Shown here one piece after another: positions 1 through 64,000 of a stretch of DNA of 64,000 nucleotides. Under the pieces are notes generated by a model, which worked only from the letters and a program-made list of their open reading frames with translations, did not search any database and had not been told where the DNA came from. The stretch comes from Sporomusa malonica. Lineage in GTDB: Bacteria; Bacillota; Negativicutes; Sporomusales; Sporomusaceae. The stretch lies in contig NZ_FWXI01000002.1 of assembly GCF_900176355.1 (NCBI RefSeq), forward strand, positions 62,001 to 126,000, in the 5' to 3' direction. Position 1 is the stretch's first letter. Every line of letters begins with the position of its first letter. Position numbers and translations under genes: made by a program.

Positions 1-437
1 ATATTGGTCACTGGCTGGGTACTGTTGTTGAACATGTTGGGGCCTATCATATTGATTGGCCGGTAGCCAGTGTGCAAAACTTTGCTACAATTATTGGCGC
101 ACTGGTATTGACTGGGCTGGGCGCAAACATGATTAGAGAAAACATCAGCGGCCAAGCGGAGTTTTCATCAGGCAATCCCTTGCATGGTGGAGCGCTTATC
201 ATGCTGGCAGCAAGTGTCAGTATTGACGCTTTGGCCGCCGGATTCAGTCTGGGGATGATTGATGTCGATTTATTCCAGTTGAGCATGATTTTAGGTGCCG
301 TTATCTTTGTGATTGCTCTCTTTGGGCTGGGACTTGGCCGTAAGTTGGGGCGGTATGTCGGCGCACGGGCAGAACTGATCGGCGGCGTTGTTTTGGTTCT
401 ATTGGGAATACACATTTTATGGACGACAATTTACTAA
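1..437 (+). CDS. mntP: Manganese efflux pump MntP family protein (5' truncated by window edge)
   Basis: The reading frame is open from base 3 and ends at TAA 435-437, so the start lies outside the window. The visible part is hydrophobic, with three or four membrane segments and small-residue-rich helices containing an Asp motif (SIDALAAGFSLG). This is the hallmark of the second half of the MntP/YwlD family, inner-membrane exporters that remove excess Mn(II). In Bacillus the same gene (ywlD) sits directly before ywlE, rpiB and ywlG, as it does here, which supports the call. Regulation cannot be seen because the upstream region is missing. Other small cation exporters of the LysE-like fold are the main alternative. 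Confidence 0.82.
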   Translation, partial: IGHWLGTVVEHVGAYHIDWPVASVQNFATIIGALVLTGLGANMIRENISGQAEFSSGNPLHGGALIMLAASVSIDALAAGFSLGMIDVDLFQLSMILGAVIFVIALFGLGLGRKLGRYVGARAELIGGVVLVLLGIHILWTTIY

Positions 438-496
438 GCAAAGCATAATTTGGTATGAGATATTTCTCAAGACACAAAATATGGGGGTGAGCTTGA

Positions 497-958
497 ATGT
501 TCAAGATTTTGCTTGTATGTACAGGCAACACGTGCCGCAGCCCCATGGCTGCCGCGCTTCTCACCGATATGGTTCTACAAGCTGGGCTGGCTGACAAAAT
601 AGCTGTTGAGTCGGCTGGGATTGCCGCAGGGTGCCAGCCAGCTTCCAACCAGGCCCAGGCTGTTATGCGCCAGGCCGGGCTGCAGCTGGACAAGCATTGT
701 TCAAAGCAGCTGGTACCGGCTAAGCTCGAAACTGCCGATTTAGTACTGACGATGACGGTGTCGCACAAACGCGCTGTAGCCAACATGACGCGAGGCATGA
801 CAGGCAAAATATACACACTGGCCGAATTTGCAGGACAAGCTGCTGATGTGTCTGATCCATTCGGTGGCAGCGAGGCTGAATACCGTATGTGCGCCGGGCA
901 GCTCAAACACTTGTTGACTCAAGCGTGGGAAAAAATTGTCAGTTTGGCAGGAAAATAG
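497..958 (+). CDS. ywlE: Low-molecular-weight phosphatase, YwlE-type (probable protein-arginine phosphatase)
   Basis: This 153-residue cytoplasmic phosphatase carries the P-loop CTGNTCRS at residues 8-15, with nucleophile Cys8 and Arg14, and the general-acid motif Asp120-Pro121. Members of this family remove phosphate from tyrosine or, in the YwlE branch, from phospho-arginine. YwlE enzymes have Thr in the loop where tyrosine phosphatases usually have Ile or Leu. Thr12 here therefore points to arginine specificity, which is an inference. The ATG at 497 follows a GGGGGTGAG ribosome site at the usual distance. It lies between mntP and rpiB, as in Bacillus. No McsB kinase gene is visible in this window. 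Confidence 0.88.
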   Translation: MFKILLVCTGNTCRSPMAAALLTDMVLQAGLADKIAVESAGIAAGCQPASNQAQAVMRQAGLQLDKHCSKQLVPAKLETADLVLTMTVSHKRAVANMTRGMTGKIYTLAEFAGQAADVSDPFGGSEAEYRMCAGQLKHLLTQAWEKIVSLAGK

Positions 959-1016
959 TAATTAACGTTGAAAAAGTGAAAGACGCGCAAATACATACAA
1001 TAGGAAGTGTTACAGA

Positions 1017-1460
1017 ATGAAGGTAGCCATTGGCAGCGACCACGGCGGTTATCGCCTAAAAGAAGAAATCAAAGCCCTGTTAACAGAGCTCAAGGTAGAC
1101 AACCATGATTTTGGGACATATACTACAGACTCGGTTGACTACCCCGATATTTCCCGCCAAGTAGCTGAGTCGGTGGTAAGTGGTGAGTATGAGCGGGGCA
1201 TTATTGTGTGTGGCACAGGTATTGGCGTCAGCATTGCCGCCAATAAAATTAACGGAATCAGGGCAGCGCTTTGTAATGATGTTTTTTCGGCGCAGATGTC
1301 GCGTGAACATAATGACGCCAATATCCTGACACTGGGTGAACGGGTGATTGGTCCTGGCTTAGCCCGGATGATTGTTGAGGTATGGCTCAAGACAGAATTT
1401 GCCGGTGGCAGGCATGGCTGTCGAGTGGACAAGATTATGCAATTGGAAAAGTGTAGATAA
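1017..1460 (+). CDS. rpiB: Ribose-5-phosphate isomerase B
   Basis: A 147-residue RpiB/LacAB family enzyme that interconverts ribulose-5-phosphate and ribose-5-phosphate in the non-oxidative pentose phosphate pathway. The family landmarks are present: GSDHGG at residues 7-11 with His9, the catalytic Cys65 in CGTGIG, and His98 in the REHND motif. Length is normal for the family (about 145-150). The ATG at 1017 is preceded by AGGAAG. It sits between the ywlE-type phosphatase and the ywlG-like gene with short gaps, so co-transcription is likely. LacA/LacB-type galactose-6-phosphate isomerases are related, but they occur as pairs in lac operons, which is not the context here. Confidence 0.93.
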   Translation: MKVAIGSDHGGYRLKEEIKALLTELKVDNHDFGTYTTDSVDYPDISRQVAESVVSGEYERGIIVCGTGIGVSIAANKINGIRAALCNDVFSAQMSREHNDANILTLGERVIGPGLARMIVEVWLKTEFAGGRHGCRVDKIMQLEKCR

Positions 1461-1484
1461 GAGCTCAAATGGAGTGAATGATGC

Positions 1485-2039
1485 ATGGATACAGATTTGG
1501 CAACAATTGGCCGTCAAACAGTGCTGGCGGCTGAAGAGCTAATAAAGACAGCCCAGTTAAAGCCTGGGCAAATCCTTGTGGTAGGGTGCAGTACCAGCGA
1601 AGTACAGGGAGCCCGTATCGGCTCCTATGGTTCGGATGTAGTGGCGGCACGAATTTTATCGAGCCTGCTGAAGGTTTGTTCCTGGTATCAGGTATCGCTG
1701 GCTATACAGTGCTGTGAGCATCTCAACCGGGCACTTGTTGTTGAGCAGGCTGTAGCCGATAAATATAATCTTGAAGAAGTGACAGTCATTCCGGTTGCTA
1801 AGGCTGGTGGGGCGCTGGCTGCGCAAGCTATGCGTGAGTTTGCCTGTCCTATGGTGGTTGAAGCGATTTCGGCCCATGCCGGTCTTGATATTGGTAGTAC
1901 GCTCATTGGTATGCATATAAAAAAAGTTGCAGTTCCGGTGCGTTTGACCCCGAAATATATCGGTGAAGCCTATTTGACTGCCGCACGCGCCAGACCGAAG
2001 TTGGTCGGCGGGGCACGCGCCATCTATCAACTGTCATAG
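1485..2039 (+). CDS. YwlG/UPF0340 (TIGR01440) family protein of unknown function
   Basis: A 184-residue soluble protein recognisable as the YwlG family by its length, its VVGCSTSEVQG segment near residue 33 and its position between rpiB and glyA, the same place as in Bacillus. No catalytic function is established for the family and I assign none. It has no signal peptide or membrane segment and should be cytoplasmic. The ATG at 1485 is 24 bases after the rpiB stop, and no strong ribosome site is seen just upstream (GGAGTGAATG is the best). The long-standing neighbourhood with glyA suggests a link to one-carbon or pentose metabolism, but that is only positional inference. Confidence 0.85.
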   Translation: MDTDLATIGRQTVLAAEELIKTAQLKPGQILVVGCSTSEVQGARIGSYGSDVVAARILSSLLKVCSWYQVSLAIQCCEHLNRALVVEQAVADKYNLEEVTVIPVAKAGGALAAQAMREFACPMVVEAISAHAGLDIGSTLIGMHIKKVAVPVRLTPKYIGEAYLTAARARPKLVGGARAIYQLS

Positions 2040-2104
2040 GAACTGCTTAGCACATTTGAACATTTCTAAGCACTTTTAGTTATTGAATGGAGGAGAAGAT
2101 ACAT

Positions 2105-3343
2105 ATGACAATCCTTGCAAGTGTAGACCCAGAAGTTGCACAGGCTGTTGGCCTTGAACGTGGTCGTCAGCAAAATAAGCTGGAGCTTATCGCATCCGAG
2201 AATTTTGTCAGCAAAGCCGTAATGGAGGCTCAGGGTTCGGTGCTCACCAATAAATATGCTGAAGGGTATCCGGGGCATCGTTATTACGGTGGCTGTGAAT
2301 ATGTCGATGTTGTCGAACAGCTGGCGATTGACCGGGCAAAAGAACTATTCGGTGCTGAGCATGCAAATGTGCAAGCCCATTCGGGAGCTCAGGCCAATAC
2401 AGCTGTGTACTTTGCGTTCTTGAAGCCTGGTGATACTATTCTAGGTATGAACCTGGCCCATGGCGGCCATCTGACCCATGGCAGCCCTGTTAATATCTCA
2501 GGACAATACTTCAATGTTGTTGCTTATGGTGTTGATGAGGTTACTCATCGCATTGATTATGATCAGGTTGCCGAACTTTCCATGAAACACAAGCCCAAAA
2601 TACTGGTAGCTGGAGCCAGTGCTTATTCGCGGATAATTGACTTTGCGCGTTTGGGACAAATTGCCCGCGATGCAGGAGCCATGTTCATGGTTGACATGGC
2701 CCATATTGCCGGTCTTGTTGCTGCTGGTTTTCATCCCAGTCCGGTGCCACATGCCGACATTGTTACAACAACCACGCACAAGACACTGCGCGGCCCGCGC
2801 GGCGGCATGATTTTGTGCCGGGCTCAATATGCTAAGGCCATTGATAAAGCCATATTCCCCGGTATCCAGGGTGGCCCCTTAATGCATGTTATCGCGGCTA
2901 AGGCTGTTTCTTTCAAAGAAGCGCTCAGTGAAGAATTCCGCCTTTATCAAGGCCAGATCATCAAGAATGCGCAGGCTTTGGCCGAGCGGCTTAAGCAAAA
3001 TGGTTTTACCCTGGTCTCTGGCGGCACCGACAATCATTTGATGCTTGTTGATCTGCGCGCTCAAAATCTTACAGGTAAACAGGCTGAACACCTCTTGGAT
3101 GAAGTAGGTGTTACTGTGAATAAAAATGCTATCCCTAACGATCCAGCCAGTCCGCTGGTAACTAGTGGTGTCCGAATTGGTGTTCCGGCTGTTACTTCGC
3201 GCGGTATGGTTGAACAAGACATGGTGGTCATTGGCGATATTATTGCCATGACGCTGACCAAGCCTGAAGACGGCGTGAGTCAGGATAAGGCGCGCGCTAT
3301 GGTGGCAAATCTATGCCACAAATATCCTTTATACGCTAAATAG
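2105..3343 (+). CDS. glyA: Serine hydroxymethyltransferase
   Basis: This PLP enzyme converts serine and tetrahydrofolate to glycine and 5,10-methylene-tetrahydrofolate, the main source of one-carbon units. The 412-residue product has the family's N-terminal ELIASENF motif and the PLP-binding Lys at about residue 226 in [11 protein letters not shown]. An in-frame ATG lies at 2087, but the ribosome site GGAGGAG (2089-2095) overlaps it, so the ATG at 2105 is chosen. Length then matches the family norm of about 415. It is followed 25 bases later by upp, linking folate one-carbon supply with pyrimidine salvage. No riboswitch-like structure is evident in the short leader. Confidence 0.97.
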
Positions 3344-3368
3344 GTATTTTATTAAGGAGAGATGTTTC

Positions 3369-3995
3369 ATGCAAGTAAAAATAATCGACCATCCGTTAAT
3401 TCAACATAAACTATCACTCATTCGTGACATCAGAACAGGAACCAAAGAATTCCGTGAGCTCTTAGAAGAAATCTCAATGCTGATGGCCTTTGAGCTGACT
3501 CGGAATATGCCGCTGGAAGAGACCCAAATTGAGACACCTCTGACTACCTGCACCTGCAAGATGCTGTCAGGCAAGAAGATCGGCGTAGTTCCCATTCTGC
3601 GTGCCGGTCTTGGAATGGTAAATGGCATTCTGAAACTCATTCCTGCCGCCAAGGTGGGGCATATCGGCGTGTACCGGGATCATGAAACCTTGAAGCCTGT
3701 GGAATATTATTGCAAGCTGCCGAAAGATGTAGCTGACCGCGAGCTTATTGTTATTGATCCTATGCTGGCAACAGGGGGGTCGTCTGTGGCTGCTATTGAT
3801 ATGCTGAAAGCCAGAGGTGCCAGGCACATTAAACTGATGTGTTTGGTAGCCGCTCCAGAAGGCGTGAACATGGTAAACGATCATCATCCTGATGTTGAAG
3901 TATATGTAGCAGCTGTTGACAGCCACCTCAACGAACATGGCTATATTGTGCCAGGTTTAGGTGATGCCGGAGACCGCATTTTTGGCACCAAATAA
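3369..3995 (+). CDS. upp: Uracil phosphoribosyltransferase
   Basis: This enzyme salvages uracil by joining it to PRPP to give UMP. The 208-residue protein has the PRPP-binding loop [12 protein letters not shown] at residues 128-139 and the uracil-binding C-terminal region ending in [10 protein letters not shown]. The ATG at 3369 is preceded by AAGGAGAG. It follows glyA closely and probably shares its transcript. The gene ends exactly where a dispersed hairpin element begins: the TAA stop is the first part of the shared sequence that also abuts a second gene near 43,336. The natural C-terminus appears intact, so the element has not truncated the enzyme. Confidence 0.97.
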
Positions 3996-4126
3996 AGTAG
4001 ACTTAGCTTCAGATGGGGTTTTAACCCCACCTGAAGGTTAGTCGCCCTTATCCAGGGACTTAGCCGCTCTTAACTCCCACTTGTAGAAGAGGGAGTCTTA
4101 GAGCGGGTTAGTCATCGGATAATCGC
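3994..4126 (+). repeat. Modular hairpin repeat, family A, full-length copy 1
   Basis: About 130 bases nearly identical to 43337-43468 and related to the reverse complement of 11131-11214. It can fold into two extended hairpins. The first pairs CTTCAG with CTGAAG around an inner TGGGG/CCCCA stem. The second pairs TTATCC with GGATAA around inner CCGCTCTTA/TTAGAGCGG and CTCCC/GGGAG stems. GACT...AGTC blocks flank the first hairpin. It begins at the upp stop codon and could act as a terminator-like or processing structure for the glyA-upp transcript. No ORF runs through it. Its function is unknown. Confidence 0.85.
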
Positions 4127-4188
4127 ACGTTATACCTGGGCCGCGAATATACTGTTATTATACCGTTTGGCCAAGGGGGGTAAACAGC

Positions 4189-4650
4189 TTGAGTGATAAG
4201 ACAGAGCTTGACCGTCCGTCCTGGGACGAATACTTTATGAATATAACCAATGTAGTTGCTACCAGATCAACCTGTCTACGACGTCAGATCGGCGCTGTCA
4301 TTGTTAAAGATCAGCGCCTGTTATCTACAGGGTATAATGGTGCGCCAAGCGGTCTGGCTCACTGTGGCGAAACAGGCTGTGTTCGCGCTGTCAATCAGGT
4401 GCCATCGGGAGAGCGCCAGGAGCTTTGCCGGGGTCTCCATGCGGAGCAAAGTGCTGTCGTCCAGGCAGCCAGGTATGGTGTTTCGATTCATGGAGCAACC
4501 ATTTATTCTACCCATCAGCCATGTTCGGCTTGTACCAAGATTCTCTTAAATGCCGGTATTAAGCGGGTTGTCTACCAATATAGCTATCCTGACAAACTGG
4601 CAGAGCAGCTCATCGCAGAGGCTGGAATAGAATATGTTTGCTTTGGTTGA
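4189..4650 (+). CDS. Deoxycytidylate (dCMP) deaminase, ComEB-like
   Basis: A zinc-dependent cytidine-deaminase-fold enzyme of 153 residues that should convert dCMP to dUMP for thymidylate synthesis. The zinc and catalytic motif HAE at residues 84-86 and the PCSAC motif with Cys112 and Cys115 are both present. An extra Cys-rich insertion (residues 59-80, with Cys59, Cys64 and Cys80) is typical of the dCMP deaminase branch. Translation probably starts at TTG 4189, eight bases after a GGGGGG tract. A neat hairpin terminator follows at 4666. The nearby upp gene makes a pyrimidine-salvage role sensible. ComEB of Bacillus is the same family, but a competence role is not implied. Confidence 0.92.
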
Positions 4651-4665
4651 TAATATAACTGCCTG

Positions 4666-4695
4666 CTGCCCACACTAATGTGGGCAGTTTTTTTT
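4666..4695 (+). terminator. Rho-independent terminator after the dCMP deaminase gene
   Basis: An 8-base-pair stem (CTGCCCAC with GTGGGCAG, loop ACTAAT) is followed directly by eight T residues. This is a textbook intrinsic terminator 16 bases after the stop codon. Confidence 0.93.
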
Positions 4696-4846
4696 AGGTC
4701 TAGTGCCATTCTAATAGGAAATTCTCGACCCTTGGGAAAACAAGGAGGATTTAGCCGAATTTCAGCGAATTAAATCATTAATTAATGGCTGGTTTGGTAT
4801 CTGCTTTTTGGGATGCGTAAACCAGCCTTTCTATAGGAGAATTTGC

Positions 4847-5521
4847 ATGTTAGAAGCCATTTATTTACCAAAACTTAATAACCTCGCACCTACACTTGAT
4901 TCAACCCTACTAAAAGCTATGGAAGAGGCAGGAGAACTGGCTCGTGCTGTGCTCAAATTTATGCCATGGGAACAGTTGACCCCGGCCGAATTGACTGCAC
5001 AGCCCCATGCAGTCAATCTGCTCGCCGATGTTAAGGAAGAACTGCTGGATGTTGCCCAAACCTGTGTAACCATGATCTTTGTTATGGAAGATTCATTCAG
5101 TATTGATGCTGATAGCCTCATTGGCGAACATTTGGTTAAACTGACAGATAAGGGGTATGTGTATGATGATAACAGTCAAAGCTATCGCATCACCACCACC
5201 AAGAATCTGCATGGCGGAAACTATAAGTGCATTAGCCTGCCGCATCTGAAAATTGATGATGTCACATTACTGACAACTGTATGCAAAATCCAGGAGGAGC
5301 TTGGAGAATTAACCCAGTTTCTTGGAAAATATGCTGGCGCGTCAGGTGAACAATCAAGACTTGATGCCGACCAAGTAAACCGTGGTGCCGCCCTGGAGCT
5401 GCTGGATGTTGCCCAATGCTGCTTTACTATGATGTACATACTGGCTGAGAGGCATGCTGTAAACATACCGGCGCTTGTTGCCGCGCATGTCGATAAGCTT
5501 CGCCGTAAAGGCTATTGTTAA
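4847..5521 (+). CDS. Tandem MazG-like NTP pyrophosphohydrolase-fold protein
   Basis: A 224-residue protein made of two similar all-alpha halves. Each half has an EExxE motif followed by an ExxxD-type motif: Glu26, Glu27, Glu30 with Glu65 and Asp68 in the first, and Glu150, Glu151, Glu154 with Glu184 and Asp187 in the second. The segments LLDVAQTCVTM and LLDVAQCCFTM match closely, showing an internal duplication. Such motifs bind Mg and hydrolyse nucleotide triphosphates in MazG/dUTPase-like enzymes, so a nucleotide house-cleaning role is likely but unproven. An in-frame ATG at 4808 lacks a ribosome site, while ATG 4847 follows ATAGGAGA. It sits alone between two transcription units. Confidence 0.7.
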   Translation: MLEAIYLPKLNNLAPTLDSTLLKAMEEAGELARAVLKFMPWEQLTPAELTAQPHAVNLLADVKEELLDVAQTCVTMIFVMEDSFSIDADSLIGEHLVKLTDKGYVYDDNSQSYRITTTKNLHGGNYKCISLPHLKIDDVTLLTTVCKIQEELGELTQFLGKYAGASGEQSRLDADQVNRGAALELLDVAQCCFTMMYILAERHAVNIPALVAAHVDKLRRKGYC

Positions 5522-5633
5522 GAGAAGATGTATGCGAGCGAGAAAGACAGAGGTATACTACACATATTTGATGCATATAGCTATTGGTAATGAAAATAAT
5601 AACGATACAGGCGTATTGACGGCTAAGGGCTGA

Positions 5634-5663
5634 TTGACAACTTTTACACACTTGAGGTACAAT
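5634..5663 (+). promoter_or_regulatory. Sigma-A-type promoter for the WecA/TagO-like gene
   Basis: TTGACA at 5634-5639 and TACAAT at 5658-5663 are separated by 18 bases. This gives a start site near 5670, with the ribosome site AAAGAGGTG just downstream. It makes the in-frame start at 5634 impossible and supports ATG 5694. Confidence 0.75.
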
Positions 5664-5693
5664 GGGTGTTGCGTAGAAAAGAGGTGTTATCAT

Positions 5694-6743
5694 ATGCAAA
5701 CATATGTAGTGGCTTTTACTGTTGCTTTAGCAGCAGCTTACTTTATTACTCCTCATATTAAGGAGTTAGCCATCAAGGCAGGAGCACTTGATGCCCCTGA
5801 TGCTCGTAAGGTGCATACCATTCCAATTCCCCGCATGGGTGGGTTGGCGATATATTTTGGTTTTGTGCTGGCTGTATTGTCCAGCATGCGGATCAGTCAT
5901 GAAATTTTAGGATTGTTATTGGGCGGTACGGTTATTTTAGCTGTCGGCATCATCGACGATTTGAAGCAACTACCTGCTAAGGTCAAACTGTTAGGTCAGA
6001 TTGTGGCAGCTGCTGTGCTCATTATGTTCGATATCCGTATTGAATGGTTGACAAACCCGTTTGGCGATATGATCTATGTTAACTACCTGTCCATTCCACT
6101 CACCATTATGTGGGTGGTCAGCCTGACTAACACTGTCAACTTAATTGACGGTCTGGATGGACTGGCAGCTGGGGTATCGACAATCGCGTCGGTGACTATT
6201 CTCTTAGTGGCGCTTGAGCAGAATCTCTGGACAGTAGCCATTCTGACAGCTGCATTGGCTGGTAGTGCATTAGGCTTTTTGCAGCATAACTTTAATCCGG
6301 CTAAAATCTTCATGGGTGATACTGGGAGTATGTTTTTGGGCTATATGCTGGCCGCTGTTTCTATATTGGGAACAGTAAAAAGCGCAGCCACCATTGCGCT
6401 GGTAGTGCCGATTGTAGCATTAGGTCTGCCTATTATGGATACCGCGTTTGCTATCATCCGCCGCTATATGAGCGGGCGGCCTATTTTTAAACCAGATAAG
6501 GGTCATTTACATCATCGTCTATTAGCCATGGGTTTAACCCAAAAGCAGGCTGTGCTGTTGATGTATGTAATCAGCGGTTGCCTGGGGGTAAGTGCCATTG
6601 CTTTGACTGAAGTAAGTCAGATGGTTGCTGCATTAATTTTGCTTGCCATTATTACGGTTGCCTTTTTCGGGGCCAAGAAGATTGGTGTACTAAAAAATAA
6701 TGACGGTGTGCTTAAAAGCAGCGATTCAGTGAAAAGCCATTAA
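5694..6743 (+). CDS. Undecaprenyl-phosphate HexNAc-1-phosphate transferase (WecA/TagO family)
   Basis: A polytopic inner-membrane enzyme of 349 residues that transfers a sugar-1-phosphate, usually GlcNAc-1-P, from UDP-sugar to undecaprenyl phosphate. It has the conserved DD pair at residues 88-89, the NLIDGLDG motif at 149-156, GDTGSMFLG further on, and the HLHHRL histidine motif that separates WecA/TagO proteins from MraY. The start at ATG 5694 follows GAGGTG. The next gene is UDP-GlcNAc 2-epimerase, so the pair may begin and feed a ManNAc-containing surface glycan. In a diderm host without expected teichoic acid, that is more likely an O-antigen or ECA-like polymer (inference). Confidence 0.92.
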   Translation: MQTYVVAFTVALAAAYFITPHIKELAIKAGALDAPDARKVHTIPIPRMGGLAIYFGFVLAVLSSMRISHEILGLLLGGTVILAVGIIDDLKQLPAKVKLLGQIVAAAVLIMFDIRIEWLTNPFGDMIYVNYLSIPLTIMWVVSLTNTVNLIDGLDGLAAGVSTIASVTILLVALEQNLWTVAILTAALAGSALGFLQHNFNPAKIFMGDTGSMFLGYMLAAVSILGTVKSAATIALVVPIVALGLPIMDTAFAIIRRYMSGRPIFKPDKGHLHHRLLAMGLTQKQAVLLMYVISGCLGVSAIALTEVSQMVAALILLAIITVAFFGAKKIGVLKNNDGVLKSSDSVKSH

Positions 6744-6782
6744 GCTGAACTGCGTTCATAATGCAACTTTGCAAGATAATAG

Positions 6783-6803
6783 GGCGGGCAATTTTTGCCC
6801 GCC
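6783..6803 (+). terminator. Hairpin between the wecA-like gene and the epimerase gene
   Basis: GGCGGGCA pairs with TGCCCGCC across a short T-rich loop. Only a weak T-rich tail follows (TTATGCT), so it may attenuate rather than end transcription. Confidence 0.6.
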
Positions 6804-6862
6804 TTATGCTATAAATTAATGAAAGTGAATTCAAACTGGAGACCAGGAAAGGAAGTCGTTTA

Positions 6863-8026
6863 ATGTCCCGCATAAAAGTTATGACTGTCTTCGGCACTAG
6901 GCCTGAGGCCATAAAAATGGCCCCTGTTGTTCTGGAGTTATCCAAACATCCTGAGTACATAACACCAGTGGTGGCAGTTACTGCCCAGCACCGGGAAATG
7001 CTTGACCAAGTACTTAATTTGTTTAACATTACCCCTGATCATGATCTTGATATTATGAGTCAGGGGCAAACGCTGTTTGATATTACCTGCCGGGCCATGC
7101 AGGGGCTTAATCAGGTGCTTATTAAAGAAAAGCCTGACCTTGTGCTTGTTCACGGCGATACGACGACTACATTTGCCGGAGCCATGGCAGCTTTCTATCA
7201 CCAGATAACTGTCGGTCATGTTGAGGCTGGTCTTCGTACAGGTAATAAGCATTCGCCCTTTCCCGAGGAAATGAATCGTAAACTGACAGGCGCTTTAGCT
7301 GATCTCCATTTTGCGCCAACGGTTACGGCAAAGCAAAATCTGCTGCAGGAGAATATTTCTGACCAGGCGGCTTTCGTCACAGGCAATACGGTCATCGACG
7401 CCTTGAAGGCCACCGTCGACGATGGGTATAGATTTACAGATCCACTGCTACAACAAATTGATTACCGCAGCCGAAAAGTCATTCTGGTTACAACCCACCG
7501 CCGGGAGAACTTAGGCGAGCCAATGCGTCATGTTTATCAGGCCCTCAAAGATATTGTCACTGCGTATCCAGATGTGGAAATTGTTTTCCCAGTACATAAA
7601 AATCCTTTAGTCCGCCAGGTGGTTCAAGATGAATTGGGCGGGCTGGAACGTGTTCACCTGATTGATCCGCTGGACTACCAGCCGTTTGCCAATCTTATCG
7701 CCAGATCTTATCTAGTGCTTACTGACTCAGGCGGTATCCAAGAAGAAGCACCGGCGCTAGGCAAGCCGGTACTGGTACTAAGAGACACCACTGAACGTCC
7801 TGAAGCCGTGACATCAGGCACAGTTAAACTGATTGGCACAGACCGGGAACGGGTATATGCCGAAACCCAAAAGCTCATAGTCGACGGTGTTGAATATCAA
7901 CATATGGCTAACGCTGTAAACCCTTACGGGGATGGACAGGCCTCTAGGCGGATTGTCAAAGCAATTTTGTGGAAATATGGCTTAGCCGATGGTATCCCAG
8001 ACGAATTTATTGCCGGAAATTTTTAG
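6863..8026 (+). CDS. wecB: UDP-N-acetylglucosamine 2-epimerase (non-hydrolysing)
   Basis: A 387-residue cytoplasmic GT-B-fold enzyme that interconverts UDP-GlcNAc and UDP-ManNAc. The family signature is clear: an N-terminal VFGTRPEAIKM motif, HGDTTTTFAG near residue 95, GHVEAGLRTG near 117, TTHRRENLG near 209 and the DSGGIQEEAP motif near 289. Length is standard. The ATG at 6863 follows AGGAAAGGAAG. It lies between the WecA/TagO-type gene and the ATP synthase operon, so it probably supplies ManNAc units for a surface glycan started by its neighbour. In Bacillus the orthologue is called mnaA. Confidence 0.95.
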   Translation: MSRIKVMTVFGTRPEAIKMAPVVLELSKHPEYITPVVAVTAQHREMLDQVLNLFNITPDHDLDIMSQGQTLFDITCRAMQGLNQVLIKEKPDLVLVHGDTTTTFAGAMAAFYHQITVGHVEAGLRTGNKHSPFPEEMNRKLTGALADLHFAPTVTAKQNLLQENISDQAAFVTGNTVIDALKATVDDGYRFTDPLLQQIDYRSRKVILVTTHRRENLGEPMRHVYQALKDIVTAYPDVEIVFPVHKNPLVRQVVQDELGGLERVHLIDPLDYQPFANLIARSYLVLTDSGGIQEEAPALGKPVLVLRDTTERPEAVTSGTVKLIGTDRERVYAETQKLIVDGVEYQHMANAVNPYGDGQASRRIVKAILWKYGLADGIPDEFIAGNF

Positions 8027-8085
8027 CTACCGTGCTTACAGTTGATGTAAATTTGCTAAATTTTTATTGTTTTCTGTAACTTGAA

Positions 8086-8113
8086 GCAGGAATTTGCCAT
8101 ATTGATAGAGAAT
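8086..8113 (+). promoter_or_regulatory. Sigma-H (Spo0H)-like promoter upstream of the atp operon
   Basis: GCAGGAATT at 8086-8094 and AGAGAAT at 8107-8113, 12 bases apart, match every position of the Bacillus sigma-H consensus (RnAGGAwww, 11-12 bases, RnnGAAT). A start site near 8120 would leave a leader of about 90 bases before atpZ. A TATAAT at 8171-8176 has no convincing -35 box. Sequence match only. Confidence 0.55.
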
Positions 8114-8208
8114 AGTACTGACGGACATTGGCCTTTTTTGGTGGAAATAATATCTCCTTGTTTCCATGGTTATAATAGCTAAGAAGTCTAGCTCTACGAG
8201 GTGAAGAT

Positions 8209-8421
8209 GTGCCTGGCAAGAATGACGGGTTATGGTCAGCCTTTAGTTTAGCAGGCTCGATTGGGCTTAATATGGCAGCTGCTGTGGCTGTCGGACTATT
8301 TTTGGGCCGGTGGGCTGACAGTTATTTGAATTCGTTTCCCTGGTTTACTGTATCAGGTATTGTGCTTGGTATGGCGGCCGGGTTATGGGGTACTTATAAG
8401 AGGATAGTCAAGAATGGCTAG
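8209..8421 (+). CDS. atpZ: ATP synthase accessory protein AtpZ-like (ATPase_gene1 family)
   Basis: A 70-residue membrane protein with two hydrophobic segments (about 12-32 and 41-61) joined by a short loop containing GRWADSY, matching the small AtpZ/AtpI family found first in many ATP synthase operons. Such proteins help assemble the c ring and may carry Mg or Ca. The start is GTG 8209 after GAGGTGAAG. The last codons and the stop lie inside the left inverted repeat of a dispersed element (8411-8531), so the element may have supplied the C-terminus. It is the first gene of the atp operon. Confidence 0.78.
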   Translation: MPGKNDGLWSAFSLAGSIGLNMAAAVAVGLFLGRWADSYLNSFPWFTVSGIVLGMAAGLWGTYKRIVKNG

Positions 8422-8531
8422 AAATGGCCAGGTGCAAGGCGCACCGGAAGGCGTTGCAGCGCGGCGTACGGGTAGTACGTAAGCAAAACGTCTGAGGAGC
8501 AACGAAGCAGATGGTCGTTTATAGCCATTCT
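8411..8531. repeat. MITE-like inverted-repeat element, family C, copy 1
   Basis: A 121-base element bounded by perfect 10-base inverted repeats (AGAATGGCTA and TAGCCATTCT). Its reverse complement aligns with 25045-25168, sharing the blocks ATAAACG, CCATCTGC, TACTNCCNGTACG and TGGNCATTTCTA. No ORF for a transposase is present. The left end overlaps the end of atpZ and the right end abuts the ribosome site of the next gene. Confidence 0.75.
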
Positions 8532-8544
8532 TGGGAGGTTTAAT

Positions 8545-8976
8545 TTGTTTAAGGTAGGTTTTGCTGATAATTACGCCGCTCAAGTGAAGCAGACATTAAT
8601 GCATTTGGCAGCCTGGGGCTTATTTGTAACCCTTGGCGCTTTATTATCAAATCAAGTATTTATTATACCCGGTTTATTAACAGGGTGGTCGGGAAGTGTA
8701 ATATACTTCCTGCTTATGTGCCGCCGGGTTAAAAAAAGCGCTGAACTGTCGCCAGGACAAGCTGTAGCTTCTATGCGCGTCGGCTGGCTTGTACGGTTCA
8801 GTTTCCTGATTTCCATACTTGTTTTGTCGGTACATGTACCAGGAATTGATTTTTGGGCGGCAGTAGTGGGGTTATTCTCACTTCACATAGTATTAATGAT
8901 AAATGCCGTAGTTATCGTGGTTTCCGGACTTATACCAAATTTAGGAAAGTCGAAATTTGACTCAGGAAGGGAGTGA
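8545..8976 (+). CDS. atpI: ATP synthase subunit I (AtpI family)
   Basis: A 143-residue inner-membrane protein with four hydrophobic helices in two pairs (about 20-60 and 80-130), the layout of the AtpI (ATP-synt_I) family encoded just before the a subunit. AtpI assists c-ring assembly and is not part of the finished enzyme in most species. Translation probably starts at TTG 8545, preceded by GGGAGG. The gene ends with TGA overlapping the ribosome-site region of atpB, so translational coupling is likely. Sequence conservation in this family is low; the call leans on position and topology. Confidence 0.75.
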   Translation: MFKVGFADNYAAQVKQTLMHLAAWGLFVTLGALLSNQVFIIPGLLTGWSGSVIYFLLMCRRVKKSAELSPGQAVASMRVGWLVRFSFLISILVLSVHVPGIDFWAAVVGLFSLHIVLMINAVVIVVSGLIPNLGKSKFDSGRE

Positions 8977-8986
8977 AAACGAAAAT

Positions 8987-9670
8987 ATGGGACATGGTGG
9001 AGGAGGCCATGAGATTGGTGGACATAAGCTGGCGCATTTTGCTGGACTTACCTTTAATCTCGATACCTTATACATGACATGGCTGACTATGGCAATAGTC
9101 ATTATTTTGGCAGTAGTTGCGACTCGCCGGGCAGAGATTGTTCCCCGGGGATGGCAGAATTTCCTTGAGATGGCTGTTACCGCTTTGTTAGACCAGATTG
9201 ATAACACCATGGGGCCGAAGGGCAGGAAATTGGCGCCGCTTATTATCACGCTGTTTTTGTTCCTTGTTGTTGGTAACGAGTTGGGTTTAATTCCAGGATT
9301 TACCTCGCCGACCAATGATATCAACACAACACTGGGCCTGGCCCTGATGGTTGTCATCTTGGTACATATTCTGGGTATGATGAATCGGGGACCTATTAGG
9401 TATTTGAAACATTTTTTTGAACCCTATATCCCCTTTGTCATTATCAACATAATCGAGGAAATAGCCAAACCGATTACCTTATCCTTCCGTCTATTTGGCA
9501 ACATTCTGGCAGGTGAGATTTTACTCATCGTTCTGGGCATGCTCGTGCCGTATGTTGTTCCAACGGCGTGGTTGGCCTTCAGCGTGTTTGTTGGCGTTGT
9601 TCAGGCGTTTATTTTTACCATGCTGTCCATGTCATATCTGTCCAACTCATTGCAAGACGAGCACCATTAA
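8987..9670 (+). CDS. atpB: ATP synthase F0 subunit a
   Basis: A 227-residue membrane subunit that forms the ion half-channels facing the c ring. The essential Arg is at residue 168 in the SFRLFGN motif, and the following ILAGE segment is typical. The N-terminus is His- and Gly-rich (residues 2-12), an unusual but harmless extension. An in-frame TTG at 8957 exists, but the ribosome site GGAAGGGAG (8965-8973) lies downstream of it, so ATG 8987 is chosen. The gene follows atpI by 10 bases and precedes atpE, matching the usual operon order. Confidence 0.95.
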   Translation: MGHGGGGHEIGGHKLAHFAGLTFNLDTLYMTWLTMAIVIILAVVATRRAEIVPRGWQNFLEMAVTALLDQIDNTMGPKGRKLAPLIITLFLFLVVGNELGLIPGFTSPTNDINTTLGLALMVVILVHILGMMNRGPIRYLKHFFEPYIPFVIINIIEEIAKPITLSFRLFGNILAGEILLIVLGMLVPYVVPTAWLAFSVFVGVVQAFIFTMLSMSYLSNSLQDEHH

Positions 9671-9687
9671 ATTTTTGCTCAATCTGA

Positions 9688-9978
<291 letters not shown>

Positions 9979-10065
9979 TCTAAGCGTTATCGGGCGACTG
10001 GCAGAAACAATTTATGTCTTCTGCCAGCGCTCCCCTTATACGCCGGAAAGAGGAGGGGCCCTCAA

Positions 10066-10569
10066 TTGGTTGACTTGAATGCGACGCTAATAGCGCAAAT
10101 TATAAATTTTCTTATACTTGTTGCTATCTTAACCAAAGTGGCATACAAACCGCTAATGCAGGCGCTAGCTGACCGGCAGGCCAAAATTGCTGACAGTCTG
10201 GAAACAGCTGAACAGGAAAAGCAAGCTGCTGAGAAACTTAGGCAGGAATATCTTGCTCAACTGGCCGAAGCGCGTACCCAGGCACAGGCTATTGTTGAAA
10301 AGGCCGCCAAGCTGGCTGAACAGACCAAAGAAGAAATGCTCAAAGAAGCTCGCGAAGAAAGTGCACGGCTCTTAAAAGCCACACAGGAAGAAATTGCCCG
10401 CGAACGTGACCTCGCTATTGCCGAACTCAAGGGTGAGGTCGTGACGCTTGCTGTTGCCGCTGCTTCTAAGATTATTGCCCAGAACATGGACGAAACCGCC
10501 AACGCCAAGATTGTTGACGACTTTATCAATAATTTGGATGGTAAGAAAATAGGTGGTTTGCCATGCTAA
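10066..10569 (+). CDS. atpF: ATP synthase F0 subunit b
   Basis: A 167-residue peripheral-stalk subunit: one N-terminal membrane helix (about residues 8-26) followed by a long charged coiled coil rich in Ala, Glu, Lys and Arg, and a C-terminal segment that binds delta. Length is normal. Translation starts at TTG 10066, after the strong site AGGAGGGG at 10051. The last codons overlap the atpH start by seven bases (ATG at 10563), a common sign of translational coupling. Only one b-type gene is present in the operon, so the stalk should be a homodimer. Confidence 0.94.
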   Translation: MVDLNATLIAQIINFLILVAILTKVAYKPLMQALADRQAKIADSLETAEQEKQAAEKLRQEYLAQLAEARTQAQAIVEKAAKLAEQTKEEMLKEAREESARLLKATQEEIARERDLAIAELKGEVVTLAVAAASKIIAQNMDETANAKIVDDFINNLDGKKIGGLPC

Positions 10570-11117
10570 CAAATAAGTTGGCGATCAAATATGCACAGGC
10601 CATATATGAAATTGCCAGCGAAAAAGCTATGCTGGACAATGTGGAGAAACAGCTTAAGCTGGTAGAAGCCACCATTGCCGGACATGCTGATTTGGCTACC
10701 CTGATGTATCATCCGATTGTACCGGCTCCTGCTAAAAAAGAAACAATCAACCGGGTTTTTGCTGGGGATTTGGATGGGTTTGTCCAGAACTTTCTGCTGC
10801 TCTTGATTGATAAACGCAGGGAACCGGCGCTTCCAGCCATTATTAGCGAGTACATACGTCTGGCCAACGAAGCCAGAAATATTGCCGAGGCCGAAGTCTT
10901 TACCGCCAAAGAACTTAGTGCAGCACAGCTTGAGGCGCTGGCGGGCAAATTAAGCAAGGTTACAGGCAAGAATATTGTACTCAAGACAAGCATAGACCAA
11001 GAACTGCTTGGCGGTGTAGTTGTTAAAATCGGTGATAAACTGATTGATGGCAGCGTGGCCCGTCAGCTTAAGGCACTCAAAGCGGCACTTATGACGAACC
11101 AAGCCGCTGCCGTATAG
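10563..11117 (+). CDS. atpH: ATP synthase F1 subunit delta
   Basis: A 184-residue subunit that joins the b stalk to the top of the alpha-beta head. The N-terminal helical bundle starts with LAIKYAQAIYEIA, and the C-terminal domain has the family segment LLGGVVVKIGDKLIDGSV near residues 149-166. Length matches the family (about 180). The gene overlaps atpF by seven bases. Between its stop and atpA lies an unusually long gap of 119 bases that contains an inverted, shortened copy of the family A hairpin repeat, so messenger processing between delta and alpha is possible. Confidence 0.94.
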   Translation: MLTNKLAIKYAQAIYEIASEKAMLDNVEKQLKLVEATIAGHADLATLMYHPIVPAPAKKETINRVFAGDLDGFVQNFLLLLIDKRREPALPAIISEYIRLANEARNIAEAEVFTAKELSAAQLEALAGKLSKVTGKNIVLKTSIDQELLGGVVVKIGDKLIDGSVARQLKALKAALMTNQAAAV

Positions 11118-11130
11118 TCGAGGTCGAGGA

Positions 11131-11214
11131 CTTTATCCGATGACTAAGTCACTGGATAAGGGCGACTATAGTTCAGGTAGGGCTATGACTCTCCTGAAGC
11201 TAAGTCTACTTTAT
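11131..11214 (-). repeat. Modular hairpin repeat, family A, short inverted copy 2
   Basis: Read on the - strand it starts with ATAAAGTAGACTTAGCTTCAG and shares TAGTCGCCCTTATCCAG and TCATCGGATAA with the copies at 3994 and 43337. It lacks the roughly 48-base inner CCGCTCTTA hairpin and has a different apical loop whose stem (TTCAGG/CCTGAA) is kept. It lies inside the atp operon between atpH and atpA, in the opposite direction to transcription. Confidence 0.75.
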
Positions 11215-11233
11215 GATTGGGGTGAGATCTTAA

Positions 11234-12760
<1,527 letters not shown>

Positions 12761-12766
12761 TAAAAC

Positions 12767-13618
12767 ATGGCTAGCGCCAGAGATATCCGCCGCCGCATTA
12801 AAAGTGTAAAAAATATTCAACAAATAACCAAAGCCATGAAGATGGTAGCTGCTGCCCGGTTACGCCGGGCGCAGGAACGGGCTATTGCCAGCAAACCCTA
12901 TACTGATAAGATTAAAGAAGTATTGGGGAGTGTCGCAGCAAATGCCCGCGATGCCTCTCATCCGCTGCTTGAAGCACGGGAAGTAAAACAGATTGGCTAT
13001 CTGGTATTAAGTGCTGACAAAGGCTTGGCTGGGGCCTATTCCTCTAACCTCATGAAAGAGGTTTTGCCACAGGTGCGCGGTAAGAATAACGCTAAGCTGG
13101 TAACCGTGGGCCGCAAAGCCCGTGATTACTTTAAAAGGCGTGGATACAATATTGACGGCGAGTACACTGGCTTTTCAGAAAGACCGTCTTACCAGGATGC
13201 AGTGATGCTGGCTCAGCTTATGGCTGATAAGTTTGCAGCAGGTGAATATGACGAGATTTATCTGACCTATACTCATTTCTATTCGCCGATTAATCAGAAA
13301 CCAACAACCGTTAAATTACTGCCGGTAGCCGGTATTGGTGATGGGGAGGAAACACCCCAGACTGAGTACATTTTTGAACCATCAGCCGGTGAGGTTCTTA
13401 GCCTGCTATTACCACGTTACCTGGAAACAGTAATTTACGGTGCGCTCTTACAATCAGCAGCAAGTGAGCTGGGGGCCCGGATGACTGCGATGGGCTCGGC
13501 TACTGATAATGCGCAAGAACTCATTTCCAAACTGACGCTGAACTACAACAAGGTTCGCCAGGCCACCATTACCCGGGAAATATCCGAGATTGTGGGCGGT
13601 GCCGAGGCGCTTAAGTAG
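12767..13618 (+). CDS. atpG: ATP synthase F1 subunit gamma
   Basis: A 283-residue central-shaft subunit. Both coiled-coil ends are recognisable: the N-terminal RDIRRRIKSVKNIQQITKAM segment and the C-terminal ARMTAMGSATDNAQELI segment, which form the rotating axle inside the alpha-beta hexamer. Length is normal for the family. The ATG is six bases after the atpA stop, with the ribosome site GGCGAGGTGATAA inside the end of atpA, so coupling is expected. No unusual insertion is seen. Confidence 0.97.
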   Translation: MASARDIRRRIKSVKNIQQITKAMKMVAAARLRRAQERAIASKPYTDKIKEVLGSVAANARDASHPLLEAREVKQIGYLVLSADKGLAGAYSSNLMKEVLPQVRGKNNAKLVTVGRKARDYFKRRGYNIDGEYTGFSERPSYQDAVMLAQLMADKFAAGEYDEIYLTYTHFYSPINQKPTTVKLLPVAGIGDGEETPQTEYIFEPSAGEVLSLLLPRYLETVIYGALLQSAASELGARMTAMGSATDNAQELISKLTLNYNKVRQATITREISEIVGGAEALK

Positions 13619-13636
13619 AAGGCTCTAAGAAGTTAA

Positions 13637-15061
<1,425 letters not shown>

Positions 15062-15064
15062 TAT

Positions 15065-15466
15065 ATGGCCAATAAGATTAGGCTGGATATTGTTACTCCT
15101 GATAGGATGGTCTATTCCGAAGACGTTAATATGGTAATCGCCAGAGCGACTGACGGCGATCTTGGTATTCTAGCAGGTCATGCGCCGCTCATAGCCGGCC
15201 TTGATGTTTGGCCGCTTAGAATTTTGAATGACGAAGGCGAGCAGCAACTATCGCTGTGTGGCGGGTTTATTGAAGTCCGCCCTCAGAAGATAACAGTACT
15301 GGCAAGCTGCGCCGAGTTGCCGGAAGAGATTGACGTCAAACGCGCTGCGGCTGCCAAAGAGCGTGCCGAATCGCGGCTAAAAGCTAGTAGTGATATTGAT
15401 GTTCAGCGGGCTGAAGTAGCTCTTAAACGTGCGATGATGCGTCTCAGAGTAGCGGAAAAGAAATAA
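15065..15466 (+). CDS. atpC: ATP synthase F1 subunit epsilon
   Basis: A 133-residue subunit attached to gamma and the c ring, regulating ATP hydrolysis. It has the N-terminal beta-sandwich with the family motif GDLGILAGHAPLIAGL at about residues 31-46 and a C-terminal helical hairpin rich in Ala, Arg and Lys. The ATG at 15065 overlaps the spacing from the atpD stop, and GGGGG in the last atpD codons acts as the ribosome site. It is the last gene of the operon, followed by a long hairpin and eight T residues. Confidence 0.95.
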   Translation: MANKIRLDIVTPDRMVYSEDVNMVIARATDGDLGILAGHAPLIAGLDVWPLRILNDEGEQQLSLCGGFIEVRPQKITVLASCAELPEEIDVKRAAAAKERAESRLKASSDIDVQRAEVALKRAMMRLRVAEKK

Positions 15467-15482
15467 TAATAAGTAAACAAGT

Positions 15483-15561
15483 GAGATTGCTTCACTGACG
15501 TTTGCAATGACGAGTAATATTTTGGGTCATTGCACGCAGAGTGAAGCAATCTCTTTTTTTT
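15483..15561 (+). terminator. Terminator of the atp operon formed by a family B inverted repeat
   Basis: A 13-base perfect outer stem (GAGATTGCTTCAC with GTGAAGCAATCTC) encloses a second inverted pair (TGCAATGAC with GTCATTGCA) and is followed by eight T residues. The same GAGATTGC and GCAATGAC blocks recur at 17034 and 47712, so a dispersed repeat appears to serve as the terminator. Confidence 0.85.
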
Positions 15562-15732
15562 AAGCTCACCATAATTTACATTGAATAACCTGCCTAAATA
15601 CTGGCAAAAATGATGATAACGGTTTTATTTTACTTTATTTTTGCGGCTCTGGCCTCTTGCTTAGCTATTAGCCTGATGGTAAACTATTATAGGAAAACTG
15701 TACATGCACCATTGTGGTGGGAGGATACTTTT

Positions 15733-16986
15733 GTGGAAAAATTAATTGTTCGAGGGGGCAACCGTCTTTCTGGCACAGTAAAAGTCAGCGGCGCAAAAAA
15801 CGCTGTGCTGCCGGTGATTGCGGCAACGCTGCTGGGTACAACTCCCAGCACCCTGGAAGAGATACCAGACCTGGAGGATGTCCGCACAATTGCCGAAGTG
15901 CTTGAGCATTTAGGAGCGGCGGTAAAAATCGAACCAGGAACATTATATGTTGACAGCACTAATATCACAGCCTGTGAGGCTCCTTATGAACTTGTGCGGA
16001 AAATGCGGGCTTCTTTTCTTGTTATGGGACCACTTTTAGCACGGGAAGGCTGCGCAAAGATTTCGCTGCCAGGCGGCTGTGCCATCGGCACAAGGCCGAT
16101 TGATTTGCATTTAAAAGGCTTTGAGGCCTTAGGTGCGGAAATTGTCATGGGTCATGGCTTTATTGAAGCCAAAGCGCCGCAAGGTTTAAAGGGTGCCCGT
16201 ATCTACCTGGACTTTCCTAGTGTTGGCGCCACTGAAAACATTATGATGGCCGCAAGTATGGCCAGAGGTCAGACCATTATTGAAAACCCGGCTGAAGAGC
16301 CTGAAATTGTTGATTTGGCTAACATGCTGAATCACATGGGCGCCAACATTCGCGGCGCCGGTACCAAGATGATTCGAATTGAAGGTGTTACTGAGCTTAG
16401 AGGTGCCTGCCACTGCGTTATTCCTGACAGAATTGAAGCTGGCACCTACATGGTGGCTGCTGCTATGACTGGTGGCGACGTATATGTGGAAAACGCCCTG
16501 ACTGAACACTTAAAACCCGTCATTGCTAAGCTGAAAGAAGCGGGTGTGATGATTGAAGAAGATGTTAACGGTGTAAGAGTGTGTGCTACAGGCGGCATTC
16601 GCTCGGTTGACATTAAAACTCTGCCTTATCCTGGTTTTCCTACAGATATGCAGGCCCAATTTATGGCGCTTCTGACAGTTGCCCAAGGTACCGGCATTGT
16701 TACTGAAACAGTATTTGAGAACCGCTTTATGCATGTTGACGAACTTAAACGAATGGGCGCATCCATTAAAATTGACGGCCGCTGTGCTGTTGTTGAAGGA
16801 GTGCCTAAGTTAACCGGCTGTCCTGTAAAAGCGACTGATCTTAGAGCTGGCGCAGCCCTTGTGTTGGCAGGCCTGGTAGCTGAAGGTCAAACAGAGATTG
16901 GGTATATTCATCATATTGATCGCGGTTATGATAAACTAGTTGAAAAATTCCGCAGTATTGGCGCTGATATTGAACGCGTGGGCTAG
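15733..16986 (+). CDS. murA: UDP-N-acetylglucosamine 1-carboxyvinyltransferase
   Basis: The first committed enzyme of peptidoglycan synthesis, adding enolpyruvate from PEP to UDP-GlcNAc. The 417-residue product begins [14 protein letters not shown], has the early SGAKNAVLP motif and carries the active-site Cys at residue 116 in [12 protein letters not shown] 15733 follows GGGAGGAT and gives the normal family length. The frame stays open upstream to ATG 15610, which would add 41 residues including one membrane segment; no good ribosome site precedes that ATG. Its place after atpC and before spoIID is the same as in Bacillus, where the enzyme is MurAA. Confidence 0.95.
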
Positions 16987-17033
16987 TTGAACTAATAATT
17001 AGATTAAGGAAACGTACTTCTTAAAAGAAAAAG

Positions 17034-17120
17034 CGAGATTGCTTCGCCTGTGCCCGCAATGACGAATGGGTTTTTCCTGCCGTCATTGCGAGCGATAGCG
17101 TGGCAATCTCGTTTCCTTTT
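17034..17120 (+). repeat. Family B inverted repeat, copy 2 (possible terminator after murA)
   Basis: Outer CGAGATTGC pairs with GCAATCTCG and inner CGCAATGACG pairs with CGTCATTGCG, followed by a T-rich run. It has the same building blocks as 15483-15561 and 47712-47746. It may terminate murA transcription before the spoIID promoter. Confidence 0.75.
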
Positions 17121-17146
17121 TTCCACTCATACGGCTCAGCTTGTTT

Positions 17147-17175
17147 GCATATTATGAAATATATGTGCATAGCGG
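17147..17175 (+). promoter_or_regulatory. Candidate sigma-E promoter for spoIID
   Basis: GCATATT at 17147-17153 fits the Bacillus sigma-E -35 consensus exactly. After 14 bases comes CATAGCGG at 17168, which keeps the CATA core of the -10 box but not the rest. Sigma-E controls spoIID in Bacillus. A start site near 17182 would fall ahead of the ribosome site at 17192. Confidence 0.5.
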
Positions 17176-17202
17176 CCTAAAGTGCCGGAAGAAGGTGAGT
17201 CA

Positions 17203-18207
17203 ATGAGGTATATAGTAGTGTTCAGTATATTGCTGGTTATATTGACTGTAATCGCCATTCCGGCGGTAATAATATGGGGAATCGATGATTGGAACCGGGA
17301 ACCGGCGGTCGCCAATCTTCCCCAAGTGTACCGGGGGGAGGATATTACGATCAAAGTATATATGCATGAAATTAAACAGATTGTATCTATGAACCTTGAA
17401 GATTATGTAAAAGGAGTAGTGGCTGCAGAAATGCCTGCCGAGTTTGAGCTGGAAGCGCTGAAAGCCCAGGCAGTGGCGGCGCGCACCTATGCTGTGAAAC
17501 ATATGGCGTTGTTTGGTGGTGCAGGTTCGAGTGAGTACCCGGGTGCAGATGTGACTACTGACCACAATAACAGTCAGGCATGGCACAACGAGACTACATT
17601 AAAAGCCAAATGGGGCGCAAATTATGCTAAGTATTGGGGCAAAGTCAGTCGCGCCACTAATGAAACAAAAGGACTGATTATTACTTATAACGGTGAACCT
17701 ATTAATGCCGTATTTCATTCTACCAGCGGTGAACGAACAGCCAGTGCCAAGGAAGTATGGGGGTTTGACTACCCTTACCTAAAAAGTGTAGCCTGCACCT
17801 GGGACCAGAAATCACCGCGCTACCAGGATACCAAAGAAATCACCTTGACCGAACTTGAAGCCCGGCTGGGTACTGACGCCGGTATTATTGCCGCCGCTCA
17901 AAGCGGTGGCAGCGCCAGCATTGCAGGTGTTATTGATTTTACAGATTCAGGGCGGGTAAATAAAGTGCGGATAGGAGCCAAAACCCTGACAGGGCTTGAA
18001 GTAAGGCAAAAGCTAGAACTCCGTTCAACCAACTTTAGCGTGGAACCGGCTGGTGATAAGTTGATATTTAAAACATTCGGCTACGGTCATGGCGTAGGCT
18101 TATGCCAATATGGCGCTAACGGTCAAGCAAAAGAGAACCAGAACTTCCGGCAGATTCTAACCTACTATTATACGGGTGCAGCTATTAAGAATATATTCGG
18201 ATCGTAA
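17203..18207 (+). CDS. spoIID: Stage II sporulation protein D (peptidoglycan lytic enzyme)
   Basis: SpoIID cuts peptidoglycan glycan strands during engulfment of the forespore, working with SpoIIM and SpoIIP. The 334-residue protein has one N-terminal membrane anchor (about residues 2-26) and an external SpoIID domain. The family segment VVAAEMPAEFELEALKAQA, near residue 80, contains the expected catalytic Glu, and the C-terminal GYGHGVGLCQYGA motif is present. ATG 17203 follows AAGGTGAG; an in-frame GTG at 17182 is too close to the likely transcription start. It lies after murA as in Bacillus and is strong evidence for endospore formation in the host. Confidence 0.93.
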   Translation: MRYIVVFSILLVILTVIAIPAVIIWGIDDWNREPAVANLPQVYRGEDITIKVYMHEIKQIVSMNLEDYVKGVVAAEMPAEFELEALKAQAVAARTYAVKHMALFGGAGSSEYPGADVTTDHNNSQAWHNETTLKAKWGANYAKYWGKVSRATNETKGLIITYNGEPINAVFHSTSGERTASAKEVWGFDYPYLKSVACTWDQKSPRYQDTKEITLTELEARLGTDAGIIAAAQSGGSASIAGVIDFTDSGRVNKVRIGAKTLTGLEVRQKLELRSTNFSVEPAGDKLIFKTFGYGHGVGLCQYGANGQAKENQNFRQILTYYYTGAAIKNIFGS

Positions 18208-18287
18208 AGAGAGGGGCCACACTTCGCTTACCACTACCACGTTTATATACAAGCAATTCCTGGGCATACTATCTATGAGGTGATAAT

Positions 18288-18992
18288 ATGTTCGGAAAGA
18301 TATTGCCTAAGATAACACGTTCTAGTTATTTAGGACAGGTATTAACAGCAGGGGTACTGCTCACAGCTGCCTCGCTACTTATGTTCGCTGTTATCAGCAC
18401 ATTCGAACCGGCATCGAAGCCGCCAGTTGTTAAGACAGAACAAGTCTCAGAACCAATGCAGCCTGCACAAACTGCTTTAGTTCCTCAATCACATGTTAAC
18501 CTAGCAGGTAATCAAGAAGTACCACTGATAACTGAAACCAAGTCTCCACCTGCCCATCGGGCAACAGCAGAGCACGAGCTCGAAACTGGCAATGAGGCTA
18601 TCCGTGACTTATGGTCTGGTACAATCACACATGGATTTGGCTGGCAACTCCATCCGCTGTACCAGGATTGGCGGTATCATAACGGACTCGATATTAGCGG
18701 CGGTGAAGGCCAGGTAGTGCCAGCACTGCTAAGTGGTGAAGTTGTTGATGTGATGACCGATACGCAGTATGGTTTAACTGTAGCCGTGAAAAGTGGCAGA
18801 TACACCCTCTACTATGGTTCACTGGCTAGTGTTGCCGTACAAAAAAACACCATGATTAACACAGGTAAACCGATCGGCTCGATGGGAATCAGCACAAGTG
18901 AACCCGAACCGCATCTGCACTTAGCTGTCAGAGCCAATGACGGTAAACAGCTCGTTGATCCGCGCGAGATATTTCCCAATATGCCTAATTAA
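18288..18992 (+). CDS. spoIIQ: M23 (LytM) domain membrane protein, SpoIIQ-like
   Basis: A 234-residue protein with an N-terminal membrane segment (about 18-38), a linker rich in Pro, Gln and Thr (40-100), and a LytM/M23 peptidase domain (105-230). All usual zinc ligands are present: His131 and Asp135 in HNGLD, and the HLH pair at 209-211. Bacillus SpoIIQ, the forespore partner of SpoIIIAH in the intercellular channel, lacks a full site, while clostridial SpoIIQ keeps it. This protein therefore could be an active endopeptidase. Its position between spoIID and spoIIID supports the SpoIIQ call. A general cell-wall M23 hydrolase is the alternative. Confidence 0.78.
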   Translation: MFGKILPKITRSSYLGQVLTAGVLLTAASLLMFAVISTFEPASKPPVVKTEQVSEPMQPAQTALVPQSHVNLAGNQEVPLITETKSPPAHRATAEHELETGNEAIRDLWSGTITHGFGWQLHPLYQDWRYHNGLDISGGEGQVVPALLSGEVVDVMTDTQYGLTVAVKSGRYTLYYGSLASVAVQKNTMINTGKPIGSMGISTSEPEPHLHLAVRANDGKQLVDPREIFPNMPN

Positions 18993-19010
18993 ATTAACTT
19001 TTCCAAAATT

Positions 19011-19042
19011 AATGACCTTTTCGTAAGGTCATTTTTTCTTTT
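19011..19042 (+). terminator. Terminator after the spoIIQ-like gene
   Basis: A nine-pair stem (AATGACCTT with AAGGTCATT, loop TTCGT) is followed by a T-rich run, 18 bases after the stop codon. Confidence 0.88.
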
Positions 19043-19058
19043 CCTTCGCATATACATG
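19029..19058 (+). promoter_or_regulatory. Possible sigma-E promoter for spoIIID
   Basis: TCATTTT (6 of 7 to the sigma-E -35) and TATACATG (ATACA core of the -10) are spaced about 15 bases apart and overlap the T-run of the upstream terminator. spoIIID is a sigma-E gene in Bacillus. The match is weak and offered only as a candidate. Confidence 0.3.
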
Positions 19059-19102
19059 TTAGCAAAGGGTTAAAAGGACGGGCGCGGGGGGGAAGAGACT
19101 GG

Positions 19103-19360
19103 ATGAAAGAATATATTCGCAAGCGGGTGCTGGATATATGCAATCACATTATGGAAACAAAGCACACTGTACGCCAGACTGCTACTATCTTTGGCGTAAG
19201 CAAGAGTACTGTTCACAAAGACATGATTGAACGTCTCCCGGAAATAAATAAGCGGCTGGCAGCAAAAGTCAAGAATATCCTGGAACTAAATAAAGCAGAG
19301 CGGCATATCCGTGGGGGTGAGGCTACTAGAAAGAAATACAAAGAAGAAAAAGAAGAATAA
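19103..19360 (+). CDS. spoIIID: Sporulation transcription regulator SpoIIID
   Basis: An 85-residue DNA-binding regulator that turns many mother-cell sigma-E genes on or off. The helix-turn-helix is visible at about residues 22-45 (TVRQTATIFGVSKSTVHKD), followed by the family segment RLPEINKRLAAKV and a basic C-terminal tail. Length matches Bacillus SpoIIID (93) closely. ATG 19103 follows GGGGGGAAGAG. It lies upstream of the mreB/mbl gene, the same order as in Bacillus. Together with spoIID and spoIIQ it makes endospore formation in the host very likely. Confidence 0.95.
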   Translation: MKEYIRKRVLDICNHIMETKHTVRQTATIFGVSKSTVHKDMIERLPEINKRLAAKVKNILELNKAERHIRGGEATRKKYKEEKEE

Positions 19361-19568
19361 TATACAAATAGAGAATGTTATATATTTTGTTAGGATAAAA
19401 AAATGAGGTTCGCATTCGAAAATAGCGAAAAATAGAGGACTTTTGATTTATTTGTAGAATAACTAATACACTTGTATGTATCTTGCTATTTACTCTTTTT
19501 TTCTTTGTGAAAATTTAGGACAGGTTTAGAGTAAATGGAAGATAGCTTGAAAGGGGTTAGAATTCTGC

Positions 19569-20597
19569 ATGTTTGGAACCATGGATATTGGCGTTGATTT
19601 GGGAACTGCGAACGTTTTAGTATACATAAAGGGTAAAGGTATTGTATTAAGAGAACCGTCAGTGGTTGCCATTGATCGTGATAGTAACCGCATTTTGGCA
19701 ATTGGCGAGGAGGCTCGCCGGATGCTTGGCCGGACGCCAGGCAATATTATCGCCATCCGGCCTTTGCGCGAGGGTGTAATTGCCGATTATGATACCACCG
19801 AGAGTATGCTCAGGCATTTTATTCAAAAAGTCGCTGGTAAGAACTTCTTTTTCAAACCTAGGATTATGGTGTGCATTCCATCAGGTGTGACTACTGTCGA
19901 GAAACGGGCCGTATTGGAAGCCGCTATGCAGGCTGGGGCACGTAAGACCTATCTTATCGAGGAACCGTTGGCTGCCGCGCTTGGTGCTGGTTTAGAAATT
20001 TCCGAACCATGCGGTGCCATGGTTGTTGATATTGGCGGTGGTACGACTGATGTTGCCGTACTTAGCCTTGGCGGCATTGTTGTCAGTGAATCACTCCGGA
20101 TTGGTGGAGATAAGTTTGATGAAGCGCTTATTCGCCATGTAAAAAAAGAATATAATATCCTAATTGGCGAGCGTACGGCCGAAGCCATTAAAGTAGCCAT
20201 TGCCACAGCGTACCCCGATGGTCGCAACGAAACCATGGAAATTCGCGGGCGTGACTTGGTATCAGGTTTGCCTAAGACCATGCGGATGAGCTCAGCCGAG
20301 ACGAGGGAGGCACTTGCTGAACCGGTATCGCTGATCGTCGAATGTGTCAAATCTGTACTTGAAAAAACTCCACCCGAATTAGCTGCAGATATTGTTGACC
20401 GCGGTATTGTGATGACCGGCGGCGGTTCGCTGATTCACGGTTTGGACAAGCTTATTAACCAAGAAACTGGCATCCCCACATACTTAGCTGAGGACCCCTT
20501 ATCCTGCGTCGCCTTAGGCACAGGTAAGGCGCTTGATGCGCTGGAAAGCCTGCAAGACAGTCTCACGACGCTCAAAAAAGGTACCTTAGCCGGTTAA
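19569..20597 (+). CDS. mreB: Rod-shape actin homologue MreB/Mbl
   Basis: A 342-residue bacterial actin that organises lateral cell-wall synthesis along the membrane. The phosphate-binding loop [14 protein letters not shown] at residues 6-19 and the second loop [15 protein letters not shown] near 152 are intact. The adenosine motif [12 protein letters not shown] lies near 278. The start at ATG 19569 follows GAAAGGGG; the true start could also be the Met four codons on. Its position between spoIIID and flgF corresponds to mbl in Bacillus. MreB and Mbl cannot be told apart with confidence by eye. The 208-base upstream gap is AT-rich with no clear promoter seen. Confidence 0.93.
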
Positions 20598-20641
20598 GGT
20601 GTAGTGTAACTAGAACGATATATACATAGGGGGTGTAACTA

Positions 20642-21379
20642 TTGATTCGGGGAATTTATACTGCGGCTTCCGGAATGATGGCTGAAACTACAAGAACAGA
20701 TACCATTGCCAACAACCTGGCAAATGGCAATACAGCAGGTTATAAAAAAGACATTGCTATATCTAAAGATTTTGCTAACATTTTAATCCAGCGCATAAAT
20801 GACGGCCAGAACCCAGCAACAATTGGCAGATTGGGTCTTGGTACGATAATTGACGAAATAGCGACAATTCAGACCGGTGGTAGTATGCGCCCAACTGGTA
20901 ATTCGCTCGATTTTGCTGTTGACGGGAAAGGCTACTTCGCTGTCGAAACACCTGCAGGCGTACGTTTTACCAGAAATGGTGCTTTTTCCCGAAATAAGCA
21001 AGGTGAGCTGGTTACTAGTGACGGGTACCGGGTACTTGGTCAAAATGGGGCGATTAGAATTCCGGACGGCAAAGTATCTGTTGAAGAAACAGGCAGAGTG
21101 ACAGTTGACGGTGTTGATGCCGGTCAGCTGAGACTGGTTGACTTTGCGGATGACCGCCAGCTGCTTAAAGAGGGGGCGAGTCTCTTTAGCGCTCCCAATA
21201 ATGGTCAGGCCGCAGCCGGTAAGGTGGTACAGGGAGTTTTAGAACAATCTAATGTCAATATAGTCTCAGAGATGGTTAATCTTATTTCCGGATACCGAGC
21301 CTATGAAGTCAACGCTAAAACAGTGCAGGCACATGACCAACTGCTTGATAAAGCGGTTAATGAAGTAGGTAAAGTTTAA
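20642..21379 (+). CDS. flgF: Flagellar hook-basal body protein (FlgF/FlhO-like rod protein)
   Basis: A 245-residue rod protein of the flagellar axial family. The N-terminal helix has the NNLANGNTAGYKK motif, and the C-terminal helix has NLISGYRAYEVNAKTVQ; these pair in the assembled rod. It is shorter than, and precedes, the flgG gene, which fits FlgF (FlhO in Bacillus). The start is TTG 20642 after GGGGGTG. As part of the rod it should be exported by the flagellar type III system, and no Sec signal is present. Its place after mreB/mbl and before flgG is conserved with Bacillus. Confidence 0.88.
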   Translation: MIRGIYTAASGMMAETTRTDTIANNLANGNTAGYKKDIAISKDFANILIQRINDGQNPATIGRLGLGTIIDEIATIQTGGSMRPTGNSLDFAVDGKGYFAVETPAGVRFTRNGAFSRNKQGELVTSDGYRVLGQNGAIRIPDGKVSVEETGRVTVDGVDAGQLRLVDFADDRQLLKEGASLFSAPNNGQAAAGKVVQGVLEQSNVNIVSEMVNLISGYRAYEVNAKTVQAHDQLLDKAVNEVGKV

Positions 21380-21435
21380 CCGGGTGGTGCAATTTACACT
21401 TAAGTAATTGGGAAAACAATTCGATTTAATTTGTA

Positions 21436-21462
21436 TGGGGCTGGACCTAGAGGGAGCCCCCA
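21436..21462 (+). other. Intercistronic hairpin between flgF and flgG
   Basis: TGGGGCT and AGCCCCCA form a seven-pair stem with no T-run, so it is more likely an RNA stability or processing structure than a terminator. The rest of the 139-base gap shows nothing else recognisable. Confidence 0.45.
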
Positions 21463-21518
21463 TGCTGCTGATCGACTGAGGCGGCATTCGCTTATTTTTA
21501 TTTATGGGGGTAATGTAA

Positions 21519-22301
21519 ATGATTCGAGCATTGTGGACTGCTGGGACAGGCATGGCTGCACAGCAAGCCAATCTTGACACCATTTCCAATAACTTGGCTA
21601 ACGTAAATACCACCGGCTTCAAAAAAAGCCGTACTGATTTTCAAGACCTAATGTATCAGACCATCCGCCAGCCCGGTGCTGCAACCGGCCCTGATACTCA
21701 AGTGCCGAGTGGCATCCAACAGGGGCATGGTGTCCGGCTGGTGGCTACCCAAAAACTATATTTACAAGGTAATTTTCAAAGTAGTGGCAGTGACTATGAT
21801 GTTGCCATTGAAGGTGATGGTTTCTTTCAAATCACTATGCCTGACGGAACTTTGGCCTATACCCGGGACGGTTCCTTTAAGAAAGACTCCCAGGGGCGGA
21901 TCGTAACCTCTGAAGGGTATCTGTTGGAACCGGCGATTACCCTCAACGAACAATCTACTGGCTTTACAATCGCAACTGATGGCCGTGTTACTGATACTAC
22001 CCCAAACGGCGACGTAGATGCAGGGCAGATTACCATCGCACGTTTTGTGAATCCGGCAGGCTTACTGAGTATGGGGAGTAATCTGCTCAAAGAAACTGAA
22101 GCTTCGGGAACGGCGACTGTTGGTAATCCTGGCACTGACGGTGCAGGAACGCTGCGGCAGCAATATATCGAAATGTCTAATGTCCAGGTAGTTGAAGAAA
22201 TGGTTAATATGATTGTTGCCCAACGGGCTTATGAGGTTAACTCCAAAGCCATCCAGACTGCTGATGATATGCTTGAGAAAGCAGCTAACCTGAAACGGTA
22301 G
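21519..22301 (+). CDS. flgG: Flagellar distal rod protein FlgG
   Basis: A 260-residue protein forming the distal rod that passes through the peptidoglycan and, here, through the P and L rings. It begins MIRALWTAGTGMAAQQ, carries NNLANVNTTGFKK near residue 28 and ends with MIVAQRAYEVNSKAIQTADDM, all typical of FlgG. Length equals the family norm of 260. ATG 21519 follows GGGGGTAATG. It is followed 10 bases later by flgA, giving the order flgF, flgG, flgA, flgH, flgI, flgJ, which matches diderm flagellar operons and not Bacillus, where the ring genes are absent. Confidence 0.95.
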   Translation: MIRALWTAGTGMAAQQANLDTISNNLANVNTTGFKKSRTDFQDLMYQTIRQPGAATGPDTQVPSGIQQGHGVRLVATQKLYLQGNFQSSGSDYDVAIEGDGFFQITMPDGTLAYTRDGSFKKDSQGRIVTSEGYLLEPAITLNEQSTGFTIATDGRVTDTTPNGDVDAGQITIARFVNPAGLLSMGSNLLKETEASGTATVGNPGTDGAGTLRQQYIEMSNVQVVEEMVNMIVAQRAYEVNSKAIQTADDMLEKAANLKR

Positions 22302-22311
22302 GGAATAATCA

Positions 22312-23286
22312 ATGAAGATTAAATTATACCGGCTTACCATGGTACTCCTATGTGTTGCCGGTATATTATTTATCGGCAACAGCGCCAAGGCTCAAGGGCT
22401 GACAATTAATGTTGCTGCCGAATCGCTGGTTAGTGGGCAGTATTTTACCCTTGGGGACATCGCCACTATAAGTGGTGAAGACAATCAGCGTATCGATAAT
22501 TTACGTCAAATCAGGCTGGGGAATACCCCGGCACCAGGGCGAAGTGTGGTGCTCACAGGGGAACTTTTAGGTGTAAGATTGAGTGCTAGCCATACAGACT
22601 TTACCGGTATTAGCTGGCAAGTCCCGCCGCAATTCAGAATAACAGCACTGTCTCAGCTAATCACTGGACAGCGGCTTGTAGACCAGGCAGAAAACTATCT
22701 GAAAGAGCGCCTTGTTGGCAGCGATATTGTTATTACGCCAGCCGGCAGAACCCAGGATGTGCTTGTTCCGCCAGGCGAGATTGTGGTTACCATTGAACTG
22801 CCATATGGCGTTAAGTACAATGCACCTACCAATGTAACTGTGGGGATTACAGTAGCTGGTCAGCTATATAATAAGGCTAACCTAAGATTTGATATAAAAA
22901 AATATGAACAAGTTGCTGTTGTAAGCCGCGCCTTAGCCGCGCGTGAATTGATTGATTCTGCAGACATAACCTTTGAGCGGCGTGATATCGGGCGTATGCC
23001 GCCCGGATATTTTACAGATCTTAATAAAATACTAGGATTGTCTGTGAAGCGGCAATTGGCTCCAGGGACAGCCATCACTGACAGTATGCTGGAAAAGCCA
23101 ATACTAGTCAAACGTGGCAAAACAGTTCGCATTGTTGCCCAAATCGGCCACATTGCGGTAAGTGTGCCTGGGATTGCTCTGCAAAATGGCAGCCAAGGTC
23201 AGTTTATTCGAGTGCAAAACGCCAATTCTAAAAAGATGATTACTGGTCAGGTAGTAGATGAAACTACGATCCAGACCCATATATAG
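22312..23286 (+). CDS. flgA: Flagellar P-ring assembly chaperone FlgA
   Basis: A 324-residue periplasmic protein that helps FlgI build the P ring. It has a Sec signal peptide (about residues 1-28, ending at AKAQG) and a C-terminal SAF/ChapFlgA domain (about 190-320) with the VVSRALAARELI and LAPGTAITDSML segments. The start at ATG 22312 has only a weak ribosome site (AGGGAATAATCA). Its presence next to flgH and flgI shows that the host makes flagellar rings for both peptidoglycan and an outer membrane. Confidence 0.9.
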   Translation: MKIKLYRLTMVLLCVAGILFIGNSAKAQGLTINVAAESLVSGQYFTLGDIATISGEDNQRIDNLRQIRLGNTPAPGRSVVLTGELLGVRLSASHTDFTGISWQVPPQFRITALSQLITGQRLVDQAENYLKERLVGSDIVITPAGRTQDVLVPPGEIVVTIELPYGVKYNAPTNVTVGITVAGQLYNKANLRFDIKKYEQVAVVSRALAARELIDSADITFERRDIGRMPPGYFTDLNKILGLSVKRQLAPGTAITDSMLEKPILVKRGKTVRIVAQIGHIAVSVPGIALQNGSQGQFIRVQNANSKKMITGQVVDETTIQTHI

Positions 23287-23308
23287 CCGAAAGTAAGGTG
23301 AGGTATTG

Positions 23309-23893
23309 ATGCGTAAGCTTGTTGGTTTCTTGCTGGTACTCACAGTCATTATGGTGTCTATTCCAACTGCGCAAGCCGAATCTCTCTGGGTAGATGCCGT
23401 GCCTTCTGCCAACCTGTTTACTGACCACCGGGCCCATGCCGTTGGTGACGTTATTACAATCGTTATCAGTGAGTCTTCAAGTGCTAGCCGTTCAGGAAGT
23501 TCCGCTAACTCAAAATCAGCTAGTGCCAATCTTGATGCTGGCGTAGGGATATTTAGTTTCTTAGCTGCAGCAAGTGCCGCGACATCTGATGATTTTCAGT
23601 CGAAAGGGTCTATCGCTAATACCAACAAGGTGACAGGCCGTGTAACCGTTAAAGTTACTGAACTTAAACCAAATGGGCAGATGGTTATTTCTGGTACCCA
23701 GAGTATCAAGCAGAATGGTGAAGAACAGAAAATTACTATAACCGGTATCGTCAGACCGGCAGATGTAACTGCTGATAATACGGTATTGTCAAGCAATGTG
23801 GCTGATGCCCAGCTTAGAATCGATGGCAAAGGCCCGCTAACACGTAAACAACGGCAAGGAATACTGACACAAATCTTCAACTTCGTATTCTAA
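23309..23893 (+). CDS. flgH: Flagellar L-ring protein FlgH (no lipobox)
   Basis: A 194-residue outer-membrane ring protein. The family segments SLWVDAVPSANLFTDHRA and VGDVITIVISESSSASR are clear, as is the C-terminal LTRKQRQGILTQIFN. In proteobacteria FlgH is a lipoprotein, but here the signal peptide ends in PTAQAES with no Cys, so it should be cut by the ordinary signal peptidase. That implies a different way of seating the L ring. ATG 23309 is preferred over TTG 23306, with AAGGTGAGG just upstream. It lies between flgA and flgI. Confidence 0.92.
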   Translation: MRKLVGFLLVLTVIMVSIPTAQAESLWVDAVPSANLFTDHRAHAVGDVITIVISESSSASRSGSSANSKSASANLDAGVGIFSFLAAASAATSDDFQSKGSIANTNKVTGRVTVKVTELKPNGQMVISGTQSIKQNGEEQKITITGIVRPADVTADNTVLSSNVADAQLRIDGKGPLTRKQRQGILTQIFNFVF

Positions 23894-23922
23894 GGACAAT
23901 GATAAACACAAACGGAGGACAT

Positions 23923-25044
23923 ATGCGCAAATTTACAGCAATCCTTCTGGTCGCTGTGCTGGCCGTAAGTTTGACAATTCCGGCAATGGCTGTTCCAACA
24001 CAAGTTAGTGCTCGAATTAAGGATGTGGCCAAGGTACAGGGAGTGCGCAGCAACCAATTGGTCGGTTATGGTTTAGTCGTAGGTCTGGCAGGTACCGGTG
24101 ATTCGAATAAAAGTGTATTTACCGTTCAATCGGTTGCCAATATGCTCAAGTCATTCGGCGTTATGGTTAGCTCAGCCCAGCTACAGTCCAAAAACGTGGC
24201 TGCAGTTATGGTAACAGCCAATCTACCGCCATTCGCCAAATCAGGCGATTCAATCGATATTACAGTATCATCTATGGGTGATGCCAAAAGCTTGCAAGGG
24301 GGGACGCTCTTGCAAGCCCCGCTGAGGGCGGCTAATGGCCAAGTCTACGCTGTTGGCCAAGGAGCGTTATCAACCGGCGGTTTTTCGGCCAGCGGTGGCG
24401 GTTCCAGCCAGCAGAAAAACTTCCCTACCGTAGGGAATATCCCCAGCGGTGCCTTAGTTGAGCGTGAAGTGCCTATGACATTTGCTGATAAGGACAAAGG
24501 TAAAATTAATTTAGCCCTCAACCAGCCTGACTTTACTACTGCAAACCGTATCAGTGAAGCTATTGATCAGCGTTTTGGCCCGATAACCATAGCAAAAGAT
24601 CCAGGTACAGTGAGTATCAATGTGCCTTACTATTACAGTGATAACCTTATCGGCTTTATTGCAGCAATTGAAGAGTTGGCTGTTACCCCTGATACAGTGG
24701 CAAAAGTCGTCATTAACGAACGCACTGGCACCGTTGTTATCGGCAGTAATGTGACCATCGACCAAGTGGCTGTCGCCCAAGGCGGTCTCACTGTCAAAAT
24801 TGGACAGACAACTAATGTATCTCAACCACCGCCCTTCTCTGACGGCAATACAGTAGTTACGACAGACACTACTGTAGAGGCCAAGGAACAGCCAGCAGGA
24901 TTAATTGTATTACCAGCTTCGGCAAACGTCGGTGATGTAGTTGCCGCCCTCAATGCTGTAGGTGCAACCCCACGAGATATCATCTCTATTCTGCAGGCCA
25001 TAAAAGCGGCGGGAGCAATGCATGCAGAACTCCAAGTAATGTAA
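23923..25044 (+). CDS. flgI: Flagellar P-ring protein FlgI
   Basis: A 373-residue periplasmic protein that forms the bushing around the rod at the peptidoglycan layer. A Sec signal peptide covers about residues 1-24. The mature part begins with the family motif ARIKDVAKVQGVRSNQLVGYGLVVGL and contains KVVINERTGTVVIGSNV; the C-terminal segment DIISILQAIKAAGAMHAELQVM is typical. ATG 23923 follows CGGAGGAC; an upstream in-frame ATG at 23899 has no such site. The stop is followed at once by a family C repeat (25045-25168). Confidence 0.95.
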   Translation: MRKFTAILLVAVLAVSLTIPAMAVPTQVSARIKDVAKVQGVRSNQLVGYGLVVGLAGTGDSNKSVFTVQSVANMLKSFGVMVSSAQLQSKNVAAVMVTANLPPFAKSGDSIDITVSSMGDAKSLQGGTLLQAPLRAANGQVYAVGQGALSTGGFSASGGGSSQQKNFPTVGNIPSGALVEREVPMTFADKDKGKINLALNQPDFTTANRISEAIDQRFGPITIAKDPGTVSINVPYYYSDNLIGFIAAIEELAVTPDTVAKVVINERTGTVVIGSNVTIDQVAVAQGGLTVKIGQTTNVSQPPPFSDGNTVVTTDTTVEAKEQPAGLIVLPASANVGDVVAALNAVGATPRDIISILQAIKAAGAMHAELQVM

Positions 25045-25168
25045 GCAGCAGGTTATAAACGCCCATCTGCGTTGTTACTCCTGCGGGCGTTCCCTCCGAC
25101 GTACTTCCCAGTACGACTACGATCACGTCCTCGTCGCGCCTAGCAGCTGGACATTTCTAACCAGCTGC
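25045..25168. repeat. MITE-like inverted-repeat element, family C, copy 2
   Basis: A 124-base element with 11-base ends GCAGCAGGTTA and TAACCAGCTGC (one mismatch as inverted repeats). It aligns with the reverse complement of 8411-8531. It begins at the base after the flgI stop codon and carries no ORF. It separates flgI from flgJ by 152 bases in an otherwise tight operon. Confidence 0.75.
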
Positions 25169-25196
25169 GGGCCTCTTATTAAGGGGTGAATTTATT

Positions 25197-25607
25197 TTGA
25201 AAATAAATAATAATCTCATACAACCGAACACAATCCCGGTAAGTAGCGGAGCAGTCGTGCCTGATCAAGGAGCTTCATTTGCCGATCGTTTGGCGAAAGC
25301 CGTCCAGGAGTCAGAGCAGTCTACAAAATCGCCGGCTTCAGATTCGATAAAGCAAAGTGAGGATGCTAAGCTCAAAACTGCTTGTCAGGAGATGGAAGCG
25401 GTTTTCCTCAACATGATGCTCTCGCGTATGCGAGCCACTGTGCCTAAGACTAAGCTCTTGGGCGAAACTTCTGGCGAAGAGACCATGCAATCATTATTAG
25501 ACACAGAATTAACAAAAGACATGGCGAAAGCTGGCGGTATGGGGCTGGCCGATATGCTCTACCGTCAGTTGAGTAAAAACACTGTCAAAGGCCAGGCTGC
25601 TCAATAG
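25197..25607 (+). CDS. flgJ: FlgJ-like rod-binding protein (rod-capping domain only)
   Basis: A 136-residue protein matching the N-terminal rod-binding domain of FlgJ, with the family segment CQEMEAVFLNMMLSRMR at about residues 62-78 and a GMGLADMLYRQL C-terminus. The muramidase domain found in many proteobacterial FlgJ proteins is absent, so a separate enzyme must open the peptidoglycan for the rod. The start is TTG 25197, after AAGGGGTGA. No Sec signal is present, consistent with flagellar export. It is the last gene of the flagellar set here. Confidence 0.88.
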   Translation: MKINNNLIQPNTIPVSSGAVVPDQGASFADRLAKAVQESEQSTKSPASDSIKQSEDAKLKTACQEMEAVFLNMMLSRMRATVPKTKLLGETSGEETMQSLLDTELTKDMAKAGGMGLADMLYRQLSKNTVKGQAAQ

Positions 25608-25641
25608 CCTGGCCTTCCTCTACATATTGTCAGGGGAACGC

Positions 25642-25666
25642 TGTCAAGGGGACGGTTCCGTTGACA
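25642..25666. repeat. Small inverted repeat in the flgJ downstream gap
   Basis: TGTCAA and TTGACA flank a GGGGACGGTTCCG core. The sequence resembles short GC-rich repeats seen between genes in many Firmicutes, but only one copy occurs here, so its status as a dispersed repeat is unproven. Confidence 0.35.
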
Positions 25667-25701
25667 TTAACTAAGTCTATTTATTCAAAGGATGTGGTAT
25701 T

Positions 25702-27114
25702 ATGACTAATTATTTCCGGCGGTGTCTGCTTGTTATGGCGCTCATTATGCTAATTATCCAGAGTACTGCATTAGCAGCCGCCCCGAATGCAGTTGTAAGT
25801 AAAATCAGGACAAGCCAGACAGCTGAAACAGTGCGGATTGTTTTTGATGTTACCACATTGCCTGACTATACAGTGACAACACTGGAGAACCCTCTTAGAC
25901 TGGTCATTGATATGCCAGGTGCTGTAAGCAAGGCAGCAGCTCAATTTGTTTTCAATGACCGGACCGTTGATAAAGTAAGGCTGGCTGAAACTGAGCCAGG
26001 CAAACTTAGGGCGGTTGTTGATCTCAAAACAGCCTATATGTACAAAGTATTTACTTTAAAGAATCCAAACCGCCTGATTGTAGACATTATTAAAAATTAT
26101 GAGCAGAAGCTGGTAGAAGAAGTAGCGCCAGGCATGAAATATACCTCATGGCTAAGGAGTACCGCTAGCGGCCCGGTATGGGCCCATATCCTGGATGTTG
26201 ATCTGAATTCAGGCTTTGCTATCATGCCTGTTTTATCCAATGGCGCAGTGCAAGGGCTTGAACCGCTAGTGCCCATGGTTGAACGGTCTCGTGCGCTTGC
26301 TGCTGTTAACGGCTCTTATTTTGGGCTTGATGGCTCAATAATTGGTTTGCTCAAGATGGACGGCGAAATTGTCAGCACACTTGAATTGCCCCGTACTGCA
26401 CTTGGTATTATGCCTGATGGCAAGCTGCTCATTGATCAGGTTCACTATGAAGGCAAGATTGAATTGCCTGATAGCCGGACAGTACCGATCAACGCCGTTA
26501 ACAGAGAACGTGCGGATGACGAGCTTGTACTCTATAATGGCTTATATGCCCCTGCGACTGGTAGTAACAATTATGGAATAGAATACGTCGTAGTCAATGG
26601 TAAGGTAACTGCCGTTAATACTAACAATTCCACAATACCGGCCGAGGGGCTGGTGTTGTCAGCGCATGGTGCTGCCGCCAGACTGATATCCTGCCTTAAG
26701 GTGGGAGACAGTGTGAAAATAAATCAGACCATAGGTCCAGTATGGGATAAAACCCAGCATGCGCTTGGCGCTGGCCCTATGCTGGTTAGGAATAACAGCG
26801 TATTTTTAACGACAAAAGTTGAAGAATTTGGCTCAGATGTGGCTGGCGGACGTGCCCCGCGGACAGCGATTGGTCTGAAAGCTGACAGCCATCTTCTGGC
26901 AGTGGTCGTGGATGGGCGCCAGGAGAACAGCATTGGCATGACGCTTTTAGAGCTAGCGCTCTTCATGCAGGAATTGGGTGCACAAGATGCTATGAATTTA
27001 GATGGCGGCGGCTCAAGTGAAATGGTAATAAAGGGCAAGATTGTCAACAAGCCTTCAGACAAGCGTGAACGGCGGGTGGGAGACGCTCTGGTAATTTCCC
27101 GTGTTGCCAATTAG
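25702..27114 (+). CDS. AMIN domain plus phosphodiester glycosidase (NAGPA) domain exported protein
   Basis: A 470-residue exported protein: signal peptide (about 1-26), AMIN-type beta domain (30-130) with LRLVIDMPG and NRLIVDII strands, and a C-terminal phosphodiester glycosidase domain (about 190-470) marked by AAVNGSYFG, GRAPRTAIG and NLDGGGSSEM. AMIN domains usually bind peptidoglycan or envelope polymers, and NAGPA-like domains cleave sugar phosphodiesters. A role in trimming a wall- or envelope-linked glycan is therefore plausible, with the substrate unknown. ATG 25702 follows AAAGGATG. It starts a three-gene group of exported proteins between flagellar and Mla genes. Confidence 0.85.
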   Translation: MTNYFRRCLLVMALIMLIIQSTALAAAPNAVVSKIRTSQTAETVRIVFDVTTLPDYTVTTLENPLRLVIDMPGAVSKAAAQFVFNDRTVDKVRLAETEPGKLRAVVDLKTAYMYKVFTLKNPNRLIVDIIKNYEQKLVEEVAPGMKYTSWLRSTASGPVWAHILDVDLNSGFAIMPVLSNGAVQGLEPLVPMVERSRALAAVNGSYFGLDGSIIGLLKMDGEIVSTLELPRTALGIMPDGKLLIDQVHYEGKIELPDSRTVPINAVNRERADDELVLYNGLYAPATGSNNYGIEYVVVNGKVTAVNTNNSTIPAEGLVLSAHGAAARLISCLKVGDSVKINQTIGPVWDKTQHALGAGPMLVRNNSVFLTTKVEEFGSDVAGGRAPRTAIGLKADSHLLAVVVDGRQENSIGMTLLELALFMQELGAQDAMNLDGGGSSEMVIKGKIVNKPSDKRERRVGDALVISRVAN

Positions 27115-27178
27115 GGAAAATGCGATATAATGAAAGTAGAGAAGCCTTTCCACAAAAATCAAAAGGCAGGTGTTATGT

Positions 27179-27490
27179 ATGACTCATAAAAAGAGTATAA
27201 TTGTTATTACTCTGCTGCTGGTTGTCAGCGCGGCTCTATGGTCACTGGCAGCTGGCCAGATGGTAGACCAGCGTGGCGTATTATCAGGGAATGTGTTATC
27301 AAACGGTTTGATTGCCCCTGGCGCTATGGCGCGGGAAGGCGATATTCTGGTATATGTTGAGACCCTTACCGGGCCGGCGGTTGCTGTACGCGCCAACATT
27401 GACGGCATTGTCCGTGAAGTATTGGCTAAGCCGGGTGACAAAGTGAGAAGCGGTGATACATTAGTACGAATAGAACCCATTAAGCGGTAA
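27179..27490 (+). CDS. Small membrane-anchored biotin/lipoyl-like domain protein
   Basis: A 103-residue protein with one N-terminal membrane segment (about 5-27) and an external beta domain. The ANIDGIVREVLAKPGDKVRSGDTLVRIEP segment (about residues 70-99) resembles the biotinyl/lipoyl fold used in HlyD-type adaptors. The Lys that carries biotin or lipoate is not evident in the turn, so it is probably a structural fold and not a cofactor carrier. ATG 27179 follows AAGGCAGG; an in-frame GTG at 27170 is possible. It lies 18 bases before the S55 protease gene and may be its partner. Function is unknown. Confidence 0.6.
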   Translation: MTHKKSIIVITLLLVVSAALWSLAAGQMVDQRGVLSGNVLSNGLIAPGAMAREGDILVYVETLTGPAVAVRANIDGIVREVLAKPGDKVRSGDTLVRIEPIKR

Positions 27491-27508
27491 TTACGAAAGG
27501 ATGAACAT

Positions 27509-29329
27509 ATGCGTATACTTATAGGGCGTTGCCTGGCGGCGCTAGTGGCGGTATTCGTAATGCTGCCGATTTTTGCCCAGGCTGCGCCTGAATTTATGCC
27601 TGTTGATCAAATTGTCAAAGGCATGCATGGTACAGCCAAAACTGTTGTTGCAGGCAGCCAAATTGAGGAATTTGGCGTAGAAGTATTGGGAGTTATGAAG
27701 CAAAAAGGTCCGTCCGGTGATCTTATTTTGGTTCGCACCTATGGCGACGTTATCGAGCGAACAGGCGGCATTGCTCAGGGAATGAGTGGCAGCCCAGTAT
27801 ATATAAATGGTAAGCTGGTTGGGGCCATCGCTTATGGCTGGTCGTTGACCGACCATAAGATCGGCATGGTAACACCCATTGCCGATATGCTTAAGTTATG
27901 GGAGCTGAATAGCGGTCAGGGTGAACTGCAGACTCGGGGGCAAGAAGAGCAGGGTAACGCCGTAAGTACGCCGCTTATGGTGTCTGGTTTTGGCGAGCAG
28001 GCTCTCAAGCTGCTGGCAGACAAGCTAAAGCCCTACAATTTGACTCCTTACGCAGTGAGCGGCAGCATGTCTGATAGCAACAATGGCATTGCCTACAAAA
28101 CAGTTGAGCCTGGCAGCACAGTTGGTGTACAACTGGTACGGGGTGATATCAGCGTAGGTGCTTTGGGCACTGTAACCCATGTGGAAGGAGACAAAATACT
28201 GGCCTTTGGCCATCAGTTCCTTAAACGGGGTAAGGCTAACTATTTCCTGACAGATGCTGAGGTATATACTACATTAAGCGGCTTGGAAAATTCGTTCAAA
28301 GTGGGAACCTCAACTGAAACCATCGGCATGATCACCCAGGATCGAGGCGCCGGTATTGCCGGTAAACTTGGACAATTTCCTGGTATTGTGCCACTTCGGA
28401 TTAGTGTTACCGATAAAACACTGGGGCGTACCAATGACCTATGGGCGCAGGTTGTGCAGGATGAAGAACTTGCACCTGTTCTTTCGGCAGTCAGTGTGTT
28501 TAATGCTATTGAAAAGACCACCGACCGCATTGGTTCAGGTACTGCCAGAATCAACTTTGAAATCAGTGCAGCTGGTATTCCCGGCGGCGTGTTGAAACGC
28601 GAGAATATGTTCTATACGCAAGGAAATATAGGTGAGCTGGCGGTAGCCGAGGTTCATGAAGCATTGGCGCTTTTAGCAGGCAACCAGTTCAGTGCTGTTG
28701 ACATTATGGATGTTAAAGTAAACGTTACCGTAGACAGCGAACGGCGCACAGCAACTATTCTTGAAGCAAAGGTCAACACTGCTGCGGCCAAACCTGGCGA
28801 TAAGGTAGATATCGCTGTTAAAATCAAACCATTCCGGCTTGAGCCCATAACTAGGCATATTACTTATACTGTGCCGAAAGAGCAGCAGCCTGGAACGCTG
28901 ATGCTATCAGTGCGCGGCGGCGGTATGGTCTCTATGGCGCAGCTTATTGGCAAACGCCAAAACGGTGAGGAAGATCTCAGCAAACTGTTTATGACCAAAG
29001 CCCGGCCAAAATCCCTGGACGAAGCTGTTAAAGAACTGGTCAATCGTGACAGAAATAACGACATCGTTGTGGAGACCATTGAGATGAATATGCCTGACAC
29101 TAATCCGAATGGCGAAGGCAAAAGCGCCAAACCGGTTGCCGATAAGTTTGAACCAACACCTAATCCTGCACTTCCCGGTGTTGCTGGTAAGAAACCTGCC
29201 AAAACAGGACACACCGGCAATGAAACCGCCAAAGCGGGCAAAGTCGACGACGGCAAGCGCAAAGTATCAATATCCACAGATTACATCATAGATGGTGACA
29301 CTCAAGTCATGATAAACATAACAAAATAA
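27509..29329 (+). CDS. SpoIVB-type S55 serine protease domain protein
   Basis: A 606-residue exported protein with a signal peptide (1-25) and an N-terminal S55 domain. The nucleophile motif GMSGSP at 91-96 (Ser93) follows GGIAQ; His40 in GMHGTA and Asp80 in YGDV are likely triad partners. In Bacillus, SpoIVB cleaves SpoIVFA to start sigma-K processing, but that protein has a PDZ domain before the S55 domain and is about 426 residues long. Here S55 comes first and a long beta-rich and Pro/Lys-rich extension follows, so this is a different architecture. It may process envelope proteins (inference). ATG 27509 follows GAAAGGATG. Confidence 0.8.
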   Translation: MRILIGRCLAALVAVFVMLPIFAQAAPEFMPVDQIVKGMHGTAKTVVAGSQIEEFGVEVLGVMKQKGPSGDLILVRTYGDVIERTGGIAQGMSGSPVYINGKLVGAIAYGWSLTDHKIGMVTPIADMLKLWELNSGQGELQTRGQEEQGNAVSTPLMVSGFGEQALKLLADKLKPYNLTPYAVSGSMSDSNNGIAYKTVEPGSTVGVQLVRGDISVGALGTVTHVEGDKILAFGHQFLKRGKANYFLTDAEVYTTLSGLENSFKVGTSTETIGMITQDRGAGIAGKLGQFPGIVPLRISVTDKTLGRTNDLWAQVVQDEELAPVLSAVSVFNAIEKTTDRIGSGTARINFEISAAGIPGGVLKRENMFYTQGNIGELAVAEVHEALALLAGNQFSAVDIMDVKVNVTVDSERRTATILEAKVNTAAAKPGDKVDIAVKIKPFRLEPITRHITYTVPKEQQPGTLMLSVRGGGMVSMAQLIGKRQNGEEDLSKLFMTKARPKSLDEAVKELVNRDRNNDIVVETIEMNMPDTNPNGEGKSAKPVADKFEPTPNPALPGVAGKKPAKTGHTGNETAKAGKVDDGKRKVSISTDYIIDGDTQVMINITK

Positions 29330-29343
29330 TGGTTTAATAATGG

Positions 29344-29367
29344 AAAAGCCGCGCTAAGCGGCTTTTT
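29344..29367 (+). terminator. Terminator after the S55 protease gene
   Basis: AAAAGCCGC and GCGGCTTTTT form a compact stem around GCTAA, giving an intrinsic terminator that works on both strands. It separates the exported-protein group from the Mla genes. The 154 bases beyond it are AT-rich with no clear promoter. Confidence 0.88.
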
Positions 29368-29521
29368 CATTTCAAAGAGAACTGCCCGCCATCTTGAAAT
29401 GCGGAAAATTTCGGAAATTTAAAATGACTGTGATTTAGCAGGGAATTGCAAATAGATATTGAATACTAATAAAACATTATCTTAATTTACCGAGTCTGAG
29501 TAAGGTCTAAGGAGCATAGCT

Positions 29522-30292
29522 ATGCTTATTGAACTGTTTTCCCGTACTGGAAGAAGTGTTATCAGTGCTTTTGAGAATATAGGGCAAGTGCTAATCTTGT
29601 TTGGTCAGACGATTTATCACTTACGACAAATGAATAGTACACTGCTGCTTAGGCAAATGGCGCATTTGGGTGCAGATTCACTGCCAATCGTGTTGCTCAC
29701 TATGCTGTTCACCGGCATGGTAATGACGGTACAGACGGCTCATGAATTTGTAAAATACGGGGCACAGTCGTCTGTCGGTGGTTTGGTAGCAGTGGCTATG
29801 GGGCGCGAGCTATCGCCCGTTTTGACCGGGGTTGTGTTTGCCGGACGGGTGGGAGCCGCAATTACGGCTGAGATTGGCTCTATGAAGGTAACTGAGCAAA
29901 TCGATGCCCTGCGGGTTATGGCCGTAAACCCGGTTGCCTACTTGGTAGTTCCCCGGATGATTGCGTGCATGGTCATGGTGCCGGTATTAGTTATCTTTGC
30001 CGATATCATTGGTACAATTGGCAGCTACATGATTGCTACAACATACTCTGGCATCAGTTCTTTTACATTCTTTAACTCGATCAAGGTCTTTGCTATACCG
30101 CACGATATTACCGGTGGTTTGGTTAAGGCCATGTTCTTTGGCGGTATTGTTGCCATTATCGGCTGTCACAAAGGACTAACTACCGCGCAAGGCGCTGAAG
30201 GCGTTGGACAGGCAACAACAGGCTCTGTCGTACTGTCTATTGTTCTGATTTTTGTTAGTAATTACTTTTTATCAGTACTATTATACCGTTAG
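29522..30292 (+). CDS. mlaE: MlaE family phospholipid ABC transporter permease
   Basis: A 256-residue inner-membrane permease with about five membrane helices. The family motifs MGRELSPVLTGVVFAGRVGAAITAEIG (near 94-120) and EQIDALRVMAVNP (near 125-137) are characteristic of MlaE/YrbE proteins that move phospholipid between the membranes with MlaF and MlaD. ATG 29522 follows AAGGAGC. MlaF and MlaD genes follow directly; MlaB and MlaC are absent nearby, as in the reduced system known from Veillonella. Its place in a large outer-membrane cluster fits. Confidence 0.95.
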   Translation: MLIELFSRTGRSVISAFENIGQVLILFGQTIYHLRQMNSTLLLRQMAHLGADSLPIVLLTMLFTGMVMTVQTAHEFVKYGAQSSVGGLVAVAMGRELSPVLTGVVFAGRVGAAITAEIGSMKVTEQIDALRVMAVNPVAYLVVPRMIACMVMVPVLVIFADIIGTIGSYMIATTYSGISSFTFFNSIKVFAIPHDITGGLVKAMFFGGIVAIIGCHKGLTTAQGAEGVGQATTGSVVLSIVLIFVSNYFLSVLLYR

Positions 30293-30314
30293 TAACATTA
30301 AACGAGGTAAATCC

Positions 30315-31073
30315 ATGATTAAGCTAGTTAATGTCAATATGAACTTTCGCGGCAAACAAACCCTCAGAGACATTAACCTGACAGTGAAGCAAGGGGAGAT
30401 CATGGTCATCATCGGCCCCAGTGGATCAGGCAAAAGCACGCTGCTTCGCCTGATAATCGGGTTGTTGAAGCCCACCTCCGGCGAGGTCTGGGTCAGTGAC
30501 CGGGAAATCACCCGCATGACTGAAGATGAGCTCAACAAAGTCAGGTTGGAAATGGGGATGGTTTTTCAGTACTCAGCCCTATTTGATTCAATGTCTGTAG
30601 GAGAAAATGTGGCTTTTGGTCTTAGGCAGCATACCGATATGCCAGAGGAAGAGATTTTGCGGACAGTGCGGCGCAAGTTGCGCATGGTAGGCCTCAGGGG
30701 ACAGGAGAATGCTATGCCGAACGAGTTATCAGGCGGTATGAAAAAAAGGGTCAGTTTGGCCAGAGCCATTGCGATCAACCCTCATCTTGTTCTTTATGAT
30801 GAGCCAACTGCTGGACTTGACCCCATTATGTCTAATACCATTGATCGGCTTATTGTGAGTACAAGGCGAATGATTGACGCTACCTCAGTGGTTGTTACCC
30901 ATGATATGTCGAGTGCTTTTCGCATTGCCGACCGGATTGCCATGATCTATGATGGCAGCATTATTGAAATAGGTACACCAGATACTATCAAACAGTCTGA
31001 AAACCCGATTGTGGCTAAGTTTATCCGAGGGGCATCTGCCCTGCCGGAAAGTAAAGGGAGGGCGAAAATATGA
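30315..31073 (+). CDS. mlaF: MlaF family ABC transporter ATPase
   Basis: A 252-residue ATPase that powers the MlaE permease. It has Walker A GPSGSGKS (residues 34-41), signature LSGGMKKRVSLARAI near 137, Walker B LVLYDEPTAGLDP near 159, and the switch His in VTHDMSS. The GMKKR signature variant is typical of MlaF. ATG 30315 follows ACGAGGTAA; the frame is open further upstream, into the end of mlaE, but without a start that has a ribosome site. The stop overlaps the mlaD start by four bases (ATGA), so the two are coupled. Confidence 0.95.
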   Translation: MIKLVNVNMNFRGKQTLRDINLTVKQGEIMVIIGPSGSGKSTLLRLIIGLLKPTSGEVWVSDREITRMTEDELNKVRLEMGMVFQYSALFDSMSVGENVAFGLRQHTDMPEEEILRTVRRKLRMVGLRGQENAMPNELSGGMKKRVSLARAIAINPHLVLYDEPTAGLDPIMSNTIDRLIVSTRRMIDATSVVVTHDMSSAFRIADRIAMIYDGSIIEIGTPDTIKQSENPIVAKFIRGASALPESKGRAKI

Positions 31074-32341
31074 ATACCGAGGCCAAGGTTGGAGCTATCA
31101 CTCTTGCCGGCCTTGTTTTACTGGGTGGAATGCTTGTCTATCTGAGTGGCGTTAGCTTTGGCGACAAAGGCTATCCTATCCAGGCCGTGTTTGGGCAGGT
31201 AAATGGTTTGAAACCAGGTAACATTGTCCGTTATGCCGGTGTCGAGGTAGGCAGAGTGGCCGATGTCAGGGTATTGCCTGAGGGCGTGGCTGCCGACATC
31301 CTGCTAAACCCGGGTGTCAAAGTACCGGCAGGTTCTGCCTTTACCATCGGCTCAGACGGCCTGCTAGGCGAAAAATACATAAATATTATGCCGCCTCGGG
31401 AACTCAAAGGCTTCTTAGTCCCGCACGATAAAGTGTATGGTGAGAATCCTCAAGGGCTCGACGAAATGATGGTCACAGCCAATCAGGTATTGGCTGAGGT
31501 TAAGATATTAGTCAAGGCGCTTAATGATGTATTAGCTGACGACAAGGTAAAAGCAGCGCTCAAGGAAACAGCATTAAACACTCGTGAAATAACGGCAAAC
31601 CTTAACAGATTAACGTTAACCTTAGCGACCCTGGCTGAAAATAACCAGGGAGATGTGACCGCTATGGTAGGCAACCTAAAAGCCATGTCTGCCAGTCTCA
31701 AGGACACAGCAGCCAGGGTAGATAAAATGATCACCAATGTCGACAATGACGGGCAGACAGCCAAAGATTTGCGTGAGACCATCGCTGCGCTTAGGCAAAC
31801 TAGCAGCCGGGTCGAAAAAATGGCAGCTGCCCTAGAAGGGGTTGTAACCGACCCTGAAACCTCAAAAAATATCAAAGAAACCTTGAGAAACGCTCGCGAT
31901 GCGACAGCGAAGGCCAATAAAATGCTAGATAAAGTAAGTGATATAAAAGCCGAGACCAGTGTTGAAACACTATACAACTCAGATAAGCACAAATACCAAA
32001 GCAGTGCCGATGTTACTATCAGCACCTCCCCTAGGGACTTTACTGTTATTGGCGTCAGTGATATCGGTGAAGACAGTAAACTAAACCTCCAGCTAGGAAA
32101 AAGCGGTCCGGCTTTTAATCAGCGTTACGGCATTATTGACAGCAAAGCCGGTGTCGGCGTTGATGCCAAGCTTGGCAATCAACTGCGCATGTCACTGGAT
32201 GTATACGACCCAAATGATGTGCGAGTCAAGCTGCGTACCCAGTACCAGATAGCACCAGGTACCTTTATTGTCGGTCAGTCCGCTGACCTGAATAAACGGG
32301 ATGAAAAAACATCTTATTTTGGTATACGGCAGGCGTTTTAG
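31070..32341 (+). CDS. mlaD: MlaD (MCE) protein with long helical and C-terminal beta extension
   Basis: A 423-residue protein, more than twice the length of Escherichia coli MlaD. After one membrane helix (about 7-27) comes the MCE domain (35-115) with GLKPGNIVRYAGVEVG. A long helical region rich in Ala, Thr, Lys and Asp follows (130-300), and then a C-terminal beta-rich part (305-423) with alternating strands and a final Phe, the mark of an outer-membrane barrel. Such fused MlaD proteins were reported in Veillonella as bridges across the periplasm, so this one probably links inner and outer membranes for lipid transport. It overlaps mlaF by four bases. Confidence 0.92.
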   Translation: MNTEAKVGAITLAGLVLLGGMLVYLSGVSFGDKGYPIQAVFGQVNGLKPGNIVRYAGVEVGRVADVRVLPEGVAADILLNPGVKVPAGSAFTIGSDGLLGEKYINIMPPRELKGFLVPHDKVYGENPQGLDEMMVTANQVLAEVKILVKALNDVLADDKVKAALKETALNTREITANLNRLTLTLATLAENNQGDVTAMVGNLKAMSASLKDTAARVDKMITNVDNDGQTAKDLRETIAALRQTSSRVEKMAAALEGVVTDPETSKNIKETLRNARDATAKANKMLDKVSDIKAETSVETLYNSDKHKYQSSADVTISTSPRDFTVIGVSDIGEDSKLNLQLGKSGPAFNQRYGIIDSKAGVGVDAKLGNQLRMSLDVYDPNDVRVKLRTQYQIAPGTFIVGQSADLNKRDEKTSYFGIRQAF

Positions 32342-32356
32342 ATTTTCTTAATCTCA

Positions 32357-32385
32357 TTGACACCGCTTAGGGTTGGACATATAAT
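32357..32385 (+). promoter_or_regulatory. Perfect-consensus sigma-A promoter for tolC
   Basis: TTGACA at 32357-32362 and TATAAT at 32380-32385 with exactly 17 bases between them. Transcription should start near 32392, right before the palindrome at 32393. A promoter this strong suggests that control comes from repression. Confidence 0.85.
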
Positions 32386-32392
32386 TATAAGT

Positions 32393-32412
32393 GCCTGACT
32401 GAACAGTCAGGC
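32393..32412. promoter_or_regulatory. Palindromic operator candidate overlapping the tolC transcription start
   Basis: GCCTGACTG and CAGTCAGGC form a perfect 9+9 palindrome around AA. The GACTGnnCAGTC core recurs upstream of lpxA at 52500. Size and symmetry suit a TetR-type repressor (inference). As RNA it would form a 5'-end hairpin that could instead stabilise the message. Confidence 0.6.
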
Positions 32413-32454
32413 CTGTAAAATAGTGATGATACGTCAAGGAGGTCATATAATTCC

Positions 32455-33774
32455 ATGACACAAATTAAATTATCCGACAGAATGGCCAAGCGCATAACGG
32501 CCTTGCTTACCGGCGGTATGTTGGCAGCTGCTGCGCTCCCAGGCTTTGCTGCACCTGTGGAACTTACGCTGGATGAAGCCATTGTTATGGCGCTCAAGAG
32601 TAACCCTGCAATTAAAATCTCTGAATCTGATGTAAAAAAAGCCGATTGGGATATAAAAGCGGCTAAAGCGGGGAAAGCGCCGTCAGTGGATCTTTCTCAT
32701 AACGCCAGCCGCTCTAAGAGTGCAGAATCTAAAATTCTTGGTGTTACGATCCCAAGTAGCATCGGCAACAAATTTGCCAACAGCGTTGACATGACATTGC
32801 CTTTATATACTGGCGGCAGACTAGAGGGAACAATTGAAAAAGCCAAGCTAGGGCGTAAATCAGCTGATTTCGGTGTGGAGAAAGCCCAGCAGCAGGTTAA
32901 GCTTGATGCGACTAACGGTTATTACAGCATTCTCCAAACCCGTAACCTTGTGAAACTTCGTGAAGAGTCCGTAAACCAGCTCACCGCACATTTAAAAAAT
33001 GTTGAGGCTCAGTATGGTGCAGGGACGGTAGCTAAATCTGATGTCTTGCGTTCTGAAGTAGAAAAAGCGAAAGCCGAACAGAATTTAATTATAGCCAAAA
33101 ACTCTTATGAGCTGGCTATATCAAACCTTAACAATGTGATTGGGTTACCGCTTGAGACTGAGATTGCCGTTAAAGAAGAACTAAAATACGAGGAATTTAG
33201 TCAGACACTAGAAGACTGCATTAAGCTTGCGCTGGCAAATCGTCCTGATTTAGCTCAGGCAAATACCAGTGTCGAGAGTGCCAAAGCTGACATTAAAGTG
33301 GCTGAGAGCGGCAGTAAGCTTTCAGTAGCTGCCACTGCTTCTGAGAAATGGAGTGACAGTGAATTTCCTGGTACAGACAACAACACCTGGGCTATTGGCA
33401 TTAATGCCAGCTATAATCTTTTTGATGCAGGCATTACCAAGTCAAAAGTGAAGGGCGCAGAAGTCACCCTGGATAAAGTAAGCGAGCAGCTGCGTCAGAT
33501 TAAAGATGCCGCCCAACTAGAAGTGCGTCAGGCCTACCTAAATATGAAAGAAGCCGAAAAACGCATTGACACAAGCAAAGTAGCTGTAACCAAAGGTGAA
33601 GAAGATTTTAAAATTGCTCAAGTGCGCTACAGTGCCGGAGTAGGCACTAATCTTGATGTTATCGATTCTCAGGTTGCCTTAACCTCAGCCAAAACTGATT
33701 ATGTTCAAGCCCTGTACGACTACAACACCAGCCGTGCTAAGCTTGACAAAGCCATGGGCGTGGCAGTTAAATAA
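32455..33774 (+). CDS. tolC: TolC family outer-membrane efflux protein
   Basis: A 439-residue outer-membrane channel protein of the TolC/OEP family. A signal peptide (about 1-33, ending PGFAAP) is followed by two homologous halves, each with long helices and beta strands; LTLDEAIVMALKSNP opens the first, LEDCIKLALANRPDL the second. It should form the exit duct for type I secretion or drug efflux, or for lipid-related export. No inner-membrane pump gene is next to it. It has its own strong promoter and operator candidate, then a terminator, so it is separately controlled within the cluster. ATG 32455 lies some distance from AAGGAGG. Confidence 0.92.
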   Translation: MTQIKLSDRMAKRITALLTGGMLAAAALPGFAAPVELTLDEAIVMALKSNPAIKISESDVKKADWDIKAAKAGKAPSVDLSHNASRSKSAESKILGVTIPSSIGNKFANSVDMTLPLYTGGRLEGTIEKAKLGRKSADFGVEKAQQQVKLDATNGYYSILQTRNLVKLREESVNQLTAHLKNVEAQYGAGTVAKSDVLRSEVEKAKAEQNLIIAKNSYELAISNLNNVIGLPLETEIAVKEELKYEEFSQTLEDCIKLALANRPDLAQANTSVESAKADIKVAESGSKLSVAATASEKWSDSEFPGTDNNTWAIGINASYNLFDAGITKSKVKGAEVTLDKVSEQLRQIKDAAQLEVRQAYLNMKEAEKRIDTSKVAVTKGEEDFKIAQVRYSAGVGTNLDVIDSQVALTSAKTDYVQALYDYNTSRAKLDKAMGVAVK

Positions 33775-33784
33775 TTTTCAACAG

Positions 33785-33824
33785 AAAAAATGGTTTTGGC
33801 ATAAGTGCCGAAACCATTTTTTTT
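33785..33824 (+). terminator. Terminator after tolC
   Basis: AAATGGTTTTGGCA pairs with TGCCGAAACCATTT (one G-T pair), followed by a run of T residues, about 10 bases after the stop. Confidence 0.93.
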
Positions 33825-33929
33825 AGATTCGAGATTGCCTTTCGTTAAAAATCCCAGGAATATCATAAAGGAAGAAGACAAGACAGTGTCGAACTTAATG
33901 AGTACCTAAAAGGCCAAGGGAGGAGCAGC

Positions 33930-36900
33930 ATGCGAACCAAAGCCGTAATTTTAACTGTACTATTGTTTGTGCTTGGCACGGTCGCCTTTGGTTGGTGGTC
34001 TACCCAGAGCCAGACGATTTTTTCCCAGCTTGAAAATACGCTGGCTGCAGAGCTTACCCAGGCGCTGGACATCAAAGTTGACATTGGGCAAATTCAAGCA
34101 GCTGGACTAACCTCGGCGTCTGTAAATAATGTGATCCTTTTTGATAAGCAGGGCCGGGAATTGGCTGCTATCAAGCAGGTGACTGTAGAATATAGTTTGC
34201 TAAGTCTGGCACGTGGCCGAACTGCCATTGACGCTGTGCGCAAGATTACTCTTACCCAACCTAACATCAAGCTGATCGAAGATGCTGACGGCACCTGGAA
34301 TGCCCAGTGCCTAAAACAAAAAAATCAGCCTAATAGCCCGAGCTTTAATGGTAAAGTTGTCATTGAACAGGCAACTGTCAGTATCCAGGCTCTTCTGGGG
34401 GAATGGCACCTTACTGGTGTCGATGGACAGCTTGGGATCAAAGACAGTCAGGCTGTTGATGTGAAACTAACAGCAAGCCATAATGATTCGCGTGTGAGTG
34501 TGCAGGGCTTTCTTGACAATGCCAAGAACAACCTGTCTCTGACTGTCAAAGCCGATAAACTGAATCCAGCAGCTTATAATAAGCTGCTTCCGGCGGGTAC
34601 CGACATTACATTTACCGGCGGTTTCCTAAATAATATAGAAGTGACTCTTGCCAATAGCTCAACAGGCTTGAATTACGCAGGCGAATTCTCGATTGATACC
34701 CTGGCTGCAAAGGCCGCAGGTATCACTATTGAAGATGCGCGTGGTCAGGTAAGCTTTACCAATAACAATATATACATACTTGGCAGCAGCGCTCTTGTGG
34801 CCAGCCAACCGGTAACAGTACGCGGTAAAATCGGCATAGCGGGTGATCAGCCTGTCTTTGACTTAAATGTAACCTCGCAGGGCTTTGATCCTGCGGCTGT
34901 AAGCCGTAATCTCCCGTTTGCCGGCGTTGTTGCTTTTAACGCGTCACTTACCGGAAGCCCCAAAAGCCCTATTGTTGCAGCTGAACTAACAGCCAAAGAT
35001 GTGACTGCCTCAGGCTATAGGCTGCAGGATACCAGTGCCAAAGTCAATTTTGCCGATAAGATGATCACGTTCAGCGAGTTTGCCACACAGATGATCGGTG
35101 GTCAGGTACGCGCCCAAGGGATGTTTGATACAGTCAGAGAGGCCTATCAAGTGCAACTGGCTGCCAGTAATATTGATGCTTCGGCAGTCAGTGGATTGCC
35201 TGTTACGCTAAGCGGCAGAGGTGACATCACTCTAGCGGTTAACGGCCAAGGCAATGACTGGAAGAACATGAATGGTTTAGCTGCGGTAACACTTGCCTCC
35301 GGCCAATTGGAGGGTGTACCCTATACTAAAATGACCGGGCTTATTGAGCGCAGCGGTAAGATAACCGAAATTAAACACTATGATATCCTGCTGCCCTCAG
35401 GTCTTATTACAGCTGCAGGGACAATACAAGAGGATAAACTTAACGTAAAAATAGAAGGGCAAGGCATTGAACTGACAGACCTACCCTTTGCTACGATAAA
35501 AAATATCAGTTTTGCCGGTAAAGCTGGTTTTCAGGGAGAAATAACTGGTACGACAACTCAGCCGCAGCTTGCCATGGATTTTAACGCTGTTAATATTACT
35601 CTGAATCAGCAAGCATTAGGTCAGGCTAGCGGTATATTTAAAGCCTCGCCTAGCTCAGTATCAGTCGAGCAAGTAACCATTAGCGATGGTGTCGCCACGC
35701 ATGAACTTTCTGGAACCATACTGCTGGCAGGAGCACGACCAGAGGTCAATCTTACACTGCTAACCCGTTCTGCCAGGGCTGAAACATTTTCCCGGCTGAT
35801 TATGCCAGAGATTACGTTAACCGGCAATCTTGAGCACGAAATGACAGTGAGCGGACCTGTAGATAACCTGGCTGCTCGCGGCAGAATGAGATTATCTGAC
35901 GGCAGTCTGGCCGGATACCTTGTTGCCAAAGCTGAGGGCACATATGAGCGGCAGAATGGCGTCATAACGGTCAACGATCTTACCATAAACTCACTGAATA
36001 CCAAAGTAAAACTGTCAGGAACAGTGGCGTCTGATAACAGCCTCAACGTTGCTGTTGTAGCCGAGAATATTGATATTTCCAGGCTAAAAGCAGAATATCC
36101 CTACCCTGTGTCCGGTATATTTAATCTAACAGGACAAGTAACAGGCAATGTGCTTCGGCCTGAAGCCCGCGCTCAACTGACTTCAAGTGGAGTCTTGCTA
36201 AATGGTCAGGAATTGAAAAATATTTATGCCAATGTAAGCTATTCTGATGGTCAGGCTGATATCAAAGAACTGCGCTTTGCTCAAGGCCAGGGTAACTACG
36301 TTTTTAACGGTGCAGTTGATGTTAAAACCCGTGGAATTGACGGAATGCTAAGAGCCGAAGGCGGCGAATTAGCAGGAATACTGGCGATGGCCAATACACC
36401 GGATCGTGGTATTCGTGGCAAATTGAATGGAGAAATTGCGTTAAGCGGCAGTATCGAGAATCCTAACATCTTGCTGCGAGGCGCGATAGTAAACGGCAAA
36501 ATAAAAAATTACCTGTTTGATAGTGTTGATATAGATGCCGAGCTTAATAATAAGGTAATTACAATCAATAATCTTATGGCCAAACAGGGAGCCGATGGTG
36601 TACTTGTCGCCAAAGGTCAGGCAGATCTAAACGGTGAAATGGACTTTGAAGTAGGCGGCCGTGCTATTGATGCCGGTATTATTACAGCGCTATTCGATAC
36701 AACGGTTGAAACTAAAGGAAAGTTCAGTTTTAATGCCCAGGCTGGCGGCGCTACAGCCGATCCTAATGTTTCTGTTTCCCTGGAAGTACAAAACGGTAGT
36801 GTCGCTAATGCTGAATTTGATAATCTCTATGGCCTGTTCATTTATAACAAAGGCAGCATCCATGTTAACCAGCTGTTTCTGGCGCGTGGAGCCTATAAAG

Positions 36901-38258
36901 CAAGTGCCTACGGTACTGTACCGTTGAAGGCGCTAAACAGCCAGGGACGTAATAAAGCAGATATTACAGACGCCATGGACCTTAAATTGCGGCTTGATAA
37001 TGCTGATCTAAGTATACTGCCACTGCTAACTAAGGATATAGCCTGGGCTTCTGGTCCGACTACAGGCGAGATCGCCATCGGTGGCACACTTTCACAGCCT
37101 ACGCTTGATGGCCAGGTAGCTGTGGTTAACGGTACCATCAAGCTAAAGGCGCTGGCAGACCCTATCCAAAAAGTAGGGATTGATATTCAGTTCAAAGGTG
37201 ATAAAATAGAGATAAACGCTTTCGATGGTGAAATGGGTGGCGGTTCTTACTCCCTCAATGGTTCGGCCAGAGTAAATGGCTTAGCACTTGACGACTATAA
37301 CATTACGCTTACGTTAGCGCGCTTAGGCGTTAACCATAAATACTTTGACGGACCTTTAGAGGGTGTTTTATCACTAACAAGTCAAAATGGCAAGCCGCAT
37401 CTTTATGGCAAACTCATGGTTGCCAATGCAACTGTCAATATTCCAGCTGTGCCTGACAGCGGTGAAATTGATTTTGACGCCGGATTAGATGTTGAATTTG
37501 TTATCGGTGACAAAGTCAGGATGTATAACCCCTATCTGTATGATTTTAGGACTGCCGGCAAAGTTAAATTTTCCGGGACACTCCAAAAACCAGAAGCTTC
37601 CGGCCGCATTGAAGCCCTGCGCGGTACGGTAAAGTATTTAACTAATCGCTTTACTATTGTGAGCGGCAGCGCTGAGTTCACTCAGTACCGCTCCATTGAG
37701 CCGATAATCAAGCTGCAGGCTGAAGCCAAGCTTGAGCGTACGACCATTAATTTAGCGATAAACGGCCCGGCCACAGCCATGGAGCTTAAACTGACCTCAG
37801 AGCCGGCCATGAGCCAGCAAGAAATCATGTCACTTCTGACCTTGCGTGGCGGGTATTTTTCCAAATCGAATTCCTCCGGGCATGACAGCAGTCTTGGGCG
37901 TGATGAGTTGGTCAGTTTGCTTGATGCAGGTCTCCAGATGCGGTTTATCGCCGAAGTCGAAAGTACCCTGCAAGATACTTTAGGAGTTGACGAATTCCGC
38001 CTGGTACGCTCATCAATATTTGATACCAGCACAAGAGGCACACGCAGTAACGAAGCTGACAGCCAGTTTCAGGGATATAATATTGAAATTGGCAAATACC
38101 TCACAGATAAATTTTTATTAAGCTATACCATGGGTCTTGACCAGCATAACAACAGCATTGGATTTCGGTATGACATCACCAGAAATATTGGGATAGGTGG
38201 CTCATTCGGCGGCACAACCAAAAGCCTGCTTACTGTTGAGACCAGGTTTGCTTTCTAA
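33930..38258 (+). CDS. tamB: TamB/AsmA-like envelope lipid-transport protein
   Basis: A 1442-residue protein with one N-terminal membrane anchor (about 5-23) and a very long beta-rich body of repeated segments, ending in a TamB (DUF490) domain and a terminal Phe. Such proteins form grooved rods that carry phospholipid across the periplasm, or help insert outer-membrane proteins with an Omp85 partner. The C-terminal region (about 1240-1442) is the most conserved and holds the KLEASGRIEAL-like strands typical of TamB. ATG 33930 follows AAGGGAGGAG. In Negativicutes tamB lies with mla and bamA genes, as here. Confidence 0.92.
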   Translation: MRTKAVILTVLLFVLGTVAFGWWSTQSQTIFSQLENTLAAELTQALDIKVDIGQIQAAGLTSASVNNVILFDKQGRELAAIKQVTVEYSLLSLARGRTAIDAVRKITLTQPNIKLIEDADGTWNAQCLKQKNQPNSPSFNGKVVIEQATVSIQALLGEWHLTGVDGQLGIKDSQAVDVKLTASHNDSRVSVQGFLDNAKNNLSLTVKADKLNPAAYNKLLPAGTDITFTGGFLNNIEVTLANSSTGLNYAGEFSIDTLAAKAAGITIEDARGQVSFTNNNIYILGSSALVASQPVTVRGKIGIAGDQPVFDLNVTSQGFDPAAVSRNLPFAGVVAFNASLTGSPKSPIVAAELTAKDVTASGYRLQDTSAKVNFADKMITFSEFATQMIGGQVRAQGMFDTVREAYQVQLAASNIDASAVSGLPVTLSGRGDITLAVNGQGNDWKNMNGLAAVTLASGQLEGVPYTKMTGLIERSGKITEIKHYDILLPSGLITAAGTIQEDKLNVKIEGQGIELTDLPFATIKNISFAGKAGFQGEITGTTTQPQLAMDFNAVNITLNQQALGQASGIFKASPSSVSVEQVTISDGVATHELSGTILLAGARPEVNLTLLTRSARAETFSRLIMPEITLTGNLEHEMTVSGPVDNLAARGRMRLSDGSLAGYLVAKAEGTYERQNGVITVNDLTINSLNTKVKLSGTVASDNSLNVAVVAENIDISRLKAEYPYPVSGIFNLTGQVTGNVLRPEARAQLTSSGVLLNGQELKNIYANVSYSDGQADIKELRFAQGQGNYVFNGAVDVKTRGIDGMLRAEGGELAGILAMANTPDRGIRGKLNGEIALSGSIENPNILLRGAIVNGKIKNYLFDSVDIDAELNNKVITINNLMAKQGADGVLVAKGQADLNGEMDFEVGGRAIDAGIITALFDTTVETKGKFSFNAQAGGATADPNVSVSLEVQNGSVANAEFDNLYGLFIYNKGSIHVNQLFLARGAYKASAYGTVPLKALNSQGRNKADITDAMDLKLRLDNADLSILPLLTKDIAWASGPTTGEIAIGGTLSQPTLDGQVAVVNGTIKLKALADPIQKVGIDIQFKGDKIEINAFDGEMGGGSYSLNGSARVNGLALDDYNITLTLARLGVNHKYFDGPLEGVLSLTSQNGKPHLYGKLMVANATVNIPAVPDSGEIDFDAGLDVEFVIGDKVRMYNPYLYDFRTAGKVKFSGTLQKPEASGRIEALRGTVKYLTNRFTIVSGSAEFTQYRSIEPIIKLQAEAKLERTTINLAINGPATAMELKLTSEPAMSQQEIMSLLTLRGGYFSKSNSSGHDSSLGRDELVSLLDAGLQMRFIAEVESTLQDTLGVDEFRLVRSSIFDTSTRGTRSNEADSQFQGYNIEIGKYLTDKFLLSYTMGLDQHNNSIGFRYDITRNIGIGGSFGGTTKSLLTVETRFAF

Positions 38259-38294
38259 ATAAGATCGATCGACTAAGATAAAGGGATTGATACA

Positions 38295-38936
38295 ATGGTA
38301 CTTGGTCAATATCTGGCAGAACTGAAAAATGTTCGCATACTAACGCCTGAAGAAGAGCGTGCTCTCTGGCAAGGATATAAAGACGGCGGTGACCTTGGGT
38401 GCCGTCGCCGTCTTATAGAAAGCTATCAGCCATTGGTTTTTAAAACAGCCATGCGCTGGCGGCTCTCTGAAGCGACTATGCTGGATGTTATTCAGGAAGG
38501 CACAGTCGGGCTTATCGAAGCTGTCGAAAACTACGACTACACCCGGGGGGTTGCCTTTAGCCTGTTTGCCGTACACCGTATCAGGGGCCGGATCATTAAT
38601 CACCTAACACGCGAAGATGAAAGTCTGGTGTGGATAGACAGCCCGATGACAGCTGACAGCAGCCAGTCAACAATCGCGGATTTACTCATCGACGCGCACG
38701 CGGAAGTGGCTGCCCAAGCAGAGCACAATTACCTTGTTCAGCAGCTGAGAACGGCTATGGAACGTTTGCCAGTCAAAGAACAGCAAGTGTTAAGCGGCGT
38801 ATACCTTGACGACTGTGAGCCCAAGGAATTGGCGGCAAACATGGAGCTAAGCGTATCACACATCTATCGTCTGCAGAAGCAGGGGATCAGACGTTTGAGA
38901 GGCATGATGTCCAAACTAATGGGAAACTGGCGATAA
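38295..38936 (+). CDS. Sigma-70 family RNA polymerase sigma factor in the outer-membrane cluster
   Basis: A 213-residue sigma factor. Region 2 spans about residues 35-105, with VIQEGTVGLIEAVENYDYTRG and FSLFAVHRIRGRI as the core-binding and -10 recognition parts. Region 4 spans about 150-205, with a helix-turn-helix in CEPKELAANMELSVSHIYRLQKQ. Region 1 is missing and region 3 is short, resembling sporulation or flagellar group 3 sigma factors more than ECF types. No anti-sigma gene is evident next to it, unless the following membrane protein fills that role. It lies between tamB and bamA and may control envelope genes; this is inference. ATG 38295 follows AAAGGGA. Confidence 0.85.
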   Translation: MVLGQYLAELKNVRILTPEEERALWQGYKDGGDLGCRRRLIESYQPLVFKTAMRWRLSEATMLDVIQEGTVGLIEAVENYDYTRGVAFSLFAVHRIRGRIINHLTREDESLVWIDSPMTADSSQSTIADLLIDAHAEVAAQAEHNYLVQQLRTAMERLPVKEQQVLSGVYLDDCEPKELAANMELSVSHIYRLQKQGIRRLRGMMSKLMGNWR

Positions 38937-38993
38937 ACGCCCATGTTCAAATACTAAGCAAATCAGTCGAATCGAGTCAAAATAACTACCATC

Positions 38994-39025
38994 AACGGGC
39001 TAATTGCGATATTTGCCCGTTTTTG
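38994..39025 (+). terminator. Terminator after the sigma factor gene
   Basis: AACGGGC and GCCCGTT form a seven-pair stem with a 14-base loop that may pair further, followed by TTTTT. Confidence 0.75.
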
Positions 39026-39096
39026 CTTGTTAGTCAATGACCAGAATCTGGCCTCTTCTCAGGACTATATTTAATGTTATAATAGGGGTGGTGAAT

Positions 39097-39684
39097 GTGG
39101 CGGAGGGTAAACAAAATATTAATAGGCATCTAAACTCAGCTCAGCAGTGGCTATCAGAAGCCGAACAGGCTTTTGAGAAAGATAGTGATATTCGCGGCGA
39201 GCTTAACCTATTTTTAGCTCAGGCAGAACTTACTCATGCCAAAGAAGCTAACCATTCCCGCTATTGGCGGCACAAATACCCTGCTCTCCGGCACAGCTTG
39301 GCCATTGGTTTGGCCATTGTGATCGCCGCTGGTGGGATGACTGCCAGCTATTTATGGGGGATAAGCCGTCACAGCACCCTAAGGCCGCTGCAAGTTGAGC
39401 AATCAGCCCCAGCGGCTGAGAACAATTTAGGCAAGGCCAATGCCGCTTCAGGCGCGATAACGCCCACAATGGTACAGATGACACCGGCATCTGAGCCTAA
39501 TGCCAGTAAGGCTGCAACTGATACCCACTATACAGCTGCTTCTCAGCAGCCATCTGCACCGCCGGCGCGGGAAGAGTCGTCCAGGTCAGTTTCAGAAGCA
39601 GATCGACCCAAAGATGTGCCATTGACGCCTGACGAGATTAACAAACTTATCCGTTTAGCTGGAAAATCACTGCGTGGGCAATAA
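39097..39684 (+). CDS. Single-pass membrane protein of unknown function upstream of bamA
   Basis: I do not recognise this protein. With a start at GTG 39097 (after AGGGGTGG) it has 195 residues: a helical, charged N-terminal part (1-62) with SAQQWLSEAEQAF, one membrane segment (about 68-89), and a periplasmic tail rich in Ala, Pro, Ser and Thr (90-195) that ends DEINKLIRLAGKSL. This gives a cytoplasmic head and an external tail, the layout of an anti-sigma factor or envelope sensor. The sigma factor gene is just upstream and bamA follows after 22 bases. An earlier in-frame ATG at 39037 is possible. Function is unknown. Confidence 0.6.
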   Translation: MAEGKQNINRHLNSAQQWLSEAEQAFEKDSDIRGELNLFLAQAELTHAKEANHSRYWRHKYPALRHSLAIGLAIVIAAGGMTASYLWGISRHSTLRPLQVEQSAPAAENNLGKANAASGAITPTMVQMTPASEPNASKAATDTHYTAASQQPSAPPAREESSRSVSEADRPKDVPLTPDEINKLIRLAGKSLRGQ

Positions 39685-39706
39685 CAAATTAATAAGGAGG
39701 TAATGC

Positions 39707-41431
39707 ATGAAGACCATTACACGCTGCAAAATATTTATTGCGGCAGCCATTGTTTTAAGCATGGCTATAGGCTTGGTTTTGCCAGCCTATGCGGCTGATA
39801 TCGAAGGAAAAACAGCCACGGCCGTTACAGTTACCGGTCTTAGCCAAGTCGCCGAAAGTACTGTTACAGGCGTGGTTAAAACTCGGCCAGGTGATGCTTT
39901 GACAGCTGAAAAGGTAAAGCAAGATATGCAGGCAATCTACGACTTAGGTTACTTTTTTGACGTTGTTGCCAACTTTACTGAAGTGCCTGAAGGCGTCAAA
40001 GTAATATACACAGTCATGGAAAACCCGCAGTTAACCGATATTGTTGTCAAAGGCAACAATAAGGTGTCTGCCGATAAAATTAAAGAGCTAGTGACTACAG
40101 GCAAAGGTGGTATCTTAAACACCAGGACGTTGAACACCAATGTCCGCGCCATTGAGGCGTATTACCATGACCAGGGTTATATCCTGGCCAAAGTAAGCGA
40201 TGTAGCCATGTCACCAGGCGGGGTGCTAACCCTTACCATTAGTGAAGGCTCATTGGAAGGCATTGTTGTCAAAGGCAACGAAAAGACCAAGACCGAGGTT
40301 ATCACCCGGGAAATGAAGGTTAAGGCTGGCGAACCCTTCAATGTAAAGGAAGCCCGTCGTAGTATGCAAAAAGTGTACAACCTTGGTCACTTTGAGGATG
40401 TTAACATGAAGCTCAACCCCGGCAAGGAGCCTAATGCCGTTATTCTTGAGACCAGCGTTGTTGAGCAAAAAACAGGTACTTTCTCGATCGGCGGCGGTTA
40501 TAGCAAGGCCGACGGCATGATCGGTATTATTGAATTAGGTGACAACAACTTTAGAGGCAGTGGCGACAAAGTTAAATTCCACTGGGAGTTTGGCGGCGCT
40601 AGCAGCAAAAACTACGAGGTAAGTTATACCCGTCCATGGCTTGACAGTAAGCAAACCTCGTTGAGCTTTAGTTTATACGACATGACTAACGAGTATAGCG
40701 ATTATGACAGCGATGGTGACCTGGAATCAACTTATGACAAAAAACGTAAAGGCTTTGAAGTTACCCTTGGACGTCCAAGTAGCGAGTATAGCCACAACTA
40801 TATTACTTTTAAAAATCGCAAAGACACACATGTTGAATATGTTGAAGGTCCTATAGACTATTCAACAGATCCTCAATACCTCAAAGATAACTTTGGCCTA
40901 ACCCGCAGCGTCACACTAATGCATGTATTTGATTCGCGTGACAACGTATTTAGTCCTACCGAAGGAGCCCGTTTATCGCTGTCGGCTGAGTTTGCCGGCA
41001 AAGCGTTTGGCGGCGATTTCGATTACAACAAATATACCGCTGAAGGACGTAAATACTACAAAGTAGGCCGTGACCACGTAATTGCAGCTCGCCTTACAGC
41101 TGGTTATGCTGATGGCAACATGCCTGAGGCTGGTCAATTCTCAGTAGGTGGTGCTGATAGTCTGCGTGGCTACAAAGATGATCAATTTGAAGGTGACAAA
41201 ATGTTGGCTGGGTCTGTTGAATATCGCTTCCCGGTAGTTAACAAAGTTCAGGGGGTCGTTTTCACAGATATCGGTAACGCTTATGATGGTGAAGGGTACA
41301 AGCTTGATGATCTCAACGCCAGCGTAGGTGTCGGTATCCGTGTAACCACACCGATAGGTCCGATCCGTATTGACTATGCCCAAGGCTCCCAGGGTGGTCG
41401 TACCCACTTTAGCTTTGGCGGTCAGTTCTAA
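39707..41431 (+). CDS. bamA: Outer-membrane protein assembly factor BamA (Omp85)
   Basis: BamA inserts barrel proteins into the outer membrane. This 574-residue version has a signal peptide (about 1-29), three POTRA-like domains (about 35-255) where proteobacterial BamA has five, and a 16-strand-type barrel (about 260-574). The diagnostic loop-6 motif occurs as SLRGY at residues 485-489 with Arg487, and the protein ends in Phe. The smaller POTRA number is usual in diderm Firmicutes. ATG 39707 follows AAGGAGG. The neighbouring tamB, skp-like and lpxD genes confirm an outer-membrane assembly role. Confidence 0.96.
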   Translation: MKTITRCKIFIAAAIVLSMAIGLVLPAYAADIEGKTATAVTVTGLSQVAESTVTGVVKTRPGDALTAEKVKQDMQAIYDLGYFFDVVANFTEVPEGVKVIYTVMENPQLTDIVVKGNNKVSADKIKELVTTGKGGILNTRTLNTNVRAIEAYYHDQGYILAKVSDVAMSPGGVLTLTISEGSLEGIVVKGNEKTKTEVITREMKVKAGEPFNVKEARRSMQKVYNLGHFEDVNMKLNPGKEPNAVILETSVVEQKTGTFSIGGGYSKADGMIGIIELGDNNFRGSGDKVKFHWEFGGASSKNYEVSYTRPWLDSKQTSLSFSLYDMTNEYSDYDSDGDLESTYDKKRKGFEVTLGRPSSEYSHNYITFKNRKDTHVEYVEGPIDYSTDPQYLKDNFGLTRSVTLMHVFDSRDNVFSPTEGARLSLSAEFAGKAFGGDFDYNKYTAEGRKYYKVGRDHVIAARLTAGYADGNMPEAGQFSVGGADSLRGYKDDQFEGDKMLAGSVEYRFPVVNKVQGVVFTDIGNAYDGEGYKLDDLNASVGVGIRVTTPIGPIRIDYAQGSQGGRTHFSFGGQF

Positions 41432-41443
41432 CCAATGATAGCT

Positions 41444-41472
41444 AACGAGTCAGGCCATCGGCCTGGCTCGTT
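41444..41472 (+). terminator. Strong hairpin between bamA and the following gene
   Basis: A 13-pair stem (AACGAGTCAGGCC with GGCCTGGCTCGTT, one G-T pair, loop ATC) but only three following T residues. It may reduce read-through or protect the bamA message. The next ribosome site begins a few bases later. Confidence 0.6.
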
Positions 41473-41493
41473 TACTAAGAGGAGGTGGGCGTT

Positions 41494-42783
41494 ATTCCTA
41501 TAAAATATCTGCGTCACTCTCTATATCTCAGCCTCGTGGCCCTGTTGCTTATCGTCTGGTCAGGTACTGGGTTAGCCGCAGCAGCTACAGTGGATAAAAT
41601 CACCGTGACGATTAGTGCTGCCGAGCCGCCGCCAGATAGAATAGCCAAACGGATGACAACAAGTGTTACGACAGTCGGTGAGCAGATGCTTCTTGGTCGA
41701 ACGGTCGGTGACGTAGAAACAAATAAGGCCAGCTATGAAAAACTGGTACGGGAGATATTTGACCGGGTACTTGTTGGCTATACAGTCGACCAAGTCAACA
41801 TTTTGCCAGGTAGTACAACTCACATCTCAGTAGCAGTGGTGCCATGGGGTGATGTTGTGCAGAGCGTCTCACTGGAAATTGACCTTAGCGGCCTATCACC
41901 TGATTTGGTGAAGTTGATTAAAAAAGATATGGGTAAAGTAGAAGACCAGGTCGCCAATGTGCTGATCGGTCTGCCGGTAGACTCTGTAGAATGGGCTGGC
42001 GGGGTATCAAAGGCTGTAATCCGCGAATTATTAGCAGCTGAGCTGCCAGAATTTAGAAGCAATCTTGAGATTACGGCCGGTCAGCATACCAATATCAAAC
42101 TCTCGCTTGTTCCAGCAGGGCCGGTAATTGATAATGTCCAGCTTTCCTTGAGATCCCGTACCATACCGAATATCTTATTAGCCGAAGCCAGCCCGCCTGT
42201 CAGGGAAGCGGCAGGTATGTTGCGCGGTTTGCCAGTGGCCTTTGTCGAGAGACATAAAGACTATTTCTCAGCTGAGATATCACAGGCGGCTGCCAGACAT
42301 CCGGCAGCCAGCAAATACGGCATAACACTAACTCCGGTCATTCACACAGGAACAGAAACTCAGATTACTCTTAATGCGGAAACGGTGAAATACCGGGTAA
42401 CACTGGAAGGCAACCTGGATATGGGCCACCAGGACGATAACACCTCAGCCAAGCTTCATATTGGTAAATTCACTGGCAACCGGGATGAGGTCTTTTTTGA
42501 AGTGAAATTTCTCCCGGATAACCTGACCTGGAAGTTTGATCCGGGTTGGGGCCACAAGTTTACTGAGAATACAATGGCCGGCATAAGGTATAACTTTTCT
42601 GATAAAGAAAGTACACTGTGGCTAAATCAATATGTTGGTTCTAACTGGACCATCCGTTTTGAACACATGCCAAAGTCTGAGTTTAATGAATTTGGGGTAA
42701 GATATAAGCTGCATGATTTCCTCAGCGCTGAATATGTTATTACAGAAAAAGAAAACTGGCTTAGACTTGTGGCGAACTTGTAA
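41494..42783 (+). CDS. Putative outer-membrane protein with three POTRA-like repeats, unknown function
   Basis: I do not recognise a named family. It has a signal peptide (ending near GLAAAA), then three repeats of about 64 residues that each open with a LxGxxVxxVE pattern. In coding order they start at LLGRTVGDVE, LIGLPVDSVE and LRGLPVAFVE. Each seems to have a beta-alpha-beta layout like POTRA domains. The last 130 residues form amphipathic strands (WKFDPGWGHKF, STLWLNQYV, WTIRFEHM), suggesting a small barrel. A GTG at 41485 overlaps the ribosome site AAGAGGAGG; the best-spaced codon is the rare start ATT 41494. It lies between bamA and the skp-like genes, so a role in barrel assembly is inferred. 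Confidence 0.65.
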   Translation: MPIKYLRHSLYLSLVALLLIVWSGTGLAAAATVDKITVTISAAEPPPDRIAKRMTTSVTTVGEQMLLGRTVGDVETNKASYEKLVREIFDRVLVGYTVDQVNILPGSTTHISVAVVPWGDVVQSVSLEIDLSGLSPDLVKLIKKDMGKVEDQVANVLIGLPVDSVEWAGGVSKAVIRELLAAELPEFRSNLEITAGQHTNIKLSLVPAGPVIDNVQLSLRSRTIPNILLAEASPPVREAAGMLRGLPVAFVERHKDYFSAEISQAAARHPAASKYGITLTPVIHTGTETQITLNAETVKYRVTLEGNLDMGHQDDNTSAKLHIGKFTGNRDEVFFEVKFLPDNLTWKFDPGWGHKFTENTMAGIRYNFSDKESTLWLNQYVGSNWTIRFEHMPKSEFNEFGVRYKLHDFLSAEYVITEKENWLRLVANL

Positions 42784-42786
42784 GAC

Positions 42787-42815
42787 TTGCTCAATAAAGT
42801 ACTGCCTGTTATAAT
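42787..42815 (+). promoter_or_regulatory. Candidate promoter for the first skp-like gene
   Basis: TTGCTC at 42787 and TATAAT at 42810-42815 are 17 bases apart. The -10 box is perfect and the -35 weak. It would start a transcript ahead of ATG 42868. Confidence 0.5.
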
Positions 42816-42867
42816 TGATAAGGTAGAGGGGAATTTATTGCCAAGTGGCAGGAAAGAAGGTTTAAGA

Positions 42868-43338
42868 ATGTTTAAAGACAAAAAAGTAGCTAGGATTGTG
42901 GCGATTGCCGTAGTCGGAGTATTTCTGTTAGGCGTATTTGGTCTGGCAATCTCACAGAGCGGTACAGGCTACGCAGCCAGTGCCGGTACTGCATCCAATA
43001 TTGGCAAAGTCAATTACCAACGCTTAATTAATGAAAGCCCTGAGCTCAGTAAATTCAAAGAAACCATGCAAGGTGAAGTTGCTCAAGCGCAAAAGGATTT
43101 TGAAGAAAAGTCCAAAACTATGAATGATAAAGAAAAAGAAGCATATAGTAACCAGCTGCGTGAAAGACTGTCCCTTAAAGAACAAGAACTCAAAGCCCCG
43201 ATCTTTAGCCAAATTGATGCCGCCGTTAAATCAGTAGCTGATACTAAGGGTCTTGCCGTAGTGCTTGATGTCAACAACATCGTCTACGGTGCCCAGGATA
43301 TCACTGATGATGTTCTGAAAAAACTTACCGGTAAATAA
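42868..43338 (+). CDS. Skp/OmpH-like periplasmic chaperone, copy 1
   Basis: A 156-residue protein with an N-terminal membrane or signal segment (about 9-29) and an OmpH/Skp domain: a short strand with IGKVNYQRLINESPEL, a charged helical hairpin (about 60-115), and a closing strand with GLAVVLDVNNIVYGAQDIT. Skp chaperones hold unfolded barrel proteins in the periplasm before BamA inserts them. ATG 42868 follows GAAAGAAGG; the frame is open upstream to 42787 but overlaps the likely promoter. No lipobox is present, unlike the two later copies. The stop codon is joined directly to a family A repeat. Confidence 0.88.
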   Translation: MFKDKKVARIVAIAVVGVFLLGVFGLAISQSGTGYAASAGTASNIGKVNYQRLINESPELSKFKETMQGEVAQAQKDFEEKSKTMNDKEKEAYSNQLRERLSLKEQELKAPIFSQIDAAVKSVADTKGLAVVLDVNNIVYGAQDITDDVLKKLTGK

Positions 43339-43468
43339 AGTAGACTTAGCTTCAGATGGGATTTTAACCCCACCTGAAGGTTAGTCGCCCTTATCCAGGG
43401 ACTTAGCCGCTCTTAACTCCCACTTGTAGAAGAGGGAGTCTTAGAGCGGGTTAGTCATCGGATAATCA
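43337..43468 (+). repeat. Modular hairpin repeat, family A, full-length copy 3
   Basis: Nearly identical over about 130 bases to 3994-4126, including all stems and loops; the main visible change is GGGGTTTTAACCCC to GGGATTTTAACCCC in the first loop stem. It begins at the TAA stop of the skp-like gene, just as copy 1 begins at the upp stop. Confidence 0.85.
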
Positions 43469-43489
43469 CATAATTCCGGTGTATAATTG

Positions 43490-43520
43490 AGCCGAGCCGG
43501 TTTAGTCTGTGCTCGGCTTT
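43490..43520 (+). terminator. Hairpin before the second skp-like gene
   Basis: AGCCGAGC and GCTCGGCT form an eight-pair stem with a 13-base loop, followed by only TT then AACC. It is weak as a terminator and may work with the repeat just upstream. Confidence 0.5.
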
Positions 43521-43547
43521 AACCTTAAGATTAGAGAGGGTGATTTG

Positions 43548-44504
43548 GTGTTTAATCTTAAAAAATCTACAACACCAATTAGGTTTCTGGCCGCACTACT
43601 TCTTGGTGCTGTACTTTTAGCAGGCTGCGCCCGTTCGACACCTGAAACCAAAACGCCCGAAGCGCCCAGGGTAGGCGTAATTGACATGGACAAAGCCATT
43701 AATGCTCATCCTAAACACCAGGAATGGCAAAAACTTAAACAGCAAGCGAACACACTGCAACAGCAACTGGCTACCGAGGCCGGTAAGGCTTCAAACACTA
43801 CAGCACAACTGCCGGCGATGAATCTGCCAGGGAGCGCATCAGACGGCCTAAAATCAGCCGCAGAGCAAGAGTTTAATGCTAAAATGTCGGCAAAACAGCA
43901 GGAACTCCAGGCGAGACTTGCCGGCAAGGCGAACAAAATCCATGGCGAGTTATCCGCTCAGCTTAATACCTATGCTGAGCAGCTTGACAAAGAATATCAG
44001 CCACAGCTGTTTAACCTGCAGTTAAAAATGCAAACTGTCCGTATGGATGAAAAAGAATCTGCTGAGCTTAAAAAAGCCCTTGATGCCCTGAAAGCCGAAC
44101 AAGCAAATAAGCTGGCAGCCAGGGAGAAAGAGTTGGTTCAGAGTATGGATGCAGCTCTAACTCCAGATAAAGCCGCTATCGAACAAGAATTGGCCGCCTA
44201 TGCTAAACAGCTGAACGTTGAACTCAGCAATAAAATCGCAGCTCAAACGTCAGATATGGCTGGAAAAATAGCACAGTTACCCAAAGCGCCTGCTGCATCA
44301 GCCAGCATCCAGGCTCTTGATCAACAGCTGGGGATGAAACAACAGGAGATTAGCGTTCTGGAAGAATATATCCTGAACGATATCCGGGATAAAGCAGCCA
44401 AAGTGGCTACTGAACGCGGCCTGGAGGTCGTACTGACCGGGCATAAAGTAAACGTAAGCGCAGTAGATATTACTGAAGCGGTTATTGGCGCGTTTAAGAA
44501 ATAA
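43548..44504 (+). CDS. Large Skp/OmpH-like lipoprotein, copy 2
   Basis: A 318-residue predicted lipoprotein. The signal peptide ends in the lipobox LLAGC (Cys near residue 28), followed by an OmpH-like start (VGVIDMDKAINAHPKH) and a very long charged helical region (about 60-280) with repeated AKQQELQARLAGKA-like segments, closing with LEVVLTGHKVNVSAVDITEAVI. It is twice the usual Skp length, so the coiled-coil arms are longer or doubled. Membrane anchoring through a lipid could place a chaperone at either membrane. GTG 43548 follows GAGAGGGTG. It is one of three related genes in a row. Confidence 0.82.
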   Translation: MFNLKKSTTPIRFLAALLLGAVLLAGCARSTPETKTPEAPRVGVIDMDKAINAHPKHQEWQKLKQQANTLQQQLATEAGKASNTTAQLPAMNLPGSASDGLKSAAEQEFNAKMSAKQQELQARLAGKANKIHGELSAQLNTYAEQLDKEYQPQLFNLQLKMQTVRMDEKESAELKKALDALKAEQANKLAAREKELVQSMDAALTPDKAAIEQELAAYAKQLNVELSNKIAAQTSDMAGKIAQLPKAPAASASIQALDQQLGMKQQEISVLEEYILNDIRDKAAKVATERGLEVVLTGHKVNVSAVDITEAVIGAFKK

Positions 44505-44594
44505 TTTGCCTGCGCATACTAGGAGCAATAGAGAGAGACCCGCGAGGGCAGGAATAAATGCGTCTCGTTGGAGGTTCCGAAGGAGGATTCTGTG

Positions 44595-45017
44595 ATGAAC
44601 AAACAAATTAGAATGATATTAGTATTAGTATTGGTTTTTGTCGCTGGGTTAGCGTTGACAGGGTGCAATACCGGCCAAGCAGCCATTGGCGTCCTTGATG
44701 TAAACAAAGTCATGGCTGATAGCCCTAAGGTAAAGCAATTTCAGGATCAGCTTAATGTCAAAGGCAAAGAATTGAGCGATCAACTGGAAAAAGACAAAGC
44801 CAGCATCAGCGCTGAAGAGTTCCAAAAGCGCCAGGAAACAGCGTATGGTGAATTCCTCAAGATTAAACAAGACCTGGAAACACAAATTGACAACGCTATT
44901 AAACAAGCCATTGAGCAAGTAAGCAAAGAGAAAAAACTTGGCGTTGTTCTCTACAAAAACAGTGTAGCCCAAGGCGGCACTGACATAACTGATGATGTAA
45001 TTAAGAAAATGCAATAA
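44595..45017 (+). CDS. Skp/OmpH-like lipoprotein, copy 3
   Basis: A 140-residue predicted lipoprotein: signal peptide with lipobox ALTGC (Cys near residue 24), strand IGVLDVNKVMADSPKV, helical hairpin (about 48-105) and closing strand KKLGVVLYKNSVAQGGTDIT. This is the normal Skp length apart from the lipid anchor. It likely acts with its neighbours in moving barrel proteins or other clients across the periplasm. ATG 44595 follows GAAGGAGG. The lpxD gene begins 17 bases after the stop, the same neighbourhood (bamA, skp, lpxD) found in proteobacteria. Confidence 0.87.
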   Translation: MNKQIRMILVLVLVFVAGLALTGCNTGQAAIGVLDVNKVMADSPKVKQFQDQLNVKGKELSDQLEKDKASISAEEFQKRQETAYGEFLKIKQDLETQIDNAIKQAIEQVSKEKKLGVVLYKNSVAQGGTDITDDVIKKMQ

Positions 45018-45033
45018 GCAGGAGGCAGCTTTT

Positions 45034-46050
45034 GTGAAGAAGACGTTAGTTGAGCTTGCCGCCCTGCTGAACGGTACGGCCACCGAGGCTGCCGGCATAG
45101 AAATCACCGGTATCACCAATATTGATGATGCCGGTTCTGGTGATATTACTTTTGCAGTGCCGCCACACATTGAAAAAGCAGGTAAATGCGGCGCTGCAGC
45201 CGTAATCATTCCTGATACCACGCAATCATTTCCCAAACCGGCTATCCGGGTGGCTAATCCCCGGATGGCCTTTACCACGTTATTGAGCCTGTTTACACCC
45301 AAGCCGGACGTGTCTCCTGGCGTCCATCCTGCTGCGGTTGTAAGTGCCTCAGCTAAGCTGGGTGCTAATGTGGCTGTCATGGCCCATGTAGTTGTTGATG
45401 ATAACGCTGTAATTGGCGATAACACAATCCTATATCCGCATACGTATATAGGACGCCATGCTATTGTTGGCAGTGATACGCTCATTTATCCCAATGTGAC
45501 CATCAGGGAAAACTGCCAGGTGGGCAACCGGGTGATTATTCAAAGCGGTGCTGTAATTGGCAGCGACGGCTTTGGATTTGTTACCGTAGGCGGCAAACAT
45601 CAGAAAGTGCCGCAAGTAGGTAATGTAATCATTGAAGATGATGTTGAGATTGGCGCCAATACCTGTCTTGACCGGGCCACTACCGGCAGCACCATTGTAA
45701 AACAAGGCACCAAAATTGATAATTTAGTGCATTTGGCTCACAATGTGGTGGTGGGTGAAAACTGTTTCTTTGTTGCTCAAACCGGGATTGCCGGCAGCGC
45801 AAAGATTGGCAATAACGTAACCTTTGCCGGTCAATCAGGTAGTGCCGGTCACTTGACCATTGGTGATAATTGCGTATTTGCCGCCAGATCAGCACCTATC
45901 AACGACACCCCGGCCAACTCCTTTTGTGCTGGTTTTCCTGCCCGGCCTCATAGAGAATGGCTGCGCTCTGAAGCGGCGGTTGGCCGGTTGCCGGAACTCA
46001 TCAAGAAAGTCCGTGAACTTGAACAGCGCTTAGCAGAGGTTGAAAAATAA
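45034..46050 (+). CDS. lpxD: UDP-3-O-acylglucosamine N-acyltransferase
   Basis: LpxD adds the second acyl chain to UDP-3-O-acyl-glucosamine in lipid A synthesis. The 338-residue protein has an N-terminal uridine-binding domain (ITNIDDAGSGDITFA near residue 28), then a left-handed beta helix of hexapeptide repeats (about 105-300), with the catalytic His expected in LVHLAHNVVVGENC. It ends in a helical tail with ELIKKVRELEQRL. GTG 45034 follows GCAGGAGG. It follows the skp-like genes as in proteobacterial bamA-skp-lpxD operons, here well apart from lpxC and lpxA. Confidence 0.96.
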   Translation: MKKTLVELAALLNGTATEAAGIEITGITNIDDAGSGDITFAVPPHIEKAGKCGAAAVIIPDTTQSFPKPAIRVANPRMAFTTLLSLFTPKPDVSPGVHPAAVVSASAKLGANVAVMAHVVVDDNAVIGDNTILYPHTYIGRHAIVGSDTLIYPNVTIRENCQVGNRVIIQSGAVIGSDGFGFVTVGGKHQKVPQVGNVIIEDDVEIGANTCLDRATTGSTIVKQGTKIDNLVHLAHNVVVGENCFFVAQTGIAGSAKIGNNVTFAGQSGSAGHLTIGDNCVFAARSAPINDTPANSFCAGFPARPHREWLRSEAAVGRLPELIKKVRELEQRLAEVEK

Positions 46051-46059
46051 CAGAAACAA

Positions 46060-46091
46060 CGAGGTATACGTGTGTATGCCTCGATTTTTTT
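46060..46091 (+). terminator. Terminator after lpxD
   Basis: A ten-pair stem (CGAGGTATAC with GTATGCCTCG, one G-T pair) with loop GTGT is followed by A and seven T residues. Confidence 0.93.
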
Positions 46092-46196
46092 ATCCCCACA
46101 AATTGGCGGACACCAGCTAGCAGGATTTTTTCGCATAACAGGGAATTAATATAAACTTATAGCACACTATATACAATCTTAGTAAGGAGAATATTT

Positions 46197-46829
46197 ATGA
46201 AAAAAACCATTCTTGCAGCTGCAGTATTACTTTTGGCAGCAGCTCCCGTATATGCCGCACCATCAATCAACGGCTCAACAGGTCTAATCAATACCCCATC
46301 AGCTGACGTCCTGCAGGAGGGCCAGTTTTCCCTTGGTTATCATCACTTAAAAGAGGGCGGTGTTGGTAGTTTTAACATCAGTCTGGCTAACAAGCTGGAA
46401 GTTGGTGTAGCCGGATTCCGCTATGACAACGATAGCAACAAAGAAAATCAAACCTATTTTAATGCCAAATTTGGTCTGGTGCCAGAGACTATTCTTACTC
46501 CAGGCTTGGCCATTGGGGTAGAAGATGCTGGTAATCGTGACAAGCGCACCTATTATGCCGCAGCAAGCAAAGCACTTCCGTTCGGTTTCCGCATACATGC
46601 CGGTATTGGTGACGGGCGTTATGACGGTGTATTTGCCGCTGTAGAAAAAACCATTAACCCAGTCGGTATTATTACCGGCAACAACGTATTCCCTGCTACT
46701 ACCCTGATTGCCGAGTGGGATGGCGACCGGATGAACTATGGGGCACGCATGGCAATTGTTCCAGGTCTAAAAATTGATGCCGGCTGGCGTCATAGTGAAA
46801 CCTACTTTGGGTTAAGTTACACATATTAG
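46197..46829 (+). CDS. YjbH-domain outer-membrane protein candidate
   Basis: A 210-residue exported protein with a signal peptide (about 1-20, ending VYAAP). The mature part begins SINGSTGLINTPSADVLQEGQ, a pattern characteristic of YjbH-type outer-membrane proteins, and continues as alternating strands that end in Tyr (GLSYTY), suggesting a small barrel of about ten strands. In proteobacteria YjbH proteins are much larger and linked to exopolysaccharide export, so this shorter protein may be a basic barrel of that family. ATG 46197 follows AAGGAGAA. It lies between lpxD and an acyltransferase gene. Exact function is unknown. Confidence 0.72.
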   Translation: MKKTILAAAVLLLAAAPVYAAPSINGSTGLINTPSADVLQEGQFSLGYHHLKEGGVGSFNISLANKLEVGVAGFRYDNDSNKENQTYFNAKFGLVPETILTPGLAIGVEDAGNRDKRTYYAAASKALPFGFRIHAGIGDGRYDGVFAAVEKTINPVGIITGNNVFPATTLIAEWDGDRMNYGARMAIVPGLKIDAGWRHSETYFGLSYTY

Positions 46830-46839
46830 GAGTAGCGAT

Positions 46840-47706
46840 ATGCAGTATCATTTGGTGAAATGTCTAAGCAGCCTGGTCTGTTTGTTGCCAGCCAGGCTTA
46901 GACGGGGTCTGGGCTGTCTGATAGGTAACCTATGCTGGCCATTTGTTCCGGTCAAAAGGCGTAACATGGCGATTAATAATATTTGCCGCAGTCTTGGCGT
47001 TGATGAACGCCAGGCATACGCGCTGGCAAAGGCCAGCGCAGTGCGGTTTGGCCCGATGTTTATGGAAGTTCTCTATATGCCGCGCTTAACGAAAGATAAC
47101 ATTGGACAGGTTGTCAAACTAAGCGGCCACGAGCATCTTGAAGCCGCTTTAAAGCTGGGGCGGGGAGCCGTATTGGCCACCGCGCACAGCGGTAACTGGG
47201 AACTGCTTGGCGCGGCCCTGGCTATGCATGGATTTCCCCTGGTTGCTGTTGTTCAGCGGCAGACAAACGCCGCCATGGACAGCTTTATCAATGAATACCG
47301 AACCAAAGCCGGCATGCATGTTACCTATAAGCAAGGCGTCCGGGAGATGGTGAAGTTGCTTTGTTCAGGCAAGATTATCGGGCTGTTAATGGATCAAGAC
47401 AATCACCGGGATGGTGTGTTTATCGAATTCTTTTCCAGGCCTGCTTCCACTCCACAGGGAGCTGCAGCCTTAGGCCGCCTGAATAATGCCCCGATAGTTC
47501 CGGCCTTTATTACAACGAACCCAGACGGAACTCACACGGCAATCATTCATCCCCACCTTATCGTGGAAAAAACAGCAGATCGCGACTATGATATTCGTAT
47601 TACTACACAGCGTTTGACACAGATTATTGAAAACCATGTTAGAAAATATCCACATGAATGGTTTTGGCTGCACAACCGCTGGAAGACACCGCCGCCTGCC
47701 ATGTAA
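46840..47706 (+). CDS. Lipid A biosynthesis acyltransferase (LpxL/HtrB family), copy 1
   Basis: A 288-residue membrane-associated enzyme that should add a secondary acyl chain to a Kdo-lipid A precursor. The HxxxxE catalytic motif is present as HSGNWE (His116, Glu121), and the family's later DQD motif occurs in GLLMDQDNHRDG near 185-196. ATG 46840 is 10 bases after the preceding stop, with AGGAG inside the gap. A second related gene lies at 62959; the two share length and the WxxxRW C-terminal pattern (WLHNRWK here, WFKKRWN there), so each may add a different acyl chain. A hairpin terminator follows directly. Confidence 0.88.
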   Translation: MQYHLVKCLSSLVCLLPARLRRGLGCLIGNLCWPFVPVKRRNMAINNICRSLGVDERQAYALAKASAVRFGPMFMEVLYMPRLTKDNIGQVVKLSGHEHLEAALKLGRGAVLATAHSGNWELLGAALAMHGFPLVAVVQRQTNAAMDSFINEYRTKAGMHVTYKQGVREMVKLLCSGKIIGLLMDQDNHRDGVFIEFFSRPASTPQGAAALGRLNNAPIVPAFITTNPDGTHTAIIHPHLIVEKTADRDYDIRITTQRLTQIIENHVRKYPHEWFWLHNRWKTPPPAM

Positions 47707-47711
47707 AAGTC

Positions 47712-47746
47712 GAGATTGCTTCGCATCAGCGAAGCAATCTCTTTTT
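47712..47746 (+). terminator. Terminator formed by a compact family B repeat, copy 3
   Basis: A 13-pair perfect stem (GAGATTGCTTCGC with GCGAAGCAATCTC), loop ATCA, then TTTTT. It shares the outer arms of the repeats at 15483 and 17034 without the inner GCAATGAC pair. Confidence 0.9.
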
Positions 47747-47790
47747 AATTACTTACAATATATACAAAAACACATTTTTTGATATACTTA

Positions 47791-47820
47791 TAGACAATAA
47801 AATGATATACGTGATATAAT
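47791..47820 (+). promoter_or_regulatory. Sigma-A-type promoter for the unusual ABC transporter
   Basis: TAGACA at 47791-47796 and TATAAT at 47815-47820 with an 18-base spacer. The start site near 47827 rules out the in-frame ATG at 47819 and supports ATG 47849. Confidence 0.75.
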
Positions 47821-47848
47821 GTACACCAGAAATGAGGTGACTGAATCC

Positions 47849-50221
47849 ATGTTAACACAAGGAAACAAAATCATTAAATTCATGAAAAGTATGTTTAAAG
47901 ACTCGATTCAACGCGATATTCTGACACTGATTACTGTCAGTGTACTCATAGGCTCATTGTTGGCTGGTTCGGTCTCCATGGCCGCGAATACTTATTTTTC
48001 GAAAACCCTGTCCAATCTTGTGGGCGATTATGGTGAATATGACGTAATCATTCAAGTCAGAGAAGAAAATCGCGAAGATGCAGCTGTTCACATCGAAAAG
48101 ATTGTAAATGAAGTGTTTCCAGGTGGTAAAGTGAAAGCTGGTCCAAACATTACTGGTAAGACGCCGTTTTTTGTTTCTTTACCGGACCAATATAAAACTA
48201 AAAAAGTGTACGAAGATTTGACGAAAAGCTTTGGCGGCATCCCTGGCGGCGGCAGTGTCGGCGTTATGACCGAACCACGTTTGACTGTCCGGGGTGTACC
48301 GGAAGGTGCAAGAAATATGCTAATCGAGCGCATTATGCAGATGGAAGGCGTCCGCTTTGCTTTCCGGGATGGTGGATCAGTGGGCGTAATATTAAGCTCG
48401 CTTGACAAATCTTCTACTGTTAGTGCTGCGATCAAGACAGTGTTGAAGGACTATCAGGTAATTGAAATCAGTTTCCCAGTAGGCAGTGAGCCTTCCAACC
48501 CAGTGCGACTGGGTGAAGCTATTGCTGAAACCATGCAGAAAGACCTCCGCCTTGAATATGCCCAAAACGTATCTGTTGACGGTAAAAATGATGATATGAC
48601 CTACATGGTTAGCACCATGCTGGAACTGAAACGTTTCCTACAGGCATATGCGGCTCAAGTTACAGTTACCCCAGGCGCCGGTACTCAACTGGCTAAAGGG
48701 GATATTGTTGTCTTTCAGGGAACGGCTGCTACAGCTCCACAAGCTGGGAGTGCCCCGGCAAAAGGCAATGTTGTTGTGGAAATTACAGCAACTAGTGCTA
48801 ATGGTGCAGCCGAAGGCCGTATCACCGAAGGTGATGCCTCCTGGTTAGGCAACCAGACAGGCAATGCCCAAGGCTATAAACTCGAGAAAAATGCTGTAAG
48901 TGGACAAATAGTAACAGCGACATACAAAAATCCGCGTCAGGAATTGGGAACCGCTCTTAGCGAAACAGGCAAACTTGTCGGACAAATCCCCGGCTTTGCC
49001 CAAGATACTAAGAGTCTTAGTTCTGTGGCCCTTGGAGCTCTAGATAACTATGGCAGCGGTGTTGCTGCGCTGGAACAGATACTGTCCAGTCTGCAAGTAG
49101 CTGGCGGCACAATTCAGGCAGCGACCAGTGCGCTTGCTGGGATCGATACCAGCGGTATCCGCTACCAGCTTGACAATTCGTCCCGCACACTCGGAGGCCT
49201 GGCCAATAGCTTGCAGGTACTTCGTTTGGTCAATGGTGATGTTGGTACAACCATCAGTAATCTTAGTGGAGCCCAGCAGAATTTGAGTAACTTAAGCTCC
49301 AACCTGTCTCAGCTGGACGATGTAGCAGCCAATGCCAGACGCGCTAAGTCAGCCATTGACAATATTGTCGCCAATGGTCAAAATACCATAGCTACTTTGC
49401 AAGCCTTTGACGTGAATGGTGCAAGAACCAGTCTCACAAGTGCTAATACCCGTCTGGGGGCACTGCAGGAATTGAATGTGCCCATAATTACTACCCAGGT
49501 TCAGTACCTGGCAGGTGCTGTTCCTAACCTTAAAGACGAAGAAATTAACCACTCAATCAATTTGTTGGATAAATTCATTGCCGGACAAGTAATTCCTGGT
49601 GCACGAATCCAGATTTTGACTACCAGCAGCATTGATGTTAACTCGGTCGCTCCTGTTGTTCATAAGCAGGCAGGCCATGAAAATGTATCACTGTATTCGA
49701 CAGCGCTGGGGGTAATCGAACCTGATCCACGTGGTGAGCTGTATCAGGTGCTCACCGAGGTTAAGAGTATTCTGGCCGGTATGACGGCCATAATTATTAC
49801 CATCTTATTCCTGGGGCTTGACCACACCGCGATTATGACAGTCATACGCCGTAAGCGTCTAAGCAAAAAAGTACCTCTTACCGGCTGGCGCAAAGTAGTT
49901 GAACGCATGACAATCACCTTTAGTGCCCCTGAACGCAGCTATGGTATGGGTGTAGGGGCGGTAATGCTAACAGCCATGTTCATTCTGTCAGGCGGCGGTA
50001 TCCCGTATCTTCCCTGGATTGGCGTGCCATTCCTGGGAGCCATGCTTGGTCTGGTGGTTGCCTGTTATACCGAAAAAATCAGCCCGATTGCCGGTGAGGA
50101 AGTTATGGCCGGCGAGGCACTAGGCCTTTCTATGGATGAAGTAATGCGCGAGATCGTTATCCCCAGCGGTCGTCCAGGTCTAATGCAAAAACTCAATCAA
50201 CGTAAAGTAAAATTTAAATAG
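47849..50221 (+). CDS. Large ABC transporter permease-like protein with periplasmic coiled-coil domain
   Basis: I do not recognise a named family. The 790-residue protein has one membrane segment near residues 20-45, a very large external region (about 50-635) and three membrane segments at the end (about 642-665, 700-717, 723-740). The external region contains long Ala/Ser/Asn/Leu/Gln helices (about 400-580) likely to form a coiled coil. The C-terminal cytoplasmic stretch EALGLSMDEVMREIVIP resembles the EAA coupling loop of amino-acid and metal ABC permeases. An ATPase gene follows 16 bases later. ATG 47849 follows GAGGTGA. A trans-envelope transporter for a lipid or envelope component is inferred from lying next to lpxC. 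Confidence 0.7.
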   Translation: MLTQGNKIIKFMKSMFKDSIQRDILTLITVSVLIGSLLAGSVSMAANTYFSKTLSNLVGDYGEYDVIIQVREENREDAAVHIEKIVNEVFPGGKVKAGPNITGKTPFFVSLPDQYKTKKVYEDLTKSFGGIPGGGSVGVMTEPRLTVRGVPEGARNMLIERIMQMEGVRFAFRDGGSVGVILSSLDKSSTVSAAIKTVLKDYQVIEISFPVGSEPSNPVRLGEAIAETMQKDLRLEYAQNVSVDGKNDDMTYMVSTMLELKRFLQAYAAQVTVTPGAGTQLAKGDIVVFQGTAATAPQAGSAPAKGNVVVEITATSANGAAEGRITEGDASWLGNQTGNAQGYKLEKNAVSGQIVTATYKNPRQELGTALSETGKLVGQIPGFAQDTKSLSSVALGALDNYGSGVAALEQILSSLQVAGGTIQAATSALAGIDTSGIRYQLDNSSRTLGGLANSLQVLRLVNGDVGTTISNLSGAQQNLSNLSSNLSQLDDVAANARRAKSAIDNIVANGQNTIATLQAFDVNGARTSLTSANTRLGALQELNVPIITTQVQYLAGAVPNLKDEEINHSINLLDKFIAGQVIPGARIQILTTSSIDVNSVAPVVHKQAGHENVSLYSTALGVIEPDPRGELYQVLTEVKSILAGMTAIIITILFLGLDHTAIMTVIRRKRLSKKVPLTGWRKVVERMTITFSAPERSYGMGVGAVMLTAMFILSGGGIPYLPWIGVPFLGAMLGLVVACYTEKISPIAGEEVMAGEALGLSMDEVMREIVIPSGRPGLMQKLNQRKVKFK

Positions 50222-50237
50222 ATAGGAGGTGAGCTAG

Positions 50238-51011
50238 GTGCTCAATATCCAAAACCTGTATAAAACGTTTGGCAGCCTTGTCGCAGTTAACAACCTGAAC
50301 CTGTCCGTGGCTCCAGGGGAAACAGTCGTTATTATGGGGCCATCAGGCTGCGGCAAATCAACAACAATCCGGATGATCAACAGGCTGATTGAGGCTGATA
50401 GCGGCTCAATCCTATTTGACGGAGTAGATATTACCCAATTAGATGATCATACCCTAAGAAACATGCGCAAACGCATCGGGTATGTGTTTCAGCACTTCAA
50501 TCTCATCAACCGCCTCAGCGCGGTGGAGAATGTCATGCTAGGCCTGGTCATGGGCGGCCAATCCAAGGAAGAAGCCTATGATAAAGCCCTGGCGGCACTG
50601 ACAAAAGTAGGTATGGAGCAGTTGATTGATCACAAACCAGGTCAACTATCTGGTGGTCAGCAGCAGCGGGTGGGTATCGCCCGCGCTCTGGCGTTCGAAC
50701 CTGAGCTCATGTTATGGGACGAGCCAACTGCTTCGCTTGACCCCATGCTTGTCAGAGAGGTACTAGTAGTCATGGAAGAACTGGCAAAATACCGGGCTGC
50801 CACCATGCTGGTAGTTACCCATGAAATTGCCTTTGCCCTGCATGTGGCCGACCGCATTGTGCTTATGGAAAAGGGCGCGATTGTCGAGTCTGGCATACCC
50901 AGTCAGGTATTTGTAAATCCGGTTTCCCACGTTGGCTGCCAGTATAAAGAGCTTATCGAGTATCAGCTGAATACCAGCGCCCGTACCCTGGCTGGCAAAC
51001 GTATAGCATAG
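50238..51011 (+). CDS. ABC transporter ATPase (GlnQ-like) paired with the large permease
   Basis: A 257-residue ATPase of the polar amino acid (GlnQ/HisP) type, with Walker A GPSGCGKS (residues 35-42), signature LSGGQQQRVGIARAL near 137, Walker B LMLWDEPTASLDP near 158 and switch His in VTHEIAFA. The start is GTG 50238, after TAGGAGGTGAG. No solute-binding protein gene or ordinary GlnP permease is adjacent; the only partner is the preceding 790-residue membrane protein. The two probably form one transporter. A family-level assignment as amino-acid importer should not be taken at face value in this context. Confidence 0.9.
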   Translation: MLNIQNLYKTFGSLVAVNNLNLSVAPGETVVIMGPSGCGKSTTIRMINRLIEADSGSILFDGVDITQLDDHTLRNMRKRIGYVFQHFNLINRLSAVENVMLGLVMGGQSKEEAYDKALAALTKVGMEQLIDHKPGQLSGGQQQRVGIARALAFEPELMLWDEPTASLDPMLVREVLVVMEELAKYRAATMLVVTHEIAFALHVADRIVLMEKGAIVESGIPSQVFVNPVSHVGCQYKELIEYQLNTSARTLAGKRIA

Positions 51012-51046
51012 GAGCAATCTCCCCTCCATAATTTTTAATCTCATGC

Positions 51047-51075
51047 TTGCACAAAAGGATAAATTCCTGTAGAAT
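51047..51075 (+). promoter_or_regulatory. Sigma-A-type promoter for lpxC
   Basis: TTGCAC at 51047-51052 and TAGAAT at 51070-51075 with a 17-base spacer. Transcription would start near 51082, so the open frame from 51079 cannot be used and ATG 51109 is supported. Confidence 0.7.
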
Positions 51076-51108
51076 AAATTGGAATTAGACAATTCAGGAG
51101 GAACCCTA

Positions 51109-51936
51109 ATGGAACGCCAAACCACAGTCGCTTCGCGCGTAGTGTATACAGGCATTGGCCTGCATTCTGGGCGGGACGTGACAATTGCACTCAATCCGGC
51201 CCCTGCTGATAGTGGCATTGTATTTGAGCGCACTGACCTTGCTGGCTTGCCACGTGTGTCTGCTCAAGCTGTCAATGTAACCAATACAATGCGCGCTACT
51301 ACCCTAGAGCGAGGAGAAGCCAAGGTTTTTACCGTAGAACACCTGTTGGCTGCCTTTTACGCGATGGGTATTGATAATTGCCTGGTGGAGATATCATCGG
51401 TGGAACCGCCAGTCGCTGACGGCAGTTCTCTGCCTTTTCTTCAACTGATTGAGTCAGCAGGCCTTGCCTGTCAAGATGAACTGCGCCAGCCGCCGATTGT
51501 TGTTAAAGAAGCCATCTCAGTGCGTTATCCTGATAAATTTATTGCCATTTTGCCTTATGACGGATTTCGCATCACTTTTACCTCAATTAACCCGCATCCG
51601 CTGTTAGGTGTTCAGTTTGGCGACTATGAGATCACTCCTGAAGTTTTTGCCCGGGAGCTGGCTCCGGCCCGCACCATCGGTTTTATGCACGAGGTCGAGG
51701 CACTTAAGGCGCAAGGCTTAGCCTTGGGTGGCAGCCTGGAGAATGCAGTAGTATATGACGACAAAAATTGCCTAACGCCGCTTAGGTTCACTGATGAGCT
51801 GGTTCGGCATAAAATTTTAGATGTAATTGGCGATTTGGCGCTGGCTGGACGTATTGCCGGTCATGTTATTGCAGTAAAATCCAGTCATGCGCTCAATACC
51901 GCGCTGGCAAAAGAAATAGTAAAAGCAAGTATGTGA
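51109..51936 (+). CDS. lpxC: UDP-3-O-acyl-N-acetylglucosamine deacetylase
   Basis: LpxC removes the acetyl group from UDP-3-O-acyl-GlcNAc, the committed step of lipid A synthesis. The 275-residue zinc enzyme has His78 in VEHLLAA and the second zinc motif around HKILDVIGDLAL near 230-241, with the catalytic His in AVKSSHALN near 260. Length is a little short of the Escherichia coli enzyme (305) but normal for diderm Firmicutes. ATG 51109 follows CAGGAGG. It has its own promoter and heads the run of lpxC, fabZ, lpxA, lpxI and lpxB. Confidence 0.97.
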   Translation: MERQTTVASRVVYTGIGLHSGRDVTIALNPAPADSGIVFERTDLAGLPRVSAQAVNVTNTMRATTLERGEAKVFTVEHLLAAFYAMGIDNCLVEISSVEPPVADGSSLPFLQLIESAGLACQDELRQPPIVVKEAISVRYPDKFIAILPYDGFRITFTSINPHPLLGVQFGDYEITPEVFARELAPARTIGFMHEVEALKAQGLALGGSLENAVVYDDKNCLTPLRFTDELVRHKILDVIGDLALAGRIAGHVIAVKSSHALNTALAKEIVKASM

Positions 51937-51961
51937 TTGATTTATGAGGAGGCGCTTTCCT

Positions 51962-52393
51962 GTGATTTTATCATCAACCGAGATTCAAGAGGTTATTCCG
52001 CACCGTTTTCCCATGCTGCTGGTTGACCGTATTGTTGAGCTTGAGCCAATGAAACGGGCAGTAGGCATAAAAAACGTTACAATTAATGAGCACTTTTTCA
52101 TGGGGCATTTCCCCGAAAAGCCTGTTATGCCAGGCGTGCTTATTTTAGAAGCCATGGCCCAGGTTGGCGGGGTAGCTATGCTTTATCCAGAAGAATACCG
52201 GGGAAAACTGGCCTTCTTTGCCGGCATGGACCGGGTTAAATTTAGAAAACCTGTAACCCCTGGCGACCAACTATACATGGTGGCCGAGATAATTAAACTG
52301 CGCGGCTCAGCTGGCAAAGTGTGGGCTCAAGCCTTTGTCGAGGGTCAGGTCGTGGCTGAAGCCGAGTTTTTGTTTGCGCTTACCTCCCGATAA
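51962..52393 (+). CDS. fabZ: 3-hydroxyacyl-ACP dehydratase
   Basis: FabZ removes water from 3-hydroxyacyl-ACP in fatty acid elongation and so competes with LpxA and LpxD for the same precursor. The 143-residue protein has the catalytic His49 in [11 protein letters not shown] and Glu63 in LILEAMAQ. An in-frame ATG at 51944 is followed immediately by the ribosome site GAGGAGG, so GTG 51962 is chosen, which also gives the usual length. It sits between lpxC and lpxA, the classic place that ties phospholipid and lipid A production together. Confidence 0.96.
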
Positions 52394-52499
52394 TAGTTGA
52401 AATACTGATATAACCACTGAAAACTGGTTGTTAAACGGTAATAATGGTTGTTTTCGGGTGATTTAGGTTAATTTTGCCTAATTTCAGTATGCCATTTTT

Positions 52500-52513
52500 C
52501 GACTGTCCAGTCG
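52500..52513. promoter_or_regulatory. Palindrome upstream of lpxA, same core as the tolC operator
   Basis: CGACTG and CAGTCG form a perfect palindrome around TC, giving GACTGnnCAGTC as at 32393. An AT-rich stretch with TATAAC at 52521 follows, though no good -35 box is seen. The rest of the 194-base fabZ-lpxA gap is AT-rich with repeated TGGTTGTT words and no other clear feature. Confidence 0.45.
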
Positions 52514-52587
52514 GAATATATATAACAATAAACGACACACAGGACCTGCTTATATAAGTTCTAATTTAGTGGGGAGTTGATTTTAAT

Positions 52588-53409
52588 ATGAAACCGGAAT
52601 CGGTTGTAATACCGTTGCGTAAAATACATGAAACTGCAGTAGTCCACCCTAACGCCCGTATTGGTAAAGACGTAGAAATCGGGCCTTATGCTGTGATTGG
52701 CGAAAACGTACTCATAGGGGATGGGACACAAATTGGGGCTCATGTTGTTGTTGAAGGATGGACCAGCATTGGTAAAAACTGCGTTATCTACCCTAGTGCG
52801 TCCATCGGCGCTGATCCGCAAGATTTGAAATTCCGTGGCGAGAAGAGCTACGTATTTATTGGTGATAATACTAAAATTCGAGAATTTGCTACAATTAACC
52901 GGGCGACAGGCGAAGGGGAAGAGACCCGGGTTGGTTCTAACTGTCTCCTGATGGCTTATACCCATGTGGCTCACAATTGCGTTGTTGGCAACCATGTTGT
53001 TATGTCCAATGCGGCAACACTGGCAGGCCATGTGGTCGTCGAGGACCGCGCTGTTATTGGCGGTTTAGCCGGTATACACCAGTTTGTGAAGATTGGCCGT
53101 AACACCATGGTAGGCGGTGCTTCTAAGGTTGTACAGGACATTCCACCGTTTGTTATTGTTGACGGTCATCCAGCTAAAGTATGCGGTTTAAACAGTGTGG
53201 GTATCTCCCGCGCCGGTGTAAGCGATGTCGCACGCCGCAATCTTAAGAAAGCCTACAAGATTCTGTACCGCTCCGGCCTTAGTCTGGCCCAAGCCATTGC
53301 TGTTATGGAACAGGATCTTGAATCCTGCGAGGAAGTTGAGCATATGCTGCGGTTTCTCCGTAACGCCGAACGTGGTATTTGTCGCGGACGCAAGGACCTT
53401 AACGATTAA
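52588..53409 (+). CDS. lpxA: UDP-N-acetylglucosamine O-acyltransferase
   Basis: LpxA makes the first lipid A step, moving a 3-hydroxyacyl chain from ACP to UDP-GlcNAc. The 273-residue protein begins with the family pattern IHETAVVHPNARIGKDVEIGPYA and continues as hexapeptide repeats forming a left-handed beta helix (about 10-190). The catalytic His is expected in AYTHVAHNCVVGN near residue 131, followed by a helical C-terminal domain. ATG 52588 follows GTGGGGAG. The gap before it is long for this cluster and contains a palindrome, so it may be started separately from lpxC-fabZ. Confidence 0.97.
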   Translation: MKPESVVIPLRKIHETAVVHPNARIGKDVEIGPYAVIGENVLIGDGTQIGAHVVVEGWTSIGKNCVIYPSASIGADPQDLKFRGEKSYVFIGDNTKIREFATINRATGEGEETRVGSNCLLMAYTHVAHNCVVGNHVVMSNAATLAGHVVVEDRAVIGGLAGIHQFVKIGRNTMVGGASKVVQDIPPFVIVDGHPAKVCGLNSVGISRAGVSDVARRNLKKAYKILYRSGLSLAQAIAVMEQDLESCEEVEHMLRFLRNAERGICRGRKDLND

Positions 53410-53472
53410 CGTATATGTAAGCGTTGCTCAGCAAAACCTATAGACGAGCGACTTACCAGCTATTAGTATAGT

Positions 53473-53498
53473 GCAGGATGCGGTTAAACCGCGCCTGC
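53473..53498 (+). other. Intercistronic hairpin between lpxA and lpxI
   Basis: Outer GCAGG/CCTGC and inner GCGGTT/AACCGC stems with a small bulge and no T-run. The lpxI ribosome site follows at about 53505. It may tune translation or stability. Confidence 0.45.
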
Positions 53499-53518
53499 TA
53501 CATAAGGTGGGGACCAGA

Positions 53519-54322
53519 ATGAATACAATAGGACTTATTGCCGGTGTTGGCCGGTTACCGGTTGAATTTGCCCGTGCCGCTCGCGGCATGGGCTTTGCCG
53601 TGGTAGCGATAGCAGTTGCGCCTGGCGTGGATGATGAATTAGCTCAGGCAGCAGACCGGTGTTATGCGGTCGGCTTAGGTGAGCTAGATAAGCTGCTTGC
53701 AACACTCAAGCAGGAAGCAGTTAACCAAGTTACCCTGCTGGGTAAGGTAACCAAAGAGCACCTATTCAGTGGTGCGGCACGGCCTGATGCCCGTATGCAG
53801 AGGCTGCTGGCCGGACTCAAAGATTTAAATGACGATACTGTCATGTTGGCGTTAGTGCGGGAGTTCGCTGGCGAAGGCATTGGTGTTCTTGACCAGACAG
53901 AACTCATCCGTCAATTGATGCCAACAGCAGGTATACTTACCAAACGCCAACCTTCCCCGGAAGAGCAGGGAGATATGGAGTTTGGTTTGACTATGGCCAG
54001 GCAAATTGGCGGCTTGGATATTGGACAAACCGTTGTTGTTAAAAACAGGGCTGTTCTGGCCGTTGAGGCCATTGAAGGAACAGATGCCTGCATCAGACGC
54101 GGCGGTCAGTTAGGGCGGGGCGGTGTTATTGTTGCAAAGGCTGCCAAGCCTCAGCAAGACCTGCGTTTTGACGTGCCCAGTGTGGGTCCGGATACCCTTA
54201 AAGCTATGATTGAAATTGGCGCAGCAGCCCTGGTTATTGAGGCAGGGAAAACGCTTTTGGTTGATAAGCAGCAAGTTATCGATTTGGCAGACAATAACGG
54301 AATTGCCATTGCAGCTATGTAG
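53519..54322 (+). CDS. lpxI: UDP-2,3-diacylglucosamine hydrolase LpxI
   Basis: LpxI cleaves UDP-2,3-diacylglucosamine to lipid X and UMP, replacing LpxH of Escherichia coli. The 267-residue protein fits the LpxI (DUF1009) family: N-terminal GLIAGVGRLPVEFARAARG, middle LGKVTKEHLFSG and LNDDTVMLALV, and C-terminal KAAKPQQDLRFDVPSVGPDT. The frame extends upstream to 53471, but ATG 53519 follows AAGGTGGGG and gives the normal length. Its position between lpxA and lpxB is typical of organisms using LpxI. Confidence 0.93.
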   Translation: MNTIGLIAGVGRLPVEFARAARGMGFAVVAIAVAPGVDDELAQAADRCYAVGLGELDKLLATLKQEAVNQVTLLGKVTKEHLFSGAARPDARMQRLLAGLKDLNDDTVMLALVREFAGEGIGVLDQTELIRQLMPTAGILTKRQPSPEEQGDMEFGLTMARQIGGLDIGQTVVVKNRAVLAVEAIEGTDACIRRGGQLGRGGVIVAKAAKPQQDLRFDVPSVGPDTLKAMIEIGAAALVIEAGKTLLVDKQQVIDLADNNGIAIAAM

Positions 54323-54342
54323 ATCATTCAGGAGGACATACC

Positions 54343-55494
54343 ATGAAAATTATGCTCTCAGTCGGTGAAGCATCTGGCGATCTCCATGGTGCCAGTGTAG
54401 CAGGTGCCCTGAAACTATTACAGCCGGATATTGAACTCTTTGGCATGGGCGGCAGGGCAATGCAGGCGGCTGGTGTTAATATTAACTATGACATAGCCGG
54501 TCTGGGAGTCATTGGTTTTGTTGAGGTCATCAAAAACCTCGGCAAACTGTTTGAACTAAGAGATAACCTCGCAGCGCTCATGGACATAGAACGCCCTGAT
54601 GCGCTTGTTATTATTGATTACGCAGACTTCAATGTAAGGCTGGCAAAAATTGCAAAAGCAAAGGGTATTCCGGTAGTGTCTTATATTAGCCCCTCAGCCT
54701 GGGCTTGGCGGCGCGGCCGGGCCAAAGAAGTGGCCAAGCTGGTGGACAAGATTGCAGCCATATTTCCGTTTGAGGCTGACGTCTACCGTGCCGCTGGCGC
54801 AGATGTTACTTTCGTGGGTCACCCCATGGCAGATATCGTAAAACCGGCGCTCACGCAAGAAGAGGCGTACCGGTACTTTAACGTCCGTCCTGATGAGCCG
54901 GTAGTGCTCTTAATGCCAGGCAGCCGTCAGCAGGAGATTATCAAGCTCTTGCCGGTTATGTTGGAGGCTTGTCAGGTAGTTGTCGAAAAGCTGCCTAACT
55001 GCCAGTTTTTCCTGCCGGTTGCCTCGACAATTTCCCGGGAAATGCTACAAAATATTCTTGACAGACATAGTGTGAAGGTGACCCTGACAACTGACTATAC
55101 CTATGACTTAATGGGCTTGTCTGATGCTGCTATAGCTGCGTCAGGAACAGCTACACTTGAGACTTCGCTAATGGGGGCGCCTACTGTTATCATATATAAA
55201 ATGGCAGCACTGACCTACCTGCTAGGTAAATTACTGGTTAAAATACCCAATATAGGTTTGCCGAATATTATTGCCGGACGCAGGATTGTGCCTGAGCTGA
55301 TACAAGACGCAGCAAACCCAGCCGCGATTGCTGCTGAGACGCTAAAACTTCTCACAGATGCAGCCGTGCGGGAACAAGCACTGGCAGATTTAGCTGAGGT
55401 AAAAGAGAAGCTTGGGCAAACCGGTGCGGTAAAAAGAGTGGCTGAGGTCATACTAGAAGTAGCGTCCCGCGGAGCACGTGAGGTACCTAAATGA
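54343..55494 (+). CDS. lpxB: Lipid A disaccharide synthase
   Basis: LpxB joins lipid X and UDP-2,3-diacylglucosamine into the lipid A disaccharide at the inner face of the inner membrane. The 383-residue GT19 enzyme has the N-terminal SVGEASGDLHGA motif (residues 5-16), SPSAWAWRRGR near 117, MPGSRQQEI near 188 and the C-terminal ASGTATLETSLMGAPTVIIYK motif. ATG 54343 follows CAGGAGGA. The end overlaps the msbA start by four bases, so synthesis and flipping of the product are translationally linked. Confidence 0.97.
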   Translation: MKIMLSVGEASGDLHGASVAGALKLLQPDIELFGMGGRAMQAAGVNINYDIAGLGVIGFVEVIKNLGKLFELRDNLAALMDIERPDALVIIDYADFNVRLAKIAKAKGIPVVSYISPSAWAWRRGRAKEVAKLVDKIAAIFPFEADVYRAAGADVTFVGHPMADIVKPALTQEEAYRYFNVRPDEPVVLLMPGSRQQEIIKLLPVMLEACQVVVEKLPNCQFFLPVASTISREMLQNILDRHSVKVTLTTDYTYDLMGLSDAAIAASGTATLETSLMGAPTVIIYKMAALTYLLGKLLVKIPNIGLPNIIAGRRIVPELIQDAANPAAIAAETLKLLTDAAVREQALADLAEVKEKLGQTGAVKRVAEVILEVASRGAREVPK

Positions 55495-57215
55495 AACTCT
55501 ACTTACGTCTGTTAAACTATATTAGACCTTATTTGCCCAGGTTTATTGTCGCAGTTATCTGTATTCTGGTAGCGTCTGCCGCCAACCTCTTCATTCCCTG
55601 GATTATTCAAAATGTGATTGACGATGTGCTGGCAGCCAAAGATCTACAGATGCTGAACACGATCGCGATTGGGATTGTGGCCGTGTTTTTATTGCGCGGG
55701 TTTTTCTTTTTTGGGCAGACCTATTTAATGTCCTATATCGGACAGAGAGTAGTTATTGATATTCGTGAGTCGGTATACCGCCATCTCCAGCGTCTGTCGC
55801 TGTCTTATTATGAGAAACGCCAGACAGGCAGTATTATGAGCTACATAACCAATGATGTGGCAGCTCTCCAAAACGCGCTTGTGGAAAGCGTTATTGAGCT
55901 TGTAACAGAATCAGCAGTACTTATTGGCTCAATGGGGGCTATGTTCTACATCCATTGGAAGCTATCATTACTGACATTTATTACGCTGCCGCTGGTGGCT
56001 CAGGCTATCAGTATTTTTGGCAAACGTCTGAGAACTGCCAGTCGCGTAACTCAGGAGCGGGCGGCTGACATCACCTCGGTCCTGCAGGAGACAATCTCGG
56101 CTGTGCGGGTCATCAAATCCTTTGTTCGCGAAGACTATGAAATAAGCCGCTTTAGCCGGGAAAACTACTCAAACTTCCGGGCACAGATGAAGACAGCTCA
56201 GTTGAGTGCTACCTTAACGCCAATTGTTGAATTCTTAGGAGCTATTGGCGTTACCATTATCATTTGGTATGGTGGACGTGAAGTCATTAATGGCAGCCTT
56301 ACTGCCGGCTCACTGATTGCCTTTTTGATTTATGTGGTTAACATTACAAACCCGATTAAACGCTTAAGCCGCGTGTATGGCAATATCCAACGGGCGCTTG
56401 CCGCTGCCCAACGGGTGTTTGACGTGTTAGATACCGAACCCGAGATTCAAGACATGCCTGGTGCCAAGGCTTTACCGCCCATTACTGGCCGGGTAGCCTT
56501 TGACCACGTGAATTTCTCCTATAAACCTGGAGAAGTGGCGCTTGCTGATGTATCGCTTGTCGCTGAAGCTGGGCAAATGATTGCCATTGTTGGGCCAAGC
56601 GGCGCAGGCAAAACAACCATCGCCAACCTTATACCCCGCTTTTACAATCCGGAAAGCGGCCTGATAGCTATTGACGGCTATGACATTAAGACAGTTACAC
56701 TGAAGTCGTTACGGGAGCAAATTGGCATTGTGCCACAAGAAACAGTCCTATTTAATGGCTCGGTCTATGATAACATATTGTATGGCGATTTGGATGCCGG
56801 CAAAGAAGAAATCATTGCTGCTGCCAAAGCGGCTAACGCCCATGATTTCATCATGGCGATGCCTGAGCAGTATAATACCCAAATCGGTGAACGTGGTTCC
56901 AAACTATCAGGTGGACAACGCCAGCGCGTCGCCATTGCCAGAGCCATTCTCAAAGACCCCCGGGTGCTTATTTTGGATGAAGCGACCTCTGCTCTGGATG
57001 CCGAGAGCGAAAAATTGGTACAGGAAGCGCTTGACAAATTGATGGTTGGCCGCACATCCTTCGTTATCGCCCACCGTCTATCAACAGTACAACGTGCAGA
57101 CACCATCCTCGTAATGGAAAAAGGACGCATAATCGAACGCGGTTCCCACACTGAGCTAGTAGCTGCTGGTGGACTGTACAGCAAGTTATACCAAGTCCAG
57201 TTTGCTGATAAGTAA
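55491..57215 (+). CDS. msbA: Lipid A/phospholipid flippase MsbA-type ABC exporter
   Basis: A 574-residue half-transporter: six membrane helices (about residues 15-300) fused to an ATPase domain with Walker A GPSGAGKT (368-375), signature LSGGQRQRVAIARA near 474 and Walker B VLILDEATSALD near 497. The context between lpxB and waaA points to MsbA, which flips Kdo-lipid A core to the outer face, and not to one of the many drug exporters of the same fold. ATG 55491 overlaps the lpxB stop (ATGA). It acts as a homodimer. Confidence 0.92.
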   Translation: MKLYLRLLNYIRPYLPRFIVAVICILVASAANLFIPWIIQNVIDDVLAAKDLQMLNTIAIGIVAVFLLRGFFFFGQTYLMSYIGQRVVIDIRESVYRHLQRLSLSYYEKRQTGSIMSYITNDVAALQNALVESVIELVTESAVLIGSMGAMFYIHWKLSLLTFITLPLVAQAISIFGKRLRTASRVTQERAADITSVLQETISAVRVIKSFVREDYEISRFSRENYSNFRAQMKTAQLSATLTPIVEFLGAIGVTIIIWYGGREVINGSLTAGSLIAFLIYVVNITNPIKRLSRVYGNIQRALAAAQRVFDVLDTEPEIQDMPGAKALPPITGRVAFDHVNFSYKPGEVALADVSLVAEAGQMIAIVGPSGAGKTTIANLIPRFYNPESGLIAIDGYDIKTVTLKSLREQIGIVPQETVLFNGSVYDNILYGDLDAGKEEIIAAAKAANAHDFIMAMPEQYNTQIGERGSKLSGGQRQRVAIARAILKDPRVLILDEATSALDAESEKLVQEALDKLMVGRTSFVIAHRLSTVQRADTILVMEKGRIIERGSHTELVAAGGLYSKLYQVQFADK

Positions 57216-57267
57216 ATGCCACCTTTACCAACATGGTTTTGTGGAATTCCGATAAAGAGGTATCGAC

Positions 57268-58581
57268 ATGTATCTTATTTACAACATCCTGGCAGTTCTA
57301 CTCGTAATCCTGGCCATCCCCGTGTTTATCGTAAGGAGCATCCATGAGAGAGGCTTTGCCGAGCGTTTGAAGCAAAGTCTTGGTTGGCTGCCTGAGGCAA
57401 CAATGAAGCGGCTGGCAGGTAAAGACGCCATTTGGCTGCATGCTGCCTCAGTCGGTGAAATTGTTGCGGCCAGTCCGATTCTTAGGGAGATCCGGCGTGA
57501 GCTGCCTGAGATGCCAATCTTGGTATCTGTCGTTACTGCAGCAGGCTATGATATGGCAAAACGAATCATCCCTGAAGCCAATGGCATCATCTTTTTTCCG
57601 CTTGACCTTCCCTACCTCAGCCGTAGTGTGATTACCAAGATTCGTCCGCGCGTGTTTTTACTTGTCGAAACCGAGCTATGGCCGAACTTCCTGAAAGCTG
57701 CCAGAGACTTGAATATACCTGTAATGATGGTCAACGGCCGGATTAGCGAAAAAAGTCTGGGCCGCTACTCGTATTTCAGGAGTGTTCTTAAAGATATGCT
57801 TGATACCATTGTGAAATTTTGTATGCAATCTGACATTGATGCCCAATATATTACCCAGCTTGGCGCCAAGTCTGAGCGGGTCGTTGTAACAGGCAATACT
57901 AAATTTGACCAAAGTTATACTGCAATGGATGGTACAGAAAAGAAAAAACTATATCAGGCCCTACAGCTAAACCAAGCAGGGGCAATTATCGTAGCAGGCA
58001 GTACGCATAAGGGTGAAGAAGACCTGCTGTTTACAGCCTTTAGTCAAGTTATTGCAAAATTTCCGGACGCACAGTTCATTGTCGCTCCACGCGATATACT
58101 GAGGGCTGGAGAGCTTATTGAACTGGCGATTAAGCATAAATTTACGCCTGTCAGGCGGACAATGCTGGCAGAAGAGCTAAGCTCAGACACGCACAACATG
58201 ATTATTATCGACACCATTGGCGAATTGGGGAAGATTTATGGTGTCGCCAATATAGTTTACATTGGAGGCAGCCTAGTTCCACGCGGTGGGCATAATATCC
58301 TTGAACCGGCTGCTCACGGTAAGCCCATTCTCATTGGGCCGCATATGTTTAACTTTAAAGATACCTATGCCATGCTATCTGAACGGGGCGCCTGTCTTAC
58401 CGTCAGCGACAGTTCCAGCGTGGCCCAAACCATACTTACCCTGTTAAACAACCCTGAAAAAGCCCGGAAGATGGGCGAAGAAGCCTTGTTAATTATCAAT
58501 GAAAATCAGGGCGCTTCCCGTAAAAGCGCTTTACATCTAAAAGAAGTACTGCAAACTTGTGGGTTGTCGCAAACCCACTAA
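57268..58581 (+). CDS. waaA: 3-deoxy-D-manno-octulosonic acid transferase
   Basis: WaaA (KdtA) adds Kdo to lipid IVA from CMP-Kdo. The 437-residue membrane-anchored GT30 enzyme has one N-terminal hydrophobic helix (about 4-22), then the family motifs IWLHAASVGE near 54-63, ETELWPN near 133, NGRIS near 155, AGSTHKGEE near 245 and the C-terminal GGSLVPRGGHNILEPAA. The number of Kdo units added cannot be read from the sequence. ATG 57268 follows AAAGAGG. It sits between msbA and lpxK, with the kds genes just downstream. Confidence 0.96.
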   Translation: MYLIYNILAVLLVILAIPVFIVRSIHERGFAERLKQSLGWLPEATMKRLAGKDAIWLHAASVGEIVAASPILREIRRELPEMPILVSVVTAAGYDMAKRIIPEANGIIFFPLDLPYLSRSVITKIRPRVFLLVETELWPNFLKAARDLNIPVMMVNGRISEKSLGRYSYFRSVLKDMLDTIVKFCMQSDIDAQYITQLGAKSERVVVTGNTKFDQSYTAMDGTEKKKLYQALQLNQAGAIIVAGSTHKGEEDLLFTAFSQVIAKFPDAQFIVAPRDILRAGELIELAIKHKFTPVRRTMLAEELSSDTHNMIIIDTIGELGKIYGVANIVYIGGSLVPRGGHNILEPAAHGKPILIGPHMFNFKDTYAMLSERGACLTVSDSSSVAQTILTLLNNPEKARKMGEEALLIINENQGASRKSALHLKEVLQTCGLSQTH

Positions 58582-58611
58582 GGACAGAAAGGCGAAAAGG
58601 CGGAACACTAT

Positions 58612-59766
58612 ATGATGCATCAGCGTGAAGCGCTCCAAGTATATCTCTATAAATTAGTGCACGGCGAAAAGCACGGGTTCTGGGCAGCCGTGCTGCTTGG
58701 CATACTCCGCGCCATGTCTTTCATCTATGGCCTTGGCGTCTCGATAAAACTTGGCATGTACCGGTTAGGTATACTGGAATGTCACAGACTGCCCTGCAAG
58801 GTGATTAGTTTGGGCAACATCACAGTAGGTGGCACAGGAAAAACCCCAACGGCTCAACGCCTTGCGGCCATCATCAGAGACATGGGATACAGGGTGGCCA
58901 TTCTCAATAGAGGCTATCGGTCTGGCTGGAAGGGGCAGGTTGGTGTCGTGTCTGACGGCAACAAAATTTACATGACAGTGACCGAGGCCGGCGACGAAGC
59001 CTATCTCCTTGCCAAAAATTTGCCAGGAGTACCGGTAATCATAGGTCGTAACCGTTTCCTTACTGGTAGTTATGCCGTTAATAACCTGAACGCAGAGGTA
59101 GTTATTCTTGATGATGCCTATCAGCATTGGCAGCTTAAGCGCGATCTTGATATTGTGCTTATTGATACCCTTAACGTCTTTGGCAACAACTTCTTGCTGC
59201 CGCGGGGCACGCTGCGGGAACCGCTCACAAACTTAGACAGAGCTCATGCATTTCTTTTAACCAAAATTGATCAGTCGACAGGTAACGTACGGGAGACCAT
59301 CAGGGAAACATTAGCCAGGTATAACGAGCAAGCGTTGGTTGTCGAAAGCACCCACACACCCCGGTGTTTTATCGAAATTGAAGAGTGGTATAAGGGTGTC
59401 CGTCCAGAAACAGTACCACTTGACAGTATTCAAGGCCACTCTGTTTTGCCGTTCTCGGCCATTGGCAACCCGTCATCTTTTGAAAAGACGATCACTGATC
59501 TGGGGGGCACGGTAATTGATGCTGTGCAGTTTCCAGACCATCACAACTATACTATGGCTGAGATGCAGTGGATTATGCAAAAGGCCGTTGATAATAAGGT
59601 AAAGGCACTGATTACTACGGACAAAGATGCTGTTAAAATTCCTTCCGAGTTTATTCATTCTGAACGGCCGCTGCCGGTGTATGTTCTGTCCATTGAAGTC
59701 AGGTTTCATGACAGTTATGCCGAACTTATGGACATGATAAAGAATGTGACAAATCCAGGTTCCTAA
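58612..59766 (+). CDS. lpxK: Tetraacyldisaccharide 4'-kinase
   Basis: LpxK phosphorylates the lipid A disaccharide to make lipid IVA. The 384-residue protein has an N-terminal membrane-associated helix (about 22-45), the P-loop GNITVGGTGKTPT (near residues 68-80), the family segment LNRGYRS near 100, DDAYQHWQL near 172 and LLPRGTLREP near 199. ATG 58612 follows AAAGGCGG; a second Met is next to it. The gene completes the lipid A kinase step within the same run as waaA. Order here (waaA before lpxK) does not imply order of action. Confidence 0.96.
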   Translation: MMHQREALQVYLYKLVHGEKHGFWAAVLLGILRAMSFIYGLGVSIKLGMYRLGILECHRLPCKVISLGNITVGGTGKTPTAQRLAAIIRDMGYRVAILNRGYRSGWKGQVGVVSDGNKIYMTVTEAGDEAYLLAKNLPGVPVIIGRNRFLTGSYAVNNLNAEVVILDDAYQHWQLKRDLDIVLIDTLNVFGNNFLLPRGTLREPLTNLDRAHAFLLTKIDQSTGNVRETIRETLARYNEQALVVESTHTPRCFIEIEEWYKGVRPETVPLDSIQGHSVLPFSAIGNPSSFEKTITDLGGTVIDAVQFPDHHNYTMAEMQWIMQKAVDNKVKALITTDKDAVKIPSEFIHSERPLPVYVLSIEVRFHDSYAELMDMIKNVTNPGS

Positions 59767-59783
59767 TATTGGGGGTTATCTTG

Positions 59784-60530
59784 ATGAAAATCTTGTGTGT
59801 AATTCCGGCACGCTACTCATCGACGCGTTTGCCAGGAAAGCCTTTGGCTATGATTGCCGGTAAACCAATGATTCAGCATGTGTACGAACGGGCCAAACAA
59901 GCAAACCGCCCTGAAACCGTGCTGGTAGCGACCGATCATGAGTTGGTCTATCTTGCGGTTAAAGAGTTTGGCGGGGATGTAGTCATGACTTCACCTGATC
60001 ACCTGACAGGCACTGACCGTTTGGCCGAAGTCGCTGGTAAATATCCTGATGCAGATATAATTATCAATGTTCAGGGTGATGAACCGTTGATTGCGCCTGA
60101 GATCATAGACCTATTAGCCAGTGCGTTTGACGGTCAGCCAGAGCTAAATATGGCAACTCTTATGACCGAGATGGACAAAGAAGAATACAACCTGGCCAGC
60201 GCCGTCAAGGTTGTGACAAGTTTGGAAGGCTATGCACTCTATTTTTCGCGTTCCTTATTGCCCTATCCGAGGAATAACAAGCTGCCTGGCGGTTCGCTGC
60301 CAGTCTATAAACATATCGGCATTTATGCCTACAGGCGGGACTTCCTGCTTAACTACGCCGCCTTGCAGCCAACGCCGCTTGAATTGACCGAGTCGTTGGA
60401 ACAGCTTAGAGCGCTTGAGCATGGATACAAAATTAAAGTGCTTAAGACTGATTTTAAATCCATCGGTGTTGACACGCCGGAAGAGTTAGAGAAGGTCAAC
60501 GCCTACTTTAAGAATTTAGGTAAGAAATAA
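59784..60530 (+). CDS. kdsB: 3-deoxy-manno-octulosonate cytidylyltransferase
   Basis: KdsB activates Kdo to CMP-Kdo for WaaA. The 248-residue cytoplasmic enzyme begins with VIPARYSSTRLPGKPL (residues 6-21), followed by VATDHE, QGDEPLI and the KHIGIYAYRRDFL segment, all family hallmarks. An upstream in-frame TTG at 59769 precedes the GGGGG ribosome site, so ATG 59784 is used. It is the first of four consecutive kds genes (kdsB, kdsA, kdsD, kdsC), which is a complete Kdo pathway in one place. Confidence 0.97.
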   Translation: MKILCVIPARYSSTRLPGKPLAMIAGKPMIQHVYERAKQANRPETVLVATDHELVYLAVKEFGGDVVMTSPDHLTGTDRLAEVAGKYPDADIIINVQGDEPLIAPEIIDLLASAFDGQPELNMATLMTEMDKEEYNLASAVKVVTSLEGYALYFSRSLLPYPRNNKLPGGSLPVYKHIGIYAYRRDFLLNYAALQPTPLELTESLEQLRALEHGYKIKVLKTDFKSIGVDTPEELEKVNAYFKNLGKK

Positions 60531-60567
60531 GATTGCTTTACAAATAAAAAATCAGGAGGCCGATTCT

Positions 60568-61392
60568 ATGAATACAGTACAAATTCAAAATATCACAGTA
60601 GGTGCGCAAAACCCCATTACCCTGATTGCCGGACCTTGTGTTATTGAAGAGCCTGAACGCACCCTGAAAATTGGCCGAGCCATCAAAGAAATTGCTGATC
60701 GTCTCAACATCCCCTATATTTTCAAAGCATCCTATGACAAAGCCAATCGCTCAGCATACAACTCCTTCCGCGGGCCTGGACTTAAAGAAGGCCTGAGTAT
60801 CCTTGCACATATCAAAAAAGAACTGGGAGTGCCGGTAGTCAGCGACATCCATTGCATTACTCAGATTGACGAAGCAGCCGAGGTGCTCGACATCCTCCAG
60901 ATACCGGCTTTTCTCTGTCGCCAGACTGACCTCGTTTATCAGGCAGCCCGGACAGGTAAGGTCATCAATGTGAAAAAAGGCCAGTTTTTAGCACCGCTTG
61001 ATATGAAAAACGTGATTACCAAGATCGAAGAAGCGGGCAACCACAATATTTTACTGACAGAACGCGGCGCAACCTTCGGCTATAATAACCTGGTAGTAGA
61101 TTTCCGCTCACTGCCAATTATGCGGTCACTTGGCTATCCTGTGGTATTCGATGCCACCCATAGTGTCCAATTGCCTGGCGGTGCAGGGACCAGCTCAAGC
61201 GGACAGAGAGAATTTGTCCCCTATCTGACAAGGTCGGCAACAGCGGCCGGTATTGACATGCTGTTCATGGAAGTCCATGATAACCCACCCGAAGGCAAGT
61301 CTGATGCTTGTAATATGCTGTATGTAGACAAGCTGGAAGATCTGCTGAAAGATGTATTAGCCATTGATCATGTAGTTAAGAAACATAAATAG
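60568..61392 (+). CDS. kdsA: 3-deoxy-8-phosphooctulonate synthase
   Basis: KdsA condenses arabinose-5-phosphate with PEP to form Kdo-8-phosphate. The 274-residue barrel enzyme carries IAGPCVIE at about residues 19-26, FKASYDKANRSA near 51, the conserved KKGQFLAP near 136 and FDATHSVQLPGG near 195. Metal-dependent KdsA enzymes have Cys in place of the Asn in the N-terminal KAxxDKAN region; here KASYDKANR keeps Asn, which suggests a metal-independent form. ATG 60568 follows CAGGAGG. It is followed by kdsD after 12 bases. Confidence 0.97.
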   Translation: MNTVQIQNITVGAQNPITLIAGPCVIEEPERTLKIGRAIKEIADRLNIPYIFKASYDKANRSAYNSFRGPGLKEGLSILAHIKKELGVPVVSDIHCITQIDEAAEVLDILQIPAFLCRQTDLVYQAARTGKVINVKKGQFLAPLDMKNVITKIEEAGNHNILLTERGATFGYNNLVVDFRSLPIMRSLGYPVVFDATHSVQLPGGAGTSSSGQREFVPYLTRSATAAGIDMLFMEVHDNPPEGKSDACNMLYVDKLEDLLKDVLAIDHVVKKHK

Positions 61393-61404
61393 GGAGGGGT
61401 TCTA

Positions 61405-62379
61405 ATGCCTATCGAACATGCCCGTGCCTGCTTAGAACTTGAAGCCGACGCCATCCGTGCACTGATTCCGCGGATCAATGATCAGTTTGCTGCTGCGATG
61501 GGGATGGTCCTAAATTGCTCAGGCCGTGTAGTAGTTACCGGCATGGGCAAATCCGGACTTATTGGGAAAAAAATTGCCGCAACTTTGGCCAGCACAGGTA
61601 CGCCGGCCTTTTTTCTTCATCCGGCTGAAGGCATTCATGGCGATCTTGGTATGGTAACTGCAGGTGATATCATCTTAGCGATCTCTAACAGTGGTGAAAC
61701 CAATGAGATCATCAGTATTTTGCCTACACTGAAACGGATTGGCGCCCCCATTATTGCCATGACAGGCCGCGAACAATCCACCCTTGTGCAAAACGCTGAT
61801 GTTTTTCTTAATGTAGGTGTAGAGAAGGAGGCTTGCCCGTTAGGGTTAGCACCCACAGCCAGTACAACAGCAACCCTGGCAATGGGAGATGCGCTGGCTG
61901 TTGCTTTACTGTCAGCCCGTAACTTTACTCCTGAAGAGTTTGCTCTATACCATCCGGGCGGAGCATTAGGCCGCAAACTCTTGCTGACTGTGGAAAATGT
62001 AATGCATAGCGGTGAGGATATGCCTGTAGTATCACCAGACAAAACAGTAAAAGAAGCCCTCTTTGCCATAACAGCCCACGGTCTTGGCGCGGTAGTCGTT
62101 GTGGATAGCCTGGATACCATGCTATTACTAGGTCTCCTAACTGACGGTGATATCCGCCGCAGTCTGGAAAAAGGACATGAATTCTTAGATAAACCTGTTG
62201 CTGAACTGATGACCAGAAAGCCACGAACAATCACTAAAGATAAGCTGGCCGCCCATGCTTTAAATATCATGGAAAAGAACAAACCACGCCCCATCACCCT
62301 GCTGCCAGTAGTTGACAGCCAGTTTCGGGCGATTGGCATTATTCACCTTACTGACTTATTGCGTCAAGGAGTGGTATAA
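61405..62379 (+). CDS. kdsD: Arabinose-5-phosphate isomerase (KdsD/KpsF)
   Basis: KdsD makes arabinose-5-phosphate from ribulose-5-phosphate, supplying KdsA. The 324-residue protein has an N-terminal SIS sugar-isomerase domain (about 30-180) with GMGKSGLIGKKIA and HPAEGIHGDLGM, then a pair of CBS domains (about 205-324) with VVVDSLDTMLLLGLLTDGDI and IGIIHLTDLLR. The CBS pair may sense a nucleotide. ATG 61405 follows AGGGAGGGG. The stop shares its last base with the kdsC start (TAATG), so the two are coupled. Confidence 0.96.
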   Translation: MPIEHARACLELEADAIRALIPRINDQFAAAMGMVLNCSGRVVVTGMGKSGLIGKKIAATLASTGTPAFFLHPAEGIHGDLGMVTAGDIILAISNSGETNEIISILPTLKRIGAPIIAMTGREQSTLVQNADVFLNVGVEKEACPLGLAPTASTTATLAMGDALAVALLSARNFTPEEFALYHPGGALGRKLLLTVENVMHSGEDMPVVSPDKTVKEALFAITAHGLGAVVVVDSLDTMLLLGLLTDGDIRRSLEKGHEFLDKPVAELMTRKPRTITKDKLAAHALNIMEKNKPRPITLLPVVDSQFRAIGIIHLTDLLRQGVV

Positions 62380-62924
62380 TGGATAGTGTCTCATGTGCAA
62401 AAAAGGTCAAACTACTCATCTTTGATGTTGATGGTGTATTGACCGGCGGGCATATTATCTTTAGCCAGGACGGCGAAGCCCTAAAAGCCTTTCACTGTCA
62501 GGATGGTATGGGGATTTCCCTTGCCCACAAGGCAGGGATAAAGACGGCAATCATCACCGGACGCGAAAGCGAAATCGTCCGCCGCCGCGGTGCCGAACTC
62601 AAAATCGGCGATGTATATCAAGGCGCTATGGACAAGGTCATTGCGCTGCGCGAACTCATGGCTAAACATGAAATTGCATTAGATCAGATTGCCTATGTCG
62701 GCGATGACATTAATGATCTTCCCGTCATGGTACAAGTCGGCCTGCCGTGCGCTGTTGCCAATGCCGTGCCCGAAGTACAGGCAGTGGCTAAATACATCTC
62801 AACCCGCCAAGGCGGTAACGGCGCTGTTCGTGATATCGTTGAATATATTTTAAAAGCGCAAGGCTTATGGGATGGTATTATTGCCGAGTATATGAGAACA
62901 GATCGGTTTTCGCTTAATCAGTAG
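62379..62924 (+). CDS. kdsC: 3-deoxy-manno-octulosonate-8-phosphatase
   Basis: KdsC removes the phosphate from Kdo-8-phosphate. The 181-residue HAD-family enzyme has the nucleophile motif FDVDGVLTG with Asp16 and Asp18, the TGRES motif II near 67, and motif IV in YVGDDINDLPVM near 106. It is a cap-less C0-type phosphatase and usually a tetramer. ATG 62379 overlaps the kdsD stop by one base. It closes the four-gene Kdo set and lies before the second LpxL-type acyltransferase. Confidence 0.95.
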   Translation: MDSVSCAKKVKLLIFDVDGVLTGGHIIFSQDGEALKAFHCQDGMGISLAHKAGIKTAIITGRESEIVRRRGAELKIGDVYQGAMDKVIALRELMAKHEIALDQIAYVGDDINDLPVMVQVGLPCAVANAVPEVQAVAKYISTRQGGNGAVRDIVEYILKAQGLWDGIIAEYMRTDRFSLNQ

Positions 62925-62958
62925 ACACTAATCCCACAACCAAGAAAGGAGCAGACAC

Positions 62959-63840
62959 ATGTCAAATGAATGGCAATATCACATATGGAAACTGGCCAGC
63001 CGCTTGGTGTGCCTGCTGCCGCACTCAGTGATACTCGCTACCGGCAGACTGCTCGGACGTCTCTACTACCGTGTGGCTAGAAAGCAGCGTAACCGTGCAC
63101 TTAAACAGATCAAAGAGCGTCTCGATTTACCTCAAACTGAAGCTGAAACAATAATCCAAAACTCGTTTCTCAAGCTGGGACAGACTTTTCTCGAAGTCCT
63201 CCATATGCCTGCTTTGACCCGAGAAAACTTCAAACGCTATGTTACCTTTGAAAACCGCCATTACCTCACAGAAGCTTTAGCACAGCAAAAAGGCGTTGTG
63301 TTTCTGACAGGCCATCTTGGCAACTGGGAATGGTTCGGCGCAGCCTTGGCTCTGGAAGGCTTTCCGGTGGCTGACATCGTGAAACGCCAGCCAAACGACC
63401 AACATACCCGTATATTGAACGAACAACGCCAAATGTTCGGTATAGAAATCTTTGCCAGCGGTACAAGCGAAATAATAGGAGCTGCCAAAGCCCTAAAGAA
63501 GGGCAAGCTCTTGGCGTTTTTCGCCGACCAGGACGCCGGCCATGAAGGGGTATTTATTGACTTTTTAGGCAAACCGGCGGCAACTCATCTTGGGCCAGCC
63601 GTTTTTGCCCGCAAGTTTAAGTCACCTGTTGTACCTGGCTTTATTGTCCGAAACCCTGACGGTACTCACCGCATCCTACTGCAACCGCCTATTTACTATG
63701 AAGATACCGGCAACCCTGATGCCGATCTATATAACCTGACTGAACGTATGACCAAAATCATTGAATCAGCAGTCAAAAACTACCCTGATGAATGGTTGTG
63801 GTTTAAAAAGCGCTGGAATACTGAGGTGAAGTCTCCTTGA
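62959..63840 (+). CDS. Lipid A biosynthesis acyltransferase (LpxL/HtrB family), copy 2
   Basis: A 293-residue membrane-associated acyltransferase of the same family as the protein at 46840. The HxxxxE motif is HLGNWE (His119, Glu124), and ADQDAGHEGVFIDF near residues 193-206 is the second conserved block. It should acylate Kdo-lipid IVA. The position directly after kdsC and before an lptC-like gene suits a late lipid A step. ATG 62959 follows AGAAAGGAG. The stop overlaps the next start (TTGA), showing coupling. Which of the two paralogues adds which chain cannot be told here. Confidence 0.9.
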   Translation: MSNEWQYHIWKLASRLVCLLPHSVILATGRLLGRLYYRVARKQRNRALKQIKERLDLPQTEAETIIQNSFLKLGQTFLEVLHMPALTRENFKRYVTFENRHYLTEALAQQKGVVFLTGHLGNWEWFGAALALEGFPVADIVKRQPNDQHTRILNEQRQMFGIEIFASGTSEIIGAAKALKKGKLLAFFADQDAGHEGVFIDFLGKPAATHLGPAVFARKFKSPVVPGFIVRNPDGTHRILLQPPIYYEDTGNPDADLYNLTERMTKIIESAVKNYPDEWLWFKKRWNTEVKSP

Positions 63841-64000
63841 CAAAAAAAATGTATGTAGGTATTGCGTGTGCGGTACTTATCCTGGCTGGGGGGCTCTATT
63901 ATCTCTTCTGGGGGGGGACCTCAGGCGATGCATCAACAGACCCGCAGGCAGCCCCAGTTCAGCCTGCTAACATTACTTTTGCCGGCAGCTCCATTGTTGA
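63837..64000 (+). CDS. lptC: LptC-like LPS export protein (3' truncated by window edge)
   Basis: The frame opens at TTG 63837, seven bases after GAGGTGAA, and overlaps the previous stop by four bases. The visible 54 residues show one membrane anchor (about 6-24) and the start of a periplasmic beta domain with NITFAGSSIVE. LptC proteins are bitopic inner-membrane proteins that receive lipopolysaccharide from LptBFG and pass it to LptA, and they are encoded next to kds genes in many diderms. The length and the rest of the fold cannot be seen, so the name relies partly on context. Confidence 0.7.
   Translation, partial: MTKKMYVGIACAVLILAGGLYYLFWGGTSGDASTDPQAAPVQPANITFAGSSIV

Follow-up and report, generated by a model that had tools for sequence, protein, structure and literature searches.

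An ABC transporter-like gene pair beside lpxC in Sporomusa malonica that accompanies sporulation genes in Negativicutes

The 64,000-nucleotide stretch of Sporomusa malonica DNA analysed here (the window) contains, between lpxL and lpxC, two adjacent genes coding for a permease-like protein (PERM) and an ABC ATPase. Comparison within the class Negativicutes shows that, with few exceptions, genomes with sporulation genes carry this pair and genomes without them lack it. How the inner-membrane-like outer spore membrane is remodelled into an outer membrane is not known, according to PMC7985256. A two-gene ABC system that lies among LPS genes and is missing when sporulation genes are missing would be a concrete, deletable candidate for the rebuilding of the spore outer membrane. 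If the link holds, it would open to genetics the question of how sporulation relates to the second membrane, a question central to the debate on diderm and monoderm Firmicutes.

The gene pair and its products

The features of the region, all on the forward (+) strand, are reported below, with the supporting evidence in brackets.

46840..47706, +, upstream neighbour lpxL, lipid A acyltransferase (Pfam)
47712..47746, +, terminator-like hairpin 3' of lpxL, with a 13-bp stem and a 4-nt loop (47712-47741), followed by a T run (consensus match only)
47791..47820, +, sigma-A-like promoter TAGACA-18-TATAAT with extended -10 (TG) (consensus scan, 11 of 12 matches)
47834..47840, +, putative PERM ribosome-binding site GAGGTGA (four named Sporomusa relatives have GGGGTGA or GAGGTGA at this position)
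47849..50221, +, PERM, permease-like protein of 790 aa (ORF, alignment, hydropathy, AlphaFold)
49946..50065, +, predicted TM3 and TM4 of PERM, residues 700-739 (hydropathy; low confidence in the AlphaFold model)
50096..50182, +, EAA-like coupling loop of PERM, EEVMAGEALGLSMDEVMREIVIPSGRPGL, residues 750-778 (alignment, tail profile)
50238..51011, +, partner ABC ATPase of 257 aa (Pfam ABC_tran, E 1.3e-39)
51109..51936, +, lpxC, the neighbour on the 3' side (ATG start preceded by AGGAGG; mechanical ORF from 51079)

The longest mechanical ORF of PERM begins at 47819; the start at 47849 fits the GAGGTGA sequence, and a length of 790 aa was therefore assigned. The window and the four Sporomusa relatives share a conserved promoter block. 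Terminator-like sites within the 3.5-kb region number 4, against 3.3 expected in a consensus scan. Since the promoter is sigma-A-like, the two genes are probably expressed in growing cells as well. No sporulation-sigma promoter recurs upstream of the PERM gene in the 21 upstream regions scanned: a sigma-G-like site was found in two Pelosinus sequences (L037, L044), inside the PERM reading frame, a sigma-K-like site in L044, and a sigma-H-like site in the window, again inside the PERM reading frame.

Hydropathy analysis predicts four membrane segments in PERM (residues 20-38, 638-656, 700-718 and 721-739), which leave about 599 residues outside the membrane. The parts follow each other as TM1, two ferredoxin-like subdomains, a beta domain, a helical arm, a beta-alpha-beta element, TM2, a loop, TM3, TM4 and the EAA tail. 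The arm is helical in the AlphaFold model, where a mean pLDDT of 61 indicates low to moderate confidence, and varies in length among homologues between conserved ends; confidence is low in the membrane part.

The EALGLS...IVIP stretch at the C-terminus shows good conservation throughout the 32 aligned members, and is visible in 27 of 30 distant homologues, the residues compared in the other three lying beyond it. When a profile of the PERM tail was searched against 3,229 ORFs, the EAA loops of type I ABC permeases ranked first: the top 12 domain rows outside PERM included 11 EAA-type loops and one other segment of one such permease, and row 13 was unrelated (E 1.1). Judged by profile and conservation, the EAA-type coupling loop of PERM is real. 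It is followed by 12 residues (MQKLNQRKVKFK), with no membrane helix by hydropathy; in type I importer permeases (BPD_transp_1), membrane helices follow the EAA loop.

The partner ATPase carries Walker A, LSGGQ and Walker B motifs. Its best NCBIfam match is GlnQ, but the score of 246 bits falls below the cut-off of 379, and the protein is therefore classed as GlnQ-like, not as GlnQ. The ATPase gene directly follows the PERM gene in 54 of 56 loci; in the remaining two, it is fused to it or the contig ends. The natural fusion, found beside lpxC in a distant genome (G485), has Pfam ABC_tran at residues 741-889 of 966. The comparison of loci shows that the two proteins belong together, as a single predicted inner-membrane ABC machine.

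No Pfam or NCBIfam family reached or came near its cut-off with PERM, and no PDB sequence was matched at E up to 10, the PDB profile search giving only weak matches, mostly on the helical arm. In structure libraries, head and arm retrieved nothing beyond common folds, coiled coils and weak porter-like matches. BPD_transp_1 (PF00528) gave no match to PERM up to E 1, and 16.5 bits (E 0.007) with the very divergent homologue in G306, under the cut-off of 26.4. The pair combines coupling of the importer type with a long periplasmic domain; no family model with both was found in Pfam or NCBIfam. No published description of the pair was found in the article listings and text passages covered; it may appear, unlabelled, in a published figure of the cluster.

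The original prediction, made by reading the window, is confirmed in its structural terms: a 790-residue permease with about four membrane segments and a large external part (about 580 residues had been proposed), its own promoter, a C-terminus resembling an EAA loop, a GlnQ-like partner, and a place between a lipid A acyltransferase gene and lpxC with no binding-protein gene adjacent in the window. Its statement that no described family has this architecture is borne out within the Pfam and NCBIfam models, among which no small-molecule permease family matched PERM. It did not extend to the close link with sporulation genes in Negativicutes, to clusters of similar make-up from which just the two genes are missing, or to the occurrence of the pair in other classes.

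Occurrence in the lpx cluster and with sporulation genes

In the window, lpxC was named from its own sequence and from its place before fabZ-lpxA, and was used as the lpxC query. The gene lies 3' of the pair in 49 of 56 loci, a set that includes other classes of the phylum. At a distance of up to 2.5 kb downstream, it is found in 25 of the 26 loci from Negativicutes and in 24 of the 30 from other classes; the remaining six of these 30 (G375, G411, G470, G494, G518 and G360) keep the pair without an adjoining lpxC. An lptF/G gene near the pair was confirmed in three other-class regions (G324, G360, G566), and LptC- and LptA-like genes are also near it in G324. The gene order comparison shows that the two genes belong to the lpx/bam cluster. 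The earlier interpretation as a lipid or LPS transporter is strengthened as to its tie to LPS and the outer membrane, by the lpx adjacency recurring across the phylum and by lptF/G in the three regions; the transport itself, and a rod that would reach the outer membrane, stay tentative. Second PERM copies (16 in all) have mixed contexts, an msbA-like gene following in two (L054, L260); RND genes beside them, guessed from ORF length, were ruled out on inspection except in L055.

SpoIVA presence was used as a proxy for sporulation. The profile search for PERM across Negativicutes, proposed with the original prediction, found it in 54 of 300 genomes: 50 have PERM together with SpoIVA, 4 PERM only, 1 SpoIVA only, and 245 neither (phi 0.94). 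A weak match in G260 (E 3e-5, residues 609-702, 1057-aa frame) was kept outside the PERM counts. The SpoIVA-only genome, G051, also lacks lpxC, so its PERM locus is probably missing from the assembly. Among the four PERM-only genomes, G030 and G037 have a near-complete SpoIVB domain, and the remaining pair of genomes are 65% and 83% complete. In 15 of 20 SpoIVA-less loci examined, lpxL or its preceding gene adjoins lpxC, only the PERM-ATPase pair missing between them.

The flagellar protein FlhA was used as a control, and gave a phi of 0.34 with PERM over the same 300 genomes. This result, from the sole control of such kind, led to rejection of a general free-living or genome-size trait as main driver. 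Four genomes of 3.3-3.9 Mb (G007, G010, G016, G022) have FlhA, yet neither PERM nor SpoIVA.

On the concatenated tree, at least 5 joint changes of PERM/SpoIVA state are forced by supported branches, and 7 occur on the best tree. All 5 of 5 independent pairs change in the same direction, with a p-value of 0.0625, above 0.05. For this tree and the pairs test, three poor assemblies were left out and two genomes rescored. A single-protein (RpoB) tree with unrescored labels gave a much weaker result, about two pairs going the same way, none the opposite way, and three showing no difference.

Beyond Negativicutes, 69 of 72 genome matches to PERM were kept. Those dropped (G326, G372, G525; 237-264 aa frames) were taken as ordinary permeases by length and part matched. 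Four of those kept, from one family (G306, G352, G390, G424), match over the last 90 positions only, and the surroundings in G306 fit. In these other classes, SpoIVA is present in 67 of 68 PERM genomes, versus 225 of 268 genomes without PERM.

Proposed role and alternatives

Its place in an outer-membrane cluster, and its absence from most sampled relatives without sporulation genes, make the pair a candidate for spore outer-membrane rebuilding. Our preferred reading, quite possible though short of an even chance, is that of an ABC machine, coupled through its EAA loop and bearing a periplasmic arm, which would act in outer-membrane assembly and be specially needed by spore formers. As in type I importers, two PERM chains would dock on an ATPase dimer via their EAA loops; ATP hydrolysis would move the periplasmic head and arm. 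The most likely outcome would be lipid transfer linking the inner membrane to the outer membrane, or to the outer spore membrane, which is inner-membrane-like. Inward movement of phospholipid, while Lpt supplies LPS, would be favoured because the loop is of importer type. The pair would thus serve in making an asymmetric LPS membrane anew, at spore formation or outgrowth. Counted against this reading were the sigma-A-like promoter, the missing helix after the EAA loop, the low AlphaFold confidence in the membrane part, the pairs test above 0.05, the weaker single-protein tree and the six other-class loci without an adjoining lpxC. A more specific version appears doubtful: a dedicated machine turning the inner-membrane-derived outer spore membrane into an LPS outer membrane, by ATP-driven retrograde stripping of phospholipid along the arm while Lpt loads LPS, which would date to a diderm spore-forming ancestor of these classes and be lost whenever sporulation was lost.

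The same protein layout might serve mechanotransmission, as in MacB or FtsEX: ATP hydrolysis would pull the arm and switch a periplasmic partner, such as a peptidoglycan enzyme or an outer-membrane assembly factor for engulfment or outgrowth, with no lipid moved. Systems of the MacB, LolCE and FtsEX type have TM1, a large periplasmic domain and then three helices, the order found in PERM, and an arm of variable length between conserved ends would suit a lever or spacer. We consider this unlikely, given that no FtsX or MacB family match was listed for PERM in Pfam or NCBIfam, that EAA loops are a feature of importers and are not known from MacB-type systems, and that the neighbours of the pair are lipid genes. 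Less probable still is a sensor or regulator of the LPS pathway, in which the ABC module would read the periplasmic lipid state and tune LpxC/FabZ or Lpt, for LPS restart after dormancy: the position directly before lpxC in 49 of 56 loci agrees with it, but six loci keep the pair without that neighbour, and no sensor domain was recognised in PERM by Pfam or NCBIfam.

An ancestral envelope transporter with no sporulation tie, lost by chance in lineages that also happened to lose spores, is a further alternative. Many genomes without PERM and SpoIVA are indeed small, and the supported changes separating lineages are few, so that chance keeps some weight; this explanation is nevertheless rated improbable, as PERM and SpoIVA are both missing from the four 3.3-3.9 Mb genomes that have FlhA, 15 of 20 loci preserve the cluster around the gap, and FlhA does not follow PERM.

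Comparison with known systems

Type I amino-acid importers (GlnQ/HisP ATPase, BPD_transp_1 permease) share with the pair the GlnQ-like ATPase and the EAA loop; they differ from it in that PERM has no Pfam BPD_transp_1 match, only four membrane segments, no helix after the loop and a 600-residue periplasmic domain, with no binding protein adjacent in the window, although one may be encoded elsewhere. MacB, LolCE and FtsEX share the 1+3 helix arrangement round one large periplasmic domain (from hydropathy, for PERM), whereas PERM lacks a family match and has an EAA tail. RND/MmpL proteins, such as MmpL5 with its coiled-coil arm, have a tandem ferredoxin-fold porter head; weak porter-like matches are among those that the head and arm of PERM gave in structure libraries, and no RND or MMPL family matched PERM in Pfam.

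MlaEFD, with the long MlaD of Veillonella (described in PMC10665443), is likewise an ABC system of the same outer-membrane cluster, and MlaE, MlaF-like and MlaD genes are found in the window at 29522-32341. PERM differs in having no MCE domain (PF02470, by Pfam) and in its distribution: MlaD occurs in 294 of the 300 class genomes and does not follow PERM, found in 54. Replacement of Mla, with PERM expected where MCE is absent, was ruled out by the same count. LptB2FG is likewise an ABC system, of the LPS pathway; PERM has no LptF_LptG (PF03739) match in Pfam, and an LptF/G gene lies near the pair in the three other-class regions.

The PERM-ATPase pair and its coupling loop

The gene order in the window is lpxL, PERM (the permease-like protein), ATPase and lpxC:

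46197-46829: gene for a YjbH-like small outer-membrane protein
46840-47706: lpxL, 5' neighbour of PERM
47849-50221: PERM, 790 aa
50238-51011: ABC ATPase, 257 aa

Between lpxL and the pair lie a hairpin resembling a terminator and a sigma-A-like promoter whose -10 element is extended; the promoter block 5' of PERM is kept in four Sporomusa relatives. A promoter of this type speaks for expression of the pair in growing cells too.

The association of the two genes was scored at 56 loci whose cluster PERM copy has long flanking sequence (the window itself, plus 25 other loci from Negativicutes, "the class" in what follows, and 30 from other classes); second PERM copies and the short loci L001-L030 are excluded from this count. 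The ATPase gene lies directly 3' of PERM in 54 of them. L035, one of the two loci lacking a separate 3' ATPase, reaches a contig edge; L271 (genome G485) carries, at 6875-9775 on the minus strand, a natural PERM-ATPase fusion, a single 966-residue frame adjoining lpxC. This fusion is strong evidence that the two proteins work together.

PERM gave two weak matches in Pfam (E 0.07 and 0.18) and two in NCBIfam (E 0.027 and 0.13), all far under the cut-off, and none among PDB sequences at E up to 10. Its tail, EEVMAGEALGLSMDEVMREIVIPSGRPGL, for which the original prediction had proposed a likeness to the EAA coupling loop of amino-acid-type permeases, is well conserved in 32 aligned sequences, with identity down to 34%. 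A tail profile was searched against 3,229 ORFs taken from the collected loci, a set in which 30 permease loci had been deliberately included, the base rate being about 1/100 and not zero. The 54 PERM rows came first; EAA-type loops made up 11 of the next 12 domain rows, the best being from an amino-acid-type permease (E 1.9e-4), and the remaining row was a different segment of one of the same permeases. The row after those was unrelated (E 1.1). L123 and L194, which were not among the deliberately added loci, also scored with EAA-like segments, these two being called permeases from that motif alone. By its ATPase and its coupling loop, the pair is classed as an ABC system, outside every permease family tested.

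Gene neighbourhood across the phylum

A PERM profile search over 348 genomes of the phylum gave matches in 72. Three of these matches were short frames resembling ordinary permeases and were set aside; 68 of the remaining 69 genomes belong to other classes. Thirty of these 68, hand-picked from strong and weak matches, were inspected. The recurrent order in Negativicutes is bamA, skp-like genes, lpxD, lpxL, PERM, ATPase, lpxC, fabZ, lpxA, lpxI, lpxB, msbA; lpxL escaped detection in a few loci (L049 and L058 among them).

lpxC lies within 2.5 kb 3' of the pair in 25/26 Negativicutes loci and 24/30 loci of other classes, the exceptions being L035 (contig edge), L255 (G360), L247, L248, L274, L276 and L277. 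In the last five the pair is present, and lpxC, lpxA and lpxI do not adjoin it; bamA- or skp-like genes are near the pair in all of these except L248. According to Pfam, LptF/G are encoded close to the pair in G324, G360 and G566, and G324 also has genes resembling OstA, LptC and LptA there. In the G613 and G306 regions, the proteins tested by Pfam proved other than Lpt. Since the pair lacks lpxC beside it in some loci and keeps bamA/skp-like genes or lptF/G, it belongs with the outer-membrane assembly genes as a set, and its tie is not only to LpxC.

At 29522-32341 the window encodes MlaE, an ABC ATPase in the MlaF position and a 423-aa MlaD, 5' of a TolC-like gene (32455-33774) and TamB (33930-38258), so that known lipid-trafficking genes share the cluster with the pair. 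Also within this outer-membrane cluster, between TamB and BamA, positions 38295-38936 encode a sigma factor of 213 aa with Sigma70 regions 2 and 4.

Co-occurrence with sporulation genes

By a single-query search at E 0.001, PERM was found in 54 of 300 class genomes (55 with a weak G260 match, left out), and the sporulation marker SpoIVA in 51. Both occur in 50 genomes, PERM only in 4, SpoIVA only in 1 and neither in 245 (phi 0.94). Eleven PERM-less class genomes, re-searched with the PERM profile, gave nothing. Among the control proteins, flagellar FlhA is present in 165/300, 116 of them without PERM (phi 0.34), and MlaD in 294/300.

The one genome with SpoIVA and no PERM, G051 (89% complete), likewise misses lpxC, so the PERM locus is probably absent from the assembly. 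Among the four with PERM and no SpoIVA, two (G030 and G037) carry a SpoIVB domain that is nearly complete; in G119 and G066 (65% and 83% complete) the SpoIVB search gave a weak match alone, as in all seven SpoIVA-less genomes tested. A 606-aa protein of the window (27509-29329) shows a partial SpoIVB-peptidase (S55) match; because such a match also occurs in those seven genomes, this protein is probably a member of the cluster and not the sporulation protease.

In other classes SpoIVA is found in 67/68 PERM genomes versus 225/268 PERM-less ones (Fisher p 5e-4, uncorrected for kinship), on a high base rate (292/336).

Twenty genomes that have lpxC and lack SpoIVA were inspected, each family contributing between one and a few. 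lpxL stands immediately 5' of lpxC in 13 and the YjbH-like gene in 2, and these 15 loci keep the usual neighbour order within the sequence reached, a YjbH-like gene or a homologue of orf41485, another cluster gene, being undetected in several; the other five have different genes 5' of lpxC. The YjbH-like gene precedes lpxL or lpxC in 8/20, and its presence therefore does not track sporulation.

RpoB was sought in 58 genomes and obtained from 56, for which a tree was built on a 3,562-column concatenation of five proteins. The state "neither" needs 7 changes on this tree, at least 5 of them forced by supported branches, gain and loss being inseparable there. Once G119, G066 and G051 are excluded, with G030 and G037 scored as sporulation-positive, 5/5 independent pairs on supported branches agree in direction (p 0.0625, the minimum possible with five pairs). 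The bootstrap is not fully settled, and the single-protein RpoB tree, with labels unrescored, gives weaker support. Repeated joint change of PERM and sporulation genes is well supported by these trees, if not beyond doubt.

Possible function and second copies

The EAA loop and the GlnQ-like (amino-acid-type) ATPase suggest type I importer-like coupling, and the covalent periplasmic domain of PERM may substitute for a binding protein. The gene neighbours point to outer-membrane lipids as the field of action; the distribution suggests that cells with lpx genes and without sporulation genes can dispense with the pair. According to one source, diderm spores are surrounded by an outer spore membrane derived from the inner membrane; at outgrowth it must turn into an outer membrane with LPS, by a mechanism described there as unknown (PMC7985256). 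A machine pulling phospholipid inward while Lpt supplies LPS would fit the coupling, the neighbours, the distribution and the spore-membrane problem; substrate, direction and timing are inferred.

In the open literature searched, as far as its text was available, no description of the pair was found. The available text of the eLife paper describing the cluster discusses three other unassigned genes and not the pair (PMC5007114), and that of a Veillonella Mla paper proposes that further lipid-trafficking systems await discovery in V. parvula (PMC10665443).

A second full-length PERM, 51 to 57% identical to the query, occurs in 16 class genomes, always away from the cluster and in varied gene contexts; its own ATPase adjoins it in 15. 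The copy lacking one (L055, 8957-11317) lies beside an RND pump with its partner, which is HlyD-like. In L054 and L260 the gene after the second pair encodes an msbA-like ABC exporter; in L260 this exporter is split over two frames.
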